Shown: positions 1 to 64,000 of the stretch, in pieces | Position numbering within the stretch: position 1 is the stretch's first letter | How the letters are laid out: the number at the start of each line of letters is the position of its first letter | Source of the DNA: Apostichopus japonicus | Taxonomy: Eukaryota; Echinodermata; Holothuroidea; Aspidochirotida; Stichopodidae | Reading direction: 5' to 3' | NCBI RefSeq assembly: GCF_037975245.1 | Contig: NC_092569.1 | Span: 16,939,501 to 17,003,500, forward strand | DNA: 64,000 bases | The notes under the pieces: generated by a model | Told to the model about the DNA's origin: nothing | The model's input: the letters and a program-made list of their open reading frames with translations, nothing else | The model's database searches: none | Made by a program: the position numbers and the translations under genes

Positions 1-300
1 AAAATGGAAAATATTGGAAATACTCATTCGAATTATCACTAGAATTCTACGTACTTCTCACAGTCACGTTACTGATACATACAGATCAAACAATAAGTTC
101 AAATCTGAAATAATATGCTAGCACATATTTTAACATATTATATAAGGAATTAAAACATCACTACGTAAATTACTATCATGTCGAAATTTGGTGAAGTGAT
201 ATCTAACCTTAATTCAAATAGAAAACATTGGAATAATTTGCTACTGCACGTTGCCGTAAAACAATGTACCAAAACCGATTTTCCTGTCTTTGTTTTTCAG

Positions 301-611
301 GTCGTAACTTTGTTATTTACAGCAGAGGTAAACAATTCAGTACATTTGACCGAGACCATGATACTTGCGGTAACTTCCACTGTGCACAGGTACACAGAAG
401 CGGCTGGTGGCATTCTGATTATTATTGCTCTTATTGTTATAGTTCCAGTTATTGCCATGATTTTCAATACAGCAGCAGCTGTCAATCACGTTGTACCGAT
501 GACAACCTCAATGGAGTCTACAATGGTGAACGGGGGACACAGATCTTCACTGACTACTATTACAACTGTAACATCGGATCCGTCGAAATGAAAATTCGAC
601 CTTCTTCATGA
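301..611 (+). CDS. Gene A (plus type), last exon: C-terminal part of a fibrinogen-related protein; earlier exons lie outside the window
   Basis: The exon follows a pyrimidine-rich stretch ending in CAG at 298-300 and runs in phase 1 (GT completes a Gly codon) to a TGA at 609-611. It encodes the P subdomain of a fibrinogen C-terminal domain. Visible hallmarks are KQFSTFDRDHD (the Ca-binding Asp run), the HRSGWWHS core, DDNLNGVYNG and the closing VEMKIRPSS. Between GWWHS and DDNLNG lies a Cys/Tyr-rich loop with five cysteines, spaced as in genes C and F. No stop or frameshift is seen. The seven upstream exons expected from genes C and F would lie left of base 1, so the gene is cut by the window edge rather than broken. 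By family it should be secreted and bind sugars or acetylated ligands; that is inference. Confidence 0.88.
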
Positions 612-2694
612 GATGAGGAAACCTATACGGACCATCAGATTTTACTCAAAACAATTGATTTCAGAGTCTAAACACGATTTGAAAAAAGGGTGGACGATCG
701 CTATGGAAACTTAGATGACATGAAAGTCGACGTAGTACATGTTCCAGTCGTAAAAATATATCTCAAATATATGAATTCTTTAATTCTGGTGAAATGTTAA
801 TTAATTTATACAACGGTGACCAGCAGTAGCAATGCGTTTCCTTTTGTTCGACGATAACGCTCGAAGAAAAGCCGCAGCAAAAAGAAAACGATGAAGCCAT
901 CTTAGAAAAATTAAAGCATGTTATGATTTCCTCTGATGTGTCACACATTAATAAATAAAAATGCAAGTACATTTCTTCAAATGAGAAATTTCGTCTTGAA
1001 TAAAATCGTTCAGTAGCAGCAAGTATCTTCTTTTTTTACTAGAATACCGCTGAGAGAATGGTTCTTTACGATTCTATTACAATTCCACCATGGAGTGAGC
1101 ACTCCACATTGCAAAAGGTATATTAACATATTTGGTCGCCAAGTTCTAACGAAGTACTCATGATTTACATTTAACAGACTCAGATTAAAAACACTTATGT
1201 TGAAACCGTGCCTGTTTTGTATTGACCGTGTGGTCAAACTTAAGAGAGGGCGCTGTCATATATTTCCTATCTTTCCTATCTATAGTACCGTTCGTAACGG
1301 TATCAGGAGTTGAGCATCAGTTCTGTAGCTATCAAAATCCCGTTAATAGTTACTGATAGAAAGAATCTTTTGAAATATGTATGGTCAAGCTTGCAGATCA
1401 AACAACTTGTCTAATCATTCTATCTTGGTGCTTTCTAGTGCACTTCTCTATTGTTCGGCGAAACTGCATAAGTGTTAACTTGAACTAGTCAATCACACTG
1501 CGTGTTTTATGAAAAGTCACCCTGCGTCTTCGTATTACTGTCACCTATTTAAGATCCTTAAACGTACATATAACGCACAGTATAGGACCGATATGACAGT
1601 GCCCTATATATAAAATTGATGGGCCCCATTGCCGAATCAAGTTTTTCTAATTGAGAAGCGAATATGTCCAGCCATAGTTCCCCTTTAAAACCTTAAAGTC
1701 ACCCAAGATAGAGCATGGGCACGAAATACCAAACAACATGATTCACTCTCAACCAAATTCACTTCACAGTGAGACCCTAAACAGATGATCGACAATTATG
1801 ATGATAATTGGAGTATCACGAGTCCCTTTTCGAAAGGAATAAATAATATACATGACACTGCCTATAAGTGAATAAACGATCTAGACTAATCTACACATTG
1901 CTTGTCTGCAAAGAATTTCAAATAGCTCTAACAAAGATCACCCAAGATAAATCCAGTCATGTTGCCAGACCGGACAATGAAAACCAGATGGTGGGCGGGG
2001 GGGGGGGGGGTGGTTGGAGGTGTCATTTACCACCCGTACAGATTACTTTTGAGAACAATGTTGTTTCTGCTCGGAATAAAAATATATCAACTATGTTGTT
2101 AGTATCTATTCAGGTGATACACTGCATGGGAGGAAATATGGGGTAGCTTTCATAAAAAAAATGCCATTTAAAAAAAAAAATTGAAGTGAAATTATTAATC
2201 AGTACAATCCCTCATTACGTTATCGATTGGAGACTCTGTACTTACAACCGTACATTGATCGGAATTCAAATTTGGAATGTAAATTTGCCTTAATAATTGT
2301 TAATGTGGGTGTGGTTGGGAAGAGATGGGGGAGGGAAAGAAGATGTAAAACACAGGGTAATATCCACAGAGACCATTCGCTTGTATTTTGTATGGCTGTC
2401 GATGTACACTTTGAACGTACGAAAAAAAAGATTAAGAAAAGAAAAAAGTTTGCAATTTTAGAAATGACTCTAATTCACCATCGGATATGACAAACCGCTT
2501 TATAGTAACCTTAAAAGTTGAAACATTGTTGATTAGTTTAAGGGATGATTTGTTCTCATTTATGAACTTTCATTTGCTAGGTCTTCAGTTACAGGCTAGG
2601 CTATAGGGCTAATGTATGATGCAGTAGGTTAAAATGTATCATTAAAAATAAACCAGTTTGGCCTACGATTAGGCTGATTGATGATTATTTGCAG
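612..2694. other. 3' UTR and downstream flank of gene A; no further gene seen
   Basis: The sequence is collinear with 28874-30528 and 47955-50692, so it is part of the duplicated unit. It carries an oligo-G run near 1996-2010 and poly-A/poly-T tracts. Open frames here are short and are not kept open in the other two copies. At the point matching about 1879 the third copy (49238-49682) has received a hAT-like element, so this copy gives the empty site. Confidence 0.6.
950..955 (+). terminator. Poly(A) signal of gene A
   Basis: AATAAA about 340 bases after the gene A stop codon. The same hexamer in the same setting (AATAAATAAAAA) recurs after genes C (29210) and F (48286), so a conserved 3' UTR of about 340 bases is likely. 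Confidence 0.6.
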
Positions 2695-2863
2695 GTAGAT
2701 CATTTTTGCTTTTGCAAAGTTCTGAATATTTAACGATTGTTGAGATGTTCAACGTCAGTGTTCTACGTCCAACTCTAGCGGAATATACATTATCAAGCCA
2801 GACGGTATGAAGAACCATTTGAAATATTCTGTAACGACTATATTGGCAATGGGTGGAGGGGTC
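2695..2863 (+). pseudogene. Decayed fibrinogen exon (first-half type), copy 1
   Basis: After a CAG at 2692-2694 the sequence follows the fibrinogen exon at 24838-25007 (AAAGTTCTGAATAT, GATGTTCAACGTCAGTG, TATCAAGCCAGACGG and CGTCCATGAC after the donor position), but with small deletions, a changed donor and no open frame. It lies about 2 kb after a plus-type gene, as do the copies at 30529 and 50693. It is therefore a relic of another family member that was already dead before the units duplicated. Confidence 0.8.
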
Positions 2864-3067
2864 TTACGTCCATGACTATTAAAGTTGTTCAAGTATATGC
2901 GGAACGGCGACATAACTAAAGTATTTTCATGTCAGCTCATACCATGCTTTTTAATAGTTTCACTTCCCTAATAAAGTTAATATATTGATTTGCCATTGAA
3001 ATATCTTACACCAAGAATATGAGTTCTCAATGTATGATGTAGCTAAAACTTGCAATTAAAACTCATA

Positions 3068-3140
3068 ATATTTGACGAATCAAGCAACACATACATGCAT
3101 TTCGTGCGGATAACACATTTTCTAATGGACACTCGAAAAT
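3068..3140 (+). pseudogene. Decayed fibrinogen exon (second exon of first half), copy 1
   Basis: The stretch containing TATTTGACGAATCAAG and TTTCGTGCGGATAAC matches the region of gene C around 25598-25640 that codes for YLTNQ and LRVDI. It is short and not open. It lies in the right order and orientation after the relic at 2695-2863, so the two belong to the same dead gene. Confidence 0.6.
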
Positions 3141-3532
3141 TTAAATTCATAAACCTATGCATCCCTGTCATAAATCTAAGTGCCTTGTGTATTATTATAT
3201 CTTAGCGTGTTCACTATGAAGAATCTCTACTTCCTCTATGCAAGACTTACTTTCTGAAAGTGTAATGCACATACTTCACCACGCATGACCGTGACAATGA
3301 CTCGTGCGATAACTCCCACTGTTCTGAGAGACACCGTAGCTTTTGAGGGCATTAGTGCACTATTGGGGCATTAAGTGACAGAGAGCAGCTCTAATTGGAT
3401 AATGTGGTGGATAACATTGGATATTCCGAAATAATTATGACAATAATAATAATAGTAATAATCATCAGTTCTTTTAACGACGCTTAAGCGACCACGATGT
3501 GGGGAAGCCGGCAAGGTCTCATGGATTGCAAC

Positions 3533-3735
3533 TTACACGTCTGGTGGCTTCCAATTCAACATTGTAACTCTTGTTTTCATTAATAAAGTCTTTCCCAAAG
3601 GGAACACCGTATATTGCTCTTGGATGAAACCCCACCTTCCTATAACCCAGTTGGGTATCGAACCATGAAACTCCCGATTGCTAAGCCTCGTTGCTTCAAA
3701 TGCCACCGCCTTTATCCACTCGGCCACAGCACTAG
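3533..3735 (-). repeat. tRNA-derived SINE, copy 1
   Basis: On the minus strand the unit starts near 3727 with a tRNA-like head: an A-box-like GTGGCCGAGTGGATAAAG, then a B box GGTTCGATACC at 3664-3654, with spacing like a class II (Leu/Ser-like) tRNA. A non-tRNA body follows down to about 3533. A GACGTC/AAT-repeat stretch lies beyond it. A second, diverged copy lies in the matching place of the third unit (51362-51535). The head is too mismatched for a working tRNA gene. Confidence 0.75.
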
Positions 3736-5725
3736 TATACGATATTATGTGGAATTACTTCAAAATTATGTTAACTTCGTTTTTACAAACCGCTGCTTAT
3801 ACAATTTATTATGGTAAACATACGGCTTATTTAAACTTATTATTTCCATTAGATCCACGACACTATACCACATCCACAACCAGGAACATTGCTAAGAACG
3901 TGGAAAACTTGTCGATCCACCTTGCGCTTGATCATGAAATCGTGAAACGGTTTGGGAATAGTTATCGAGAACATGTACAATGATCCAGCCAGGTTTCCAA
4001 TCGGGTAGGATCTTGCTTGCCCAGTTTGTCGGGAACGAATTGGTAACTTTTAAGCTCATAATGAGACGTGGCCAGAAATGATTTTTCTCGGGAGTTTGGG
4101 TGATAATGCTGGCTGATGACCGTCCTGTGCTGAATCTAAAAGGAGGGATATCCTCTCCTCTTTAAAGAAATACTTGTATAAATAAGAGGCCTATATGTCG
4201 CATCATTTTAACTACGTATATGTAATACAGGTGGAAGGAGTGTTTCGACTTTTTACCTCGACATTTTGAGGCTTTATTACAAAGTACCAACATAAAGTTG
4301 TGTTAATAAAAACTTTGCTTAGGCCTAGGTTGAAGGGGGGGGGGGGGCAGGGGCAGTTTTACCCGTCAAGTGCATGGTGTTATACTTCCTGGCTAAATAC
4401 AAAGGTAATTGGATATTTGGTTGCCCCTCCGGCCTGTCCCTTACTCCTCGAAGAACATGTGCCGATGTGTCGTCTAAAGCCAGTCGGCCAGGAATTCTAA
4501 GAAGATTGTCATACACAAAAAGGTGCTCGTATCATTCTAACGTTTAAATGACCGGGTTCACCATTCACCATTCAATTATGTGAATAATTAATATTGGAGG
4601 ATTGACATCGAGTCATTTACACTTGCTCTCTCTTAAAGTAGATAGCGATCTGATAGCATTATTTACTCGTCTCACTGTATGTGATAATATGGTAATTATT
4701 TTGTGTGTCGTACATAATCGAGGTATTTTCAAAAGTACCACAATATGCATGGCTAGTAATAATTTGTCAGGTTCTAGTCTTATATTCTACTATAAATTCG
4801 GTTCAGACAGAGCTTGCGGTTCGCTAAAAGGTTCAGTTAAGCAGAACGCACAAACATGTGGTTACATTACAATGATCCGACCTACCCCCCTCCCCCCACC
4901 CCCACGCTTTTGATGTTATGGCTCGTTAATTGTTTTAATCATCGACTAAATAGAATGCATAAACATTATGAAAATAATCGACGTCTGCACCCCCCCCCTA
5001 GTTATGAAAAAAAACCAGTCTATACTACACACGGAATTTAAAGGAGAAGCAACTTTAACTTCCATATTTAAGGTTAAAGATAGAGATGGCAACAAATCCT
5101 CCCAAAAATATCCAGAGGCCTGGTGTGGTAATATTTATATACACTGTTGTGTTATCAGTGTACCGTGCAATCAAAATTAATCTCAAATTAATCTCTACCA
5201 CATTATTCAATGGATATTGAGGGCTGGGGATACTTTTTCTTTACCATTCTGTTACGAATTGTCTTTGGCACAAAGTTCAGGAACTGAATGTGTGAAATAA
5301 TAGTTGACATCATAAACAAAGAAACAGGATGAGACTGACATAAGGATATGGTAGACGGCCACGGATATTATAATACGATTTTTTTGGCAATATGAAGCTA
5401 GGAAGAAAAGGTTATCAGGCAAAATTTCACACGTAGAATAATTTATGGTGCTTTAACAATACTTCGCTAGATCTGTATTCGGTGGAATATATTGAAAACA
5501 AATTAAACTATTTTTTAAACAAGGAAGTGTTTGTAGTGAAACGCAGCTAAAAGGAAGGGTTGCGCTGCACATCTATCGAGGTAATTTCATTTATACGCAA
5601 TGACAGGGATAGAAATTTGATTGGGGCTCTCGTCACCTGACCCCCGACCCCACCCCCACACTCCCTCCGGTTACGCCACTGTACTTCATTGATATAAACA
5701 CAAATACTCGTATATGATCAATTAG
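3736..5725. other. Intergenic DNA between the convergent genes A and B
   Basis: No gene is recognised. The region matches 51536-54050 of the third unit. Notable are an oligo-G run at 4337-4348, C-rich runs at 4885-4905 and 4990-4998, and a block at 5031-5290 that is inverted in the second unit (31336-31625). The motif GGTTACGCCACTG at 5670-5682 recurs at the matching point of the third unit (about 53984-53998) and in weaker form elsewhere; read backwards it resembles a DNA-transposon end, but no partner end was found. Confidence 0.5.
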
Positions 5726-5731
5726 TTTATT
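5726..5731 (-). terminator. Poly(A) signal of gene B
   Basis: TTTATT on the + strand is AATAAA on the minus strand, about 315 bases after the gene B stop. It is conserved at 32013 (pseudogene E) and 54051 (gene G). Confidence 0.55.
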
Positions 5732-6045
5732 CATATTTACTACAGGTGAAGCACAAACACTTTAGGTAATAATTGCAGATAAAGGAATATTAAACAATCT
5801 GTCTGAAGATTAAAGAATATTTTTTTGCAGTCTGCGTCTCGCATTTGAACAAATAATCTCCTCATTAAATTTTTTTGAGAGGTTTCAATCCTCAATGATG
5901 ATACATAATCTATCGATACTACGAAGGGCTCGTGTCTTCCAAGTGATTTGTTGTTCTCATAACGAGAAATATATGTTCGTTTTACAGCTCATATTTTCCA
6001 AAATGGTTTCGGCAGAAACCACTTGATATATTATCCGCCATCAAC

Positions 6046-9000
6046 TCAAGAGGATGGTCGAATTTTCATCTCAACAGTTTGGGGGTTGCAGTAATTATTA
6101 TAATAAGAAAAGATCCTCTCTCCGTTGCCCCCATTGTAGTCCCCGTTGAGGTTTTCATAAGTACAAATTGAATGGCAGCTGCTTCCGTATTGGAAATGAT
6201 AGCAATAGTCACTTGTACAAGTAGAGCACCAATTATTCGAGTGCCACCAGCCACTTCTGTGCTTCTCTGCGCAGTTGAATGTATCGCATGCGTCGTTGTC
6301 TTGGTCGTATGTGCTGAACGGCTTACCTTTGTTATTAGAGAGATAATAACCTGCGAATTAAGAACAGATCCATCAGTGGTTAATTTGTGAACAACAAAAT
6401 TTAAGGTAAGCAATGTTGTCCTTTTCCACACCTTTCTATGAATCAGAAAACGTACTAAATTTTCACCAAAAAGGGTGGAGGGGGTGGGAAGTCTCAGTTG
6501 TCTAATTGAAGGAGAGTAAGAAACAATGTCTTTTTTCATATCTTTATTTTAGTTCAAGCACATTTTAAGAACTGGAATATTAACATTTAGTTTCCTGTAT
6601 TTTAACGAAATCATTTGCAAGGAGAGACTTTTTTTTACATAAATATATAGATTGTATAAATCATTTCCTCATGAGAAGTGCCGAGTTTCATAGAGCTTGA
6701 AATCAGGCTTATATTTGAATGGTGTTTATTGGTTTCCAGTAGCTCTGAGAAGTTGCATACTCACGCTACATGTTACACGTGAGTACGCATCATGTTTTCT
6801 TTGGTAGTCATACTATTGTTGTTTTGAGCAATGCAGCTAAAGTAAAAGTAATCGTATCGGATAAGTCATATGTTCTCAAACATTGCCGGGAACTGATCGA
6901 CTGATATATTATTATACGTTACATATTTGGCAAGGAACTTGTGTGCTTTTGTTCAATGTATGTGTGCTTGTTTATAACTGTGAAAACAAATCTCATGATC
7001 TTTATGTTGACCTTGTAATCTCTCCTACTAGATAGATACTTGTATAATGTTTAGCAAAATTTAATGACAATAATGTCTTGATTAGAATTAAAAGTAAATT
7101 TTCAAATGTTACTAATGCGACCTTTGTGTTTATTAAGTTTATTAATGTCATACACAGATATACACAAGACAAAATAACACGTTCCTTGATATTAATTAAT
7201 GCTGCCAGTATAGAGGAATATCATTTTAAGTCCATCACGTTTTGGCTTACACTTTTTGCATTATTTCTTTCTTGTTCCATAATTGGTGCTTGGGCTAAAT
7301 AAAGTAATAGTAGCTTTTATTGTTCGCACTACTAAAATGGACTCGAAGCTAGATGTCATACTATTGACCTAAACAGAGTGAGGACGTTTGTCGGAGCCGG
7401 AAAGGGGAGGGAGGTTTTATACAATAACATAATGTGTTACAGCATTTCAGGAACTAACAATGTTTATATTTAACATTAACATGTCATTTGTCACAATTTT
7501 AAAGTCAATTCTTTACGTAAGTTTGAAGTTTGATGTATCATTCTGAGAAAGAATATGAATTGCAGACATATTAACAACAAACCTGCAGCTCCACTGGGAC
7601 TGGTCCTGCTTCCCAGTTTATTCATTTTGTACTTGGTGTCCTCGGACTCTATTTGAAACTCTGTAAACTCAGAATATAGACTCGTCCCATCTGAAGTAGT
7701 AATATCAACTCGTAGTTTGGTAGGGTTCAGATTGGTCAGGTAATAGAGTTTCTCATTCCCAAGCCATAGGTTTCTGTTGTTACCAAAGCCTTCTTTGTAT
7801 GTAGTCCAGTTTTGATGAAAACTAGTTTCGTCATCAGTGCGACGTTGAAAAACCTATCATTGAAACAATAGAAAGAGGCATTGATATCAACGAAGGGAAA
7901 TCCATACGGTTTAAACATGATTAAGAAGCAAAGTTCTACAGATCGTCTTAAAGATTACATCATAAATAATATTTTAGTGAATTACCCTTTAAATTGTTGT
8001 CACTTTCTGGATTACAATCGATGGAACATAACTGAATAGTATTCATATGTTCAAGGTATTTTAAGATATTAATTGTCATATTTGGAACCTTCAGTCATGT
8101 TAATTTGTTGAATGTTTATCTAATGTAGTTTGCTGGTTTAATGTATATAACTGGAATGTATCCAGAGCATTTACTCATAAGAATACATGAGCAGCGTTGA
8201 AATGACTCACGGTCCATCCTTCGTCGCCGTGCATTTTGCAGTGAACACTGAATGGGGACTCTGTCCATCCAGAAGGCATGATTGTATATACGCCATCGCC
8301 ATGTCCAGCGTCATTAACATCCTGGCAGTCTGTATACAAGGATTCACAAGTTGCACCGTCACCTTCGTATCCTTCATTACAATAACACTGTCGTATTTCA
8401 TTCCTGACATCACACACAGCATCGGTACTACATATGTAGTCGTCACAGATCAGTCGGTTATTGTTACAAGAACACTTTTGTGTGCAGTCTTCGTTAACGG
8501 ATGTTTCTCCGTTCTAGAATTAAATTGATGAAAATATTAAAAGACTAATGTTTCAAATGGCTATTGTGCTTACATTTTGTGTTATTGTAACGCTATTACA
8601 TTGAAGTTTTATTTCTGTTTCGTTTGCATTGTCACTTGATATTGAAATTAGTCATGCGAATACTCACTGGTATAACCAGGTTGGCCTCTGCTACGAAACA
8701 CCCGCATTCACTCGCACTGATGCAGTCACTGCCTTGCATGACGAAACCAGCTGGACAGGTGCAGCCCTCAGTACCCAAACAGCTACTATTACAACCAGAT
8801 TGTCCGTTGGGATCTTCACATGTTGCTTGGCATGTACATATTCCGTAGATCATGTTCGTAGGACATGTAGAGATCAATGTACCTGTCAGTTTGTAAGACC
8901 AACAAAATACTTCCAATTTTGACAAGAATCATTGCAAATACCTCTGCCATGAAATATTATCATTTCCAAACTTTAAAGTAAAATAGTTAAATAAGAAGAA

Positions 9001-12000
9001 GCAACATTGAACAGATTATGCAGAGTGAAGAATACGGCTTTGAGGTATATATTTTTGAAATAATAAAGTTATGATTGTATTATTATTAACATTTGTTTGT
9101 ACTTTTTATTATTTTTTTTACTTACGTGCATTACTTTCGAGTGGTCCAATATGTGTAACCTTATATTGCCCCCATTCATCAGTGATACGAAATCCTCGGT
9201 ATGTTGTATAGAAAGAAGCTCCATTAGATAATTCTATATCCACACGAAGTTCGTAGTCTGCTTGGTTCGTCAAATATGATAACTTTTCATTGCCGAGCCA
9301 AAACTCAGTTGAGAGAAAACCAAATCCATCTTCATACTGTGACCAACTCCTATTGAAATTCACAGAACCGCTGTCGCGGCGTTCTATGACCTACGATAGA
9401 AGAGAAACAGATTGAGAATACTATCACCACTTAAATACACTCTCTTAATTGCACACAAATATGAAACGGACAATAGATTTTATCCAGTCATGTTGCTATT
9501 AACACAGATCATTTCCGAAAATAACAGCCCAATATCGACGTTACTGGATGGAGGATGCCACTTGTTGACGATCCCTACACATTGTTAAGTTATAACACCT
9601 ACATGCTAACATAAGGCTTTATCACGTTTAAAATATGACATACACATTTCCATTTAGACGTACCGTCCAGCCTCCTCCGCCAACGTCGTTGTTGCAGTAC
9701 ACCTCAAATGGTTCTTCAAAGCCATCTGGCTTGATAATGTATACTCCGCTAGAGTTGGACGTAGAACATTGACTTTGAACGTCTCGGCAGTCCTTTGGAT
9801 ATTCAGAACGTTGATAAAAGAAGTAATGAGCCACTGTAATAAAGAAATAAAAATATTGAAAAATTATATCATATGCATGCTTTGTGTTCAATTTCTAATA
9901 AAAACGTGTCACCGTATAATGATACTTAACCGATAAAGAAAATTTTCTGTGATTTTAGGAGATCGCTAAAACCGCAGCAGGAAAGTTGAACTAGATAATT
10001 GTTTTGAAAAGTAACATGGACACCTAACATCAAATTGGGTACATATGTCATTCCCTGTGTAAGAATACGTTGCATTTATCTATTTTTTTCTCTTTCTCTT
10101 TTTCCCTCTCTATTTTTTCTTTATTTTGTTTAGGGGGTAGGGCGATATTATATATATTATAAAACAATTGTCAAAAATATATGTTGTAATGTTTGCATTT
10201 TTGTTAATTTGTCGAAAGTAACACACTAAATACTGTCTCACACATATACTGTCAATGAAACAGAAACAAAAACAGAATTAAAAAAAAGAAAGTTATCTTG
10301 AAAATAACGAAACTCATTTATATTGGTTAACTACGTGTTTTATATTAGATGGAATGACAAAACAGATCAATTGAGGTTAATGGGTGAAAAATCTTACTTT
10401 GAGTGTCATCTGTAGTTGAAGGTAAACTTCTCCGATGAACAGTCTATTAATGAGAAGAAGAGTCATCAACAATATATGTCAATATGGTATGTTTATTGAT
10501 TGTAACTGCCAGTAAAGAACTATCAATTTTTCTCAATTTCATTTATGAAATAATCTTGTACAGGCAAATTAGAAATTTTGGATAAAAAAAAATGAAAATG
10601 ATTAATATTTTAAATGGTTATTCACGAACATTCTTACCTACGCCAGGATGTTAGATAACTTCATCCATTACAGTTAAACAATTATTCCATTTTAATTTTG
10701 AAATGTGTACCTAACTTAATAAAATGAGTAATAAACAATCAGAAATGACTGTAAATATTTTCCATAATAAAATCTATAAATATATATTTTCTTTTAAGGG
10801 GGGGGGGGGTGGGTGGGTTGGTTGACTTAACCTTAGCTAGATTTCAAACTCAATATATTTGTTAAGGTTTTCTTCTTATTTGCACTATAAATATTTGCAA
10901 AGGTATTGGCTATACATTCAAAGAACACAGATGCAAATAGAATATATTTTTGGGCAAAACTGTGTTAACGATGAAATATTGATGAAGGCTGAATAATTTC
11001 GAATTTTACTATTTTACATTAACGAAACATGTGAACAAAATATGTTTGTAAACATTAATTTTCATATAAACAGTTCTTTAAGTTCGATATGACATTTGCC
11101 TGTATTTTGTTTATAGAAGTAGTAACTTCAGTGAATGAAGAAAACGTAACAAATAATATTTGTCTCTTATATTCAAAATGGCAATTTGTACATCGTCGCA
11201 ACATGTTTAGACCGGTATATTTTACAATGGAAGTTTTGGTAGGAAATGGATTAAAGTAATGATTTTTGTATAGGTAAAGATCCTCAAAATGACATAAAAA
11301 TAAACTTCTTAGTCCATTGACGCAGAGATCGTATGCGGTGCTATCGTAGCGTTTTCAGGGATGATCAATGAATGACGATTGGAATTAAGAAAAACCTACT
11401 TGTGAAAGAAGTAATATTTTTGAATACTAACGAAACGACTCTGAATTAAATGATAACTTGAGCCTATCGTTTATAACATATTTGCCAGTGTTTCTAGCTT
11501 GATAAAACGTATCAATTATTTCAATAAATAAAGTATACGACGTGAGTTAATGTGTAAAACAACCACAGCAAACACTTTATGTCTAATGGAATTGAGTATA
11601 TGAAAGGAAATTAAGAGTTCTATACACCGTATATTGTATTTATTAATTAAGACCTTTCTTACATAATGAGAGTACACTATTGGTTGACATTGAAATACGG
11701 CACGGTATGAATTGTACTAATTGCATGCGATAGGTTTACACGAGATTTTGGTCGATGTAAATAAAAAATATGCTTTAAATTGCAAAAAAAAACTAAATAT
11801 AATACATGTGAAAGTACTTAGCGATATTCTTTATCGATATATCTGTGTTACAACCTGAGCTAACGTTACATTAAAGAAACAGTCCAACGAATTGAGGGTG
11901 CAATTGTTGTAAACGTCATAATTTGAAGTCACCGAAAACTAGGTTTATAGTATATTACCCATGCATATCCTTTTCAAATTCCAGGAGTATCAAAATATCG

Positions 12001-13941
12001 TAGTTAAGGGTTTTATTGTCAACTTAAAAACGACTTTTTTGATAGATTAAGAAATTAACTCAGTAATTGTGCATTAGTCTTAATCGTCAGGAGAGACCGG
12101 TATTTTACCGGAAACTTCTAAGTACTTTTAAGACAACAAGAAGGAAAATTTTGAACAAACGAGATAAACATATATACATAGATATTATTAGTTTAAACTA
12201 AACAACAATTTTAGGGTATATCATTGCAAGTAAAGTATAGCCTTTGAAGTTTACCCATGACATTATGCAAGGTAAAAATAAGGTTCATTCATATATTAAC
12301 CAATGCTTACTAAGAAGAAATGGAATAAAACTAATTGGGAAATATATTAGTAAGTTATAGTAGCAAGTTTTTTAAACAGATTTTCTTTCTGATTTAAAAT
12401 TAAGTAATCTAGACCGAAAGTATACCCAGTCTCGTTAAATGACGTTGATGGACAAACAAGGACAAAGATGACGAATTTTAATTACAAACTTTATCAAAAA
12501 GGGTTATTTCTTATGTCTAAGCTTTCAGCACACATATTTCCAAAGTTACTACATGGAAGTTTATGTTTTTCTAATAACAAACAACCTTATCATTTTACAG
12601 GCCCGCCTATAATATTTCAATAACTTTGTTGATACTTTGAGTATGATATAATTATATTGACAATGATTTTCCTTTGCTATCAATGCTCAAACATAATTTA
12701 AGACCTATTTGACAAAGAGATTAAGTAATGAAATGATCAAGAATTTTCAAGAATTTACAAATTTTCTCAATTAAACAATATATTATTAAAATAATTCAGT
12801 TTAGATTGATTCGATTCATAAGACTTTATTTGACTAGTGCAAACGCGTAACGGCGAACGCGCCAATTGGACAAGAAGTGCAGTAATTTTATGTAATAGAA
12901 AGCGGACTGCAATTATTATTATTAATATTATATTTTTTACACTTGATATAAGAAGCAAAAGTTGGATAATTGAATTAATCAAATTTAAAGCTTGTTTTTT
13001 ATTCGAGTACGATTTACCTATACTTTACTTTGTCAATTCTTAGCGTACCAATGTAGTCAAATCAATCTGTTACTAGGCAGTTATACATATCTATATAAAA
13101 CTTTTAGCGTCTTGATCATAGTTAATGACATTTAGTGAGATCTACGTTGCAAGTTTACAGTTTCTAAAATGAATAGAGTATAACTGTTCAACTGTCTTAA
13201 AATAACTTTATCAAATGTTCTATTTTATTTTGAAAATATTAACAGTTATGTACCTAACCATAAAGAAAAATATACGAATGTCGTTTTCAGCTTTAGTGTT
13301 ATTGCATAAATAAGCGACGAATGGGAAATAAATACACTTAGCCAGATACATAGGCAATAAGGTGCGATATTAATTGAAAATATGAGAGAAAGTTCATCAA
13401 GGCAATGTAAAATTTGAAATATAACTAAACAGAAAATATAATTTGTTATGCAATTTCTTTTATAAGTTGCAATGCAAATTTTAAAACAAAAACACACTTT
13501 TATGTAGGCTGCTGAAGATAGATTATTCATTTGGAAAGAAGGAATTTATATATAAGAAGACTTCGAAAAATACATTTAATTTTTTATTAGTGGCCATATT
13601 AAAACTGCATGAGCTACTAAAACTCAGAATGTTGTATTAAAAATTGTAAAACAGATCATCAAGTTATAACAAGTTTCCATTTTTATGTTGGAAAATTTAT
13701 AATCAAGCAGGCATGAAAAATACATGTCAAAAAAATTCCCAGTAGTTGAATTTTCTACATGATATTTTGTTTAAATTATAACATCTAACAAGCAACACAG
13801 AAACGTGGACGCAAAGATTGATGAGAAATAAGAACAGGAACTTTAAAATGTTTAACTCACCGTTTCTTCCGAGGACGTAAAGGCGCTGGTTGTTGTGAAC
13901 AAGAATGCAAATACTGCTCGAACAGCCACGGAGAGCTCCAT
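6046..13941 (-). CDS. Gene B (minus type): secreted fibrinogen-related protein with TIL and EGF-like modules, 551 residues
   Basis: Coding exons in order are 13941-13861, 10443-10398, 9833-9664, 9390-9126, 8882-8668, 8513-8211, 7853-7583 and 6350-6046. All have AG/GT borders, and the total of 1656 bases is open to a TGA. Residues 1-27 are a signal peptide (MELSVAVRAVFAFLF...). Residues 28-42 are a polar linker; 43-187 are the N-terminal part of a fibrinogen domain (CRDVQ, FEVYCNND, FWLGNEKLSYLTN) without its P part. Residues 188-259 are a TIL domain with about eleven cysteines; 260-360 hold a VWC-like NGETSVNEDCTQKCSC, an EGF-like CNEGYEGDG and the start of fibrinogen domain 2. Residues 361-551 complete domain 2 and end VEMKIRPSS. 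Family knowledge suggests an extracellular lectin, perhaps immune. It is the closest paralogue of gene G. The 3.4-kb first intron starts with the signal exon alone. Expression and start site are not proven, but the TATA box at 14040 supports the start. Confidence 0.88.
10444..13860. other. Intron 1 of gene B
   Basis: AT-rich DNA without a recognisable gene. An oligo-G run at 10798-10810 sits at the point where gene G has a long (AT)n run, and gene E a short one. The intron is collinear with 58878-62976 in gene G except for a LINE fragment there. Gene E lacks about 1.6 kb of it. Confidence 0.65.
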
Positions 13942-14039
13942 ATTTATGAATGTCTTGGTAAAATACGAATGACAATTCAAATGAATGTATCTCTAGAGGT
14001 AAGAAATATTCCTAAAAACAACGGATGACCCGAAGTGCA

Positions 14040-14047
14040 TTTATAAA
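14040..14047 (-). promoter_or_regulatory. TATA box of gene B
   Basis: TTTATAAA about 100 bases upstream of the ATG. It is identical in position and sequence before pseudogene E (36774) and gene G (63157), within a well-kept block that also contains GACCCGAAGTGCA. A transcription start near 14010 would leave a 5' UTR of about 70 bases. This is inferred from motif and spacing. Confidence 0.6.
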
Positions 14048-14312
14048 GTTGTAAAATTATGATGTCTCACAGCCAGATCGCATTGTACTTGTACGTTGTA
14101 TTTACAGTCTTTCAGTTGTAAACATATAAGGATTCAAAGGCATCCATCCACAGTGGAAACTTCCAGTCGGTCAAGAAAGAGGGATTCGTTACGTCACGTT
14201 GCCGAGATATCTTTACATTGTACGCGAATTTGCCATTTACATGTTTGTAGATGACTTGTGTGCATTTAATGTATAGAAGCGGGTTAAGTATAACAATAAT
14301 ATTCTGGTATAA

Positions 14313-14340
14313 GACACTTAACCAGACGACGTTAAGTGTC
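14313..14340. promoter_or_regulatory. Perfect inverted repeat upstream of gene B (possible paired NK2-type sites)
   Basis: The arms GACACTTAAC and GTTAAGTGTC are perfect over 10 bases and separated by 8 bases. They lie about 370 bases upstream of the ATG. The same structure lies before gene G (63430-63457), and a slightly worn one before gene E (37056-37083). CACTTAA is the core bound by NK2-class homeodomain proteins in animals, so a regulatory role is possible; this is inference. Confidence 0.4.
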
Positions 14341-15895
14341 ACAGAAAGCTGCCCCACGAAATAGGTGTAGATTGTTTTCATTCAATTGATCCTAGTACAA
14401 TTGAAAAGTTGAAAAATGTAAGGAAACAACGATGAAATTCCATTTTATTTAAACTTTAGGTACTATGGTCTATACTTTCAGCATGCAACGTGCTTTTACT
14501 GCTAAATATAAGGTACTCAATTGGTATACAACCTTTACTAAAATTATTCAAATCATCTCGTGGAATCAACGTTCTATACCCTCTTCATTTCTTTACCCTC
14601 TCTTATTTAGTATGTGTACTTTTGATACACACCTACAAACGAAACCACATACACAAGTGGTCTGCATAGGGAGAGGGCAGGCGCAGAGTGTTTTCCTACA
14701 TAACATTTCGGGGACGAAGCGGGGAAGGGCATTGACAATATTTGGAGTTCTACTACAAAATGTATGATAGATGATGGAAATAATATCATCACTTAACATT
14801 TACCAAATTAAACATGTTTCTTAGATCCTTCCCCATAAGTCAAATTTGGTGCCCCAACTAAGATTTGAAATCGATACAGAGGGTAGAGAAAGGGCGCAAC
14901 CATGCACCCATTTGGCGTTTTCAACCCCCAGAAGAAAACAGAAGGACCAACCAAACCATCTCTATTGGCACACGGACAATTACTAAATATCCTGAAGTAT
15001 TCCTTTCATATTAAATATATGCATCCGAAAATATTTCAATATATTTTGGTGCAAAAGTTACAATAAAAGCACCGTGTTGCATCTAAGTATCCTCCTTTTT
15101 TACAAAAAGAAAATCCCAAAAGGAAGGTAACAACGTCCCCTTTGAACCACTCTGGACGACAAAAATAATTATCCTCCCACTGCAAAAAGTATTCTTGCGC
15201 CGCTAGGTTAGAGCCTTAATCGTACCATGAAACTTTAGTTCTCAGACTCTAAAAATGGTGAAAATTTTTTTGTTTGTTCCCTCACATAAAATCAGGCTGG
15301 CTACCTGCTTCCTTGAACACTATCAATTACACAACGCTTGAAGAGCATTCAACAAGTGTTCCCACATGTTGCTAGATTGTGTACACCTGAATCCTATCCG
15401 GTATTGCCCTGTCGCGCTTATGCTAGTATTACATGATCACATCGATATTACAAAAGCAAAAATTCGTAGCATCAACAACACGAAAGATGAAGCTAGATAC
15501 CCACATCTGCATACGTGCATATTAATATGGTAATATCGTTTGGCTACTTCATAATTTAGCAATGTCGCATCATTGGCATATCGAAAGATATAATTACAGA
15601 TGCCAACGTCTGCAAACTGGCATATTTACATTGTGAACTATCTTTACTTAACAGCCTTGAACCTAACCGTATTTTCCAAATATATTGCATAATTGAAATT
15701 TAAAAATTTGTTTCTTTTCAATCGTGATTTACTATTACGTTTCTTACATTGTACAGATTATTGTTTTGGGGAAGTTAATAATAAGCGGAAAGAAATCCAA
15801 GCGTAAACAAATGAACATTTCCGAACAATAACAGTGGTTATTTAACTAGTATATGTTGAAGTCTTGACAAATCTTTAGGGTATCTAGATAAATGG
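14341..15895. other. Upstream flank of gene B, shared with genes E and G
   Basis: The stretch is collinear with 37084-39080 upstream of E (interrupted there by the element 37944-38503) and with 63458 to the window end upstream of G. No conserved reading frame is seen: frames that are open in one copy are broken in another. It may hold distal regulatory DNA. Confidence 0.5.
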
Positions 15896-17407
15896 GTTGT
15901 CTGACTGTTATTGGAGCATAACGAGCATATTATATATGATGTTAAAACTGTTTTCTCATAACATAAATCTTATGAGGCCTTGGGTGCTCTGTTCTCATAT
16001 TGTTTACAGTACATAAATACATTGCTCACACTTAGTTTATAAATCCTATGTATATCTTTATAATTGGTGTATTATTTTAATAAGAAATTTCCGAATCGAA
16101 ATTAGAATTAATATACAAAGTAAAAGATGGTACAGCGTTCGGATTTTGACAATAAGGTTCAGTTTTTGTCCTTTCAACTGTTTTGTTTGAAGTTCTCATT
16201 TTGGTTTGGACTATGAATTGAACAGTACAGTTTAAGCGACCTCATTGTTTATGCGTTACTATAATTATGATATCAATACATTTGTACATAAAAGCTCAGT
16301 TTCGGTTGAGGCTACATTCAGCAAATACAAAACCTTTGTCCAATGATGGTATAAAGTTATAAACGTACATATACTATAACAATCATGGTGGCCGGATATC
16401 CCGTTGGTTACAATGTGTAACGAATGGAGGGCGGGGCCTCGTAGCGTTAACAGAAAGCAGAATAATAGGATACTATTTAACACGAGACGCAATTCCCGTC
16501 AATTACGGATAACGTCCATTGCAAACTGTTTTAATGGAGCCTTTTATTGCACTTTGTAATTTTGGTCCAATCTTTTCTTGTCAACCAATATCACTTTTTT
16601 GGTAAGAGAAGGGGGGGGGGTGGGAGATTGGGGAAAGACATTTGACTGGAGGAGGCTGGGATCCCGCTTCCTGTCCTCGCTTGTTTCGTCACTGTACGTT
16701 AGTACAACACAATGAACAAACAAAAAACACACGTAAGGTCCTCCTCCATTTGGTTTATTCGTATACATTCAGTCACTACAAAACAGTCAGTCTAGTGCCA
16801 TTGTTCATGTTTTTTTTTTTTTTACATTAATCGGTTTAATAAGCATGGTAGCAGATTACCTCGTTGGGTAGTGTATGTGTGACGAAAGAAGTGGATGGGA
16901 GGCCTCTTACAAATAGCTAAATGATAAGATAATATTTTACATTGAACGACAAGACATTGACTGGGGAGCTCCCCTCTACTGCCCACGCTGGTTACGCCAC
17001 TTCACTTTAGAGATAGAAACACATGAAAATAAAGAAATACACATTATGATCCTGTTCCATTTTGTTTATTCATATACATTACAATTGTAAACATAATCAG
17101 TTTAGGTAATCATTGCAAATATAGGAATATTAACAATGTGTCTGAAGATTAATGAATATTATCTTTTTCAATCTGCGACTCGCATTCGAACAAATAATCT
17201 TTTTATTAATTTTAATTTCAGGTTCACTGTGAGGTTCCAATCCTCGAATATGATACAAAATTTAATGTATTTTTTAGATACTACCAAGGGCTCTTTGCAT
17301 CTAGTTGATTTGTCTTTCTCAGAACGAGTATTATCTGTCCTTCTTATGCCATCATTTTTGCTCTATGTTTTAGAGAGAAATCACGTGATAGACTATCCGT
17401 CTTCAAC

Positions 17408-17731
17408 TTAAGACGACGGTCGAATTTTCATCTCAACGAATTGGTGGTTGCCGTAGTAATGATCATAATAATACGAGAAAATCCTCTTACCGTTGTCTAT
17501 ATTGTAAACACCATTTAGGTTGTCAATCATTCAACGTGAATTGCAGTTGCCGCTGCTGTATTGGAAAAGAAAAAAAAAAACAATGGCTATAGCTATCACA
17601 AGTAGAGCAATATATATCAGAGTGCCACCAGCCGCCTCTGTGTAGTTGTTCGCAATTGAAGTTACCACATGCGTCATTGTCTCGGTCATGCGTGCTGAAT
17701 TGCTTTCCTCTGTTATAATAGAAATAATAAC
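17408..17731 (-). pseudogene. Isolated dead last exon of a fibrinogen-related gene
   Basis: From a good acceptor (TTCACAG, cut after 17732) the minus strand codes for GYYFYYNRGKQFSTHDRDND and a GGWWHSD core, and it closes with VEMKIRPSS and TAA. It is broken by a long T run near 17567-17580 that shifts the frame and by an in-frame TGA at 17533-17531. No other exon of a gene lies upstream on this strand before gene C's flank. It keeps part of the old 3' flank including a poly(A)-like signal near 17060. It is a relic of a further family member. Confidence 0.85.
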
Positions 17732-18269
17732 CTGTGAAGAAGTTAGGCCTATGACTGCACTCACTATCGTGGCTAGCCTGTGTTAGGTCTCATCCCTTGA
17801 ATAATATCTCTTTCTAGGTCTAACCGACGTAGCGTGCACATTTGTGTCATTTCCTTCCATTACAATGAATAAACAGGTGTTTTCAGAAGTTTCCTCCGTT
17901 GAATTGTGTGAAAAAAAGTGAATAATAAAGGACTGCGTTAAAATCTTCATCGGGCCGCAGGTGTAGACTACCTTGTTTACATTTGTGTAATGAACATGCT
18001 TATATGGTCTGTCGCATTGATTGTACGGTGAATCGTTCGCGCCATAATGGCAAAAAAAAAAACAAACAATCGATTCCGACAGCTCTTCTTTATTAATCCT
18101 ACCTGGTCAGAGTGCATTTAGGATAAGAAACATTGAATCTGCTTCGGAAGTTTGTTTTCCGAAATTCATCAGCAAATGGGTATTGAGAATTTAAGTATTA
18201 CATAATTAAAAGTGGATATTTTGAAAAGTCAAACGGACGATGCGTAATTTAATAATAAGAATCATCGAT

Positions 18270-18271
<2 letters not shown>

Positions 18272-18339
<68 letters not shown>
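18272..18339. repeat. (TA)n microsatellite
   Basis: About 34 uninterrupted TA dinucleotides within the block unique to the B-C interval. Confidence 0.95.
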
Positions 18340-18343
<4 letters not shown>

Positions 18344-18811
18344 ACATACATATATAGCTGCTGGCCTTTCTTCAACTCATTTTGTCTGATCTGTTGAGCA
18401 TAATGCGTGGTCCAACGCAATAAGGAAAATGTCGTCTGATAAATTGCATAAACACTTGTATCTACCTATTGGAACATTCTGCAGATATATTTAGTCGGTT
18501 CAGGTCAATTTCACGTTCGTTCCATTAAATGAAATGGTGTCATGATGTTTGTACTGGTATGGCTTCTGTTTTAAAATGTTGTGTATTGCTCTTTTGTATG
18601 ATCTAATCTGTGCACTGACCCTTTTTTTTTAAATACCCTATTTCGAACTATTGGTCACTTTATTTCACACTGACTCGGTTCAGCTAATGATGGTGTATCC
18701 CATGAAACAATACAAAGGGTATCATATTTAGAGCGTCGGCCTAAAGGTTCAATTCTGGGCAGATAAAAGGAGTCGAAGAGGCAAAGAAAGGAACAGCAAT
18801 AAGTTTTTTTT

Positions 18812-18968
18812 TACACTAGTGTCTAATTACCGACGGTAGCAAGCTGTGTGTGTATTTTCTGGGATCCATGGTGGTGTCTAACACTTCTGTTACACATCAT
18901 TCGAAACCAGGTCAGATTACCGGCATTAGACGTTTCTTTTTGCGCGAGTCTCCACACCCTTTAAAGGT
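18812..18968. repeat. Dispersed repeat, partial copy
   Basis: The stretch from TACACTAGTGTCTAAT to a final TTAAAGG matches the right half of the element at 53022-53376 (GACGGTAGCAAG, CGGCATTAGACGTTTCTTT, GCGCGAGTCT). Its left half is missing or too changed to see. The two sites are not at matching places in the array, so this is a mobile or dispersed family and not a by-product of the unit duplication. Confidence 0.7.
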
Positions 18969-20105
18969 TAATGTTTTTGGAATTTTATCATGGAATAAAT
19001 AAACAGCTGAATACATGCAAACAATGCCAAGCCTCTCATGATGTGTCTTGTTGTCCTGAAATATATTAGAGAAACTTTACGCAATATGGTTTACCATGTT
19101 AGTTTACCGATATCAAAACCTTTCTTCATATACCCATGCCTGTTACAATACAAATTCACAACCGTCACCCTCACAACTTTGCACTGTTTGTATCGTTGAA
19201 AATATTCCCTTTTGTTGCCGACACTGACATTGTTTAAGATTTGAGACCCTTTAATACGCCAACGATATCGTCCATGCAGCAGTATATACACTAACATACA
19301 CATATCCTTTTCGTTATTTCTTTCGTTAATAAAATTGCTACTTTAGTCTCGATTACGTAGATAGAATTATCAACAAGGAACTTGTTTTACAACAGGTTCT
19401 ATACAGTGGTTGTTTGTTATAGATAGCTTTAGGCATATTTGTCACGTGGACATTGTTTACTGCGGTTGCCTGCAGACGCGTGACTGATCTGTGCTTTAGA
19501 TGAATGGAAAGACTCTGGAAATGCGTTCCCACAAACCCGGACAAGCTCTGACCCAGCCCTGATAATCTCCGAAAAAGCAAGGTTTATCCTTGCGTGGGAA
19601 CGGGACTAGGGATAGGGCTGGACCTAATAGCCCTCCGAAGGAAGGTGGATTGAGATTTGCTTGCTCGCAGAAACCCCTGCTGTGTGCAAATAAACTATGC
19701 CTTGATGCGCTGTGGTGGCGAGCGATTGACGCTATTACCGGTCTTATCTAGTGTACATATCAACAATGTATATATGTGTATACACAGGGAATTCCACAGT
19801 GGCACTCATATTCATACAGAATCGGTCTTGTCATTACTGTGGACCGCTTTTGGATATATAGGTCCATGCCCAAAGTGAATCAAAAGGAATGAAACTGTTT
19901 CTCGATCGACTCGGGAGTTTTCTTTCCAATCTGTGTCTGTAAAATTATGAAACATATTTCACAAACGGCAGAGCTTCTCGGTTTCACCAAAATGTTTCTA
20001 TTCCTAGGTTTTTTTTATATGGCATTACGGATAGGGCCACAGCTAACATAAATGACCGTTGACGTAGGCTTCTTTTCCTCTCGAACGTTTATTCAGCAAT
20101 TTGTC

Positions 20106-21784
20106 TCCTCGTCCCGGTGTGCCGCGTAATTGCGCTCATTTTTCCAGGCTCTTAGGATATGAAAACCGAATAATAAAATAGGCAACGAAGCCTAGAGAAA
20201 TTGCCCCAAAATCTCCATGGTCAATTTGATTAAGCTACTCAACCAAAGTGAACGTTATACACCACTTAGCCTATCACCGTGATTCTTTGATCAATTGGAT
20301 GCATATTTAAGAGTTTTGGAAGTACATTTTCGAGCGCTTTTCACTTAATTAACATTTGCAGTACTTTTGTCCTACAATTGGGATAGCCAGATTGCAGTTG
20401 AGCATTTAATGTACCCCCCCCCCCCACACACACAAAACTTTACTCAACAGTGAGCATGCGGAATGCGAACACAAGTTAAACATTTTTCTTCCTGTTGACA
20501 TGAGGACACAAATCTTGAAAATCATCTCTGAATGTGATAACCGTATTTCCGTCATCCGACGGCACGTTTCCTCCTCCGTACTACAGTCTGTTTGGATGTG
20601 TTACCTATCCCAACACAGTAGATCCATTACTGCTCAATAAAGTCGTTCAATGCAGGATGAAGACGGGCGCAAGACATGAAACTATCCATTAATTAAACCT
20701 GTAGTTACATACATTTGTAATTCTAACATTACATATTATTATTTATTTGCATAGGCTAGTATGAGAATAAGTGTTTTTTTAATTCATATGGTTTGGTAGC
20801 TCCATTGCTTTAGTTTATCCTTACTTTTGGTAAATCTGACGAGAAACAAAAATATCTGCAAATAAAATGAAGCATTGACTGAAACATACAATATATTACA
20901 AGTAATGAACAACTACTCATCAAGACATCGTCGACCGAAGGTAGAACACACCACAAATATCGATTTAAATGTGAACTTCACACGACATACCGTTATGCAA
21001 CATTTAATTATAATCAAAGTAATATATTACATATTTGATGTCATTGATATTACTTTTAAGAGACTTCCTTAAGACCGATTTAAGATCAAATTCTGGTTCT
21101 TGTGATTATTGTCTTTAAGAGGTGCAATACACTTGTTTCCTTAGCTAGCCCTTTATTGGAACGCCTACCATTGAAATTCCATACGTGCTTACTTTACATG
21201 CATCCAGTGGTGTAGTTCACGACTCACTGTTTTCAGTAACATTAACATATGAGGAAATCCACAGACAAACACAAATGTTTAATTTACTTGGTAGAATATA
21301 TGCTTTTTTTTTCAACCTCCCATGTCTGTAGAATATACGGCTGGTCTTTTACTGCCGCGAAACATCTGGAACCAAGAGACGAATACCATTTCAATAAAGC
21401 CATATCTCAAACAGAACCCCAAAAAAGGAAAGGTATGAATTATTAGAATAGAACAATGGACTGTCATCAACCTACAATATAATATGTCATCCCTGTAAGA
21501 ATGTACATCTACAACGGTCGCGAATCGGCGTCTTACACGTGAGTATGTATTTCCGTGAAATGACGTGATTCGAAAATCACGTACACTAGTGAAAGTTCAC
21601 AAATCGTTCAATAACATTTCAATATCTGATTGACGGATACCTGTTGATCCATCTCGACGAACACCATCAGACTTTACATAAACTACATAATATGCGATAT
21701 AGAATGAGCCTACAGTAGACTTGTCAATTTATCAGAAAGAAACTTCAAGTCATCCGTTGTTTTTCGAAGCGAAAATCAGTCCAG
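20106..21784. other. Upstream flank of gene C
   Basis: Collinear with 39085-40770 upstream of gene F. It contains a C-run with CA repeats at about 20414-20435 and no gene that I recognise. Small indels distinguish the two copies, including a 20-base palindrome at 21563-21582 present only here. Confidence 0.55.
21563..21582. promoter_or_regulatory. Palindrome upstream of gene C
   Basis: The arms ACGTGATT and AATCACGT flank CGAA about 290 bases upstream of the ATG. The gene F copy has lost 16 bases here and lacks the palindrome. It contains TGACGTGA (CRE-like), so it could make the two promoters behave differently; this is speculative. Confidence 0.3.
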
Positions 21785-21790
21785 TATAAT
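21785..21790 (+). promoter_or_regulatory. TATA-like box of gene C
   Basis: TATAAT in the context AGTATAATTTTGGG, 70 bases before the ATG at 21855. It is kept at the same distance before gene F (40771). It differs from the TTTATAAA box of the minus-type genes, which suggests that the two gene types have separate promoters. Confidence 0.45.
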
Positions 21791-21854
21791 TTTGGGAACC
21801 GTTGATACGTTCTACCCGAGCTGTCATTCCTGATCTTCTTCGAAAGTCATAAGG

Positions 21855-24800
21855 ATGGAGTTTGTCTTGCTTGTAAGCGCATTTTTTGCATTTTCGTGTA
21901 CAACGATTGTCAACGTTGCGTCGTCAGATCAAACGGTGAGTTACATAATCTAGAGTAGTATTTGATTTTCCATTATATGAAATTTCTACATATATTTTTC
22001 AAGATCCAAATAGTTTGTAATTATTGTATTTACAAGAGAAGGTGTTCTAGATAATGTATAGAAGGAATATGATTATTGGTTGATACGAACGATAACGTTT
22101 CACATTTCAAAAGTTGTTTTTATCACAATGTTGAAGGCATAGTACATGATCTTTATATTACAACTCATAAAGCAAACCAGATTGTTACTATCTGAATGTG
22201 AATAGCATTAGAGTAATTGATTTTTTTCCTTTCATTCATTTAATTCAAACAAAAGAAAAATGGAAAATTCTATTATTTACTCTAAAAGTAATTTGTAGTT
22301 ACACCAACTGCCATTATTGCTTTTTCTTCACTTTGTGAATTTGTTCTTATATTAAATGAAACACATTTTGTCCACATATTTGTTTTCTTAAGAATAAAAG
22401 AATATAATGTATTCATTAATAGAGTACCGCAAATTAATAAAATTCAACCTAAGATATCGTGAACATATAATTTTACGTACAGCACACATTGAGATTGACA
22501 CATTGAAATGTCAAAAAATGTTCACATGTTTGATTTTCTTAAGTTACCATTACTACTAATATTCCATAGTCGAACAAATTTATTTACTTTCATTTGTGTA
22601 CTAAAATGTACCGTTCATATCCCTATTAAACTTAGCAAGAGCAAGGAGGATTTAGATGAAAACATTTTTTGCTATTGTTTCTTCATTCACGCAAAGAAAG
22701 CTTTATATGGTTGTATAAACTTCATATTAATTCATGTAATGAGTCAAATGATGTATTTATCTCAAAAATAAGACATTGCTTTCATTTGTTCATTAAAAAA
22801 AGAAGCCACGTGCATTTCCTAGTAGAGTTAGAAACAAATAAGTTCACTTCTTGTCATATATATATATATAAAGTTATGTTTTCATGGTTTTCATCTAAAT
22901 TATTTTATATAAATCCTCTGATGATTCCAGTAACAACTTTAACGACGTAAACTCAACTTTCGGTTAAAAACACTATAAACAATTTTTTGAATAAAATAGT
23001 CGGACTAGAAAGAAGTAAAATAATTATAATGACTCTTTACAAATGATAACCAACATATCATGTTAACTCATCTCCATTATATCGTTAGCAATATGTTGAT
23101 ATACGTTTATTTGCTAGAAATATGTTTCCTATGAACTGGTGTTCACGGCCATCATTAACTCAGCATACAACTGGCTGAATATTGGGTTGATAAACTTGTT
23201 CTATGGTAATATAAGTTGTCGACAAAATAGTTGAAAGAGTAAGCAATTACCAACCTCAGATGTAAACAGTAATCTGGGAAAAATATTCAGTTGTAACATT
23301 ATGTTTATTTGAGTCATACCATAATACTAATTAGCGAGATCGTCATCGAACTGGCTAAATTCAACTTATTGTTACGAATATCATTTAAATATTTAGTCGT
23401 TGGATACATATTATGCATTATGTCATCTACTTTGCTAATTAAAATACAACAACGAAACTTAGAAAAGAGCGACAGTATCAAGTTTGCATGGGGTTTCCTG
23501 AAAGCCATTTTCTTTTATTCTTTGATTCTTTCAAAATGTGGGACGTAAAATATACTTTTTGTCTGTGATGTCTCTCTTGGAAGATTAAGAGAGAGTGATA
23601 ATATTGTTATAAAAGTGCTCAAATAATTGTTAAGAAGATATAAATGAATACCTGGATCAGGGATAAGGCTGATGGGCCGGTAATATAATGGATCGGATTT
23701 GGAGTTAGTTCACTACATTTTTTTTCCAAGAGGATTTTATCTTACTCTGATGAGGTTACGAAATGATAATTAATAGTGCTAAGAATTTGACGTTACTGAC
23801 TTTACCTCTCTCTAGATTATTATCATACAGACAAATGGATAAGTTCTATAACCATGCTAATGGGCACAAAAATATCGTTTTTAAACATGCTAGTATCCTG
23901 AAAAGTTAGGGCGAAATGTGAAATAACAAAATTTACATTGATTATGTCTTTAAAACAGACTACTAGCAGTTACATTCATCAAGCTCGATCTTGTTAACGT
24001 TTAACATCATGAATAAACGTGAGCGGTGCTTCTTCGAATTTGTCAATATTCAACAAAGTTACACTTGTAAGATTTCTCTATGGACATTTTTAAGTATATA
24101 TCCCTAAATTGATCAATGTATTCATTTTGTATGGCTACCACCGGATCAATGTAGTCTTCAAACAAAGGTAACAGAAATTTATGTTAGGATGCAAAGAACG
24201 AATTTGGTTGCATTGACAATAATGTTCGCACGTTTAATAACGGTGAGATGTATCTCACGATTTCCACTATGAGAGAACACGTGCATTGATTTTTTTCCAT
24301 ATCTACAAGACATCATATATTATTTATTTGCAGAGTAATCATCAGCACAGCCTGCCTTCAACTACAGATGACACTCAAAGTGAGATATATGTTGCCTTTT
24401 ATAAGTTATTATATTTATGTTTACAGTACGTTTAATTTTGCTTTGGTGAGTAACACTATTTTTTTCAGTAATTGAGAGTACACGATGCTACAAATTTAAT
24501 CATCGTGTTATATCTCAATATAGCAATGCTCTTGGCAATGCAAAGAGGCAAGAGCAGTTGCTAAGTCTAATATTATAATTAATTTACACAAGTGAGAGTC
24601 AATAACATGCCAGGCGTTATTCACATTAGTCAAACTGTCTTTGGACAATGTCCTTGTCAAGAAATTCTTTTCGGTTAAATGTCCAAAACAAGTGGAAATT
24701 GAAATGTGTATTAACGGTATGTTTTTGAGATATTCATTGTGAGGATTATAACTTAATTCAAATATATATCCATTTTTTTTGCAATTATTATTATCACCTG

Positions 24801-27800
24801 CAAAAGTAGTGCAGAAATTATGTCGCTTTTCTTACAGGTGGATCGTATTTCTTTTATCAAAGTTCTGAATATCCCAAGGACTGTCGAGATGTCCAACGTC
24901 AGTGTTCTACATCAAGTTCCAGTGGAGTATACCTCATCAAACCAGATGGTTATAAAGAACCATTTGAAGTATTCTGCAACAACGATGTAGACACAGGAGG
25001 ATGGACGGTACGTCCATGACTATTTAAAAAAAAATGCTGCCAAGAGTTTGCTTTAAAATAAGTGTCGTGCTGCTATTTTCGGAGATACATAATGCATGTC
25101 AATTTTTCAAACAATTTGATGATTAATTTATCACTGTAATATATTAAAGTTGAAATATTTACTTAGCTATCAATATGATGTGTAACTATTTGGATTTCAT
25201 TAGTACATATTTTTTGTAAAAATATTTGGTTTCTCATGAAGATGAAATGAAATGGATTTGTAAAGAGAAGCAAACATAGTTTTAACTCAGTTACCAAGAT
25301 GACATCATTGTTGCATTCATATCATAACACTGAACGTGAACAATTATTTTTACAGAGAGTTATGAGTACATAGTTTGACCAAACGATGTCAATTTTTACC
25401 AATTTCACTAAGCTATCAACTGCAACCACCAGAAAAATAACTAGCAACAGGAATATGTTTTAAAACTCGTTTCTTTATGTTAGGTCATTCAACGACGCGA
25501 GGGTGGCTTTGTGAACTTTAACAGGAGTTGGGCACAGTATGAAGATGGATTTGGATTCCTGTCCTCTGAGTTTTGGCTCGGCAATGAAAAGTTGTCGTAT
25601 TTGACGAATCAGGAAGTGTATGAACTTCGTGTGGATATTACTCTTTATAATGGGTCAGCCTTGTATGCTATTTACAAAGATTTCCGTATCACTGACGGAT
25701 GGGGTCAATATATGATATCCAGTATCGGAGTATTGGAAAGCAATTTAGGTAAGTGGCTGAGATGATTGATAAAGTCTTAAATCAAGAACTACCGATCGTT
25801 TACCTTTATCTCCAAGTATTTTACATTCGTTCCCATCAATACAATGCAAACACGTTTCCTTCGTTTGTTCATTGTGTACACATTTTCATTGCGTTATTTC
25901 TAGCCCGGAAATTCTGGTTTTGCCATAAAGTAATATTACATATTTGTTTCCCATCCAGGCTCAGCACTGTCAACCTGTCCTTCGAATATGATCTACAACA
26001 CCTGCAGTTGCCAAGCAACGTGCGATGATCCCAATGGAGCGGGTGGATGTAATAATACCTGCCTGGGTAGTGAGGGTTGTAACTGTCCTACAGGGTTCTT
26101 AATGCATGGAAGTGACTGCATCCCTACGAGTGACTGTGGTTGTTTCATAACAGATGAGAATTTGGTTATACCAGTGAGTACTTAATTTTATTTAACTATA
26201 TATTGCTATTGCGAATACTCACGAAAGTATGACTATTTTTGGTCTTATATATTGTTACTGTTTTGTATTTTAGAATGGGGAAACATATGTCAACGATGAC
26301 TGCACACAGAAGTGTTCGTGCAGCAATAACCGAATAAGCTGTGAAGATGACTACAGGTGCAGTGCTAATGCCGTGTGTGATATGAACGCTGAAGTGAGAC
26401 AATGCTCTTGTAATGAAGGTTATGGAGGTGACGGACTAAGTTGTGAACCTTTATATGAAGACTGTAAAGATGTTTACGACGCCGGCCATACACAAGATGG
26501 TGTTTATACAATCGTTCCGTCTGGATGGTCGGGCTCATCATTTAGTGTGTACTGTAAAATGGATAATGGTGGAGGATGGACGGTAAGTCTTTTGTTCTTT
26601 CTGACTGTTGAAACGTGTTAAGAGGTATTAGTTTTAATTTTAGCCGATGACCTGTCTAATATATATAATCAAAATATACAATTCGCTACGGAAATTACAT
26701 TTCCGGCTTATTTACAATATTTAAGTTTACACATACAATTCGGATACATTATTGAAAAACTAAAGGAACTCTGAATAATAGTAAACTTACTCAGTCCACA
26801 GTAATCTATGAAAGTAAGAGACAATAACTTTATATACAAAAGCATATTCTAATGCGCCCTATAGAACAGCTTATAGACACAAAAGTATTGTTTTGCTGTT
26901 TCATACGGTTAAATGTCATGCATAAACTGATATTGCATTATCAAAACATACAATATCTATGAACCAATTGATTGCTTGTTAATAAATGATTTTCGCTTTT
27001 TTTTTTACACATTTGCTCAGGTATTTCAACGTCGCACTGATGATTCTACTAGTTTCTATAAGGACTGGATATCTTACAAGGAAGGATTTGGTGACGGTGA
27101 AAACTTCTGGCTAGGTAATGAAAAGCTTCATTACATGACAAATCGGAAAAATTACCAGCTTCGCTTTGACGTCACTACCTCCGACGGGACACGGAAATAT
27201 GCTGAATACCCAGAGTTTCAAGTTGAGTCTGAAAGCAACAACTACAGATTGAATAAACTCGGAGATAGGAGTAGTGGCAATACAGGTTGGTAAAGACTCT
27301 TCCTCTTCTCTTAACCTTTTGGTTTCGGGAGTGTTGTTCCGAGGCGTAATTATAGTCATATAAAAGCACGTACTGGTTGACCATCTGCAATGTTTATATT
27401 TTATACCCTCTTCCGTGCAATAAAAATATAATCAATTTCAAATAACGATATGTCACAGTTATATGTAATTTATTACGCTTCAATCGTTAAACCCTAAAAG
27501 TACGTCAGTTTTAAGGCACACCTGATACAGGTCAAGGGTCTTGTGAACAACATTGTCTTTGTCATGTGAAAGAAAGCAGTGGTGCAATGTTTTAATTTAA
27601 GTTCGAGTTCAAATCTCTTTTCCCTCGATGTTTACCTGGTAATGGATTAAAACGATGTTAACCCGTCAATGAATTAATACAAGTTATCCTACTCAAAATT
27701 TACATTTAACCGGTTTAGGAGCTAAAGTTGGAATTATCATGTTAAACGACGGTCTGATTATGACAACGCAGTAGCTTTGAAGTGAGCGTTAATATTACAT

Positions 27801-28873
27801 ACAACCATGAACATAACCCGAACCAATTTTATTATCACAATATAATTGCAGTTATTAGTGTTTTAAATTTGACAGCTTGATTGATTAAAGTTGAAAATCA
27901 CAAAAGATTTGTTGCTTAATCATCTCGAAGCAGACTGATATTAAAACAATAGACAACTATGCTACATTATATTCGATGATAAAAATAACAATCTTCACAC
28001 AAAAACATAAGTTCGAGAAACAACTACAGCAGACGGCTGACATTTTCACAAGTGAATCATGCCAACGCACAAACACACACCCTGCTCTTATCATCAAACC
28101 CTACAAAACATCAATGCATTATGAGATGCACACAAGAAAACTGACCTTACAAACATGATTCAGTGGTCATTTGTATAGTACAATTGAGAATCCTTTACTA
28201 GTGTGCGATTCTTTTAGACTCGAATAGTTACATATTTCCTTTCGACTATGTTATGCCAAAATGGTAAATACTAGAAATATTCATTCAAATTATCACTTAA
28301 ATGATGCGTAGTTCTCACAGCCACGTAACTGAAACATACAGATCAAACAATACATTCAAATCTGAAATAATATGCTCATACATATTAATACATATTTAAT
28401 TAGTATAAGAATATCACTGCGTAAATTGCAGTAATGTCGACATAAGGTAAACTGAAATCTAAACTTAAAGCAAGTAGAAAACATTGGGATTATTTGTTAC
28501 TGCACGTTACCGTAATCAATGTACCAACCGATTTTCCTGTATATGTTTTTCAGGTCGTAACTTTGTTAATTACAACAGAGGTAAACAATTCAGTACATTT
28601 GACCGAGACAATGATGCTTGCGGTAACTTCAACTGTGCAGAGCTACACAGAAGCGGATGGTGGCATTCTAATATTCAGTGCTCTTCTTGTCATAGTTACA
28701 ATCGTTACAATTATTGTCATCATTTTCAATACAGCAGCAGCTGTCATTCAATTTGTACCGATGACAACCTCAACGGAGTCTACAACGGTGAACGGGGGAG
28801 ACAAATTTTCACTGACTACTATGAAAACTGTAACATCGGATCCGTCGAAATGAAAATTCGACCTTCTTCATGA
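21855..28873 (+). CDS. Gene C (plus type): secreted fibrinogen-related protein with TIL and EGF-like modules, 556 residues
   Basis: Exons are 21855-21935, 24334-24379, 24838-25007, 25484-25748, 25959-26173, 26274-26582, 27021-27285 and 28554-28873. The sum of 1671 bases is open to a TGA and all borders are GT/AG. Residues 1-27 are a signal peptide (MEFVLLVSAFFAFSCTTIV); 28-42 a linker; 43-187 fibrinogen domain 1 without a P part. Residues 188-259 are a TIL domain (CPSNMIYNTCSCQATC... CNCPTGF... CGC); 260-362 hold a VWC-like NGETYVNDDCTQKCSC, an EGF-like CNEGYGGDGLSC and the start of fibrinogen domain 2 (VYCKMDNGGGWT). Residues 363-450 are its middle and 451-556 its P part with a five-Cys loop. 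N-glycosylation sites are visible (NRS, NGS, NNT). Intron phases are 0,1,0,1,0,0,1. Probably an extracellular lectin; ligand unknown. The 5' two thirds are nearly identical to gene F. Two extra residues beside YNRYNYC in the loop are unique to this gene. Confidence 0.9.
21936..24333. other. Intron 1 of gene C
   Basis: AT-rich, with no independent gene. It is the part of the C/F repeat in which the two copies are most alike, more so than the exon-bearing 3' part. The open frames at 22508-22771 and 41395-41781 look conserved only because the whole intron is. Confidence 0.6.
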
Positions 28874-30528
28874 GATGAGGAAACCTAAACGGACCATCAG
28901 ATTTTACTAAAACAACTGATATCAGAGTCTGAACACGATTGAAAAGAGGGGTAGACGATCACTACGGAAACCTGGATGACATGAAAGTCGACGTAGTATA
29001 TATTCCAGTCGTAAAATATATCACAAATATATGAATTCTTTTAATCTGGTAAAATGTTAATTCATTTATACAACGATGACCAGCAGTAGCAATGCATTTC
29101 CTTATGCTCGACAATAACGCTCTAAGAAGAACCGGAGCAAATAAAACACGATGAAGCTATCTTAGAAAAATTGAAGCATGTTATCATTTCCTCTGTTTTG
29201 TCATACATGAATAAATAAAAATGCAAGTAAATTTCTCTAAATGTAAAATTTCGTCTTGAATGAAATCGTCCAGTAGCAGCAAGTTTATTTTCTTTTACTA
29301 GACGACCGCTGAAAGAATGGTTCTTTACGATACCATAGTAAATTTGATCTTGGAGTGAGTACAAAATGTACTTAACAGTGCAACAGGTATATTTATTATG
29401 CGTAAGTGTAAAACTTGAACTAGTCAATCACAAGGTATGTTTTTATGAAAGGTCACCCGGCGTCTTTGTATAACTATCACGTCTTTCAACTGATTTTGTA
29501 CCGATATGACAGTGCCCTATATATAAAATTGATGGGCCCCATTGCGAATTAAGTTGTTTTCTTATTGAGAAGCGAATAGGTCCAGCCATGGTTCCCCTTT
29601 ACATACTTAAAGTCACCCAAGATAGAGGATGGGCACGAAATACCCAACAACATGTTTCACTTTCAACCAACGCCCTTCACAGTGAGACCCTAAACAGACA
29701 ATTGTTATGATAATTGGATTATCACGAGGCCCTTCGAGAAGGAATGAATAATAAACATGACACTGCCTGTTGGTTAATGAACTTTCTACACTGATCTACA
29801 TTGTTTGTTTGCAGAGTATCTCAAAGAGTTTTAACAAACGTCACCCAAGATAGATACAGTTATGTTGCCAGACCGGACAATAAAAAACAAGGTGGGGGTG
29901 GATGTGGCATTGTCCACCCCGTACTGACTATTTAAGATAACAATGTGGTTTCTGCTAGGAATAAAACAATATATCAACTCTGTTGTTAGTTTCTATTCAG
30001 GTGGTACACTGCATAAAAGGAAATTTTGGGTAGCTTTCTTACAAAAGCCATCTAAGTGAAATTATCAATCAGTACAATCCTTCATCACGTTATGAATTGG
30101 CGACATTGTACTTACAACCGTGCATAGATCGGAATTCAAATTTGGAACGTAATTGTTAATGTGGGTAGTTGGTTGGGAGGAGATGTGAGATAGGGGATGG
30201 AAAGAAGGTGTACAATCCAGGGTGATAGTTATCATCAACAGAGGACATTCGCTTTCATTTTTGATGTCTGTCGATGTACAATTAAAACGTACGATCAAAA
30301 TACGTTTAAGAAAAATTAAAACAAAACTGAGACACTTGGTTCACGATACCGTGGTTCACTTAACATAATTTGGCAACGTTTGCATTTCTAGAAATGACTC
30401 TCATTTATCATCGGATATGACAAACCGCTTTATAGTAGCCTAAACGTTGATTCTAAAAAACGCAAATCTGACATGTTTACCGTTTACTGCGTGTGACTGT
30501 CAAAGGTCAAAAAGTTTAGTACGTCCTG

Positions 30529-30683
30529 TGTTTTAGCAAAGTTCTGATTATTTTAAAGATTGTTGAGATGTTCAACGTCAGTGTTCTACGTCCAACTCTG
30601 CGGAATATATATTATCAAGGCAGACGGCTTAAAGAACCATTCGTATATTATGTAACGACTATGTTGGCAAATTGGGAGGGGTC
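30529..30683 (+). pseudogene. Decayed fibrinogen exon (first-half type), copy 2
   Basis: The same relic as at 2695-2863 (GCAAAGTTCTGATTAT, GATGTTCAACGTCAGTG), with its own small deletions and frame breaks. The acceptor side is also changed (TTTTAGC instead of GCAGG). It lies about 1.65 kb past gene C. Confidence 0.75.
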
Positions 30684-30888
30684 GTACGTCCAGGACTATT
30701 AAAGTTGTTCAAGTATATTCGGAATTGCTAAATATACTAAAATATTGTCATGTTGGCTCATAAGGCAAAGTAACATACGATTTTTTTCAATAGTTTTTTC
30801 TCTAATAAAATTAATGCATTTATTTAACATTGAAACATCTTAAACCAAGAATGTATCAGGTAGCTAGAATTGGCAATTAAAACTAATA

Positions 30889-30955
30889 ATATTTGACGAA
30901 TCAAGCAACACAAACATGCATTTCGTGCGGATACTACATTTTCTAATGGACACTC
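30889..30955 (+). pseudogene. Decayed fibrinogen exon (second exon of first half), copy 2
   Basis: Contains TATTTGACGAATCAAGC and TTTCGTGCGGAT, as at 3068-3140. Not open, and in order after the relic at 30529. Confidence 0.55.
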
Positions 30956-31335
30956 GAAACTTTGAAATTCAATTACCTATAACTTTGAAGAATCTCTAAT
31001 TCTTTATGCTAGAATTTCCTTCTGGTAGTATATGGCAAATACTTTAGCCCGCATGACCGTGACAATGGCTCGTGCGATAACAGTGACACATTGTGTCTGA
31101 GAGACACATTAGCTTTTAGTGGCATTCGTGTACTATTGGGGCATTAAGCTGCAGATGGCAGCTATAATTGGATAATGTGGTGGATAAAATTGGATATTCC
31201 GATATAATAAGAATAATACTAGTAATCAGCAGTTCTTTTAACGACGCTGAAGCGACCACAATGTGGGGGAAACCGGCAAAGGCTTAGGTCTTACAACATA
31301 CACCTCGGATGGTTTTCAATTCAAATTTTATTACA

Positions 31336-31625
31336 CACAATTAGTTCCTTGAGTTTGTGCCAAAGGCAATTCGTAAGGCAATGGTAAGGAAAAAGTACCG
31401 CTAGCTCTCCATATCCAGTGAGTAATGTGGTAGAGATTTATTTGAGAGGCATTTTGATTGCACGGTACCATGATAACACAATAGTATATATCAAAATATT
31501 ATTTCACCACGCCTCTGCAATTTGCTTGGAAGATTTTTAAGCATCTCTATCTTTAACCTTAAATATGAAAGTTAAAGTTGCTCCTCCTTCAAATTTCGTG
31601 TGCAGTATATAATGTTTTCTTTTTA
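31336..31625 (-). other. Inverted segment with flanking deletion
   Basis: Read on the minus strand this segment follows 5031-5290 (CGAAATTTGAAGGAGGAGC, TAAGGTTAAAGATAGAGATG, CGAATTGCCTTTGGCAC), which is in the + orientation in the first unit and near 53005-53600 in the third. The inversion is therefore specific to the C-E unit. On its left it joins the worn SINE region; on its right lies a tandem duplication of AACCCCTCTGGTT at about 31626-31655. About 1.5 kb is missing compared with the first unit. Confidence 0.7.
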
Positions 31626-32339
31626 ACCCCTCTGGTTAATAACCCCTCTGGTTGATAACAAAAAAACAGAAACAGGATGAGACTGACATAAGCATATGGT
31701 CGACGACCGCAGATATTATAATACGATATTTTTTGCCAAAATGAATCTAGGAAGACAAAGTCATCAGGCAAAATTTCAAACTTAGAACAATTTATGGTGC
31801 TTTCTCTTGGGAATGATTGCCAAAAACAATAAACTAATTTTAAAAGAAAGAAATGTTTGTAGTGAAACGCAGCCAAAGGGAAGAGATGCGCTGCACATCT
31901 ATCGAGGTAATTTCATTCAAACGCAATGACAGCTCTCGTCACCTGTCCCCAACCCCTCCCACCCCTGCTGGTTACGCAATAAACCAAATAAATACACATA
32001 TATGATCATTTCGTTTATTCATATTTATTACAGTTCAAGCACAATCAGTTTAGGTAATCATAGCAGTTAAAGGAATATTCAACAATGTGTCTAAAGATTA
32101 ATGAATATATTTTTTTTTTGCAGTCTGCGTCCCACATTTGAAACGATAATCTCCTCATTCAAGTTTCCTCGAGAGGTTTTAATTCTCAAAGATGATACAT
32201 TATCTATCGAAAATACAAAAGGAGCGTGTAGACTAGTTGGCATGTCTTTCTCATAACGAAAAATATATGTTCGTTTTACAGCTGATATTTTCCACAATGG
32301 TTTCGATAGAAACCACGTGATAGATTATACGCCATCAAC

Positions 32340-35300
32340 TCAAGAGATTGGTCTAATTTTCATCTCAACAGTTTGGGGGTTGCAGTTATTATAATAATGA
32401 GAAAAGATCCTCTCTCCGTTGCCTCCATTGTAGTCCCCGTTGAGGTTTTCGTAAGTTCAAATAGACGTGCAGCTGCTGCTGTATTGGAAATAATGACAAT
32501 AGGCACCATAACAGCTAGAGCAGTAGGTGTTCGTGCGCCACCAGCCACTTCTGTGCTTCTCTGCACAGTCGAAGTTGCCACATGCGTCATTGTCTTGGTC
32601 ATGCGTGCTAAATTGTTTTCCTTTGTTAAGATAGAAATTATAACCTGCGAAGTAAAACAGAGAGGACCACCAGTGGTAAAGACTTGGCCATTTAACTATA
32701 ACGTAAGTACCCTGATATATTGCACACTTTGGTTGGGACATAGAATACGTTTTACAGTATAATGGGAAGAGTAGGGGGGGGGTGAAGGGGTTTGATAGAG
32801 ATTCATAATTCAAAACTAATGGGGTAATTCCGTGATCATTATATATACTTCTTGTTGCATATTTATTCTGTATTGATCTTTGTTTTATTCAGGATTACTA
32901 CTCAAAGGAGATGACGATTATATGGATTTAAATTAATGATGTTTAATATAAAAAAAATAGGCTTGCCTACGGGAAATTATTGTTTAATGATATTAAATAT
33001 GATCATTAAATTAGTCACTATTGTGTTTGATTGTTAATGAGAACTAAATCCTTGTCTTTCCATTGACTAATTTTTAGCTATTATTTTCACATTGTAATTT
33101 CAGTCTATGCCTAAGGTTTTCTTTGTCTTCAAACACAGTGTGTGGCTCTTTTTGGTGTTATTGTTTCACAGATCTTATAAGAAACATTATTTTGTTAGTA
33201 GTGTGTGTTCAATCGGGTTTGATTTGCCTTACAATTTTTCTGTGAAGATATAAGGTCGTATTTCTCTTCCATAATATTTCCTGTTCTAATATTGATGCTA
33301 GCTCATTCAGCATATGTTCTTTTTCATCGGCTAGTCAGACTACCTCAATGTTTTGTCTATGATACCAACGGTATCCAGCTGGTACGGTGGCATAGTAAAA
33401 TCTAACACTGTGCTGTTTATTAAAAGTAACAGATCCAGATAGTACGATAATTTTGTACTGTTTCTTTACAGTAAATGGTCTAGATGGGACGATCATTTTG
33501 CAATTGTTCAGAGCATTGGCTCAAATCACGTTCAAGACAAAACCTTCTTTGCCTTTTTAAAGTTTATAACGCCAACACTAGCGAATGCAAAGAAGGTTCT
33601 TCACATCAATCGCAACAAATAAAGATAACCTGATTATGCGTGGTATTATTTCTTCACTGTTTCTATCTATTTTGTGTTCTAATTAATGCGTGAAAATTAT
33701 CATATATACCCAGAAATGGATTATAAACTTCATAAAGTATATCAGTGTGCGTGAATTGTGAAAGTGGGGGGGGGTGGTGGGCAGGAGCGGGCGGCCCGGG
33801 GTGTAACACCAAACCCTCTTTGTGAGGGTTTATGATCCAGTGTATTTAGAGCATATTTTTTAGGTAATATTTATCATCAAGATGTGTTGACGAACACTGT
33901 AGTAACTTTAACTTGACCTACCAAGGCAAGGCGCAAATATCAAATATGAAACAAATCTGTAGTTCCACTGTGAGTGCCCAGTTTATTCATTGTGTACTTG
34001 CTGCTTTCAGACTCGATTTGAAATTCTGTATACTCAGCATATTTAGCCGATCCACTAGCAGTAGTGATGTCAATTCGAAGCTTGTAGTTTTTTCTGATTC
34101 GTCAAGTAATGAAGTTTTTCATTTCCTAGCCAAAAGTTCCTGTTGTCACCAAACCCGTCTCTGTAATCAGTCCAGTTTTGATAAAGTTCGTAGAGTCATC
34201 GTTACGACGTTGAAACACCTGGAAGAATATCGGAAAAGATAATAAAGGAAAGATAATAATGGGAGTAGTTGAAGCATGCTAACAACCAAACTCAATCGAA
34301 GAATACCGACTATATATATATACAAAATGATATTCAGTCTGATAAACTTAAGCTATATTTTTGCGCTGTTTCTCTTAGGAGGAGGGTAATGTTAAGGGTT
34401 GTCATCATTTACATCTACTCAAGTGTTCTTAATATACGTACCTCAAAAAGAATTATTCATAAACAAATCACAGAAACATAGTTGAAACATTTATAGTGTT
34501 TTTCAATGAAGACTTACGGTCCATTCTCCTCCGTTTTCCATTTTAAAATTTACGTCGAATGGTATACCAGGCCATCCAGTAGGCTTTATTGTATACACGC
34601 CATCTTGCCTTTGTCTAGCGTCATAAACATCCTGGCAGTCTGTATACAAGGGCTCACAAGTTTCACCGCCACCTTCATATCCCGCATTACAATAACACTG
34701 TTGTACTTCATTCTCGACATCACACAAAGCATTGGTACTACAGCTGTAGACTGCATAGGTCAGTTGGTTATCGTTACAAGAACACTTTTGCGTGCATTCA
34801 TCGTTTACGGATGCTTCTCCATTCTAAAATGAAATAGATGAACATATAAAAAGACATATATTTCAATTGGTGATTGTGCTTACACTTTGCATCATCGTTA
34901 CGTTATTTAACTTAAGTTTTATTTCTGTTTCGTTTGCATTGTCACTTGATATTGAAATTACTGGTGCAAAATACTCACCGGTACAACCAGGTTGGCCTCT
35001 GTTACGAAACACCCACATTCACTCTTATTGATACAGTCATTCCCTTGCATTAAGAAACCAGCTGGACAGGTGCAACCCTCAGTACCCAAGCAGTCACTAT
35101 TACAACCAGATTGTCCGTTGGGATTTTCAAAATGTTCTGTTTATTGATTGTAGCTGCTCGTAAAGAACTATCAAATTTTCTCAATTTCATTTATCAAATA
35201 ATCATTTACAGGCATATTAAGCATTTTGTAAAAATCAAAATGATTAATAATCTGAATGGCTATTCAAGAACATTCCTACCTACGCCATGATGTTAGAGAA

Positions 35301-36674
35301 CTCCATCCATTAGAGTTATACAATTATTCCATTTTAATTTTGAAATGTGTACCCAACTTGGTGAAATGGGTAAAAAACAATCAGAAATGACTGTAAATAT
35401 TTGCCATAATAAATTTTATATATGTATACATATATATATATTTTTTTAAGGGGGAAGGGGGGAGTTAGGTTGGTTGACTAAACCTTAACTAGAATTTAAA
35501 CTCAATCTATTTGTGAAGTTTTCCTTCTTCTTATTTGCACCAGAAATATTTGCAAAGGTAATGGTTTTACATTCAGGGAAAACAGATCAAATTAAAATAT
35601 ATTGTTTGCAAAACTATGTTAGCGATGAAAACTTAATGAAGACTTTTACTTTTACTTTTTTACATTAACGAAAAATGTGAACAAAATGTGTTTGTATACA
35701 TTAATTTTCATATTAACAGTCGTCTCAGCATATCATAAAGTTCGATATGACATTTGTCTGTAATTTGTTTGTACAAGTTGTAACTTTAGTAAATGAAGAA
35801 AACGTATCAAATCATCTTTATTTGCTATATTTTAAATAGCAATTACTAACAATAACTTAAGCCTATTGTTTATAACGTTTTTGCCAGTGTTTTTAGCTTG
35901 ATAAAACATATACATTTTTTCAATGAATAAAGTATACGAGTTAATGTGTAAAACAACCACAGTAAACACGTTATGTCTTATGCAATTGAGTATATTGGCT
36001 GACATTGAAATACGGCACGGTATTGAATGTACCAAATGCATGCAATAGGTTTACATGAGACATTGGCCGGTGTAAACAAAAAAATATGCTTTAAATTGCA
36101 AATAAACTAAAAATAATACATGTGAAAGTATCTAGGGATATTTGATATCGATATATCTGAGTTACAAACAGATTAAAGTTACATTAAAGAAATAGTCAAA
36201 CGAATTAAGGGTGAAATTGTTGTAAACGTCATAACTTGAAGTCTTTGGGAACTAGGTTTATAGTATAGTACCAATGCAGATACTTTGCAAATTCCAAGAA
36301 TATCAAAATATCGTACTTAAAGGTTTATTGTCAAGTTAAAAACTACTTTTGTGATAGTTTAAGAAATTAACTTAATAATTGTGAATTAGTCTTAAACGTC
36401 TGGGAGACCGGTATTTGTAACTTCTAAGTACTTTTAAGGCAACAAGAAGGACATATTTGAACAAACGAGATAAACATATATACATAGATATTATTAGTTT
36501 AAACTAAACAACAATTTCAGGGTATATTATTGCAAGTAAAGTATAGCCATTGAAGTTTACCCATGCAAGTATTGTTGTAAATGTTTAACTCACCGTTTCT
36601 TACGAGGACGTAAAGGCGTTGGTTGTTGTGAACAAGAATGCAAATACTGCTCGAACAGCCACGGAAAGCTCCAT
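32340..36674 (-). pseudogene. Pseudogene E (minus type): broken fibrinogen-related gene
   Basis: Recognisable exons are the signal exon 36674-36594, a truncated TIL exon about 35129-34979, the VWC/EGF/fibrinogen-start exon 34823-34518, the fibrinogen middle 34218-33957 and the last exon 32644-32340. Lesions: a TAA at 36602-36600 inside the signal exon; one deletion that removed the linker exon, both exons of fibrinogen domain 1 and the first part of the TIL exon (junction near 35129). The fibrinogen middle has a one-base loss near 34185 and a one-base gain near 34090, and its splice donor GT is changed to AT at the 33957 edge. A TGA at 32459-32457 replaces a Cys codon in the last exon. Cysteines are also lost in the EGF exon (C to Y in LTYAVYSC; VNFKM for VxCKM). 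The promoter and poly(A) signal remain, so it might still be transcribed. It is not a functional protein gene. Confidence 0.92.
35130..36593. other. Remains of intron 1 in pseudogene E
   Basis: Matches gene B from about 10485 to 12260, then jumps to about 13845 (GTTTACCCATGCAAG joined to TGTAAATGTTTAACTCACC), a further internal loss of about 1.6 kb. A short (TA)n and a G-rich stretch lie at 35420-35465. Confidence 0.6.
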
Positions 36675-36773
36675 ATTTATGAATGTCTTGGTAAAATACG
36701 AATGACAATTCAAATGAAATGTATCTCTAGAGGTAAGAAATATTCCTAAAAACAACGGACGACCCGAAGTGCA

Positions 36774-36781
36774 TTTATAAA
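36774..36781 (-). promoter_or_regulatory. TATA box of pseudogene E
   Basis: TTTATAAA, 100 bases upstream of the old ATG, in the same conserved block as in genes B and G. The promoter has not decayed visibly although the coding exons have. Confidence 0.5.
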
Positions 36782-37943
36782 GTTGTTAAATTTTGATGTC
36801 TCACAGCCAGATCGCATTGTACTTGTACGTTGTGATTTACCGTCTGTCAGTTGTAACATAGAAGTATTCAAAGGCATCCATCCACTATGGAAACTTCCAG
36901 TCGGTCAAGAAAGGGGGATTCGTTACGTCACGTTGCCGAGATATCTATACATTGTACGGGAATTTGCAATTTACATGTTTGTAGATGACTTGTGTGTATT
37001 CAATGTATAGAAGTGTGGGTTGAGTATAACAAGATTATGCTCAATTCTTTTATAAGACACTTAACCATACGTCTTTAAGTGTCACAAAAAGCAGCTCTTA
37101 CGAAATATGGTGTAGAATTTTGTCATTCAGTTGATCCTAGATCAATTGAAAAGTTGAACAATGTAAGGAAACAACAATGAAATTCCATTTTATTTAAACT
37201 TGAGTTGCCACAGTCTATACTATCAGCATGCAAAATTGCTAAATTTACGGTACTCAATTGGTATACAAGCTTTACTAAATTTATTCAAATCATTTCGTGG
37301 AATCAACCTCCTCTACTCTATCCATTTATTGATTTATTGAGTGTTTCCCTACATAACATTTCGGGGACGAAGCTGCGAAGGTGCATTAAGAAGATTTGGA
37401 GTTCTACTACAAAATTTATGATAGATGATCGAAAAAATATCGTTTCCCATTTAACAACGTAAACATGTTCCTTAGATCCTTCCCCATAACGAATGTAAGC
37501 CAAATTTTGTGCTGGTGCCCCATCTAAAATTTGAAAGCGATACAGAGGATAGAGCAAGGGCGCAACCACGCACCCATTTGGTGTTTTCAATCCCCAGAAG
37601 AAACCTGGAGGACCAACCAACCCATCTCTATTGGCACACAGACAATTACAACATATCCTGAAGTATTCCTTTAATAGTAAATATATGCAGTCGAAAACCC
37701 TTCAATACTTTTTTTTGTGCAAAGTTGCAAAATATTGCACCGTGTTGCATCTAAGGATCCTCGATTTTACCAAAAAAATCCCAAAGGAAGGTGACAAACG
37801 TCCCCTTTGAACCACTCTGGACCACCAAAAGTAATATCCTCCCACTACAAAAAATATCCTTGCGCCGCTAGGTTAGAACCTTAATCGCATCATGAAACTT
37901 TAGTTGTCGGACTCTTAGAGTGGTGACAAAATTTGTTTTGTTC
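36782..37943. other. Upstream flank of pseudogene E
   Basis: Matches 14048-15270 upstream of gene B, including a worn form of the inverted repeat at 37056-37083 (arms of nine bases). No gene seen. Confidence 0.5.
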
Positions 37944-38503
37944 TACGGAGAGCCAAACGTTTCATAAATGTCGCAGAAGAAAGTGAAGTGTCCAAGTTAA
38001 TATATATATATGTCCAATTCGATATCAACATGTTACAATTCGATATCAACATGTTACAATTCCATATGAACATGTCGAAACAAAATACAATATGAATTGC
38101 GTCTATCAATATGTCAAATTCAACATCAGCATGTCGAAAACTTGTAACAGCATGACACGTACTAAACTGGTCATGTCAACATTGCTTGCTAGATACAATA
38201 TTGATGTCGTGCTATAATTTTGGAACGTCGGCGCGCGCCAACGTTTCGTTAATGCCCAAAACTGTATATATATGTCGAGATTTATATGAGAATGTCCAAA
38301 ACTTGTGTCAGCATGTTGAGAGAAGGAAATAAAATATTCAAGCCACAGGGATCACGTTGATGACATATTGGTATTTTGTTTCGACATGTTCATATGGAAT
38401 TGTAACATGTTGAATTGGACATATATAGGCTATATATATATATATATTAACTTGGACACTTCACTTTCTTTTTCGACATTTATGGAACGTTTGGCACTCC
38501 GTA
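37944..38503. mobile_element. Non-autonomous inverted-repeat element (MITE/foldback type), 560 bp
   Basis: The left end TACGGAGAGCCAAACGTTTC and the right end, read backwards, TACGGAGTGCCAAACGTTCC form terminal inverted repeats. These extend imperfectly for about 150 bases on each side (through GAAAGTGAAGTGTCCAAG and a TA run). The flanks TTGTTC at 37938-37943 and 38504-38509 look like a 6-bp target duplication. The matching site upstream of gene B (near 15268) is empty (TTTGTTTGTTCCCTC). The inside is made largely of short degenerate units with ATGTC or ACATGTT and a GC-rich GGCGCGCGCC core. It has no coding capacity. Confidence 0.85.
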
Positions 38504-40770
38504 TTGTTCCCTCACACCATATAACGCTGGCTACCTGCTTTCTTGGATACTATCAATTATATAACCCTTAAACATCATACAACAAGTGTGCTTGCACCTT
38601 GCTAGATTGTGTACAACTGAACCCTATCCGTGTATTGTCCTGTCGCGCTTAGGCTATACATGATCGCATCGATATCACCAAAGCGAAAATTCGCAGCTTC
38701 GACAACACAAAATATGTAGCTAGATACCAACATCTGCATACGTGCATAGTAATATTGCACTATCGTTTATGCTACTTTTATATATGCCAACGCCTGCAAA
38801 CTGGCATACTTACATTGTAAAATATATTTACTTAACAGCCGTGAAATTAACTATGTTTTCCAAAATATATTGCATATTTGAAATTTATAAATTTGTCTCT
38901 CTTCAATCGTGATTTACTCTTACGTTCCTTACATTGTACAGATTATTGTTTTGGAAAAGTTCATAATAAGCGGAAAGAATTACAAGCGTAAACAAATAAA
39001 AACTTCCGAACAATAACAGTGGTATTTTAACTAGTATATGTTGAAGTCTAGACACATCTTTACGGTATCTAGAAAATGTTTCTTCCCGGTGTGCCGTGTA
39101 ATTGCGTTAATTCGTTCAGGCTCTTAGGATATGAAAACCGAATGATAAAATACGCAACGAGGCCAAAAGAAATCGCTAAAATATCTCCGTGATCAATTTG
39201 ATTAAACTATACTCAACCAAAGAGAACGTTATACGCCACCTATCACCATGATTCTTTGATCCATTGAATGCATATTTAAGAGTTTTGTAGTAAATTTTCG
39301 AGCGCTTGTTACTTAATTAACATTTGCAGTACTTTGGTCCTACAATTGGGATAGCCAGATCGCAGTTGAGCATTTAATGTACCCCACCCCCCCCCCTCAC
39401 CACACACACACACACAAATAACTTTACTCTGCAGTGAGTATGCGGAACGCGAAAAAAAAGTAAAACATGTTTCTTCCTGTTAACTGGTAACAAAAATCTT
39501 GAAAATCATCTCTGAATGAGAAAACCGTATTTTCCTCATCCGACGGCACGCTTTTTCCTCCGTACTACAGTCTGTTTGGATGTGTTAAACTAACCCAACA
39601 GAGTAGAGCCAGTACTGCTGAATAAAGTCACTCATTGCAAGATGAAGACGGGCACAAGACATGAAACTACCCACAAACTAAACGTGCAGTTTCATTTGTA
39701 ATTATAACATAACATAATATTAATTGTTTGCATATGCTAGTATGAGAATAAGTATATATTTTAAATTCATATGGTGTATAGCTCCATTGTTTTAGTTGTA
39801 CCTTACTTTTGATAAATCTGACGAGAAACAAAAAAAAAAATGCAAATAAAATGAAGCATTGACTGAAACATCCAATATATTACAAGTGATGGACAATTAC
39901 TCATCAAAAAATCGCCGACCTAAGGTAGTACACACCACAAATATCGATTTAAATGGGGACTTCACACGAAATACCGTTATGCAACATTTCATTATAATCA
40001 AAGTAATAATATTACATATTTGATGTCATTGATATGACTTTTACGAGACTTATTTAAGACCCCTTTAAGATCACATTCTGGTTCTTGTGATTATTGTCTT
40101 TAAGAGGTGCAATGAACTTGTTTCTTTAGCTAGGCCTTCATTAAAACGCCTACCATTAAAATTCCATATGTGCTTACTTTACATGTATCCAGTGGTGTAA
40201 TTCACAGTTAACTGTTTTCAGTAATATTAAAATTAAAAAAAAAATATACACACAAACACAAATGTTTAAACTACTTGGTAGTATATGTTTATCCTATTTT
40301 CAACCTCCCATGTCTGGAAGAATGTTCGGCATGTCTTTTACTGCCGCGAAACATTTGGAACCAAGAGCCGAATACCTTTCACTAACGCAATACCTTCAAA
40401 CGTTAAAAAAAGAAAGGTGTAAATTGTTAGAATGAAACAATGGACTGTCGTCAACCTACAATATAATATGTCATCCCTGTAGGAGTCTACATCTACAACG
40501 GTCGCGAATCGGTGTCTTACACGTGAGTATGTATTTCCGTGAAATCACGTGCACGCTAGTGAAAGTTCAAAAAACAATCAATAACATTTCAATATCTGAT
40601 TGACGGATACCTGTTGATCCATCTCGACGAACACCATCAGCTTATTGTATTAGAAAACTTTAAATAAACTATATAAAATGCGATATAGAATGAGCTTACA
40701 GTAAACTTGTCAATTTATCAGAAAGAAACATCAAGTCATCCGTCGTTTCTCGAAGCAAAAATCAGTTCAG
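38504..40770. other. Rest of the divergent interval between pseudogene E and gene F
   Basis: 38504-39075 matches the far upstream flank of gene B, and 39085-40770 matches the upstream flank of gene C. The 4.2 kb present between B and C is absent at the junction near 39075. C-rich and CA-repeat DNA lies at 39383-39416. No gene is recognised. Confidence 0.55.
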
Positions 40771-40776
40771 TATAAT
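40771..40776 (+). promoter_or_regulatory. TATA-like box of gene F
   Basis: TATAAT, 70 bases before the ATG at 40841, same context and distance as in gene C. Confidence 0.45.
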
Positions 40777-40840
40777 TTTGGGAACCATTGATACGTTCTA
40801 CCCGAGCTGTCATTCCTGATCTTCTTCGAAAGTCATAAGG

Positions 40841-43800
40841 ATGGAGTTTCTCTTGCTTGTAAGCGCAGTTTTTGCATTTTCGTGTACAACGATTGTCAAC
40901 GTTGCGTCGTCAGATCAAACGGTGAGTTACATAATCTAGAATAGTATTTGATTTTCCATCATATGAAATTTCTACATATATTTTTCAAGATCCAAATAGT
41001 TTGTAATTATTGTATTTACAAGAGAAGGTGTTCTAGATAATGTATAGAAGGAATATGATTATTGGTTGATACGAACGATAACGTTTCACTTTTCAAAAGT
41101 TGTTTTATTCACAATGTTGAAGGCATAGTAAATGATCTTTATATTACAACTCATAGGGCAAAACAGATTGTTACTATCTGAATGTGAATAGCATTAGAGT
41201 AATTGATTTTTTTCCTTTCATTCATTTAATTCAAACAAAAGAAAAATGGAAAATTCTATTATTTACTCTAAAAGTAGTTTGTACCGTTTACACCAATTGC
41301 CATTATTGCTTTTTCTTCACTTTGTGCATTTGTTCGTATGTTAAATGTAACACATTTTGTCCACATATTTTTTTCTTAACAATAAAAGAATATATTGTAT
41401 TCATTAACAGAGTACCGCAAATTAATAAAATTCAACCTAAGATATCGTGAACATATAATTTTACGTAAAGCACACATTGAGATTGACACATTGAAATGTC
41501 AAAAAATGTTCACATGTTTAAAATATATATATTTATACCTAGATTTTCTTAAGTTACCATTACTACTAATATTCCATAGTCGAACAAATGTATTTACTTT
41601 CATTTGTTTACTAAAATGTACCGTTCATATCCCTATTAAACTTAGCAAGAGCAAGGAGGATTTAGATGAAAACATTTTTTGCTATTGTTTCTTGATTCAC
41701 GCAAAGAAAGCTTTATATGGTTGTATAAATTTCATATTAATTTATGTAATGAGTCAAATGATGTATTTATCTCAAAAATAAGACATTGCTTTCATTTGTT
41801 CATTAAAAAAAAAAGCCTCGTGCATTTCCTAGTAGAGTTAGAAACAAATAAGTTCACTTCTTGTCTTATATATAAATAAAGTTATGTTTTCATGGTTTTC
41901 ATCTAAATTATTTTATATAAATTCTCTGATGATTCCAGTAACAACTTTAACGACGTAAACTCAACTTTCGGTTAAAATCACTATAAACAATTTTTTGAAT
42001 AAAATAGTCGGACTAGAAAGAAGTAAAATAATTATAATGACTCTTTACAAATGATAACCAAAATATCATGTTAACTCATCTCCATTATATCGTTAGCAAT
42101 ATGTTGATATACGTTTATTTGCTAGAAATATGTTTCCTATGAACTGGTGTTCACGGCCATCATGAACTCAGCATACAACTGGCTGAATATTGGGTTGATA
42201 AACTTGTTCTATGGTAATATAAGTTGTCGACAAAATAGTTGAAAGAGTAAGCAATTACCAACCTCAGATGTAAACAGTAATCTGGGAAAAAATATTCAGT
42301 TGTAACATTATGTTTATTTCAATCATACCAGAATACTAATTAGCGAGATCGTCATCGAACTGGCTAAATTCAACTTATTGTTACGAATAACATTTACATA
42401 TTTAGTCGTTGGATACATATTATGCATTATGTCATCCACTTTGCTAATTAAAATACAACAACGAAACTTAGAAAAGAGCGACAGTATCAAATTTGTATGG
42501 GGTTTCCTGAAAGCCATTTTCTTTTATTCTTTGATTCTTTCAAAATGTGGGACGTAAAATATACTTTTTGTCTCTGAGGCCTCTCTTGGAAGAGTTAGAG
42601 AGAGTGATAATATTGTTATAAAAGTGCTCAAATAATTGTTAAGAAGATATAAATGAATACCTGGATCAGGGATAAGGCTGATGGGCCGGTAATATAATGG
42701 ATCGGATTTGGAGTTAGTACACTACATTGTTTTCCAAGAGGATTGAGTTGTAAAGTATCTTACTCTGATGAGGTTACGCAATGATAATTAATAGTGCTAA
42801 CAATTTGACGTTACTGACTTTATCTCTCTCTAGATTTTTAGCATACAGACAAATGGATAAGTTCTATAACCATACTAATGGGCACAAAAATATCGTTTTT
42901 AAACATGCTAGTATCCTGAAAAGTTAGGGCGAAATGTGAAATAACAAAATTTACAATGATTATGTCTTTAAAACAGACTACTAGTAGTTACATTCAACAA
43001 GCTCGATCTTGTTAACGTTTAACACCATGGATAAACGTGAACGGTGCTTCTTCGAATTTGTCAATATTCAATAAAGTTACACTTGTAAGATTTCTCTATG
43101 GACATTTTAAGTATATATCACTCAATTGATCAATGTATTCATTTTGTAAGGCTACCACCGGATCAATGTAGTCTTCAAACAAAGGTAACAGAAAGTTATG
43201 TTAGGATGCAAAGAACGAATTTGGTTGCATTGACAATAATGTTCGCACGTTTAATAACGGTCAGGTGTATCTCACGATTTCCACTATGAGAGAACACGTG
43301 CATTGTTTTTTTTCCATATCTACAAGATATCATATATTATTTATTTGCAGAGTAATCATCAGCACAGCCTGCCTTCAACTACAGATGACACTCAAAGTGA
43401 GATATATGTTACTTTTTATAAGTTACTTTATTTATGTTTACAGTACGTTTAATTTTGCTTAGGTGAGAAACACTATTTTTTTTCAGTAATTGAGAGTACA
43501 TGATGCTACAAATTTAATCATCATGTTATATCTCAATATAGCAATGCTCTTGGCAATGCAAAGAGGCAAGAGCAGTTGAAAACGGCAGCTTAGCTAAGTT
43601 TAATATTATAATTAATTTACACATGTGAGAGACATATTAACCAAGTGGCTAAACCTTGATTAACATAAATAATAAAAATAATAAGAAAAACATATCGAAT
43701 TAACGAGAGTCAATAACATGCAAGGCGTTTTTCCTATTAGTCAAACTGTATTTGGACGACGTCCTTGTCAAGAAATTCTTTTCGGTTTAATGTCCAAAAC

Positions 43801-46800
43801 AAGTGGAAATTAAAATGTGCATTTAACGGTATGTTTTTGAGATATTCATTGTGAGGATTATAACTTAATTCAAATATATCCATTTTTTGCAATTATTATT
43901 ATCACCTGCAAAATTAGTGCAGAAATTATGTCGCTTTTCTTACAGGTGGATCGTATTTCTTTTATCAAAGTTCTGAATATCCCAAGGACTGTCGAGATGT
44001 CCTACGTCAGTGTTGTACATCAAGTTCCAGTGGAGTATACCTCATCAAACCAGATGGTTATAAAGAACCATTTGAAGTATTCTGCAACAACGATGTAGAC
44101 ACAGGAGGATGGACGGTACGTCCATGACTATTTCAAACAAATGCTGCCAAGAGTTTGCTTTAAAATAAGTGTCGTGCTGCTATTTTCGGAGATACATAAT
44201 GCATGTCAATTTTTCAAACAATTTGATGATTAATTTATCACTGTAATATATTACAGTTGAAATATTTACTTAGCTATCAATATGTAACTATTGTGTAACT
44301 ATTTGGATTTCATTAGTACATATTTTTTGTAAAAATATTTGGTTTCTCATGAAGATGAAATGAAATGGATTTGTAAAGAGAAGCAAACATAGTTTTATCT
44401 CAGTTACCAAGATGACATAATTGTTGCATTCATATCATAACACTGAACGTGAACAATTATTTTTACAGAGAGTTATGAGTATATAGTTTGACCAAACGAT
44501 GTCAATATTTTACCAATTTCACTAGCTATCAATTGCAACCACCAGAAAAAACAACAAGCAACAGGAATATGTATTAAAACTCGTTTCTTTATGTAGGTCA
44601 TTCAACGACGTGAGGGTGGCTTTGTGAATTTTAACAGGAGTTGGTCACAGTATGAAGATGGATTTGGATTCCTGTCCTCTGAGTTTTGGCTCGGGAATGA
44701 AAGGTTGTCGTATTTGACGAATCAGGAAGTGTATGAACTTCGTGTGGATATTACTCTTTATAATGGGTCAGCCTTGTATGCTATTTACAAAGGTTTCCGT
44801 ATCACTGACGGATGGAGTCAATATATGATATCCAGTATCGGAGTATTGGAAAGCAATTTAGGTAAGTGGTTGAGATGATTGATAAAGTCTTAAATCAAGA
44901 ACTACCGATCGTTTACATTCATCTCCAAGTATTTTACATTCGTTCCCATCAATACAATGCAAACACGTTTCCTTCGTTTGATCATTGTGTACACATTTTT
45001 ATTGCGTTATTTCTAGCCCGGAAATTCTGGTTTTGCCATATATATATATAATATAATATAAGAAATATTACATATTTGTTTCACATCCAGGCTCAGCACT
45101 GTCAACCTGTCCTTCGAATATGATCTACAACACCTGCAGTTGCCAAGCAACGTGCGATGATCCCAATGGAGCGGGTGGATGTAATAATAACTGCCTGGGT
45201 AGTGAAGGTTGTAACTGTCCTACAGGGTTCTTAATGCATGGAAGTGACTGCATCCCTACCAGTGACTGTGGTTGTTTCATAAGAGATGAGAACTTGGTTA
45301 TACCAGTGAGTGCATCATTTTATTTAACTATATATTACTATTGCGACTACTCACGAAAGCAATGACTATTTTTGGTCTAATATATTGTTACTGTTTTGTA
45401 TTTTAGAATGGGGAAACATATGTCAACGATGACTGCACACAGAAGTGTTCGTGCAGCAATAACCGATTAAGCTGTGAAGATGACTACATGTGCAGTGCTA
45501 ATGCCGTATGTGATATTAACGCTGGAGTGAGACATTGTTCTTGTAATGAAGGTTATGGAGGTGACGGACTAAGTTGTGAACCTTTATATGAAGACTGTAA
45601 AGGTCTTTACGACGCCGGCCATACACAAGATGGTGTTTATACAATCCTTCCGTCTGGATGGTCGGGTTCATCATTTAGTGTGTACTGTAAAATGGATAAT
45701 GGTGGAGGATGGACAGTAAGTCTTTTGTTCTTTCTGACTGTTGAAACGTGTTAAGAGGTATTAGTTTTAATTTTAGCAGATGATCTGTCTAATATTTATT
45801 ATCAAAATATACACTTCGCTACAGAAATTACATTTCCGAGTTATTTACAATATTTAAATTTACAAGATACAATTCGAATACATTATTGAAAATACTAAAG
45901 GAACTCTGAATAATAGTAAACTTACTCAGTCCAGAGTAATCTATAAAAGTAAGAGACAAGAACTTTACATACAAGCTTATTCTAATGCGTCCTCTAGAAC
46001 AGCTTATAAACACAAAATGAACTGCTTTGCTGTTTCATACGGTTAAATGTCATGCATTTACTGATATTGCATTATCAAAACTTACAATTTCTTTAAACCC
46101 ATTGATTGCTCGGTAATAAAAGGTTTTCACTTTTTTACACATTTGCTCACACACTTTCAGGTATTTCAACGTCGCACTGATAATTCTACTAGTTTCTATA
46201 AGGACTGGACATCTTACAAGGAAGGATTTGGTGACGGTGAAAACTTCTGGCTAGGTAATGAAAAGCTTCATTACATGACAAATCGGAAAAATTACAAGCT
46301 TCGCTTTGACGTCACTACCTCCGACGGGACACCTAAATATGCTGAATATCCAGAGTTTCAAGTTGAGTCTGAAAGCAACAACTACAGATTGAATAAACTC
46401 GGAGATAGGAGTAGTGGCAATACAGGTTTGTAAATGCTCTTCCTCTTCTCTTAGCCTTTCGGTTTCAAGAGTTTGGTGCGTATTATATTCATATAAAAGC
46501 ACGTGCTGGCTGATCATCTGCAATGTTTATAGTTAATACCCCTTCTGTGCATAACAAATGTAATCAATTTCAATAAACGATATGTAACCATTATGTGTAA
46601 TTCTTACGCTTCAAACATTAAACCCTGGAAGTACAGCTGTTTGAGGAAGAGCTGATATGGGTCAAGGGTCATGAGTTCGACACTGTTCTTTTCGTGTGAG
46701 AGAAAGCAGTGGCACATTGTTTTAATTTTAAACCGAGTTTTAATTTTACTTTCTCTCGATTTTTAACTGGTAATGAATTAATACCAGTTATCCTACACAA

Positions 46801-47954
46801 AAGTTACATTTAACCGGTTCGGGAGCTAAAGTTAGAGTCATCATGTAAAGGACGGGCTGATTATGTTAACACAGTAGCTTTGGAGTCTGCGTTAATTTAA
46901 CATACAACCATGAACATAGCCTGAAGCAATTTAGTTCATCACAATATTAATACAGTTATAAGTGTTTAACATTTGGCAGCTTGATTGATTAAAGTTAAGA
47001 CTCACAAAAGATTCGTTTTTCAATCATCTCGAAGCAGATGGAGATTAAACACTAAACAATTATGCTACATCAGATTCGTTGATAGCAAATTACAATCTTC
47101 ACACAAACTCATGATCGGAAAACGACTACAGCAAACGGCTGACATTTTCACAAGTGAAACATGCTTACACACAAACACACACCCTGCTCGAATCATCAAA
47201 CCGTACAAAACATACATGCATTATGAGATGCACACAAGAAAACTGACCTTACAAACATGATTCAATGGTCATTTGTATAGTATAATTAAGAATCCTATAC
47301 TAGTGTGTCATTCGAATAGTTAGATGTTTCCTGTCCACTATGTTATACCAAAATGGTAAATACTGGAATTATTCATTCAAATTATCACTAAAACTATGCG
47401 TAGTTCTCACAGCCACGTAACTGATACATATAGATCAAACAATACATTCAAATCTGAAGTAATATGCTAATACATAGTATAACATATTTAAATAAGAATA
47501 AGAATACCACTGCGTAAATTGCAGTAATGTCGACTTAAGGTAAACTATAATCTAAACTTATAGCAATTAGAAAACATTGGGATTATTTGTTACTGCACGT
47601 TACCGTAATCAATGTACCAACCGACTTTCCTGTTTTTGTCTTTCAGGTGGTAACTTTGTTAATTACAACAGAGGTAAACAATTCAGTACACATGACCGAG
47701 ACAACGATGCTTGCGGTAACTTCCACTGTGCACAGCTACATAGAAGCGGCTGGTGGCACTCTAATAATCATTGCTCTTATTGTTATAGTTCAAATTATTG
47801 TCATCATTTTCAATACAGCAGCAGCTGTCAATCAATTTGTACCGATGACAACCTCAATGGAGTCTATAACGGTGAACGGGGAACACAGATTTTCACTGAT
47901 TACATCTACAACTGTAACATCGGATCCGTCGAAATGAAAATTCGACCTTCGTGA
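40841..47954 (+). CDS. Gene F (plus type): secreted fibrinogen-related protein with TIL and EGF-like modules, 552 residues
   Basis: Exons are 40841-40921, 43351-43396, 43946-44115, 44597-44861, 45091-45305, 45407-45715, 46161-46425 and 47647-47954. The 1659 bases are open to a TGA, with the same phases as gene C. The signal peptide is MEFLLLVSAVFAFSCTTIV. Then follow the linker, fibrinogen domain 1 (QRREGGFVNFNRSWSQY, NERLSYLTN), the TIL domain, NGETYVNDDCTQKCSC, the EGF-like part and a full fibrinogen domain 2. Against gene C, substitutions include Q to L and S to C in the first fibrinogen exon, T to N in the TIL domain (which removes the NNT glycosylation site), and R to P and Q to K in domain 2. 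The last exon resembles gene A more than gene C in its loop and TQIFTD part, which points to gene conversion. Likely an extracellular lectin; ligand unknown. Confidence 0.9.
40922..43350. other. Intron 1 of gene F
   Basis: Almost the same as intron 1 of gene C apart from small indels (for example an added TA-rich stretch at 41519-41540). No independent gene. Confidence 0.6.
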
Positions 47955-49245
47955 GACGAGGAAACCTATACGGACCATCGGATTTTACTCACAACAACTG
48001 ATTTCAGAGCCTGAACACGAATTGAAAAGAAGAGTGGACGATCACTATGGAAAATTGGATGCTATGAAAGTCGACGTAGTACATATCACAGTCGTATCAG
48101 AAATATATGAATTATTTAAATCTAGTGAAAAGTTAATTTATTTATACACCGATAAACAGCAGTAGCAACGCATTTCCTTATGTTCGACAATAACGCTCGA
48201 AGAAACAGCGGTGCATATAAAACATGATGAAGCCATCTTAGAACAATTGAAGCATGTTATGATTTCCTCTTTTGTGTCACATATGAATAAATAAAAACAG
48301 ACATGTAATTTTCTTTATATGCGAAATGTTGTCTTAAATAAAAACGTTTAGTAGCAGCAAGTATCTTCTTTTGTTTTTACTAGAATACCGCTGAAATGAT
48401 GCTTTGTTTACGATACTATCGCAAATTCTAACATGGAGTCATTACAATGTATTCCTCAGTACAACAGGTATATTAAATTATTTGGTGGCCAATTGTTTTT
48501 AAAGAACTACTCATGATTTAGATTATCAGACTCAGATATCAAACACTTACGTTGCAACCGTGCCTGTTTTGTATTGACCGTGTGGTCAAACTTAAAAGAG
48601 GGCGCTGTCATATATTTCCTATCTATAGTACCGTTCGTGAAGGTATCGGGAGTTGAGCATCAGTTCTATAGCTAACAAAATTCGGTTCGTAGTTATTGGT
48701 AGAAGGAATCTTTGAAGTATGTATGGTCAAGCTTGCAAATCAAACTACCTGTCTAATCATTTTATCTTGGTGCTTTCTTGTGCACTTCTCTTTTGTTCGG
48801 TTAAACTGCATACGTGTTAACTTGAACTAATCAATCACACAGCGTGTTTTTAGGAAAGGTCACACGGCATCTTTGTATAACTGTCACGTCTTTTAACTGA
48901 TTTTGTTGACTCAAAGATCCTTAAACGTACATATAACGCACAGTATAGGACCGATATGACACTGCCCTCAATGTAAAATTGAAGGGCCCATTGGGGAATC
49001 AAGTTTTTATAATTGAGAAGTGAATTGTTCAGCCATGGTTCCCCTTTAAATACTAAAGTCACCCAAGATAGAGCATGTGCACGAAATACCAAACAACATG
49101 ATTCACCCTCAACCAACGTCCTTTCACAGTGAGACCCTAAACAGGTGATCGACAATTATTATGATAATTGGAGTATCACGAGGCCCTTCGAAAAGGAATA
49201 AATAATATACATGACACTGCCTATACGTTAAGAAACCTTCCAGAC
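47955..49245. other. 3' UTR and downstream flank of gene F
   Basis: Matches the flanks of genes A and C. A poly(A) signal AATAAA lies at 48286-48291, about 335 bases after the stop. No gene seen. Confidence 0.55.
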
Positions 49246-49674
49246 CAGGGTTTCTGTAACTTTATCCCCTCACAAACCCCATGTGGATATCAGAGTTGTC
49301 CACGAACCCCCAACGCTTCGACACCACCTGAGTCATCATTTTACTATAATGCGCATAAAGATCAAGTTCATAGTGTAATATTGTACTGTCATGCGTACAC
49401 CAACTTCACCAGAGTCTTGCGTGCTGTGTCTGTTTCATAATTCAGTTATTTATCACATGTATGGTACGGTACTTCTATGGCAAAATTTGCGTATGGAACG
49501 CGAAAACAGTTTTTCAATAGGTACGACTTTTGTACATTACTAAATTATATGATATATCAGACTTTATATCAACAAAAAGTACCCGAGTTTTGACTTTCAG
49601 AAACGTCTCACAAAACCCCTAGGATGGACTCACGCACCCCTGGGGGTTCATGCACCCCAGTGAGGGAACCCCTG
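49246..49674. mobile_element. Non-autonomous hAT-like element (MITE), 429 bp
   Basis: The ends are CAGGGTTTCTGTAAC on the left and, read backwards on the right, CAGGGGTTCCCTCACTGGGG, typical hAT-style termini. Flanking octamers TTCCAGAC (49238-49245) and ATCTAGAC (49675-49682) fit an 8-bp target duplication with two later changes. The matching empty site in the first unit (about 1879-1886) reads ATCTAGAC once. No transposase is encoded, so it would have been moved in trans. Confidence 0.87.
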
Positions 49675-50692
49675 ATCTAGACTAATCTACACATTGTTTG
49701 TCTGCAGATAATCTCAAATAGTTCCAACAAACATCACCCAAGTTACGTCCAGTCATGTAGCCAGACCGGACAATAAAAACCAAGGGGGAGGGGGAGTGGG
49801 GTAGAGGTGGCATTTACCACCCCGTAGAGATTACTTGTGAGAACAATGTTGTTTCTACCGGAATAAAAATATATCAACTCTTTTGTTAGTTTCTATTCAT
49901 GTGATACACTGCATGGAAGGAAATACGGGGTAGCTTTCATAAATAAATGCCTTTTAAAAAAATATTTTGAAGCGAAATTAGTAATCAGTACAGTCCCTCA
50001 TTGCGTTATCGATTGGAGATTCTGTACTTAAATCCGTACATTGGTCAGAATTCAAACTTGGAACGCAAATTTGCTGTAATAATTGTTTATGTGGGTGGTT
50101 GGTTGGGAGGAGATGTGAGATGGGGGAGGGAAATGAGATGTAAAATACAATATTTATTATCAACATAGGCCATTGGCTTCTATGTTTTATGTCTGTCGAT
50201 GTACACTTTGAACGTACGAAAAATACATTTAATAAAAAAACGTTTGCAATTGTAGAAATGAATGTCATTCACCATTGGATATGACAAACCGCTTTATAGT
50301 AACCTTAAAAGTTGATTCTTAAATACGCAAAACTAACATGTTTACCATGCATCGTGTGTTGACTATAGACAAGGAAAGTAGTAACGTTAAATATAAGGAC
50401 AATTTGTAAACATGTTCGAAGAAAAATTTGTCATGATCCCGAGGTTAAGAGCATTACAGCTAAGACATATTGTTCACAAATATTTTCATTGGTGACTGAA
50501 GGCTGAGAGTAACTAAGAAACATTGTAGATAAATTTAAGGTATGATTTGTTCTTCTTTATGAACATGTTTTTTTCGTTGGTCTTCAGTTACCGGCTAGGC
50601 TATAAAGCTAGTGTAAGATGCAGTAGGTTAAACTGTATAATTAAAAATAAACCATTTTGGCCTCAATTAGGCTGATTGGCGTTTATTTACAG
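49675..50692. other. Continuation of the flank downstream of gene F
   Basis: Resumes collinearity with 1887-2694 of the first unit after the inserted element. G-rich run at 49783-49805. Nothing else recognised. Confidence 0.5.
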
Positions 50693-50869
50693 GTGATTCA
50701 TATTTGTTTTAGCAAAGTTTTGAATATTTAAAGATTGCTGAGATGTTTAACGTCAGTGTTCTACGTCCAACTCTGTGAAATATACATTATCAAGCCAGAC
50801 GGCTTGAAGAACCATTTGTATTTTCTGTAGCGTCTATGTTGGCAAAGACGGACGGGGGGGGGGGGAGTT
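50693..50869 (+). pseudogene. Decayed fibrinogen exon (first-half type), copy 3
   Basis: After an acceptor-like TTTACAG the sequence follows the same relic as at 2695 and 30529 (GCAAAGTTTTGAATAT, TCAAGCCAGACGG), with frame breaks and an oligo-G expansion at about 50856-50866 where the Trp-Thr end of the exon should be. Confidence 0.75.
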
Positions 50870-51059
50870 TTACGTCCATGACTTGTAAGTTGTTTAAGTA
50901 TATGCGGAACTGCGACAAAACTAAAATATTGTCAGGTCAGCTCATACCTTGCTTTTATTTCCCTAATAAAATTCATATATTGATTGCTATTGAAACATCT
51001 TGCACCAAGAATATGCATTTTCAATGTATTATGTTACTATTATATGCAATAAAACTAAT

Positions 51060-51112
51060 AATATTTGACGTATCAAGCAACACATGCATGGATTTCGTAC
51101 GGATACCACATG
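51060..51112 (+). pseudogene. Decayed fibrinogen exon (second exon of first half), copy 3
   Basis: Carries TATTTGACGTATCAAGC and TTTCGTACGGAT, as in the other two relics; not open. Confidence 0.5.
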
Positions 51113-51176
51113 TTATGGAGCACAATGCTTGTAATACTCAGAGAGATAGATGCATCATGTTCTTGCCAAAAATATC

Positions 51177-51303
51177 ATAATAATAATAATAATAATACTA
51201 CTACTACTTCTACTACTACTACTACTACTACTACTAATAATAATAATGATGACGATGACGACAACGATGACGACGACGACGAAGACGACGACGACGAAGA
51301 CGA

Positions 51304-51336
<33 letters not shown>

Positions 51337-51361
51337 CGACGATGACGATGATGATGATGAC
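51177..51361. repeat. Compound trinucleotide microsatellite
   Basis: (AAT)n passes into (ACT)n, (AAT)n again, and then (GAC/GAT)n, about 185 bases. It replaces the shorter AAT-repeat and the following roughly 70 bases present beside the SINE in the first unit (3437-3535). Frames through it give Asp, Ile or Thr runs on either strand and are artefacts. Confidence 0.93.
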
Positions 51362-51535
51362 GTCGGGTGGCTTCCAATTCAACAATTTAACTCACATTTG
51401 CAATTATAAAGTCTTTTTCGATGGGACACGTAGATTGCTCCTTCCTTTAACCCAGCTGGGTATCGAACCATGAACCTCTCAATTGCTAAGCCTCGTTGCT
51501 TTACATGCCACCGCTTTTATCCACTCGTCCTTAGA
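51362..51535 (-). repeat. tRNA-derived SINE, copy 3
   Basis: Same element as at 3533-3735: B box GGTTCGATACC at 51469-51459, then a worn A box (GACGAGTGGATAAAAGCGG) near 51530-51511, with the same body (GGTGGCTTCCAATTCAAC). It sits at the homologous position, so it was inserted before the unit duplicated. Confidence 0.7.
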
Positions 51536-53021
51536 ACCGGTATACGATTTTTTCGTGGAATTACTTCAAAATTATTTTAATTCCGTTCTACAAACCGTTG
51601 CTTAAACAATTCATCATGAAAAACATACGGCATATTCAAACTAGTTATTTCCGTTAAATCCACGACACTTTACCACATCCACAACCAGGAACATCGCTAA
51701 GATTGTGGAAGGCCTGTCGATCCAACTTGCGCTTGATCATATAATCGTGAAACAGTTTGAAAAATAGTTATCGAAAACATGTAAAATGATCCAACCAGGT
51801 TTCTGATCGAGTAGTTTCTGGCTTGCCCAGTGTTTTGGGAACGAATTGGTAATTTTATAGCTCATAATGAGACGTTGAGGACAATCGCTGCAATTGTAAA
51901 ATCTAAAATCGTTAATTGAAGGTTTAAAACTATCATTTTATTCGATATCAGATCATCATTTTCCCCCAAATAGTTCTACCAAGCTCGTGGCCAGAAATTA
52001 TTTTTTCTAGGAAGTTTGGGCGATAATGCTGGCTGATTACCACCCTTGGCTGAGTCTAAGAGGTAGGATATCCCTTCCTCTTTAAAGAAATTATTGTATA
52101 GATAAGAAAGCCTATATGTCGCATAATTCTAACTACTTATGTGTTATACAAGTGTTAATTTAATGTGTGTGTTATTAAATGTAGGTCTTATGGCAAATGT
52201 ATAAATCTATTTGGAAGTAGGAGGTGAGGGGATCGGGAATGAGGGATGGAGCGAGTGTTTCGACATTTAATCTCAAAATGTTGAGCCTTTATTACAAAAT
52301 ACCCACGTAAAATTGTGCGAATGAAACTTTGCTTAGGCCTAGGTTGAGTGGGTATGGGGGGGGGGCAGTTTCACCCCTCAAGTGCATGATGTGAGTCTTC
52401 CTGGAAAAATACAAAGAGTCATTTTATCTGCACTGACAATGGGAGATTTGGATCCTCCACCAGCCTGCCCCTCATCTCTCGAAGAACATGATACGATATC
52501 TCGTCTATAGCCAGACGGCCAGGGATTCTAAGAAGATTGTCATACACAAAAATGTGTTCATATCTTTCTGCCGTCTAGATGACCGGTTTCATCATTCAAC
52601 GTGAAATGTGAATAATTAGTATTAGAGGATTGACATTGAGTCATGTACACTCGCTCGTCTCACAGTATGTTATAAGATGGTAATTATTTTGTGTGTCGTA
52701 CATAATCGAGATATTTTCAAAAGTACCACTCTATGTTTGGTTAATTATGGTTTGTCAGGTTCTAGTCTTATTTTCTACTATAATGTCGGTTAAGACAGAG
52801 CTTGCGGCTCGCTAAAGATTCCCTAAAAGCAGGACGCACCAATACGTGGTTACATTACAGTAATCCGACTTACATCCACTCCCACGCTTTTGATTTTATG
52901 GGTCTTTGTAAGCATCGATGTAATAGAATACATAAACATTTTATAAATAATCCGACGTCCCCCCCCCCCCGCTCCCTCTTGGCTATGAATAAAATATTAT
53001 ATACTGCACGAAATTTAAAGG
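51536..53021. other. Intergenic DNA between the convergent genes F and G
   Basis: Collinear with 3736-5040. G-run at 52355-52366 and C-run at 52960-52970. No conserved reading frame. Confidence 0.5.
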
Positions 53022-53376
53022 CATTGAAGACTCTCCCCGAACAGCGAGCCGCCATCTCTAACAAGTTGACTTTCCGTTGCTTGCAAGCGAAGTTTTTCTC
53101 TTGTCGCTACAAAATGCAGATAGTAATGAATCGTGATACCTTGTTATCATTAGCTGGACCTGAGATGTCCATCGCTGTATCGTTTGTTCACTGTGCTGTG
53201 GGTATTGACCGCAGCTGTATGTACTGACTGTACACTAGTGTCTAATAACCGACGGTAGCAAGATGTGTGTATTTTGTGGGATCGATGGTGGTGTCTAATA
53301 CTTCTGTTACACCTCATTCGAAACTATTTCAGATTACCGGCATTAGACGTTTCTTTATGCGCGAGTCTCACACTCA
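53022..53376. mobile_element. MITE-like insertion, 355 bp
   Basis: The first unit shows the empty site (GAATTTAAAGGAGAAGCAAC at about 5034-5053). Here TTAAAGG is duplicated at 53015-53021 and 53377-53383 around a new segment that starts CATTGAAGACTC and ends GCGAGTCTCACACTCA. The ends share an imperfect inverted repeat around GAGACTC/GAAGACTC. Its right half recurs at 18812-18968, also ending TTAAAGG. The target duplication could be TTAA with the extra AGG by chance. No coding capacity. Confidence 0.75.
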
Positions 53377-53383
53377 TTAAAGG

Positions 53384-54316
53384 AGAAATAACTTTAACTT
53401 CCATATTTAAGGTTAAAGAAAGAGATGGTAACAATCCTCCCAAAAATATCCATAATATTTATATACACTGATGTGTTATCATTGTACCGTGCAATCAAAA
53501 TTAAACTCAAAGTAATCTCTACCACAGTATTCAATGGACATTGAGGGTTGGAGATTTCTTTACCAATCTGTTACGAATTGTCTTTGGCACAAAGTCCAGG
53601 GACTAAATGTTTGAAATAATAGTTGACATAATAAACACACAAACAGGATGAGACTGACATGAGGTATGATCGACGGCCACGGATTTTATAATACGATTTT
53701 TTTTGGGTAATATGAAGCTAGGAAGAAAAGGTTATGAGGCAAAATTTCACACGTAGATTAATTTATGGTTCTGTTACAATACTTAGCTACATCGGTATTC
53801 GGAGGAATGTATTGAAAACAAATTAAACTAGTTTTAAAACAAGGAAGTGTTTTTAGTGAAACGCAGCTTAAAATGAAGGGTTGCGCTGCACATCTATCAA
53901 GGTAATTCCATTCATACGCAATGACAGAGATAGACATTTAATTCAGGGCTCTCGTCACATGACCCCCTCCCCCACCCTGCTGGTTACGCCACTGTAATTC
54001 ATTATTATAAACACAAGAAACCAAATAAATACACACATATGACCATTTCGTTTATTCATATTTATGACAGTTGAAGCCCAATTAGTTTAGGTAATAATTA
54101 CAGTTAAAGGAATATGCAACAATGTGTCTGAAGATTAATGAACAAATTATTTCCTCAATACAGTTGCTTGAGAGGTTTCAACCCTCGAAGATTATTTATA
54201 AGATATCGATACTACAAAAGGCTCATGTCGTCCAAGTGATTTTTTGTTCTTATAACGAAATATATTTTCCACAATCTATTCGATAGAAACCACTTGATAG
54301 ATTATCCGCCATCAAC
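53384..54316. other. 3' flank and 3' UTR of gene G
   Basis: Matches 5041-6045 of the first unit. A minus-strand AATAAA lies at 54056-54051, about 260 bases after the stop. No gene. Confidence 0.5.
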
Positions 54317-57300
54317 TCAAGAGGATAGTCGAATTTTCATCTCAACAGTTTGGGGGTTGCAGTAATTATTATTATAAGAAGAGATCCTCTCTCCGTTGCC
54401 TCCATTGTAGTCCCCGTTGAGGTTTTCATCAGTACAAACTATATTGCAGCCTCCGTGTTGGAAATAATGACAATATTCCCAATGGCAATCAGAGCACCAA
54501 CGATTCGAGTGCCACCAGCCACTTCTGTGCCTCTCTGCGCAGTTGAAGTTATCGCATGCGTCATTGTCTTCGTCGTATGTGCTGAAATGCTTTCCTTTGT
54601 TACTAGAGAGATAATAACCTGCGAATTAAGAACCGATCCATCAGTGGTTAGTTTGTAAACAAAACAAAAATAATGTAAGCAATGCTTTCCTTTTCCAGAC
54701 CTTTCTATGAATCAGAAACCGTACTAAATTTTCACCAAAGAGGGTGGGGGGTGGGGGCATCTCACTGGTCTAATTGAAAGATATTAAGAAACAATGTGTC
54801 TTTTCATACCTTTATTTTAGTTTTGACACATTTTAAGAACTGGAATATTAACATTTAGTTTCCTGTATCCTAACGGAAGCTTAGTGAAATATGTATGTTA
54901 GCTGGTCATTTCCCAGGAGGGATTTTTGCTTACATAAATATATATATATATATTGTATAAATCATTTCCTAGTGGGAGATGCCGAGTTTCACAGAGGTTG
55001 AAATCAGGCTTATATTAGAATGGTGGTTATTGGTTTCCCGTAGCTCTGAGAAATTGCATATTCACACTACATTTTTCACGTGAGTACACATCATGTTTTC
55101 TTTGGTAGTCATATTACTGTTGTATTGAGCAATGCAGCTATAAAATATTAGCAATCGTATCGGATAAGTCATATGTCTTCAAACATTGCCGGGAACTGAT
55201 CGACGTCACATGTTTGGCAAGGAGCTTGTGTGCGTTTGTTAAATGTATGAGTGTTTGTTTTTAACTGTGATAACAAAACTCGTAATATTTATGTTGACCT
55301 TACTCAATAGATACGTGTATAATGCTAAACAAAGCTTAATGACATAAACGTCTTGATTAGAATCAAAAGTTAATTATCAAATGCAACTTATGAACACTTT
55401 TGTGTTTATTTAGTTTATTAATAAAATACAAAGATAGACACAAGACAAAATAACACGTTCCTTGATATGTATGCAGCCAGTATAGAGGAATATGAAAGGT
55501 ATATCATTTATAGCCCATCACGTGTTGGGAGTAATAAAATAATAGTAGTCTCTATCGTTCACACTACTGAAATGGACATGAAGCAAGATTTCATCCTATT
55601 TACTTAACCAGAGTGAGGACGTATGTCGGAGCCGGAAAGGGAAGGGAGGTTTTATGCAACAACACAAAATGTGTTACAGCATGTCAGGAACTAACGATGT
55701 TTATATTTAACGTTCACATGCCATTTGTCACATTTTCAAAGTAGATTCCTTACGTAATTTGAAGTTTGATGTATCATTCTGTGAATGAATATGAATTGCA
55801 GACATTACACATATTAACAACAAACCTGCATATCCACTGGGACTGGTCCTGCTTCCCAGTTTATTCATTTTGTACTTGGTGTCCTCGGACTCTATTTGAA
55901 ACTCTGTAAACTCAGAATATAAACTCGTCCCATCTGAAGTAGTAATATCAACTCGTAGTTTGGTAGGGTTCTGATTCGTCAGGTAATAGAGTTTCTCATT
56001 CCCAAGCCATAAGTTTCTGTTGTTACCAAAGCCTTCTTTGTATGCAGTCCAGTTTTGATAAAAACTAGTTTCGTCATCAGTGCGACGTTGAAAAACCTAT
56101 CTTTGGAACAATAGAAAGAGGCATTGAAATCAACGAAAGGAAATCTAAACGGTTTAACAATACTTAAGAAGCAAAGCTCTACAGATCGTCTGAAAGATTT
56201 CATCATAAATTTGTAATGCTGAATTGTCCTTTAAATTGATGTCTGACTGATAACTGACTAGTATTCACATGTTCAATGTATTTTAAGATATGAATTGTCA
56301 TATTTGGAACCTTCTGTCATGCTAAATTGTTGAATGTTGGTCTAACGTAGTTTGATGGTCTAATGTATATACCTAGTGCGAATGTATCGAGAGCATTTAC
56401 TCATAAGCATAAATGAACAGCGTTAAAATGACTTACGGTCCATCCTTCGTCGCCGTGCATTTTGCATTGAACATTGAATGGAGACTCTGTCCACCCAGAA
56501 GGCATGATTGTATATTCGCCATCGCCATGCCCAGCGTCATGAACATCCTGACAGTCTGAATACAAGGATTCACAAGTTTCACCGTCACCTTCGTATCCTT
56601 CATTACAATAGCACTGTCGTATTTCATTCCTGACATCACACACAGCGTCGGTACTACATATGTAGTCGTCACAAGTCAGTCGGTTATTGTTACAAGAACA
56701 CTTTTGTGTGCAGTCTTCGTTAACGGATGTTTCTCCATTCTAGAATTAAATTGATGAAAATATTAAAAAACTAATATTTCAAATGGCTATTGTGCTTATA
56801 TTTTGTGTTATTGTAACGTTAATAAACTTAAGGTTTATTTCTGTTCCGTTTACATTGTCACTTGGTATTAAACTTAGTCATGCGAATACTCACTGGTATA
56901 ACCAAGTTGGCCTCTGCTACGAAACACCCGCATTCACTCGCACTGATGCAGTCACTCCCTTGCATGACGAAACCAGTTGGACAGGTGCAGCCCTCAGTAC
57001 CCAAACAGTCACTATCACAACCAGATTGTCCGTTGGGATCTTCACATGTTGCTTGGCAAGTACATGTTTCGTAGATCATGTTCGTAGGACATGTAGAGAT
57101 CAATGTACCTGCCAGTTGTTAATACCAAGAAAATGCTTTCAATTTTGACAAGAATCATTGCAAATACCTCTGCCATGAAATATGATATATTATATTATAT
57201 ATCATTTCTGAAGTTTAAAGTTAAATAGTTAAATAAGAAGAAGCAACATTAAAAACATTATGCATAGTGTAGGATATGGCTTTGATGTATACATTTTTTT

Positions 57301-59204
57301 AAATAATATAATTATGATTGTATTATTTGGATTAACGTTTTGTCTTTGCTTTTTATTTTTTTTTTACTTACCTGCATTACTTTCGAGTGGTCCAATATGG
57401 GTAACCTTATATTGCCCCCATTCATCAGTTATACGAAAACCTCTGTATGTTTTATAGAAAGAAGCTCCATTAGATAATTCTATGTCCACACGAAGCTCGT
57501 AGTCTGCTTGGTTCGTCAAATATGATAACTTTTCATTGCCGAGCCAAAACTCAGTTGAGAGAAAACCAAATCCATCTTTATACTGTGACCAACTCCTATT
57601 GAAGTTCACAGAACCGCTATCGCGGCGTTGTATGGCCTGTAACAGAAGAAAAACATATTGCGAATACTATCACCACTCAAATACACTCTCTAAATATCAC
57701 ACTTATATGAAACGGACAATTACATTTATCCAGTCATGTAACTATTAACAAAGATCGTTTCCGAAAAAACAGCCCAGTCTCGACGTTACTGAGTGGAGGA
57801 TGCAACTTGCCGATGACCCTGCACATTTTCAAGTCATAACACCTACCTGCTAACATAAGGCTTTCACGTTTTATCGTTTTATTTATAACACAGCTTATCA
57901 CGTTTAAACTATGATATGAGCATTTCCATTTAGACGTACCGTCCAGCCTCCTCCACCAACGTCGTTGTTGCAGTACACCTCAAATGGTTCTTCAAATCCC
58001 TCTGGCTTGATAATGTATACTCCGCTAGAGTTGGACGTAGAACATTGACATTGAACGTCTCGGCAGTCTTTTGGATATTCAGAACGTTGATAAAAGAAGA
58101 AATGAGCCACTGTAATAAAGAAATAAAATTATTGAAAAATGATATATTATGCATGCTTTGTGTTCAATTTACAACAAAATCGTGTCGCCGTATACTGATA
58201 CTTGACCGTTAAAGAAAATCCTGCTAAGAAATTGACAACTCTCTGTGATTTAACAGATTGCTAAAACTGCATCAGCAAAGATGGAACTAGATAATTGTTT
58301 GAAAAGGTACATGACCACTTTACAACAAATTTGGTAAATATATCATTTCTTGTGTTATAATACGTTGAATTAATTTATTTCCCCCTCCCTCTGTTTTTTT
58401 CTTTCTCTTTTTTCTTTATTTTTCGGGGGGGGGGTGGGTGGGGCCGATTGTTTGAAGTAACATTAACACCTTATATCAGATTTGGTACATATATCATTAC
58501 CTGTGTAAGAATACAATACATACATCTATTTTTCTCTCTCTTTTTCCCTCTCTCTTTTTTCAGTAACATTTTTCGGGGGGTGGGGCGATATGATTTATAT
58601 TATAAAACAGTTGTCAAAAGTGTAAGTTTGAATGTTGTTATCTTTTCGAAAGTGAGATACTAAATACTGTCTCACACAGATACTGTCAATGAAACAGAAA
58701 CAAAACCAGACATAAAAAAGGAAGTTAACTTGGAAAAAATGAAACTCATTTATATTGGTTAACTACGTGTGTTAATATCTAGATGGAACGACAAAACAAA
58801 GCAGTTAAGGTCAATGGGTGAAATATCTTACTTTGAGTGTCATCTGTAGTTGAAGGTAAACTTCTCCGATGAACAGTCTATTAATGAGAAGAAGAGTCAT
58901 TAAAAATATATGTCAAAATGTTCTGTTAATTGGTTGTAACTGCTTGTAAGGAACTATTAATTTTTCTCATTTTCATTTATAAAATACACATGTACAGGCA
59001 AATTAAGAATTTTGGATGAAACAAATTCAAAATGATTAATATTCTGATTGGTTATTCACGAACATTCTTACCTATGCCAAGATGTCAAAGAACTTCATCC
59101 ATTACAGTGATGCAATTATTTTATTTTAATTTTGAATGTGTACCCAACTTGGTGAAATGAGTTAAAAACAATCAGAAATGACTGTAAATATTTGCCATAA
59201 TAAC

Positions 59205-59278
<74 letters not shown>

Positions 59279-62200
59279 GGGAGGGAGGTGGGTTGGTTGA
59301 CTCAACCTTAGCTAGAATTCAAACTCAATATATTTCTGAAGTTTTTCTTCTTCTTATTTGCACTAGAATTATTTGCAAAGGTATTGACTATACATAGAAG
59401 GAACATAGAATAAAAATATAATATATTTTTTGCAAACTATGTAAGCGATGAAAAATTAATAAAGACTGAAGAAATTCGAATTTTACTTTTTTTAAATTAA
59501 CGAAAAGTGTGAACAAAATTTGTTTGTAAACATTAATTTTCATATAAACAGTCGTCCCATTACATCATTAAGTTCGATATGACATTTGCCTGTATTTTAT
59601 TTATATAAGTAGTAACTTCAGTATGAGATAAAAACGTGACAAATAATCTTTGATTGTTGTATATAACATAGCAATTTAGACATCGTCGCAATATGTTTAG
59701 ACTGGTATATTTTACAATAAAAGTTTTTGTTATCAAAATTGTATCGTTTCATTTGTTTGCAGGAAATGAAATAAAGCAATGATTTTTGTAATGACAAAGA
59801 TCCTCAAATTGACATAAAAAATAAAATTTCTTACACCATCGGCGCATATATCGTATGCGGTGCTATCGTAGCGTTGTCAGGGATGATAAGTAAAGTAAAG
59901 TCAAATTTATTGATATTCATCATAAAATGACAATTTAATAAAATGGACTACGGCATCTCAAAAATAGGTTAAACAGTTATCTATGTATAATACAATTCAA
60001 AGTTTTAATACTTCTAGGTAAAAATGATCGCCTAAACCGTTCTGTTCGCATACGTGGGATCGTGTAAAATCTACGTGGTTTCATGTAAAAATCAAAGAGA
60101 GGGTGATCGGAATCCTCGACTATAGAAGAAGCACACTGACAAATTAAACGACCAATAAAATCATCCGTCATGGTAGAATACAACTTGACGGATTTAATAA
60201 AGTAGTCTAATTGTCCTTTAGAACAGGATGATAACCAAACTGGGCCACAGTACACAAGGAAAGACTACACCATTGTCTGAAAAGGCCAAAGCTGCTTATC
60301 AAAATCTAAGCCAAAGCCGGCGAGCCTACGAATACAATATAATCTCTGGTTAGCTTTTGATGCCATATTGTTCACGTGGGTATTCCAAGTAAGCGAGCTG
60401 CTGAAGGTTAATCCAAAATATTTAAAACCTGATACAACCTCAATCACATTATTGTCAATGTAGTGAATGACGATTAGAATTAAGAAAAGTTTACTTGTGA
60501 AAGAAGTTATATCTGTGAATACTAACGAAGTGACTTTGAGTTAAATGATAATTTGAGCATATCGTTTATAACATATTTGCCAGTGCTTTATAGCTTGATA
60601 AAACATATCAATTATTTCAATGAATAAGTAATATGGCGTGAGTTAATGTGTAAAACAACCACAGCAAATACTTTATGTATTTTCGAATTGAGTATATGAA
60701 AAGAAATTAAGAGTTCTATAAACCATATATGGTATTTATTAATTAAGACCTTTCTTACACCGTGTAAGTACACTATTGATGAACATGGGAATACGGCTCG
60801 GTATGAATTGTACAAAATGCATGCGGTAGGCTTACACGAGATATTAACTGATGTAAATAAAAAATATGCTTTAAATTGCAAATAAACTAAAAATATTACA
60901 TGTGAAAGTACCTAGCGATATTTAATATCGATATATCTGTGTTACAAACTGATTAACGTTACATTAAAGAAAAAGTCAAACAAATTAAGGGTGAAATTGG
61001 AGCTCTGTTTATAGTAAAGTACCCATGCAGATACTTTTCAAATTACAAGAATATCAAAATATCGTACTTAAGGGTTTTATTGCCAAGTTAAAAACTACTT
61101 TTTTGATAGTTTTAGAAATTGACTTAATAATTATGCATTAGTCTTAAACGTCTGGGAGACCGGTATTTGGAACTTCTAAGTACTTTTAAGACAACAAGAA
61201 GGACACATTGTAACAAACGAGAAAACATTTATACACGTATATTATTTGTTTAAACCAAACAACAACTTCAGAGTTCTGACAATTGTCTAAGTTAACACAG
61301 TATATACTATAGTATATTAATTAACACGGTATATACTGTAGTATAGTATTGCCAGTGAATTATAGCCATTAAAGTTTACCAATGCAAGCATGGCATGTAA
61401 GATAGTTGCTAAGTTCAATTATTCAAGTTTAAAACAAGGTTACATTCAAAGATTAACCAATGCTTACTCAGAAGAAATGAAATAAAACTAATCGGGAAAT
61501 ATAGTGGTAAGTTAAAATAGGAAGTTTTTAAACATCTTTTCTTTCTGATTCAAAATTAAGTAATCTAGACCGAAAGTATACCTAGTCTCGTTAAATGACG
61601 TTGATGGACAAACAAGGACAAAGAAGACGAATTTTAATTACAAACTTTATCAAAAAGGGTAATTTGTTATGCCTAAGCTTTCAGCACAGATATTTCCCAA
61701 GTTACTACATAAGAGTCAATGTTTATCTAATAACAAACAACGTTATCATTTTACAGGCCCGCCTATAATATTGCAATAACTTTGTTGATACTTTGAGTAT
61801 GATATAAATATATTGACAATGATTTTCCTTTGCTATCAATGCTCAAACATAATTTAAGACCTTTGTGACAAAGAGATTAAGTAATGATATGATCAAGAAT
61901 TTTCAAGAATTTACAAATTTTCTCAATTATACAATATATTATTAAAATAATTAAGTTTGACTAGTGCAAACGCATACGGCGAAGGCGCCACTTGGACAAG
62001 AATTGCAGTAATTTTATGTAATAGAAAGCGGACTGCAATTATTATTCGATTACATGTTTTTCGCTTGAAATAAGAAGCAAAAGTTTGATACTTGAATTAA
62101 TCAAATTTAAAGATTGTTTTTCACTCGAGTATGATTAACCTATCCTTTACTTTGTCAATACTTAGCGTACCAATGTAGTCAAATCGATCTGTTACTAGGC

Positions 62201-63057
62201 AGTTATACATATCTATTTAAAACTTATAGCGTCTTGATCATAGTTAATGAAATTTAGTGAGATCTACCTTGGAACTTTTACAGTTTCCAAAATGAATAGA
62301 GTATAACTATTCAATTGTCTTAAAATAACTTTATCAAATGTTGTGTTTTATTTTGAAAAAAGTAAAAGTTATGTACCTAACTATAAAGAAAAACATACGA
62401 ATGTAGTTTTCAGCTTTAATGTTATTGCATACATCAGCGACGAATGGGAAATTAATACACTTAGCCAGATGTATAGGCGATAAGGTGCGATATTAATTGA
62501 AAATATGAGAGAAAGTTTACCAAGGCAATGTAACATTTGAAATATAACTAAACAGAAAATATATTTTTTTATGCATTTTTTTTCTAAGTTGCATTGCAAA
62601 TTTTAAAACAAAAACACTTTTCTGTAGGCTGCTGAAGATAGATTATTCTTTTGGAAAAAAGGAATTTATATAGAAGAAGAATTGTTTTTCGAAAAATTCA
62701 TTTAATTTTTTATCAGTGGCCACATTAAAACTGCATGAGCTACTAAAAACCAAAATGTTGTATTATAAATTGTAAAACAGATGATCAAGTTATAACAAGT
62801 TTTTCTTTTTTTGTTGGAAAATTTATAATTAAGCAAGCAAGAAAGAAACATGTCAAAAAAATGCCCAGTAGTTGAATATTCTACATTGAAATTATAAGAT
62901 CTAACAAGCAACACAGAAACGTGGACGCAAAGATTGGTAAGAACTAAGAACAGAAACTGTAAAATGTTTAACTCACCGTTTCTTCCGAGGACGTAAAGGC
63001 GCTGGTTGTTGTGAACAAGAATGCAAATACTGCTCGAACAGCCACGGAAAGCTCCAT
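54317..63057 (-). CDS. Gene G (minus type): secreted fibrinogen-related protein with TIL and EGF-like modules, 550 residues
   Basis: Exons in order are 63057-62977, 58877-58832, 58109-57940, 57636-57372, 57108-56894, 56739-56437, 56096-55826 and 54618-54317. The 1653 bases are open to a TGA and all have GT/AG borders. The signal peptide begins MELSVAVRAVFAF, as in gene B. Fibrinogen domain 1 has CRDVQCQCS and FWLGNEKLSYLTN and no P part. It is followed by a TIL domain (TCPTNMIYETCTCQATC), a VWC-like NGETSVNEDCTQKCSC, an EGF-like CNEGYEGDGETC, and a full fibrinogen domain 2. Its loop (RWCSDCHWEYC...GGCNIVC) keeps five cysteines but differs from gene B at most positions between them and is one residue shorter. 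Intron 1 carries a LINE fragment and an (AT)n run. Likely an extracellular lectin; ligand unknown. Confidence 0.9.
58291..58590. repeat. Local tandem duplication in an intron of gene G
   Basis: Two diverged copies of about 150 bases (58291-58445 and 58448-58590) each run from TTTGAA(A)GTA...AC through a TTTCTCTTT-rich stretch to TTTTTCGGGGGG. Gene B has a single copy (about 9995-10145). The duplication therefore arose after B and G parted. Confidence 0.7.
59208..59276. repeat. (AT)n microsatellite followed by a G run
   Basis: About 34 AT dinucleotides followed by GGGGGAGGGAGGTGGG. Genes B and E have short AT stretches with G runs at the same place, so this is an expansion. Confidence 0.95.
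59888..60455 (-). mobile_element. 5'-truncated LINE (non-LTR retrotransposon) fragment
   Basis: Minus-strand frames at 60447-60265 (GFKYFGLTFSSSLTWNTHV, ANQRLYCIRRL) and 60255-59977 (YCGPVWLSS, DHPLFDFY, RTERFRRSFLP, RSIKTLN) match the usual end of LINE reverse-transcriptase ORFs of the CR1/L2-like kind. A frameshift near 60260 separates them. The 3' end is AATAAATTTGACTTTAC. Gene B's intron shows the empty site near 11366. It is a dead copy; the clade call is tentative and the target duplication is unclear. Confidence 0.8.
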
Positions 63058-63156
63058 ATTTATGAATGTCTTGGTAAAATACGAATGATAATTCAAATGA
63101 ATTGTATCTCTAGAGGTAAGAAATATTCCTAAAAACAATGGATGACCCGAAGTGCA

Positions 63157-63164
63157 TTTATAAA
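63157..63164 (-). promoter_or_regulatory. TATA box of gene G
   Basis: TTTATAAA, 100 bases upstream of the ATG, as in gene B and pseudogene E. Confidence 0.6.
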
Positions 63165-63429
63165 GTTGTAAACTTATGATGTCTCACAGCCAGATTGCAT
63201 TGTACTTGTACGTTGTATTTACCGTCTTTCAGTTGTAAACATATAAGGATTCAAAGGCATCCATCCACAATGGAAACTTCCAGTCGGTCAAGAAAGAGGG
63301 ATTCGTTACGTCACGTTGCCGAGATATCTATACATTGTACGCGAATTTGCCATTTACATGTTTGTAGATGACTTGTGTGTATTTAATGTATAGAAGCGGG
63401 TTGAGTATAACAATAATATTCTAGTATAA

Positions 63430-63457
63430 GACACTTAACCAAACGACGTTAAGTGTC
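63430..63457. promoter_or_regulatory. Perfect inverted repeat upstream of gene G
   Basis: GACACTTAAC and GTTAAGTGTC around CAAACGAC, about 370 bases upstream of the ATG; counterpart of 14313-14340. The arms are unchanged while the spacer differs by one base from gene B. Confidence 0.4.
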
Positions 63458-64000
63458 ACAGAAAGCTGAACTCACGAAATAGGTGTAGATTTTTTTTTTA
63501 TTCAATTGATCCTAGAACAATTGAAAAGTTGAAAACTGTAAGGAAACAACGATGAAATTCCATTTTTTTAAACTTGAGTTGCCATGGTCTATACTATCAG
63601 CATGCAACGTGCTTGTACTGCTAAATATAAGGTACTCAATTGGTATACAACCTTTACTAAAATTATTCAAATCACTTCGTGGAATCAACGTTCTCTACCC
63701 TCTCCGTTTCTTGACCCTCTCTTATTTAGTATGTGTACTTTTGATACACACCTACAAACGGAATCACATACACCAGTGATCTGCATAGGGAGAGGGCAGG
63801 CGCAGAGTGTTTTCCTACATACCATTTCGGGGACGAAGCGGGGAAGTTCATTGAGTTCTACTACAAAATATATTATAGATGATAGAAATAATATCATTTA
63901 ACATATACCAAATTAAACATGTTCCTTAGATCCTTCCCCATTGGTCAAATTTGGTGCCCCAAGTAACATTTGAACAATTGTAAACTATCTTTACTTAACA
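63458..64000. other. Upstream flank of gene G, cut by the window edge
   Basis: Collinear with 14341-14890 upstream of gene B, then diverging near the last 30 bases, which resemble 15630-15655 (AACTATCTTTACTTAACA), suggesting a deletion of about 750 bases relative to the B flank. No gene seen. Confidence 0.5.

Follow-up and report, generated by a model that had tools for sequence, protein, structure and literature searches.

A P-less fibrinogen half placed before TIL, EGF and a complete fibrinogen domain recurs in a large FREP family of Apostichopus japonicus

The architecture described here, in which a fibrinogen A+B part without P (AB1) is followed by a TIL domain, a TILa/EGF exon and a second, complete fibrinogen domain (A2-B2-P), is real, repeated, constrained and recurrent in a large FREP family of Apostichopus japonicus. 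On balance, we lean towards an overall reading of these genes as tandem-array FREPs that recombine in their 3ʹ parts, with AB1 as a constrained P-less half and with an origin of the layout by fusion. Fibrinogen domains are commonly regarded as a single fold, and a large family in which purifying selection preserves a half-domain makes it testable whether such halves can fold, exchange strands or link chains to one another.

Results

Gene model and domains of copy W1

The window analyzed in this work is a stretch of 64,000 nucleotides (contig C9, NC_092569.1, positions 16939501-17003500; G000) within a genome of 671.6 Mb in 35 contigs. Copy W1, on the forward strand, was rebuilt by script as a gene of eight exons with an open reading frame of 556 aa plus a stop codon; all seven introns have GT-AG borders and their phases are 0, 1, 0, 1, 0, 0 and 1. 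Exon 1 (21855..21935) encodes the predicted signal peptide, with a hydrophobic start and a similar exon 5ʹ of the other three complete window copies, and exon 2 (24334..24379, phase 0 to 1), taken from the gene-model script, encodes a short linker. The domain exons were assigned from the gene model and Pfam: fibrinogen A part no. 1 in exon 3 (24838..25007, phase 1 to 0), B part no. 1 in exon 4 (25484..25748, phase 0 to 1), the TIL domain in exon 5 (25959..26173, phase 1 to 0), TILa, EGF_3 and fibrinogen A part no. 2 in exon 6 (26274..26582), B part no. 2 in exon 7 (27021..27285, phase 0 to 1) and, in exon 8 (28554..28873), a single fibrinogen P part with a Cys/Tyr/Ser-rich insert and the stop codon. 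The joining of these exons is predicted from their splice signals and from the conservation between copies. The protein order obtained (signal peptide, linker, fibrinogen A+B, TIL, TILa/EGF, fibrinogen A+B+P) and the intron phases, derived by script on the window and by Pfam, were in agreement with the initial annotation; of its "VWC/EGF" element, the EGF part stood (EGF_3), and what it had called VWC is TILa in Pfam.

Fibrinogen_C was found twice in the W1 protein (4.9e-87 overall, 291.8 bits against a Pfam cut-off of 22). AB1 alone gave 1.4e-38 and covered positions 2-123 of the 221 in the profile, and AB2 with P alone gave 1.1e-46 and covered positions 3-220, that is, one complete A-B-P domain. 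Pfam also returned TIL (2.6e-8, 34.3 bits, cut-off 24.5), TILa (3.5e-8, 33.9 bits, cut-off 27) and EGF_3 (8.4e-7), and neither an IgSF domain nor a collagen family at E 0.001. Exons 3-4, which make up AB1, are a phase 1-1 block without P; an own P for every fibrinogen part is a usual (not strictly defining) FREP trait, and AB1 has none. A P exon concealed between exons 4 and 5 was ruled out, because the intron between them measures 210 bp and the next exon encodes TIL. The gene model and Pfam thus support the two A/B parts, the one P part and the symmetrical phase-1 joints that had been annotated, and the block said to be removable is so: exons 1-4 plus 8 join in frame by script. That exons 3-4 form a phase 1-1 block as well, and that sister copies exist, goes beyond that annotation.

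Copies inside the window

Besides W1, tblastn of the pieces against the window gave three complete copies, one decayed copy and fragments. All four complete copies share the same domain order, each is preceded by a signal-like exon with a donor after nt 81 (4/4), and in all four the N-terminus is hydrophobic by eye and in a simple scan. W2 (40841..47954, forward strand) has its signal peptide exon at 40841-40921 and further exons at 43946-44115, 44597-44861, 45091-45305, 45407-45715, 46161-46425 and 47647-47954. The remaining two lie on the reverse strand: W3 (6046..13941), with the signal peptide exon at 13941-13861 and further exons at 9833-9664, 9390-9126, 8882-8668, 8513-8211, 7853-7595 and 6350-6046, and W4 (54317..63057), with the signal peptide exon at 63057-62977 and further exons at 58109-57940, 57636-57372, 57108-56894, 56739-56437, 56096-55838 and 54618-54317. 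The last (P) exon of a complete copy that starts before the window, L031, is located at 301..611 on the forward strand.

The decayed copy (32343..35128, reverse strand) carries stops and frame breaks, and AB1 was not found in it; it nevertheless seems to have kept its start, because a 97% match to the signal exon occurs upstream of it, at about 36579-36774 on the same strand. Solitary remnants of A or P exons from this family, all decayed, are present at 2735-2857, 17411-17726, 30528-30677 and 50730-50828. We also noticed a segmental duplication that relates the window at about 25-35 kb to C9:16.89 Mb (L029) with a spacing of about 74.7 kb, as seen in the paired positions of TIL (16890769/16965458), P (16893364/16968053, both 100% identical to the window P) and the decayed copy (16899796/16974476). 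The copies of the family are not independent of one another, since W1 and L029 are near-identical and the final exon of L031 falls inside the window.

Occurrence of the architecture on contig C9

From 80 candidate regions we fetched the 20 best-scoring TIL/EGF matches outside the window copies. The order A1-B1-TIL-EGF-A2-B2-P was present in 17/20 of these C9 loci, a set that is biased to close relatives because best-scoring matches were chosen, so that 17/20 is no genome-wide fraction; the other three (L036, L039 and L043) have TIL-EGF-A2-B2-P, with AB1 undetected at E 1e-4. The whole order is present in the distant L049, a 5.7 kb region at C9:29.5 Mb, where TILa scores 20.1 bits (cut-off 27) and TIL is unlisted, and the Pfam cut-offs are thus not reached. 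The frame is open across the six domain exons in 21 of the 22 complete copies, L049 included, the exception being L040 with one stop in P, and AB1 is open in all 22.

Nearly all listed AB1-type exons are located on C9. By coordinates, a TIL or TILa/EGF exon lies within 4.5 kb downstream and on the same strand for at least 129 of the 185 listed AB1-type B exons of this contig (43/45 type-I B1 rows and 86/140 further B1 rows), lower bounds among the matches listed, in which an unpaired row may still have a partner; the pairing controls (upstream, and opposite strand) gave 0 and 0. The 185 leave out a few rows on other contigs and 29 further B rows on C9 (15.6, 17.8-18.7 and 31.0-31.1 Mb), for which a TIL/EGF partner was found in 0/29 among the matches listed. 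Twenty-seven B exons at C9:15.6 and 17.8-18.7 Mb, 52-59% like B1 and with no listed TIL/EGF partner, are possibly ordinary A-B-P arrays. Viewed from the other side, a listed B1 in the preceding 7 kb is lacking for 45 of the 172 listed TILa/EGF exons of C9. The conserved copies, together with the 0 and 0 of the pairing controls, ruled out that the layout stems from chance or mis-annotation.

Selection on AB1

Comparison of the coding sequences indicates that AB1 is under purifying selection, with a constraint about equal to or above that of the complete domain, and with no decay. We calculated pairwise Nei-Gojobori dN/dS for the 190 pairs that 20 array-I copies form, without L040 and L049, and divided the pairs by gene-wide pS into near, middle and far bins of 18, 84 and 88 pairs. 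The ratios in these bins were 0.13, 0.20 and 0.10 for A1, 0.23, 0.26 and 0.14 for B1, 0.16, 0.35 and 0.23 for TIL, 0.46, 0.36 and 0.13 for exon 6, 0.58, 0.24 and 0.17 for B2, and 0.34, 0.36 and 0.13 for P. AB1 was not the lowest everywhere, as indicated by B2 against B1 in the middle bin (0.24 and 0.26) and by P against B1 in the far bin (0.13 and 0.14). With bins made from each part's own dS, the values were 0.26, 0.21 and 0.11 for AB1 (A1 alone 0.32, 0.13 and 0.09; B1 0.27 in the nearest bin), 0.62, 0.26 and 0.17 for B2, and 0.54, 0.34 and 0.15 for P, for which 24/190 pairs were dropped due to saturation. In the middle bin, dS was 0.21-0.23 in AB1 and TIL versus 0.61 in B2 and 0.45 in P, and because of this difference gene conversion may help to hold AB1 alike.

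Between the window array and the array of L049, AB1 is the best conserved module: the tblastn identities of W1 to L049 are 58% for A1, 55% for B1, 52% for exon 6, 42% for B2, 41% for P and 36% for TIL. Since selection keeps the extra half intact, AB1 probably has a job of its own.

Conserved cysteines are found in A1, whose three residues are kept in 21, 20 and 19 of the 21 copies; no cysteine column is conserved in B1. The conserved columns number 3 in A1, 11 in TIL, 11 in exon 6 and 8 in P, and because they sum to an odd number an interchain bond, perhaps from A1, is plausible. The third A1 cysteine, however, is also present in the A-B-P gene L008.

Exchange of 3ʹ parts among array members

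The trees of AB1 and of exon 6+B2+P are in conflict: AB1 rejects the group W3+W4+L042+L044 (AU p 5.6e-6) and the exon 6+B2+P tree rejects W3+W4+L033+L037 (AU p 1.2e-7), the groups for this test having been picked after inspection of the trees. Intron distances change accordingly along the gene. Between W3 and L033 they are 0.118 (A1-B1), 0.145 (B1-TIL) and 0.130 (TIL-E6), and 0.522 and 0.520 in the last two introns; between W3 and L044 the same five introns give, in order, 0.445, 0.463, 0.250, 0.208 and 0.125. TIL alone was indecisive, with W3+W4+L033+L037 in its best tree at 51/0 and the other grouping at AU p 0.065. These data place the exchange, by crossing-over or conversion, around exon 6, between the TIL-E6 and E6-B2 introns, and show that these genes recombine internally, with two ends of mixed ancestry.

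With the exchange around exon 6, AB1 travels with TIL. An exchange at the phase-1 B1-TIL joint was considered and found unsupported, the mapped switch lying between the TIL-E6 and E6-B2 introns. Because it falls at phase-0 introns or in exon 6, the switch itself is no demonstration of a phase-1 joining event, and our confidence in the explanation by a recombined family is slightly lowered, since the mappable exchange is around exon 6 and not at the phase-1 joint.

Discussion

The simplest origin of the layout would be a recombination that fused an A-B-P gene with one of the TIL-EGF-A-B-P type; one recombination event between the B-P intron of one gene and the linker-TIL intron of the other would yield the composite too. 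The AB tree (52 rows) groups AB1 of both arrays in a single clade (99/93) with L008 (99/95), at C9:16.70 Mb, as its sister; the A-B-P gene L008, plus L050, has the AB nearest to AB1 among the compared rows. The first 1.5 kb downstream of B in L008 gave neither TIL nor EGF, and a P-like open stretch follows. By eye this P has a frame change and a missing cysteine, and L008 may be a decaying copy because its P looks damaged; a DNA match to the signal exon was absent from C9:16.2-16.7 Mb, the L008 area, which decides nothing. Taking out exons 3-4 preserves the frame just as well, and what remains is SP-TIL-EGF-fibrinogen, the domain order found in this genome in L036, L039 and L043. In the AB tree, the AB2 of these TIL-only genes joins that of the window array (23-row clade, 100/98) and the AB2 of L049 branches outside; for this reason the TIL-only genes look like AB1 losses, unless AB1 was gained twice. 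As the direct parent they are disfavoured by the same tree, although in it all AB2 including L049 form one clade with weak support (73/43). The initial annotation had instead explained the layout by insertion of a phase 1-1 block, from TIL to B2, into the fibrinogen domain of an A-B-P gene, between B and P. The joints are indeed of phase 1, and among the compared rows the gene nearest to AB1 is of A-B-P type and shares its contig; however, such an insertion needs two breakpoints and a donor leaving its own P behind, the opposite insertion (of AB1 into a TIL-EGF-FReD gene) and a fusion with one breakpoint fit equally, and the P trees (two attempts, with long-branch warnings) choose neither side (AU p 0.123 when P is grouped with L008 and 0.236 when it is grouped with L004). 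Insertion is thus one of several equal fits, and we regard it as unlikely.

The symmetry of the phases would also allow alternative splicing, with exons 5-7 or 3-4 as cassettes, so that AB1-P, TIL-EGF-AB2-P and the long form would all come from one gene; the constraint on AB1 would then reflect its folding with the shared P in the short form. Both blocks are of phase 1-1, exons 1-4 and 8 join in frame, dN/dS is kept low in AB1, and in the alignment the B1 end of L049 still resembles an ordinary B-P junction. In the window array, however, the B1 end (such as IGPLESN or IGVLESN) no longer resembles an ordinary junction, whereas B2 keeps an SG-type end in most, not all, copies (both by eye in the alignment), and phase symmetry by itself is weak evidence; splicing of this kind therefore seems to us rather doubtful. 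AB1 could also be a functionless relic of the fusion, its likeness kept solely by gene conversion among tandem copies, as the lower dS of AB1 than of B2 and P in the middle bin, the exchange among copies and the undetected AB1 of 3/20 fetched TIL genes might suggest. The ratios of 0.10-0.14 in the 88 most diverged pairs, the open AB1 in 22/22 complete copies and its place as the best conserved module against L049, a separate array, make a relic highly improbable.

Returning to the reading that we favour, AB1 as a constrained half, we propose that the protein is secreted, with the predicted signal peptide followed by the linker, A1-B1, TIL, TILa, EGF and A2-B2-P. A2-B2-P, the complete fibrinogen domain, would be the presumed ligand-binding head, with recognition of lectin type; AB2-P is probably the head because there is a single such C-terminus, directly after AB2. 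According to an excerpt of PMC5928061, ligands usually bind at P, and the strand that follows P at the C-terminus of Angptl3 lies in the B sheet between beta3 and beta4, so that an A-B part with no P is expected to be one strand short. AB1 probably acts as an unvarying scaffold at the N-terminus or as a partner between chains, since its A part has a conserved third, unpaired-looking cysteine, and through 3ʹ exchange AB1+TIL of one lineage occurs together with B2-P of another. More tentatively, AB1 might be a new, stand-alone structural module, a constant and disulphide-linked interchain scaffold (with TIL) to which recombination within the arrays adds differing B2-P heads for recognition, in more than 100 genes on one chromosome. 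The arrays resemble a recombining invertebrate repertoire of immune type, in which the front is steadier than the back.

Ficolins carry a stalk of collagen, and in FCGBP the TIL is coupled to VWD repeats, not to fibrinogen domains. A2-B2-P aligns along the lectin domain of ficolin-1 (PDB 2jhi, E 6.5e-37) and tachylectin-5A (PDB 1jc9, E 3.6e-34), but the present family differs from both in its TIL/EGF, second A/B part and Cys-rich P insert; FCGBP (PDB 8rde) matches the TIL-TILa-EGF stretch (residues 193-309). Molluscan FREPs (Biomphalaria) likewise form large fibrinogen-domain families that have been connected with defence; in the portion of PMC7588048 covered they have one or two IgSF domains, absent here, and TIL, EGF and a P-less half, features of the present family, are unmentioned. 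For A. japonicus, part of PMC5638244 describes FREPs as the most expanded family, arranged in tandem clusters, with 21 genes on a single scaffold, and located for the most part on one linkage group. The listed AB1-type exons are similarly clustered, nearly all on C9, and no TIL/EGF or half-domain layout is described in the part of that paper covered; the main text of PMC13228809 mentions neither TIL nor EGF. A limited literature search of listed papers and passages gave no described family with this order, in line with the earlier statement that no FREP of this layout was known, and among the matches listed nothing relevant on truncated fibrinogen domains. As far as searched, the layout is therefore undescribed and new within the FREP kind.

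Additional features of the arrays

The Cys/Tyr/Ser-rich insert of P sits between GWW and NLNG, varies in length among copies and is absent from the other P exons compared (L001, L002, L003, L004, L006 and L008). Its dN/dS is 0.8, 0.57 and 0.18 in the near, middle and far bins, the highest within P in the two nearer ones; positive selection was ruled out, none of the ratios being above 1.

The TIL-EGF-A-B-P genes L036, L039 and L043 are alike the family in their downstream exons and differ in the undetected AB1 and in Thr/Ser-rich open stretches 5ʹ of TIL. In L039, at positions 8-5415, 5ʹ of the TIL-only gene, a 294 bp unit is repeated 18.5 times (96% matches), and every copy has a Thr/Ser-rich open stretch close to a GTAAGT; similar open stretches occur in L036 and L043. 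By their sequence, the L039 repeats possibly encode a mucin-like stalk of repeated exons that replaces AB1.

About 100 bp 5ʹ of the signal exon are conserved along with the exon in 32/39 matches (including the window at about 13846-14040, reverse strand), perhaps as a shared promoter or 5ʹ UTR.
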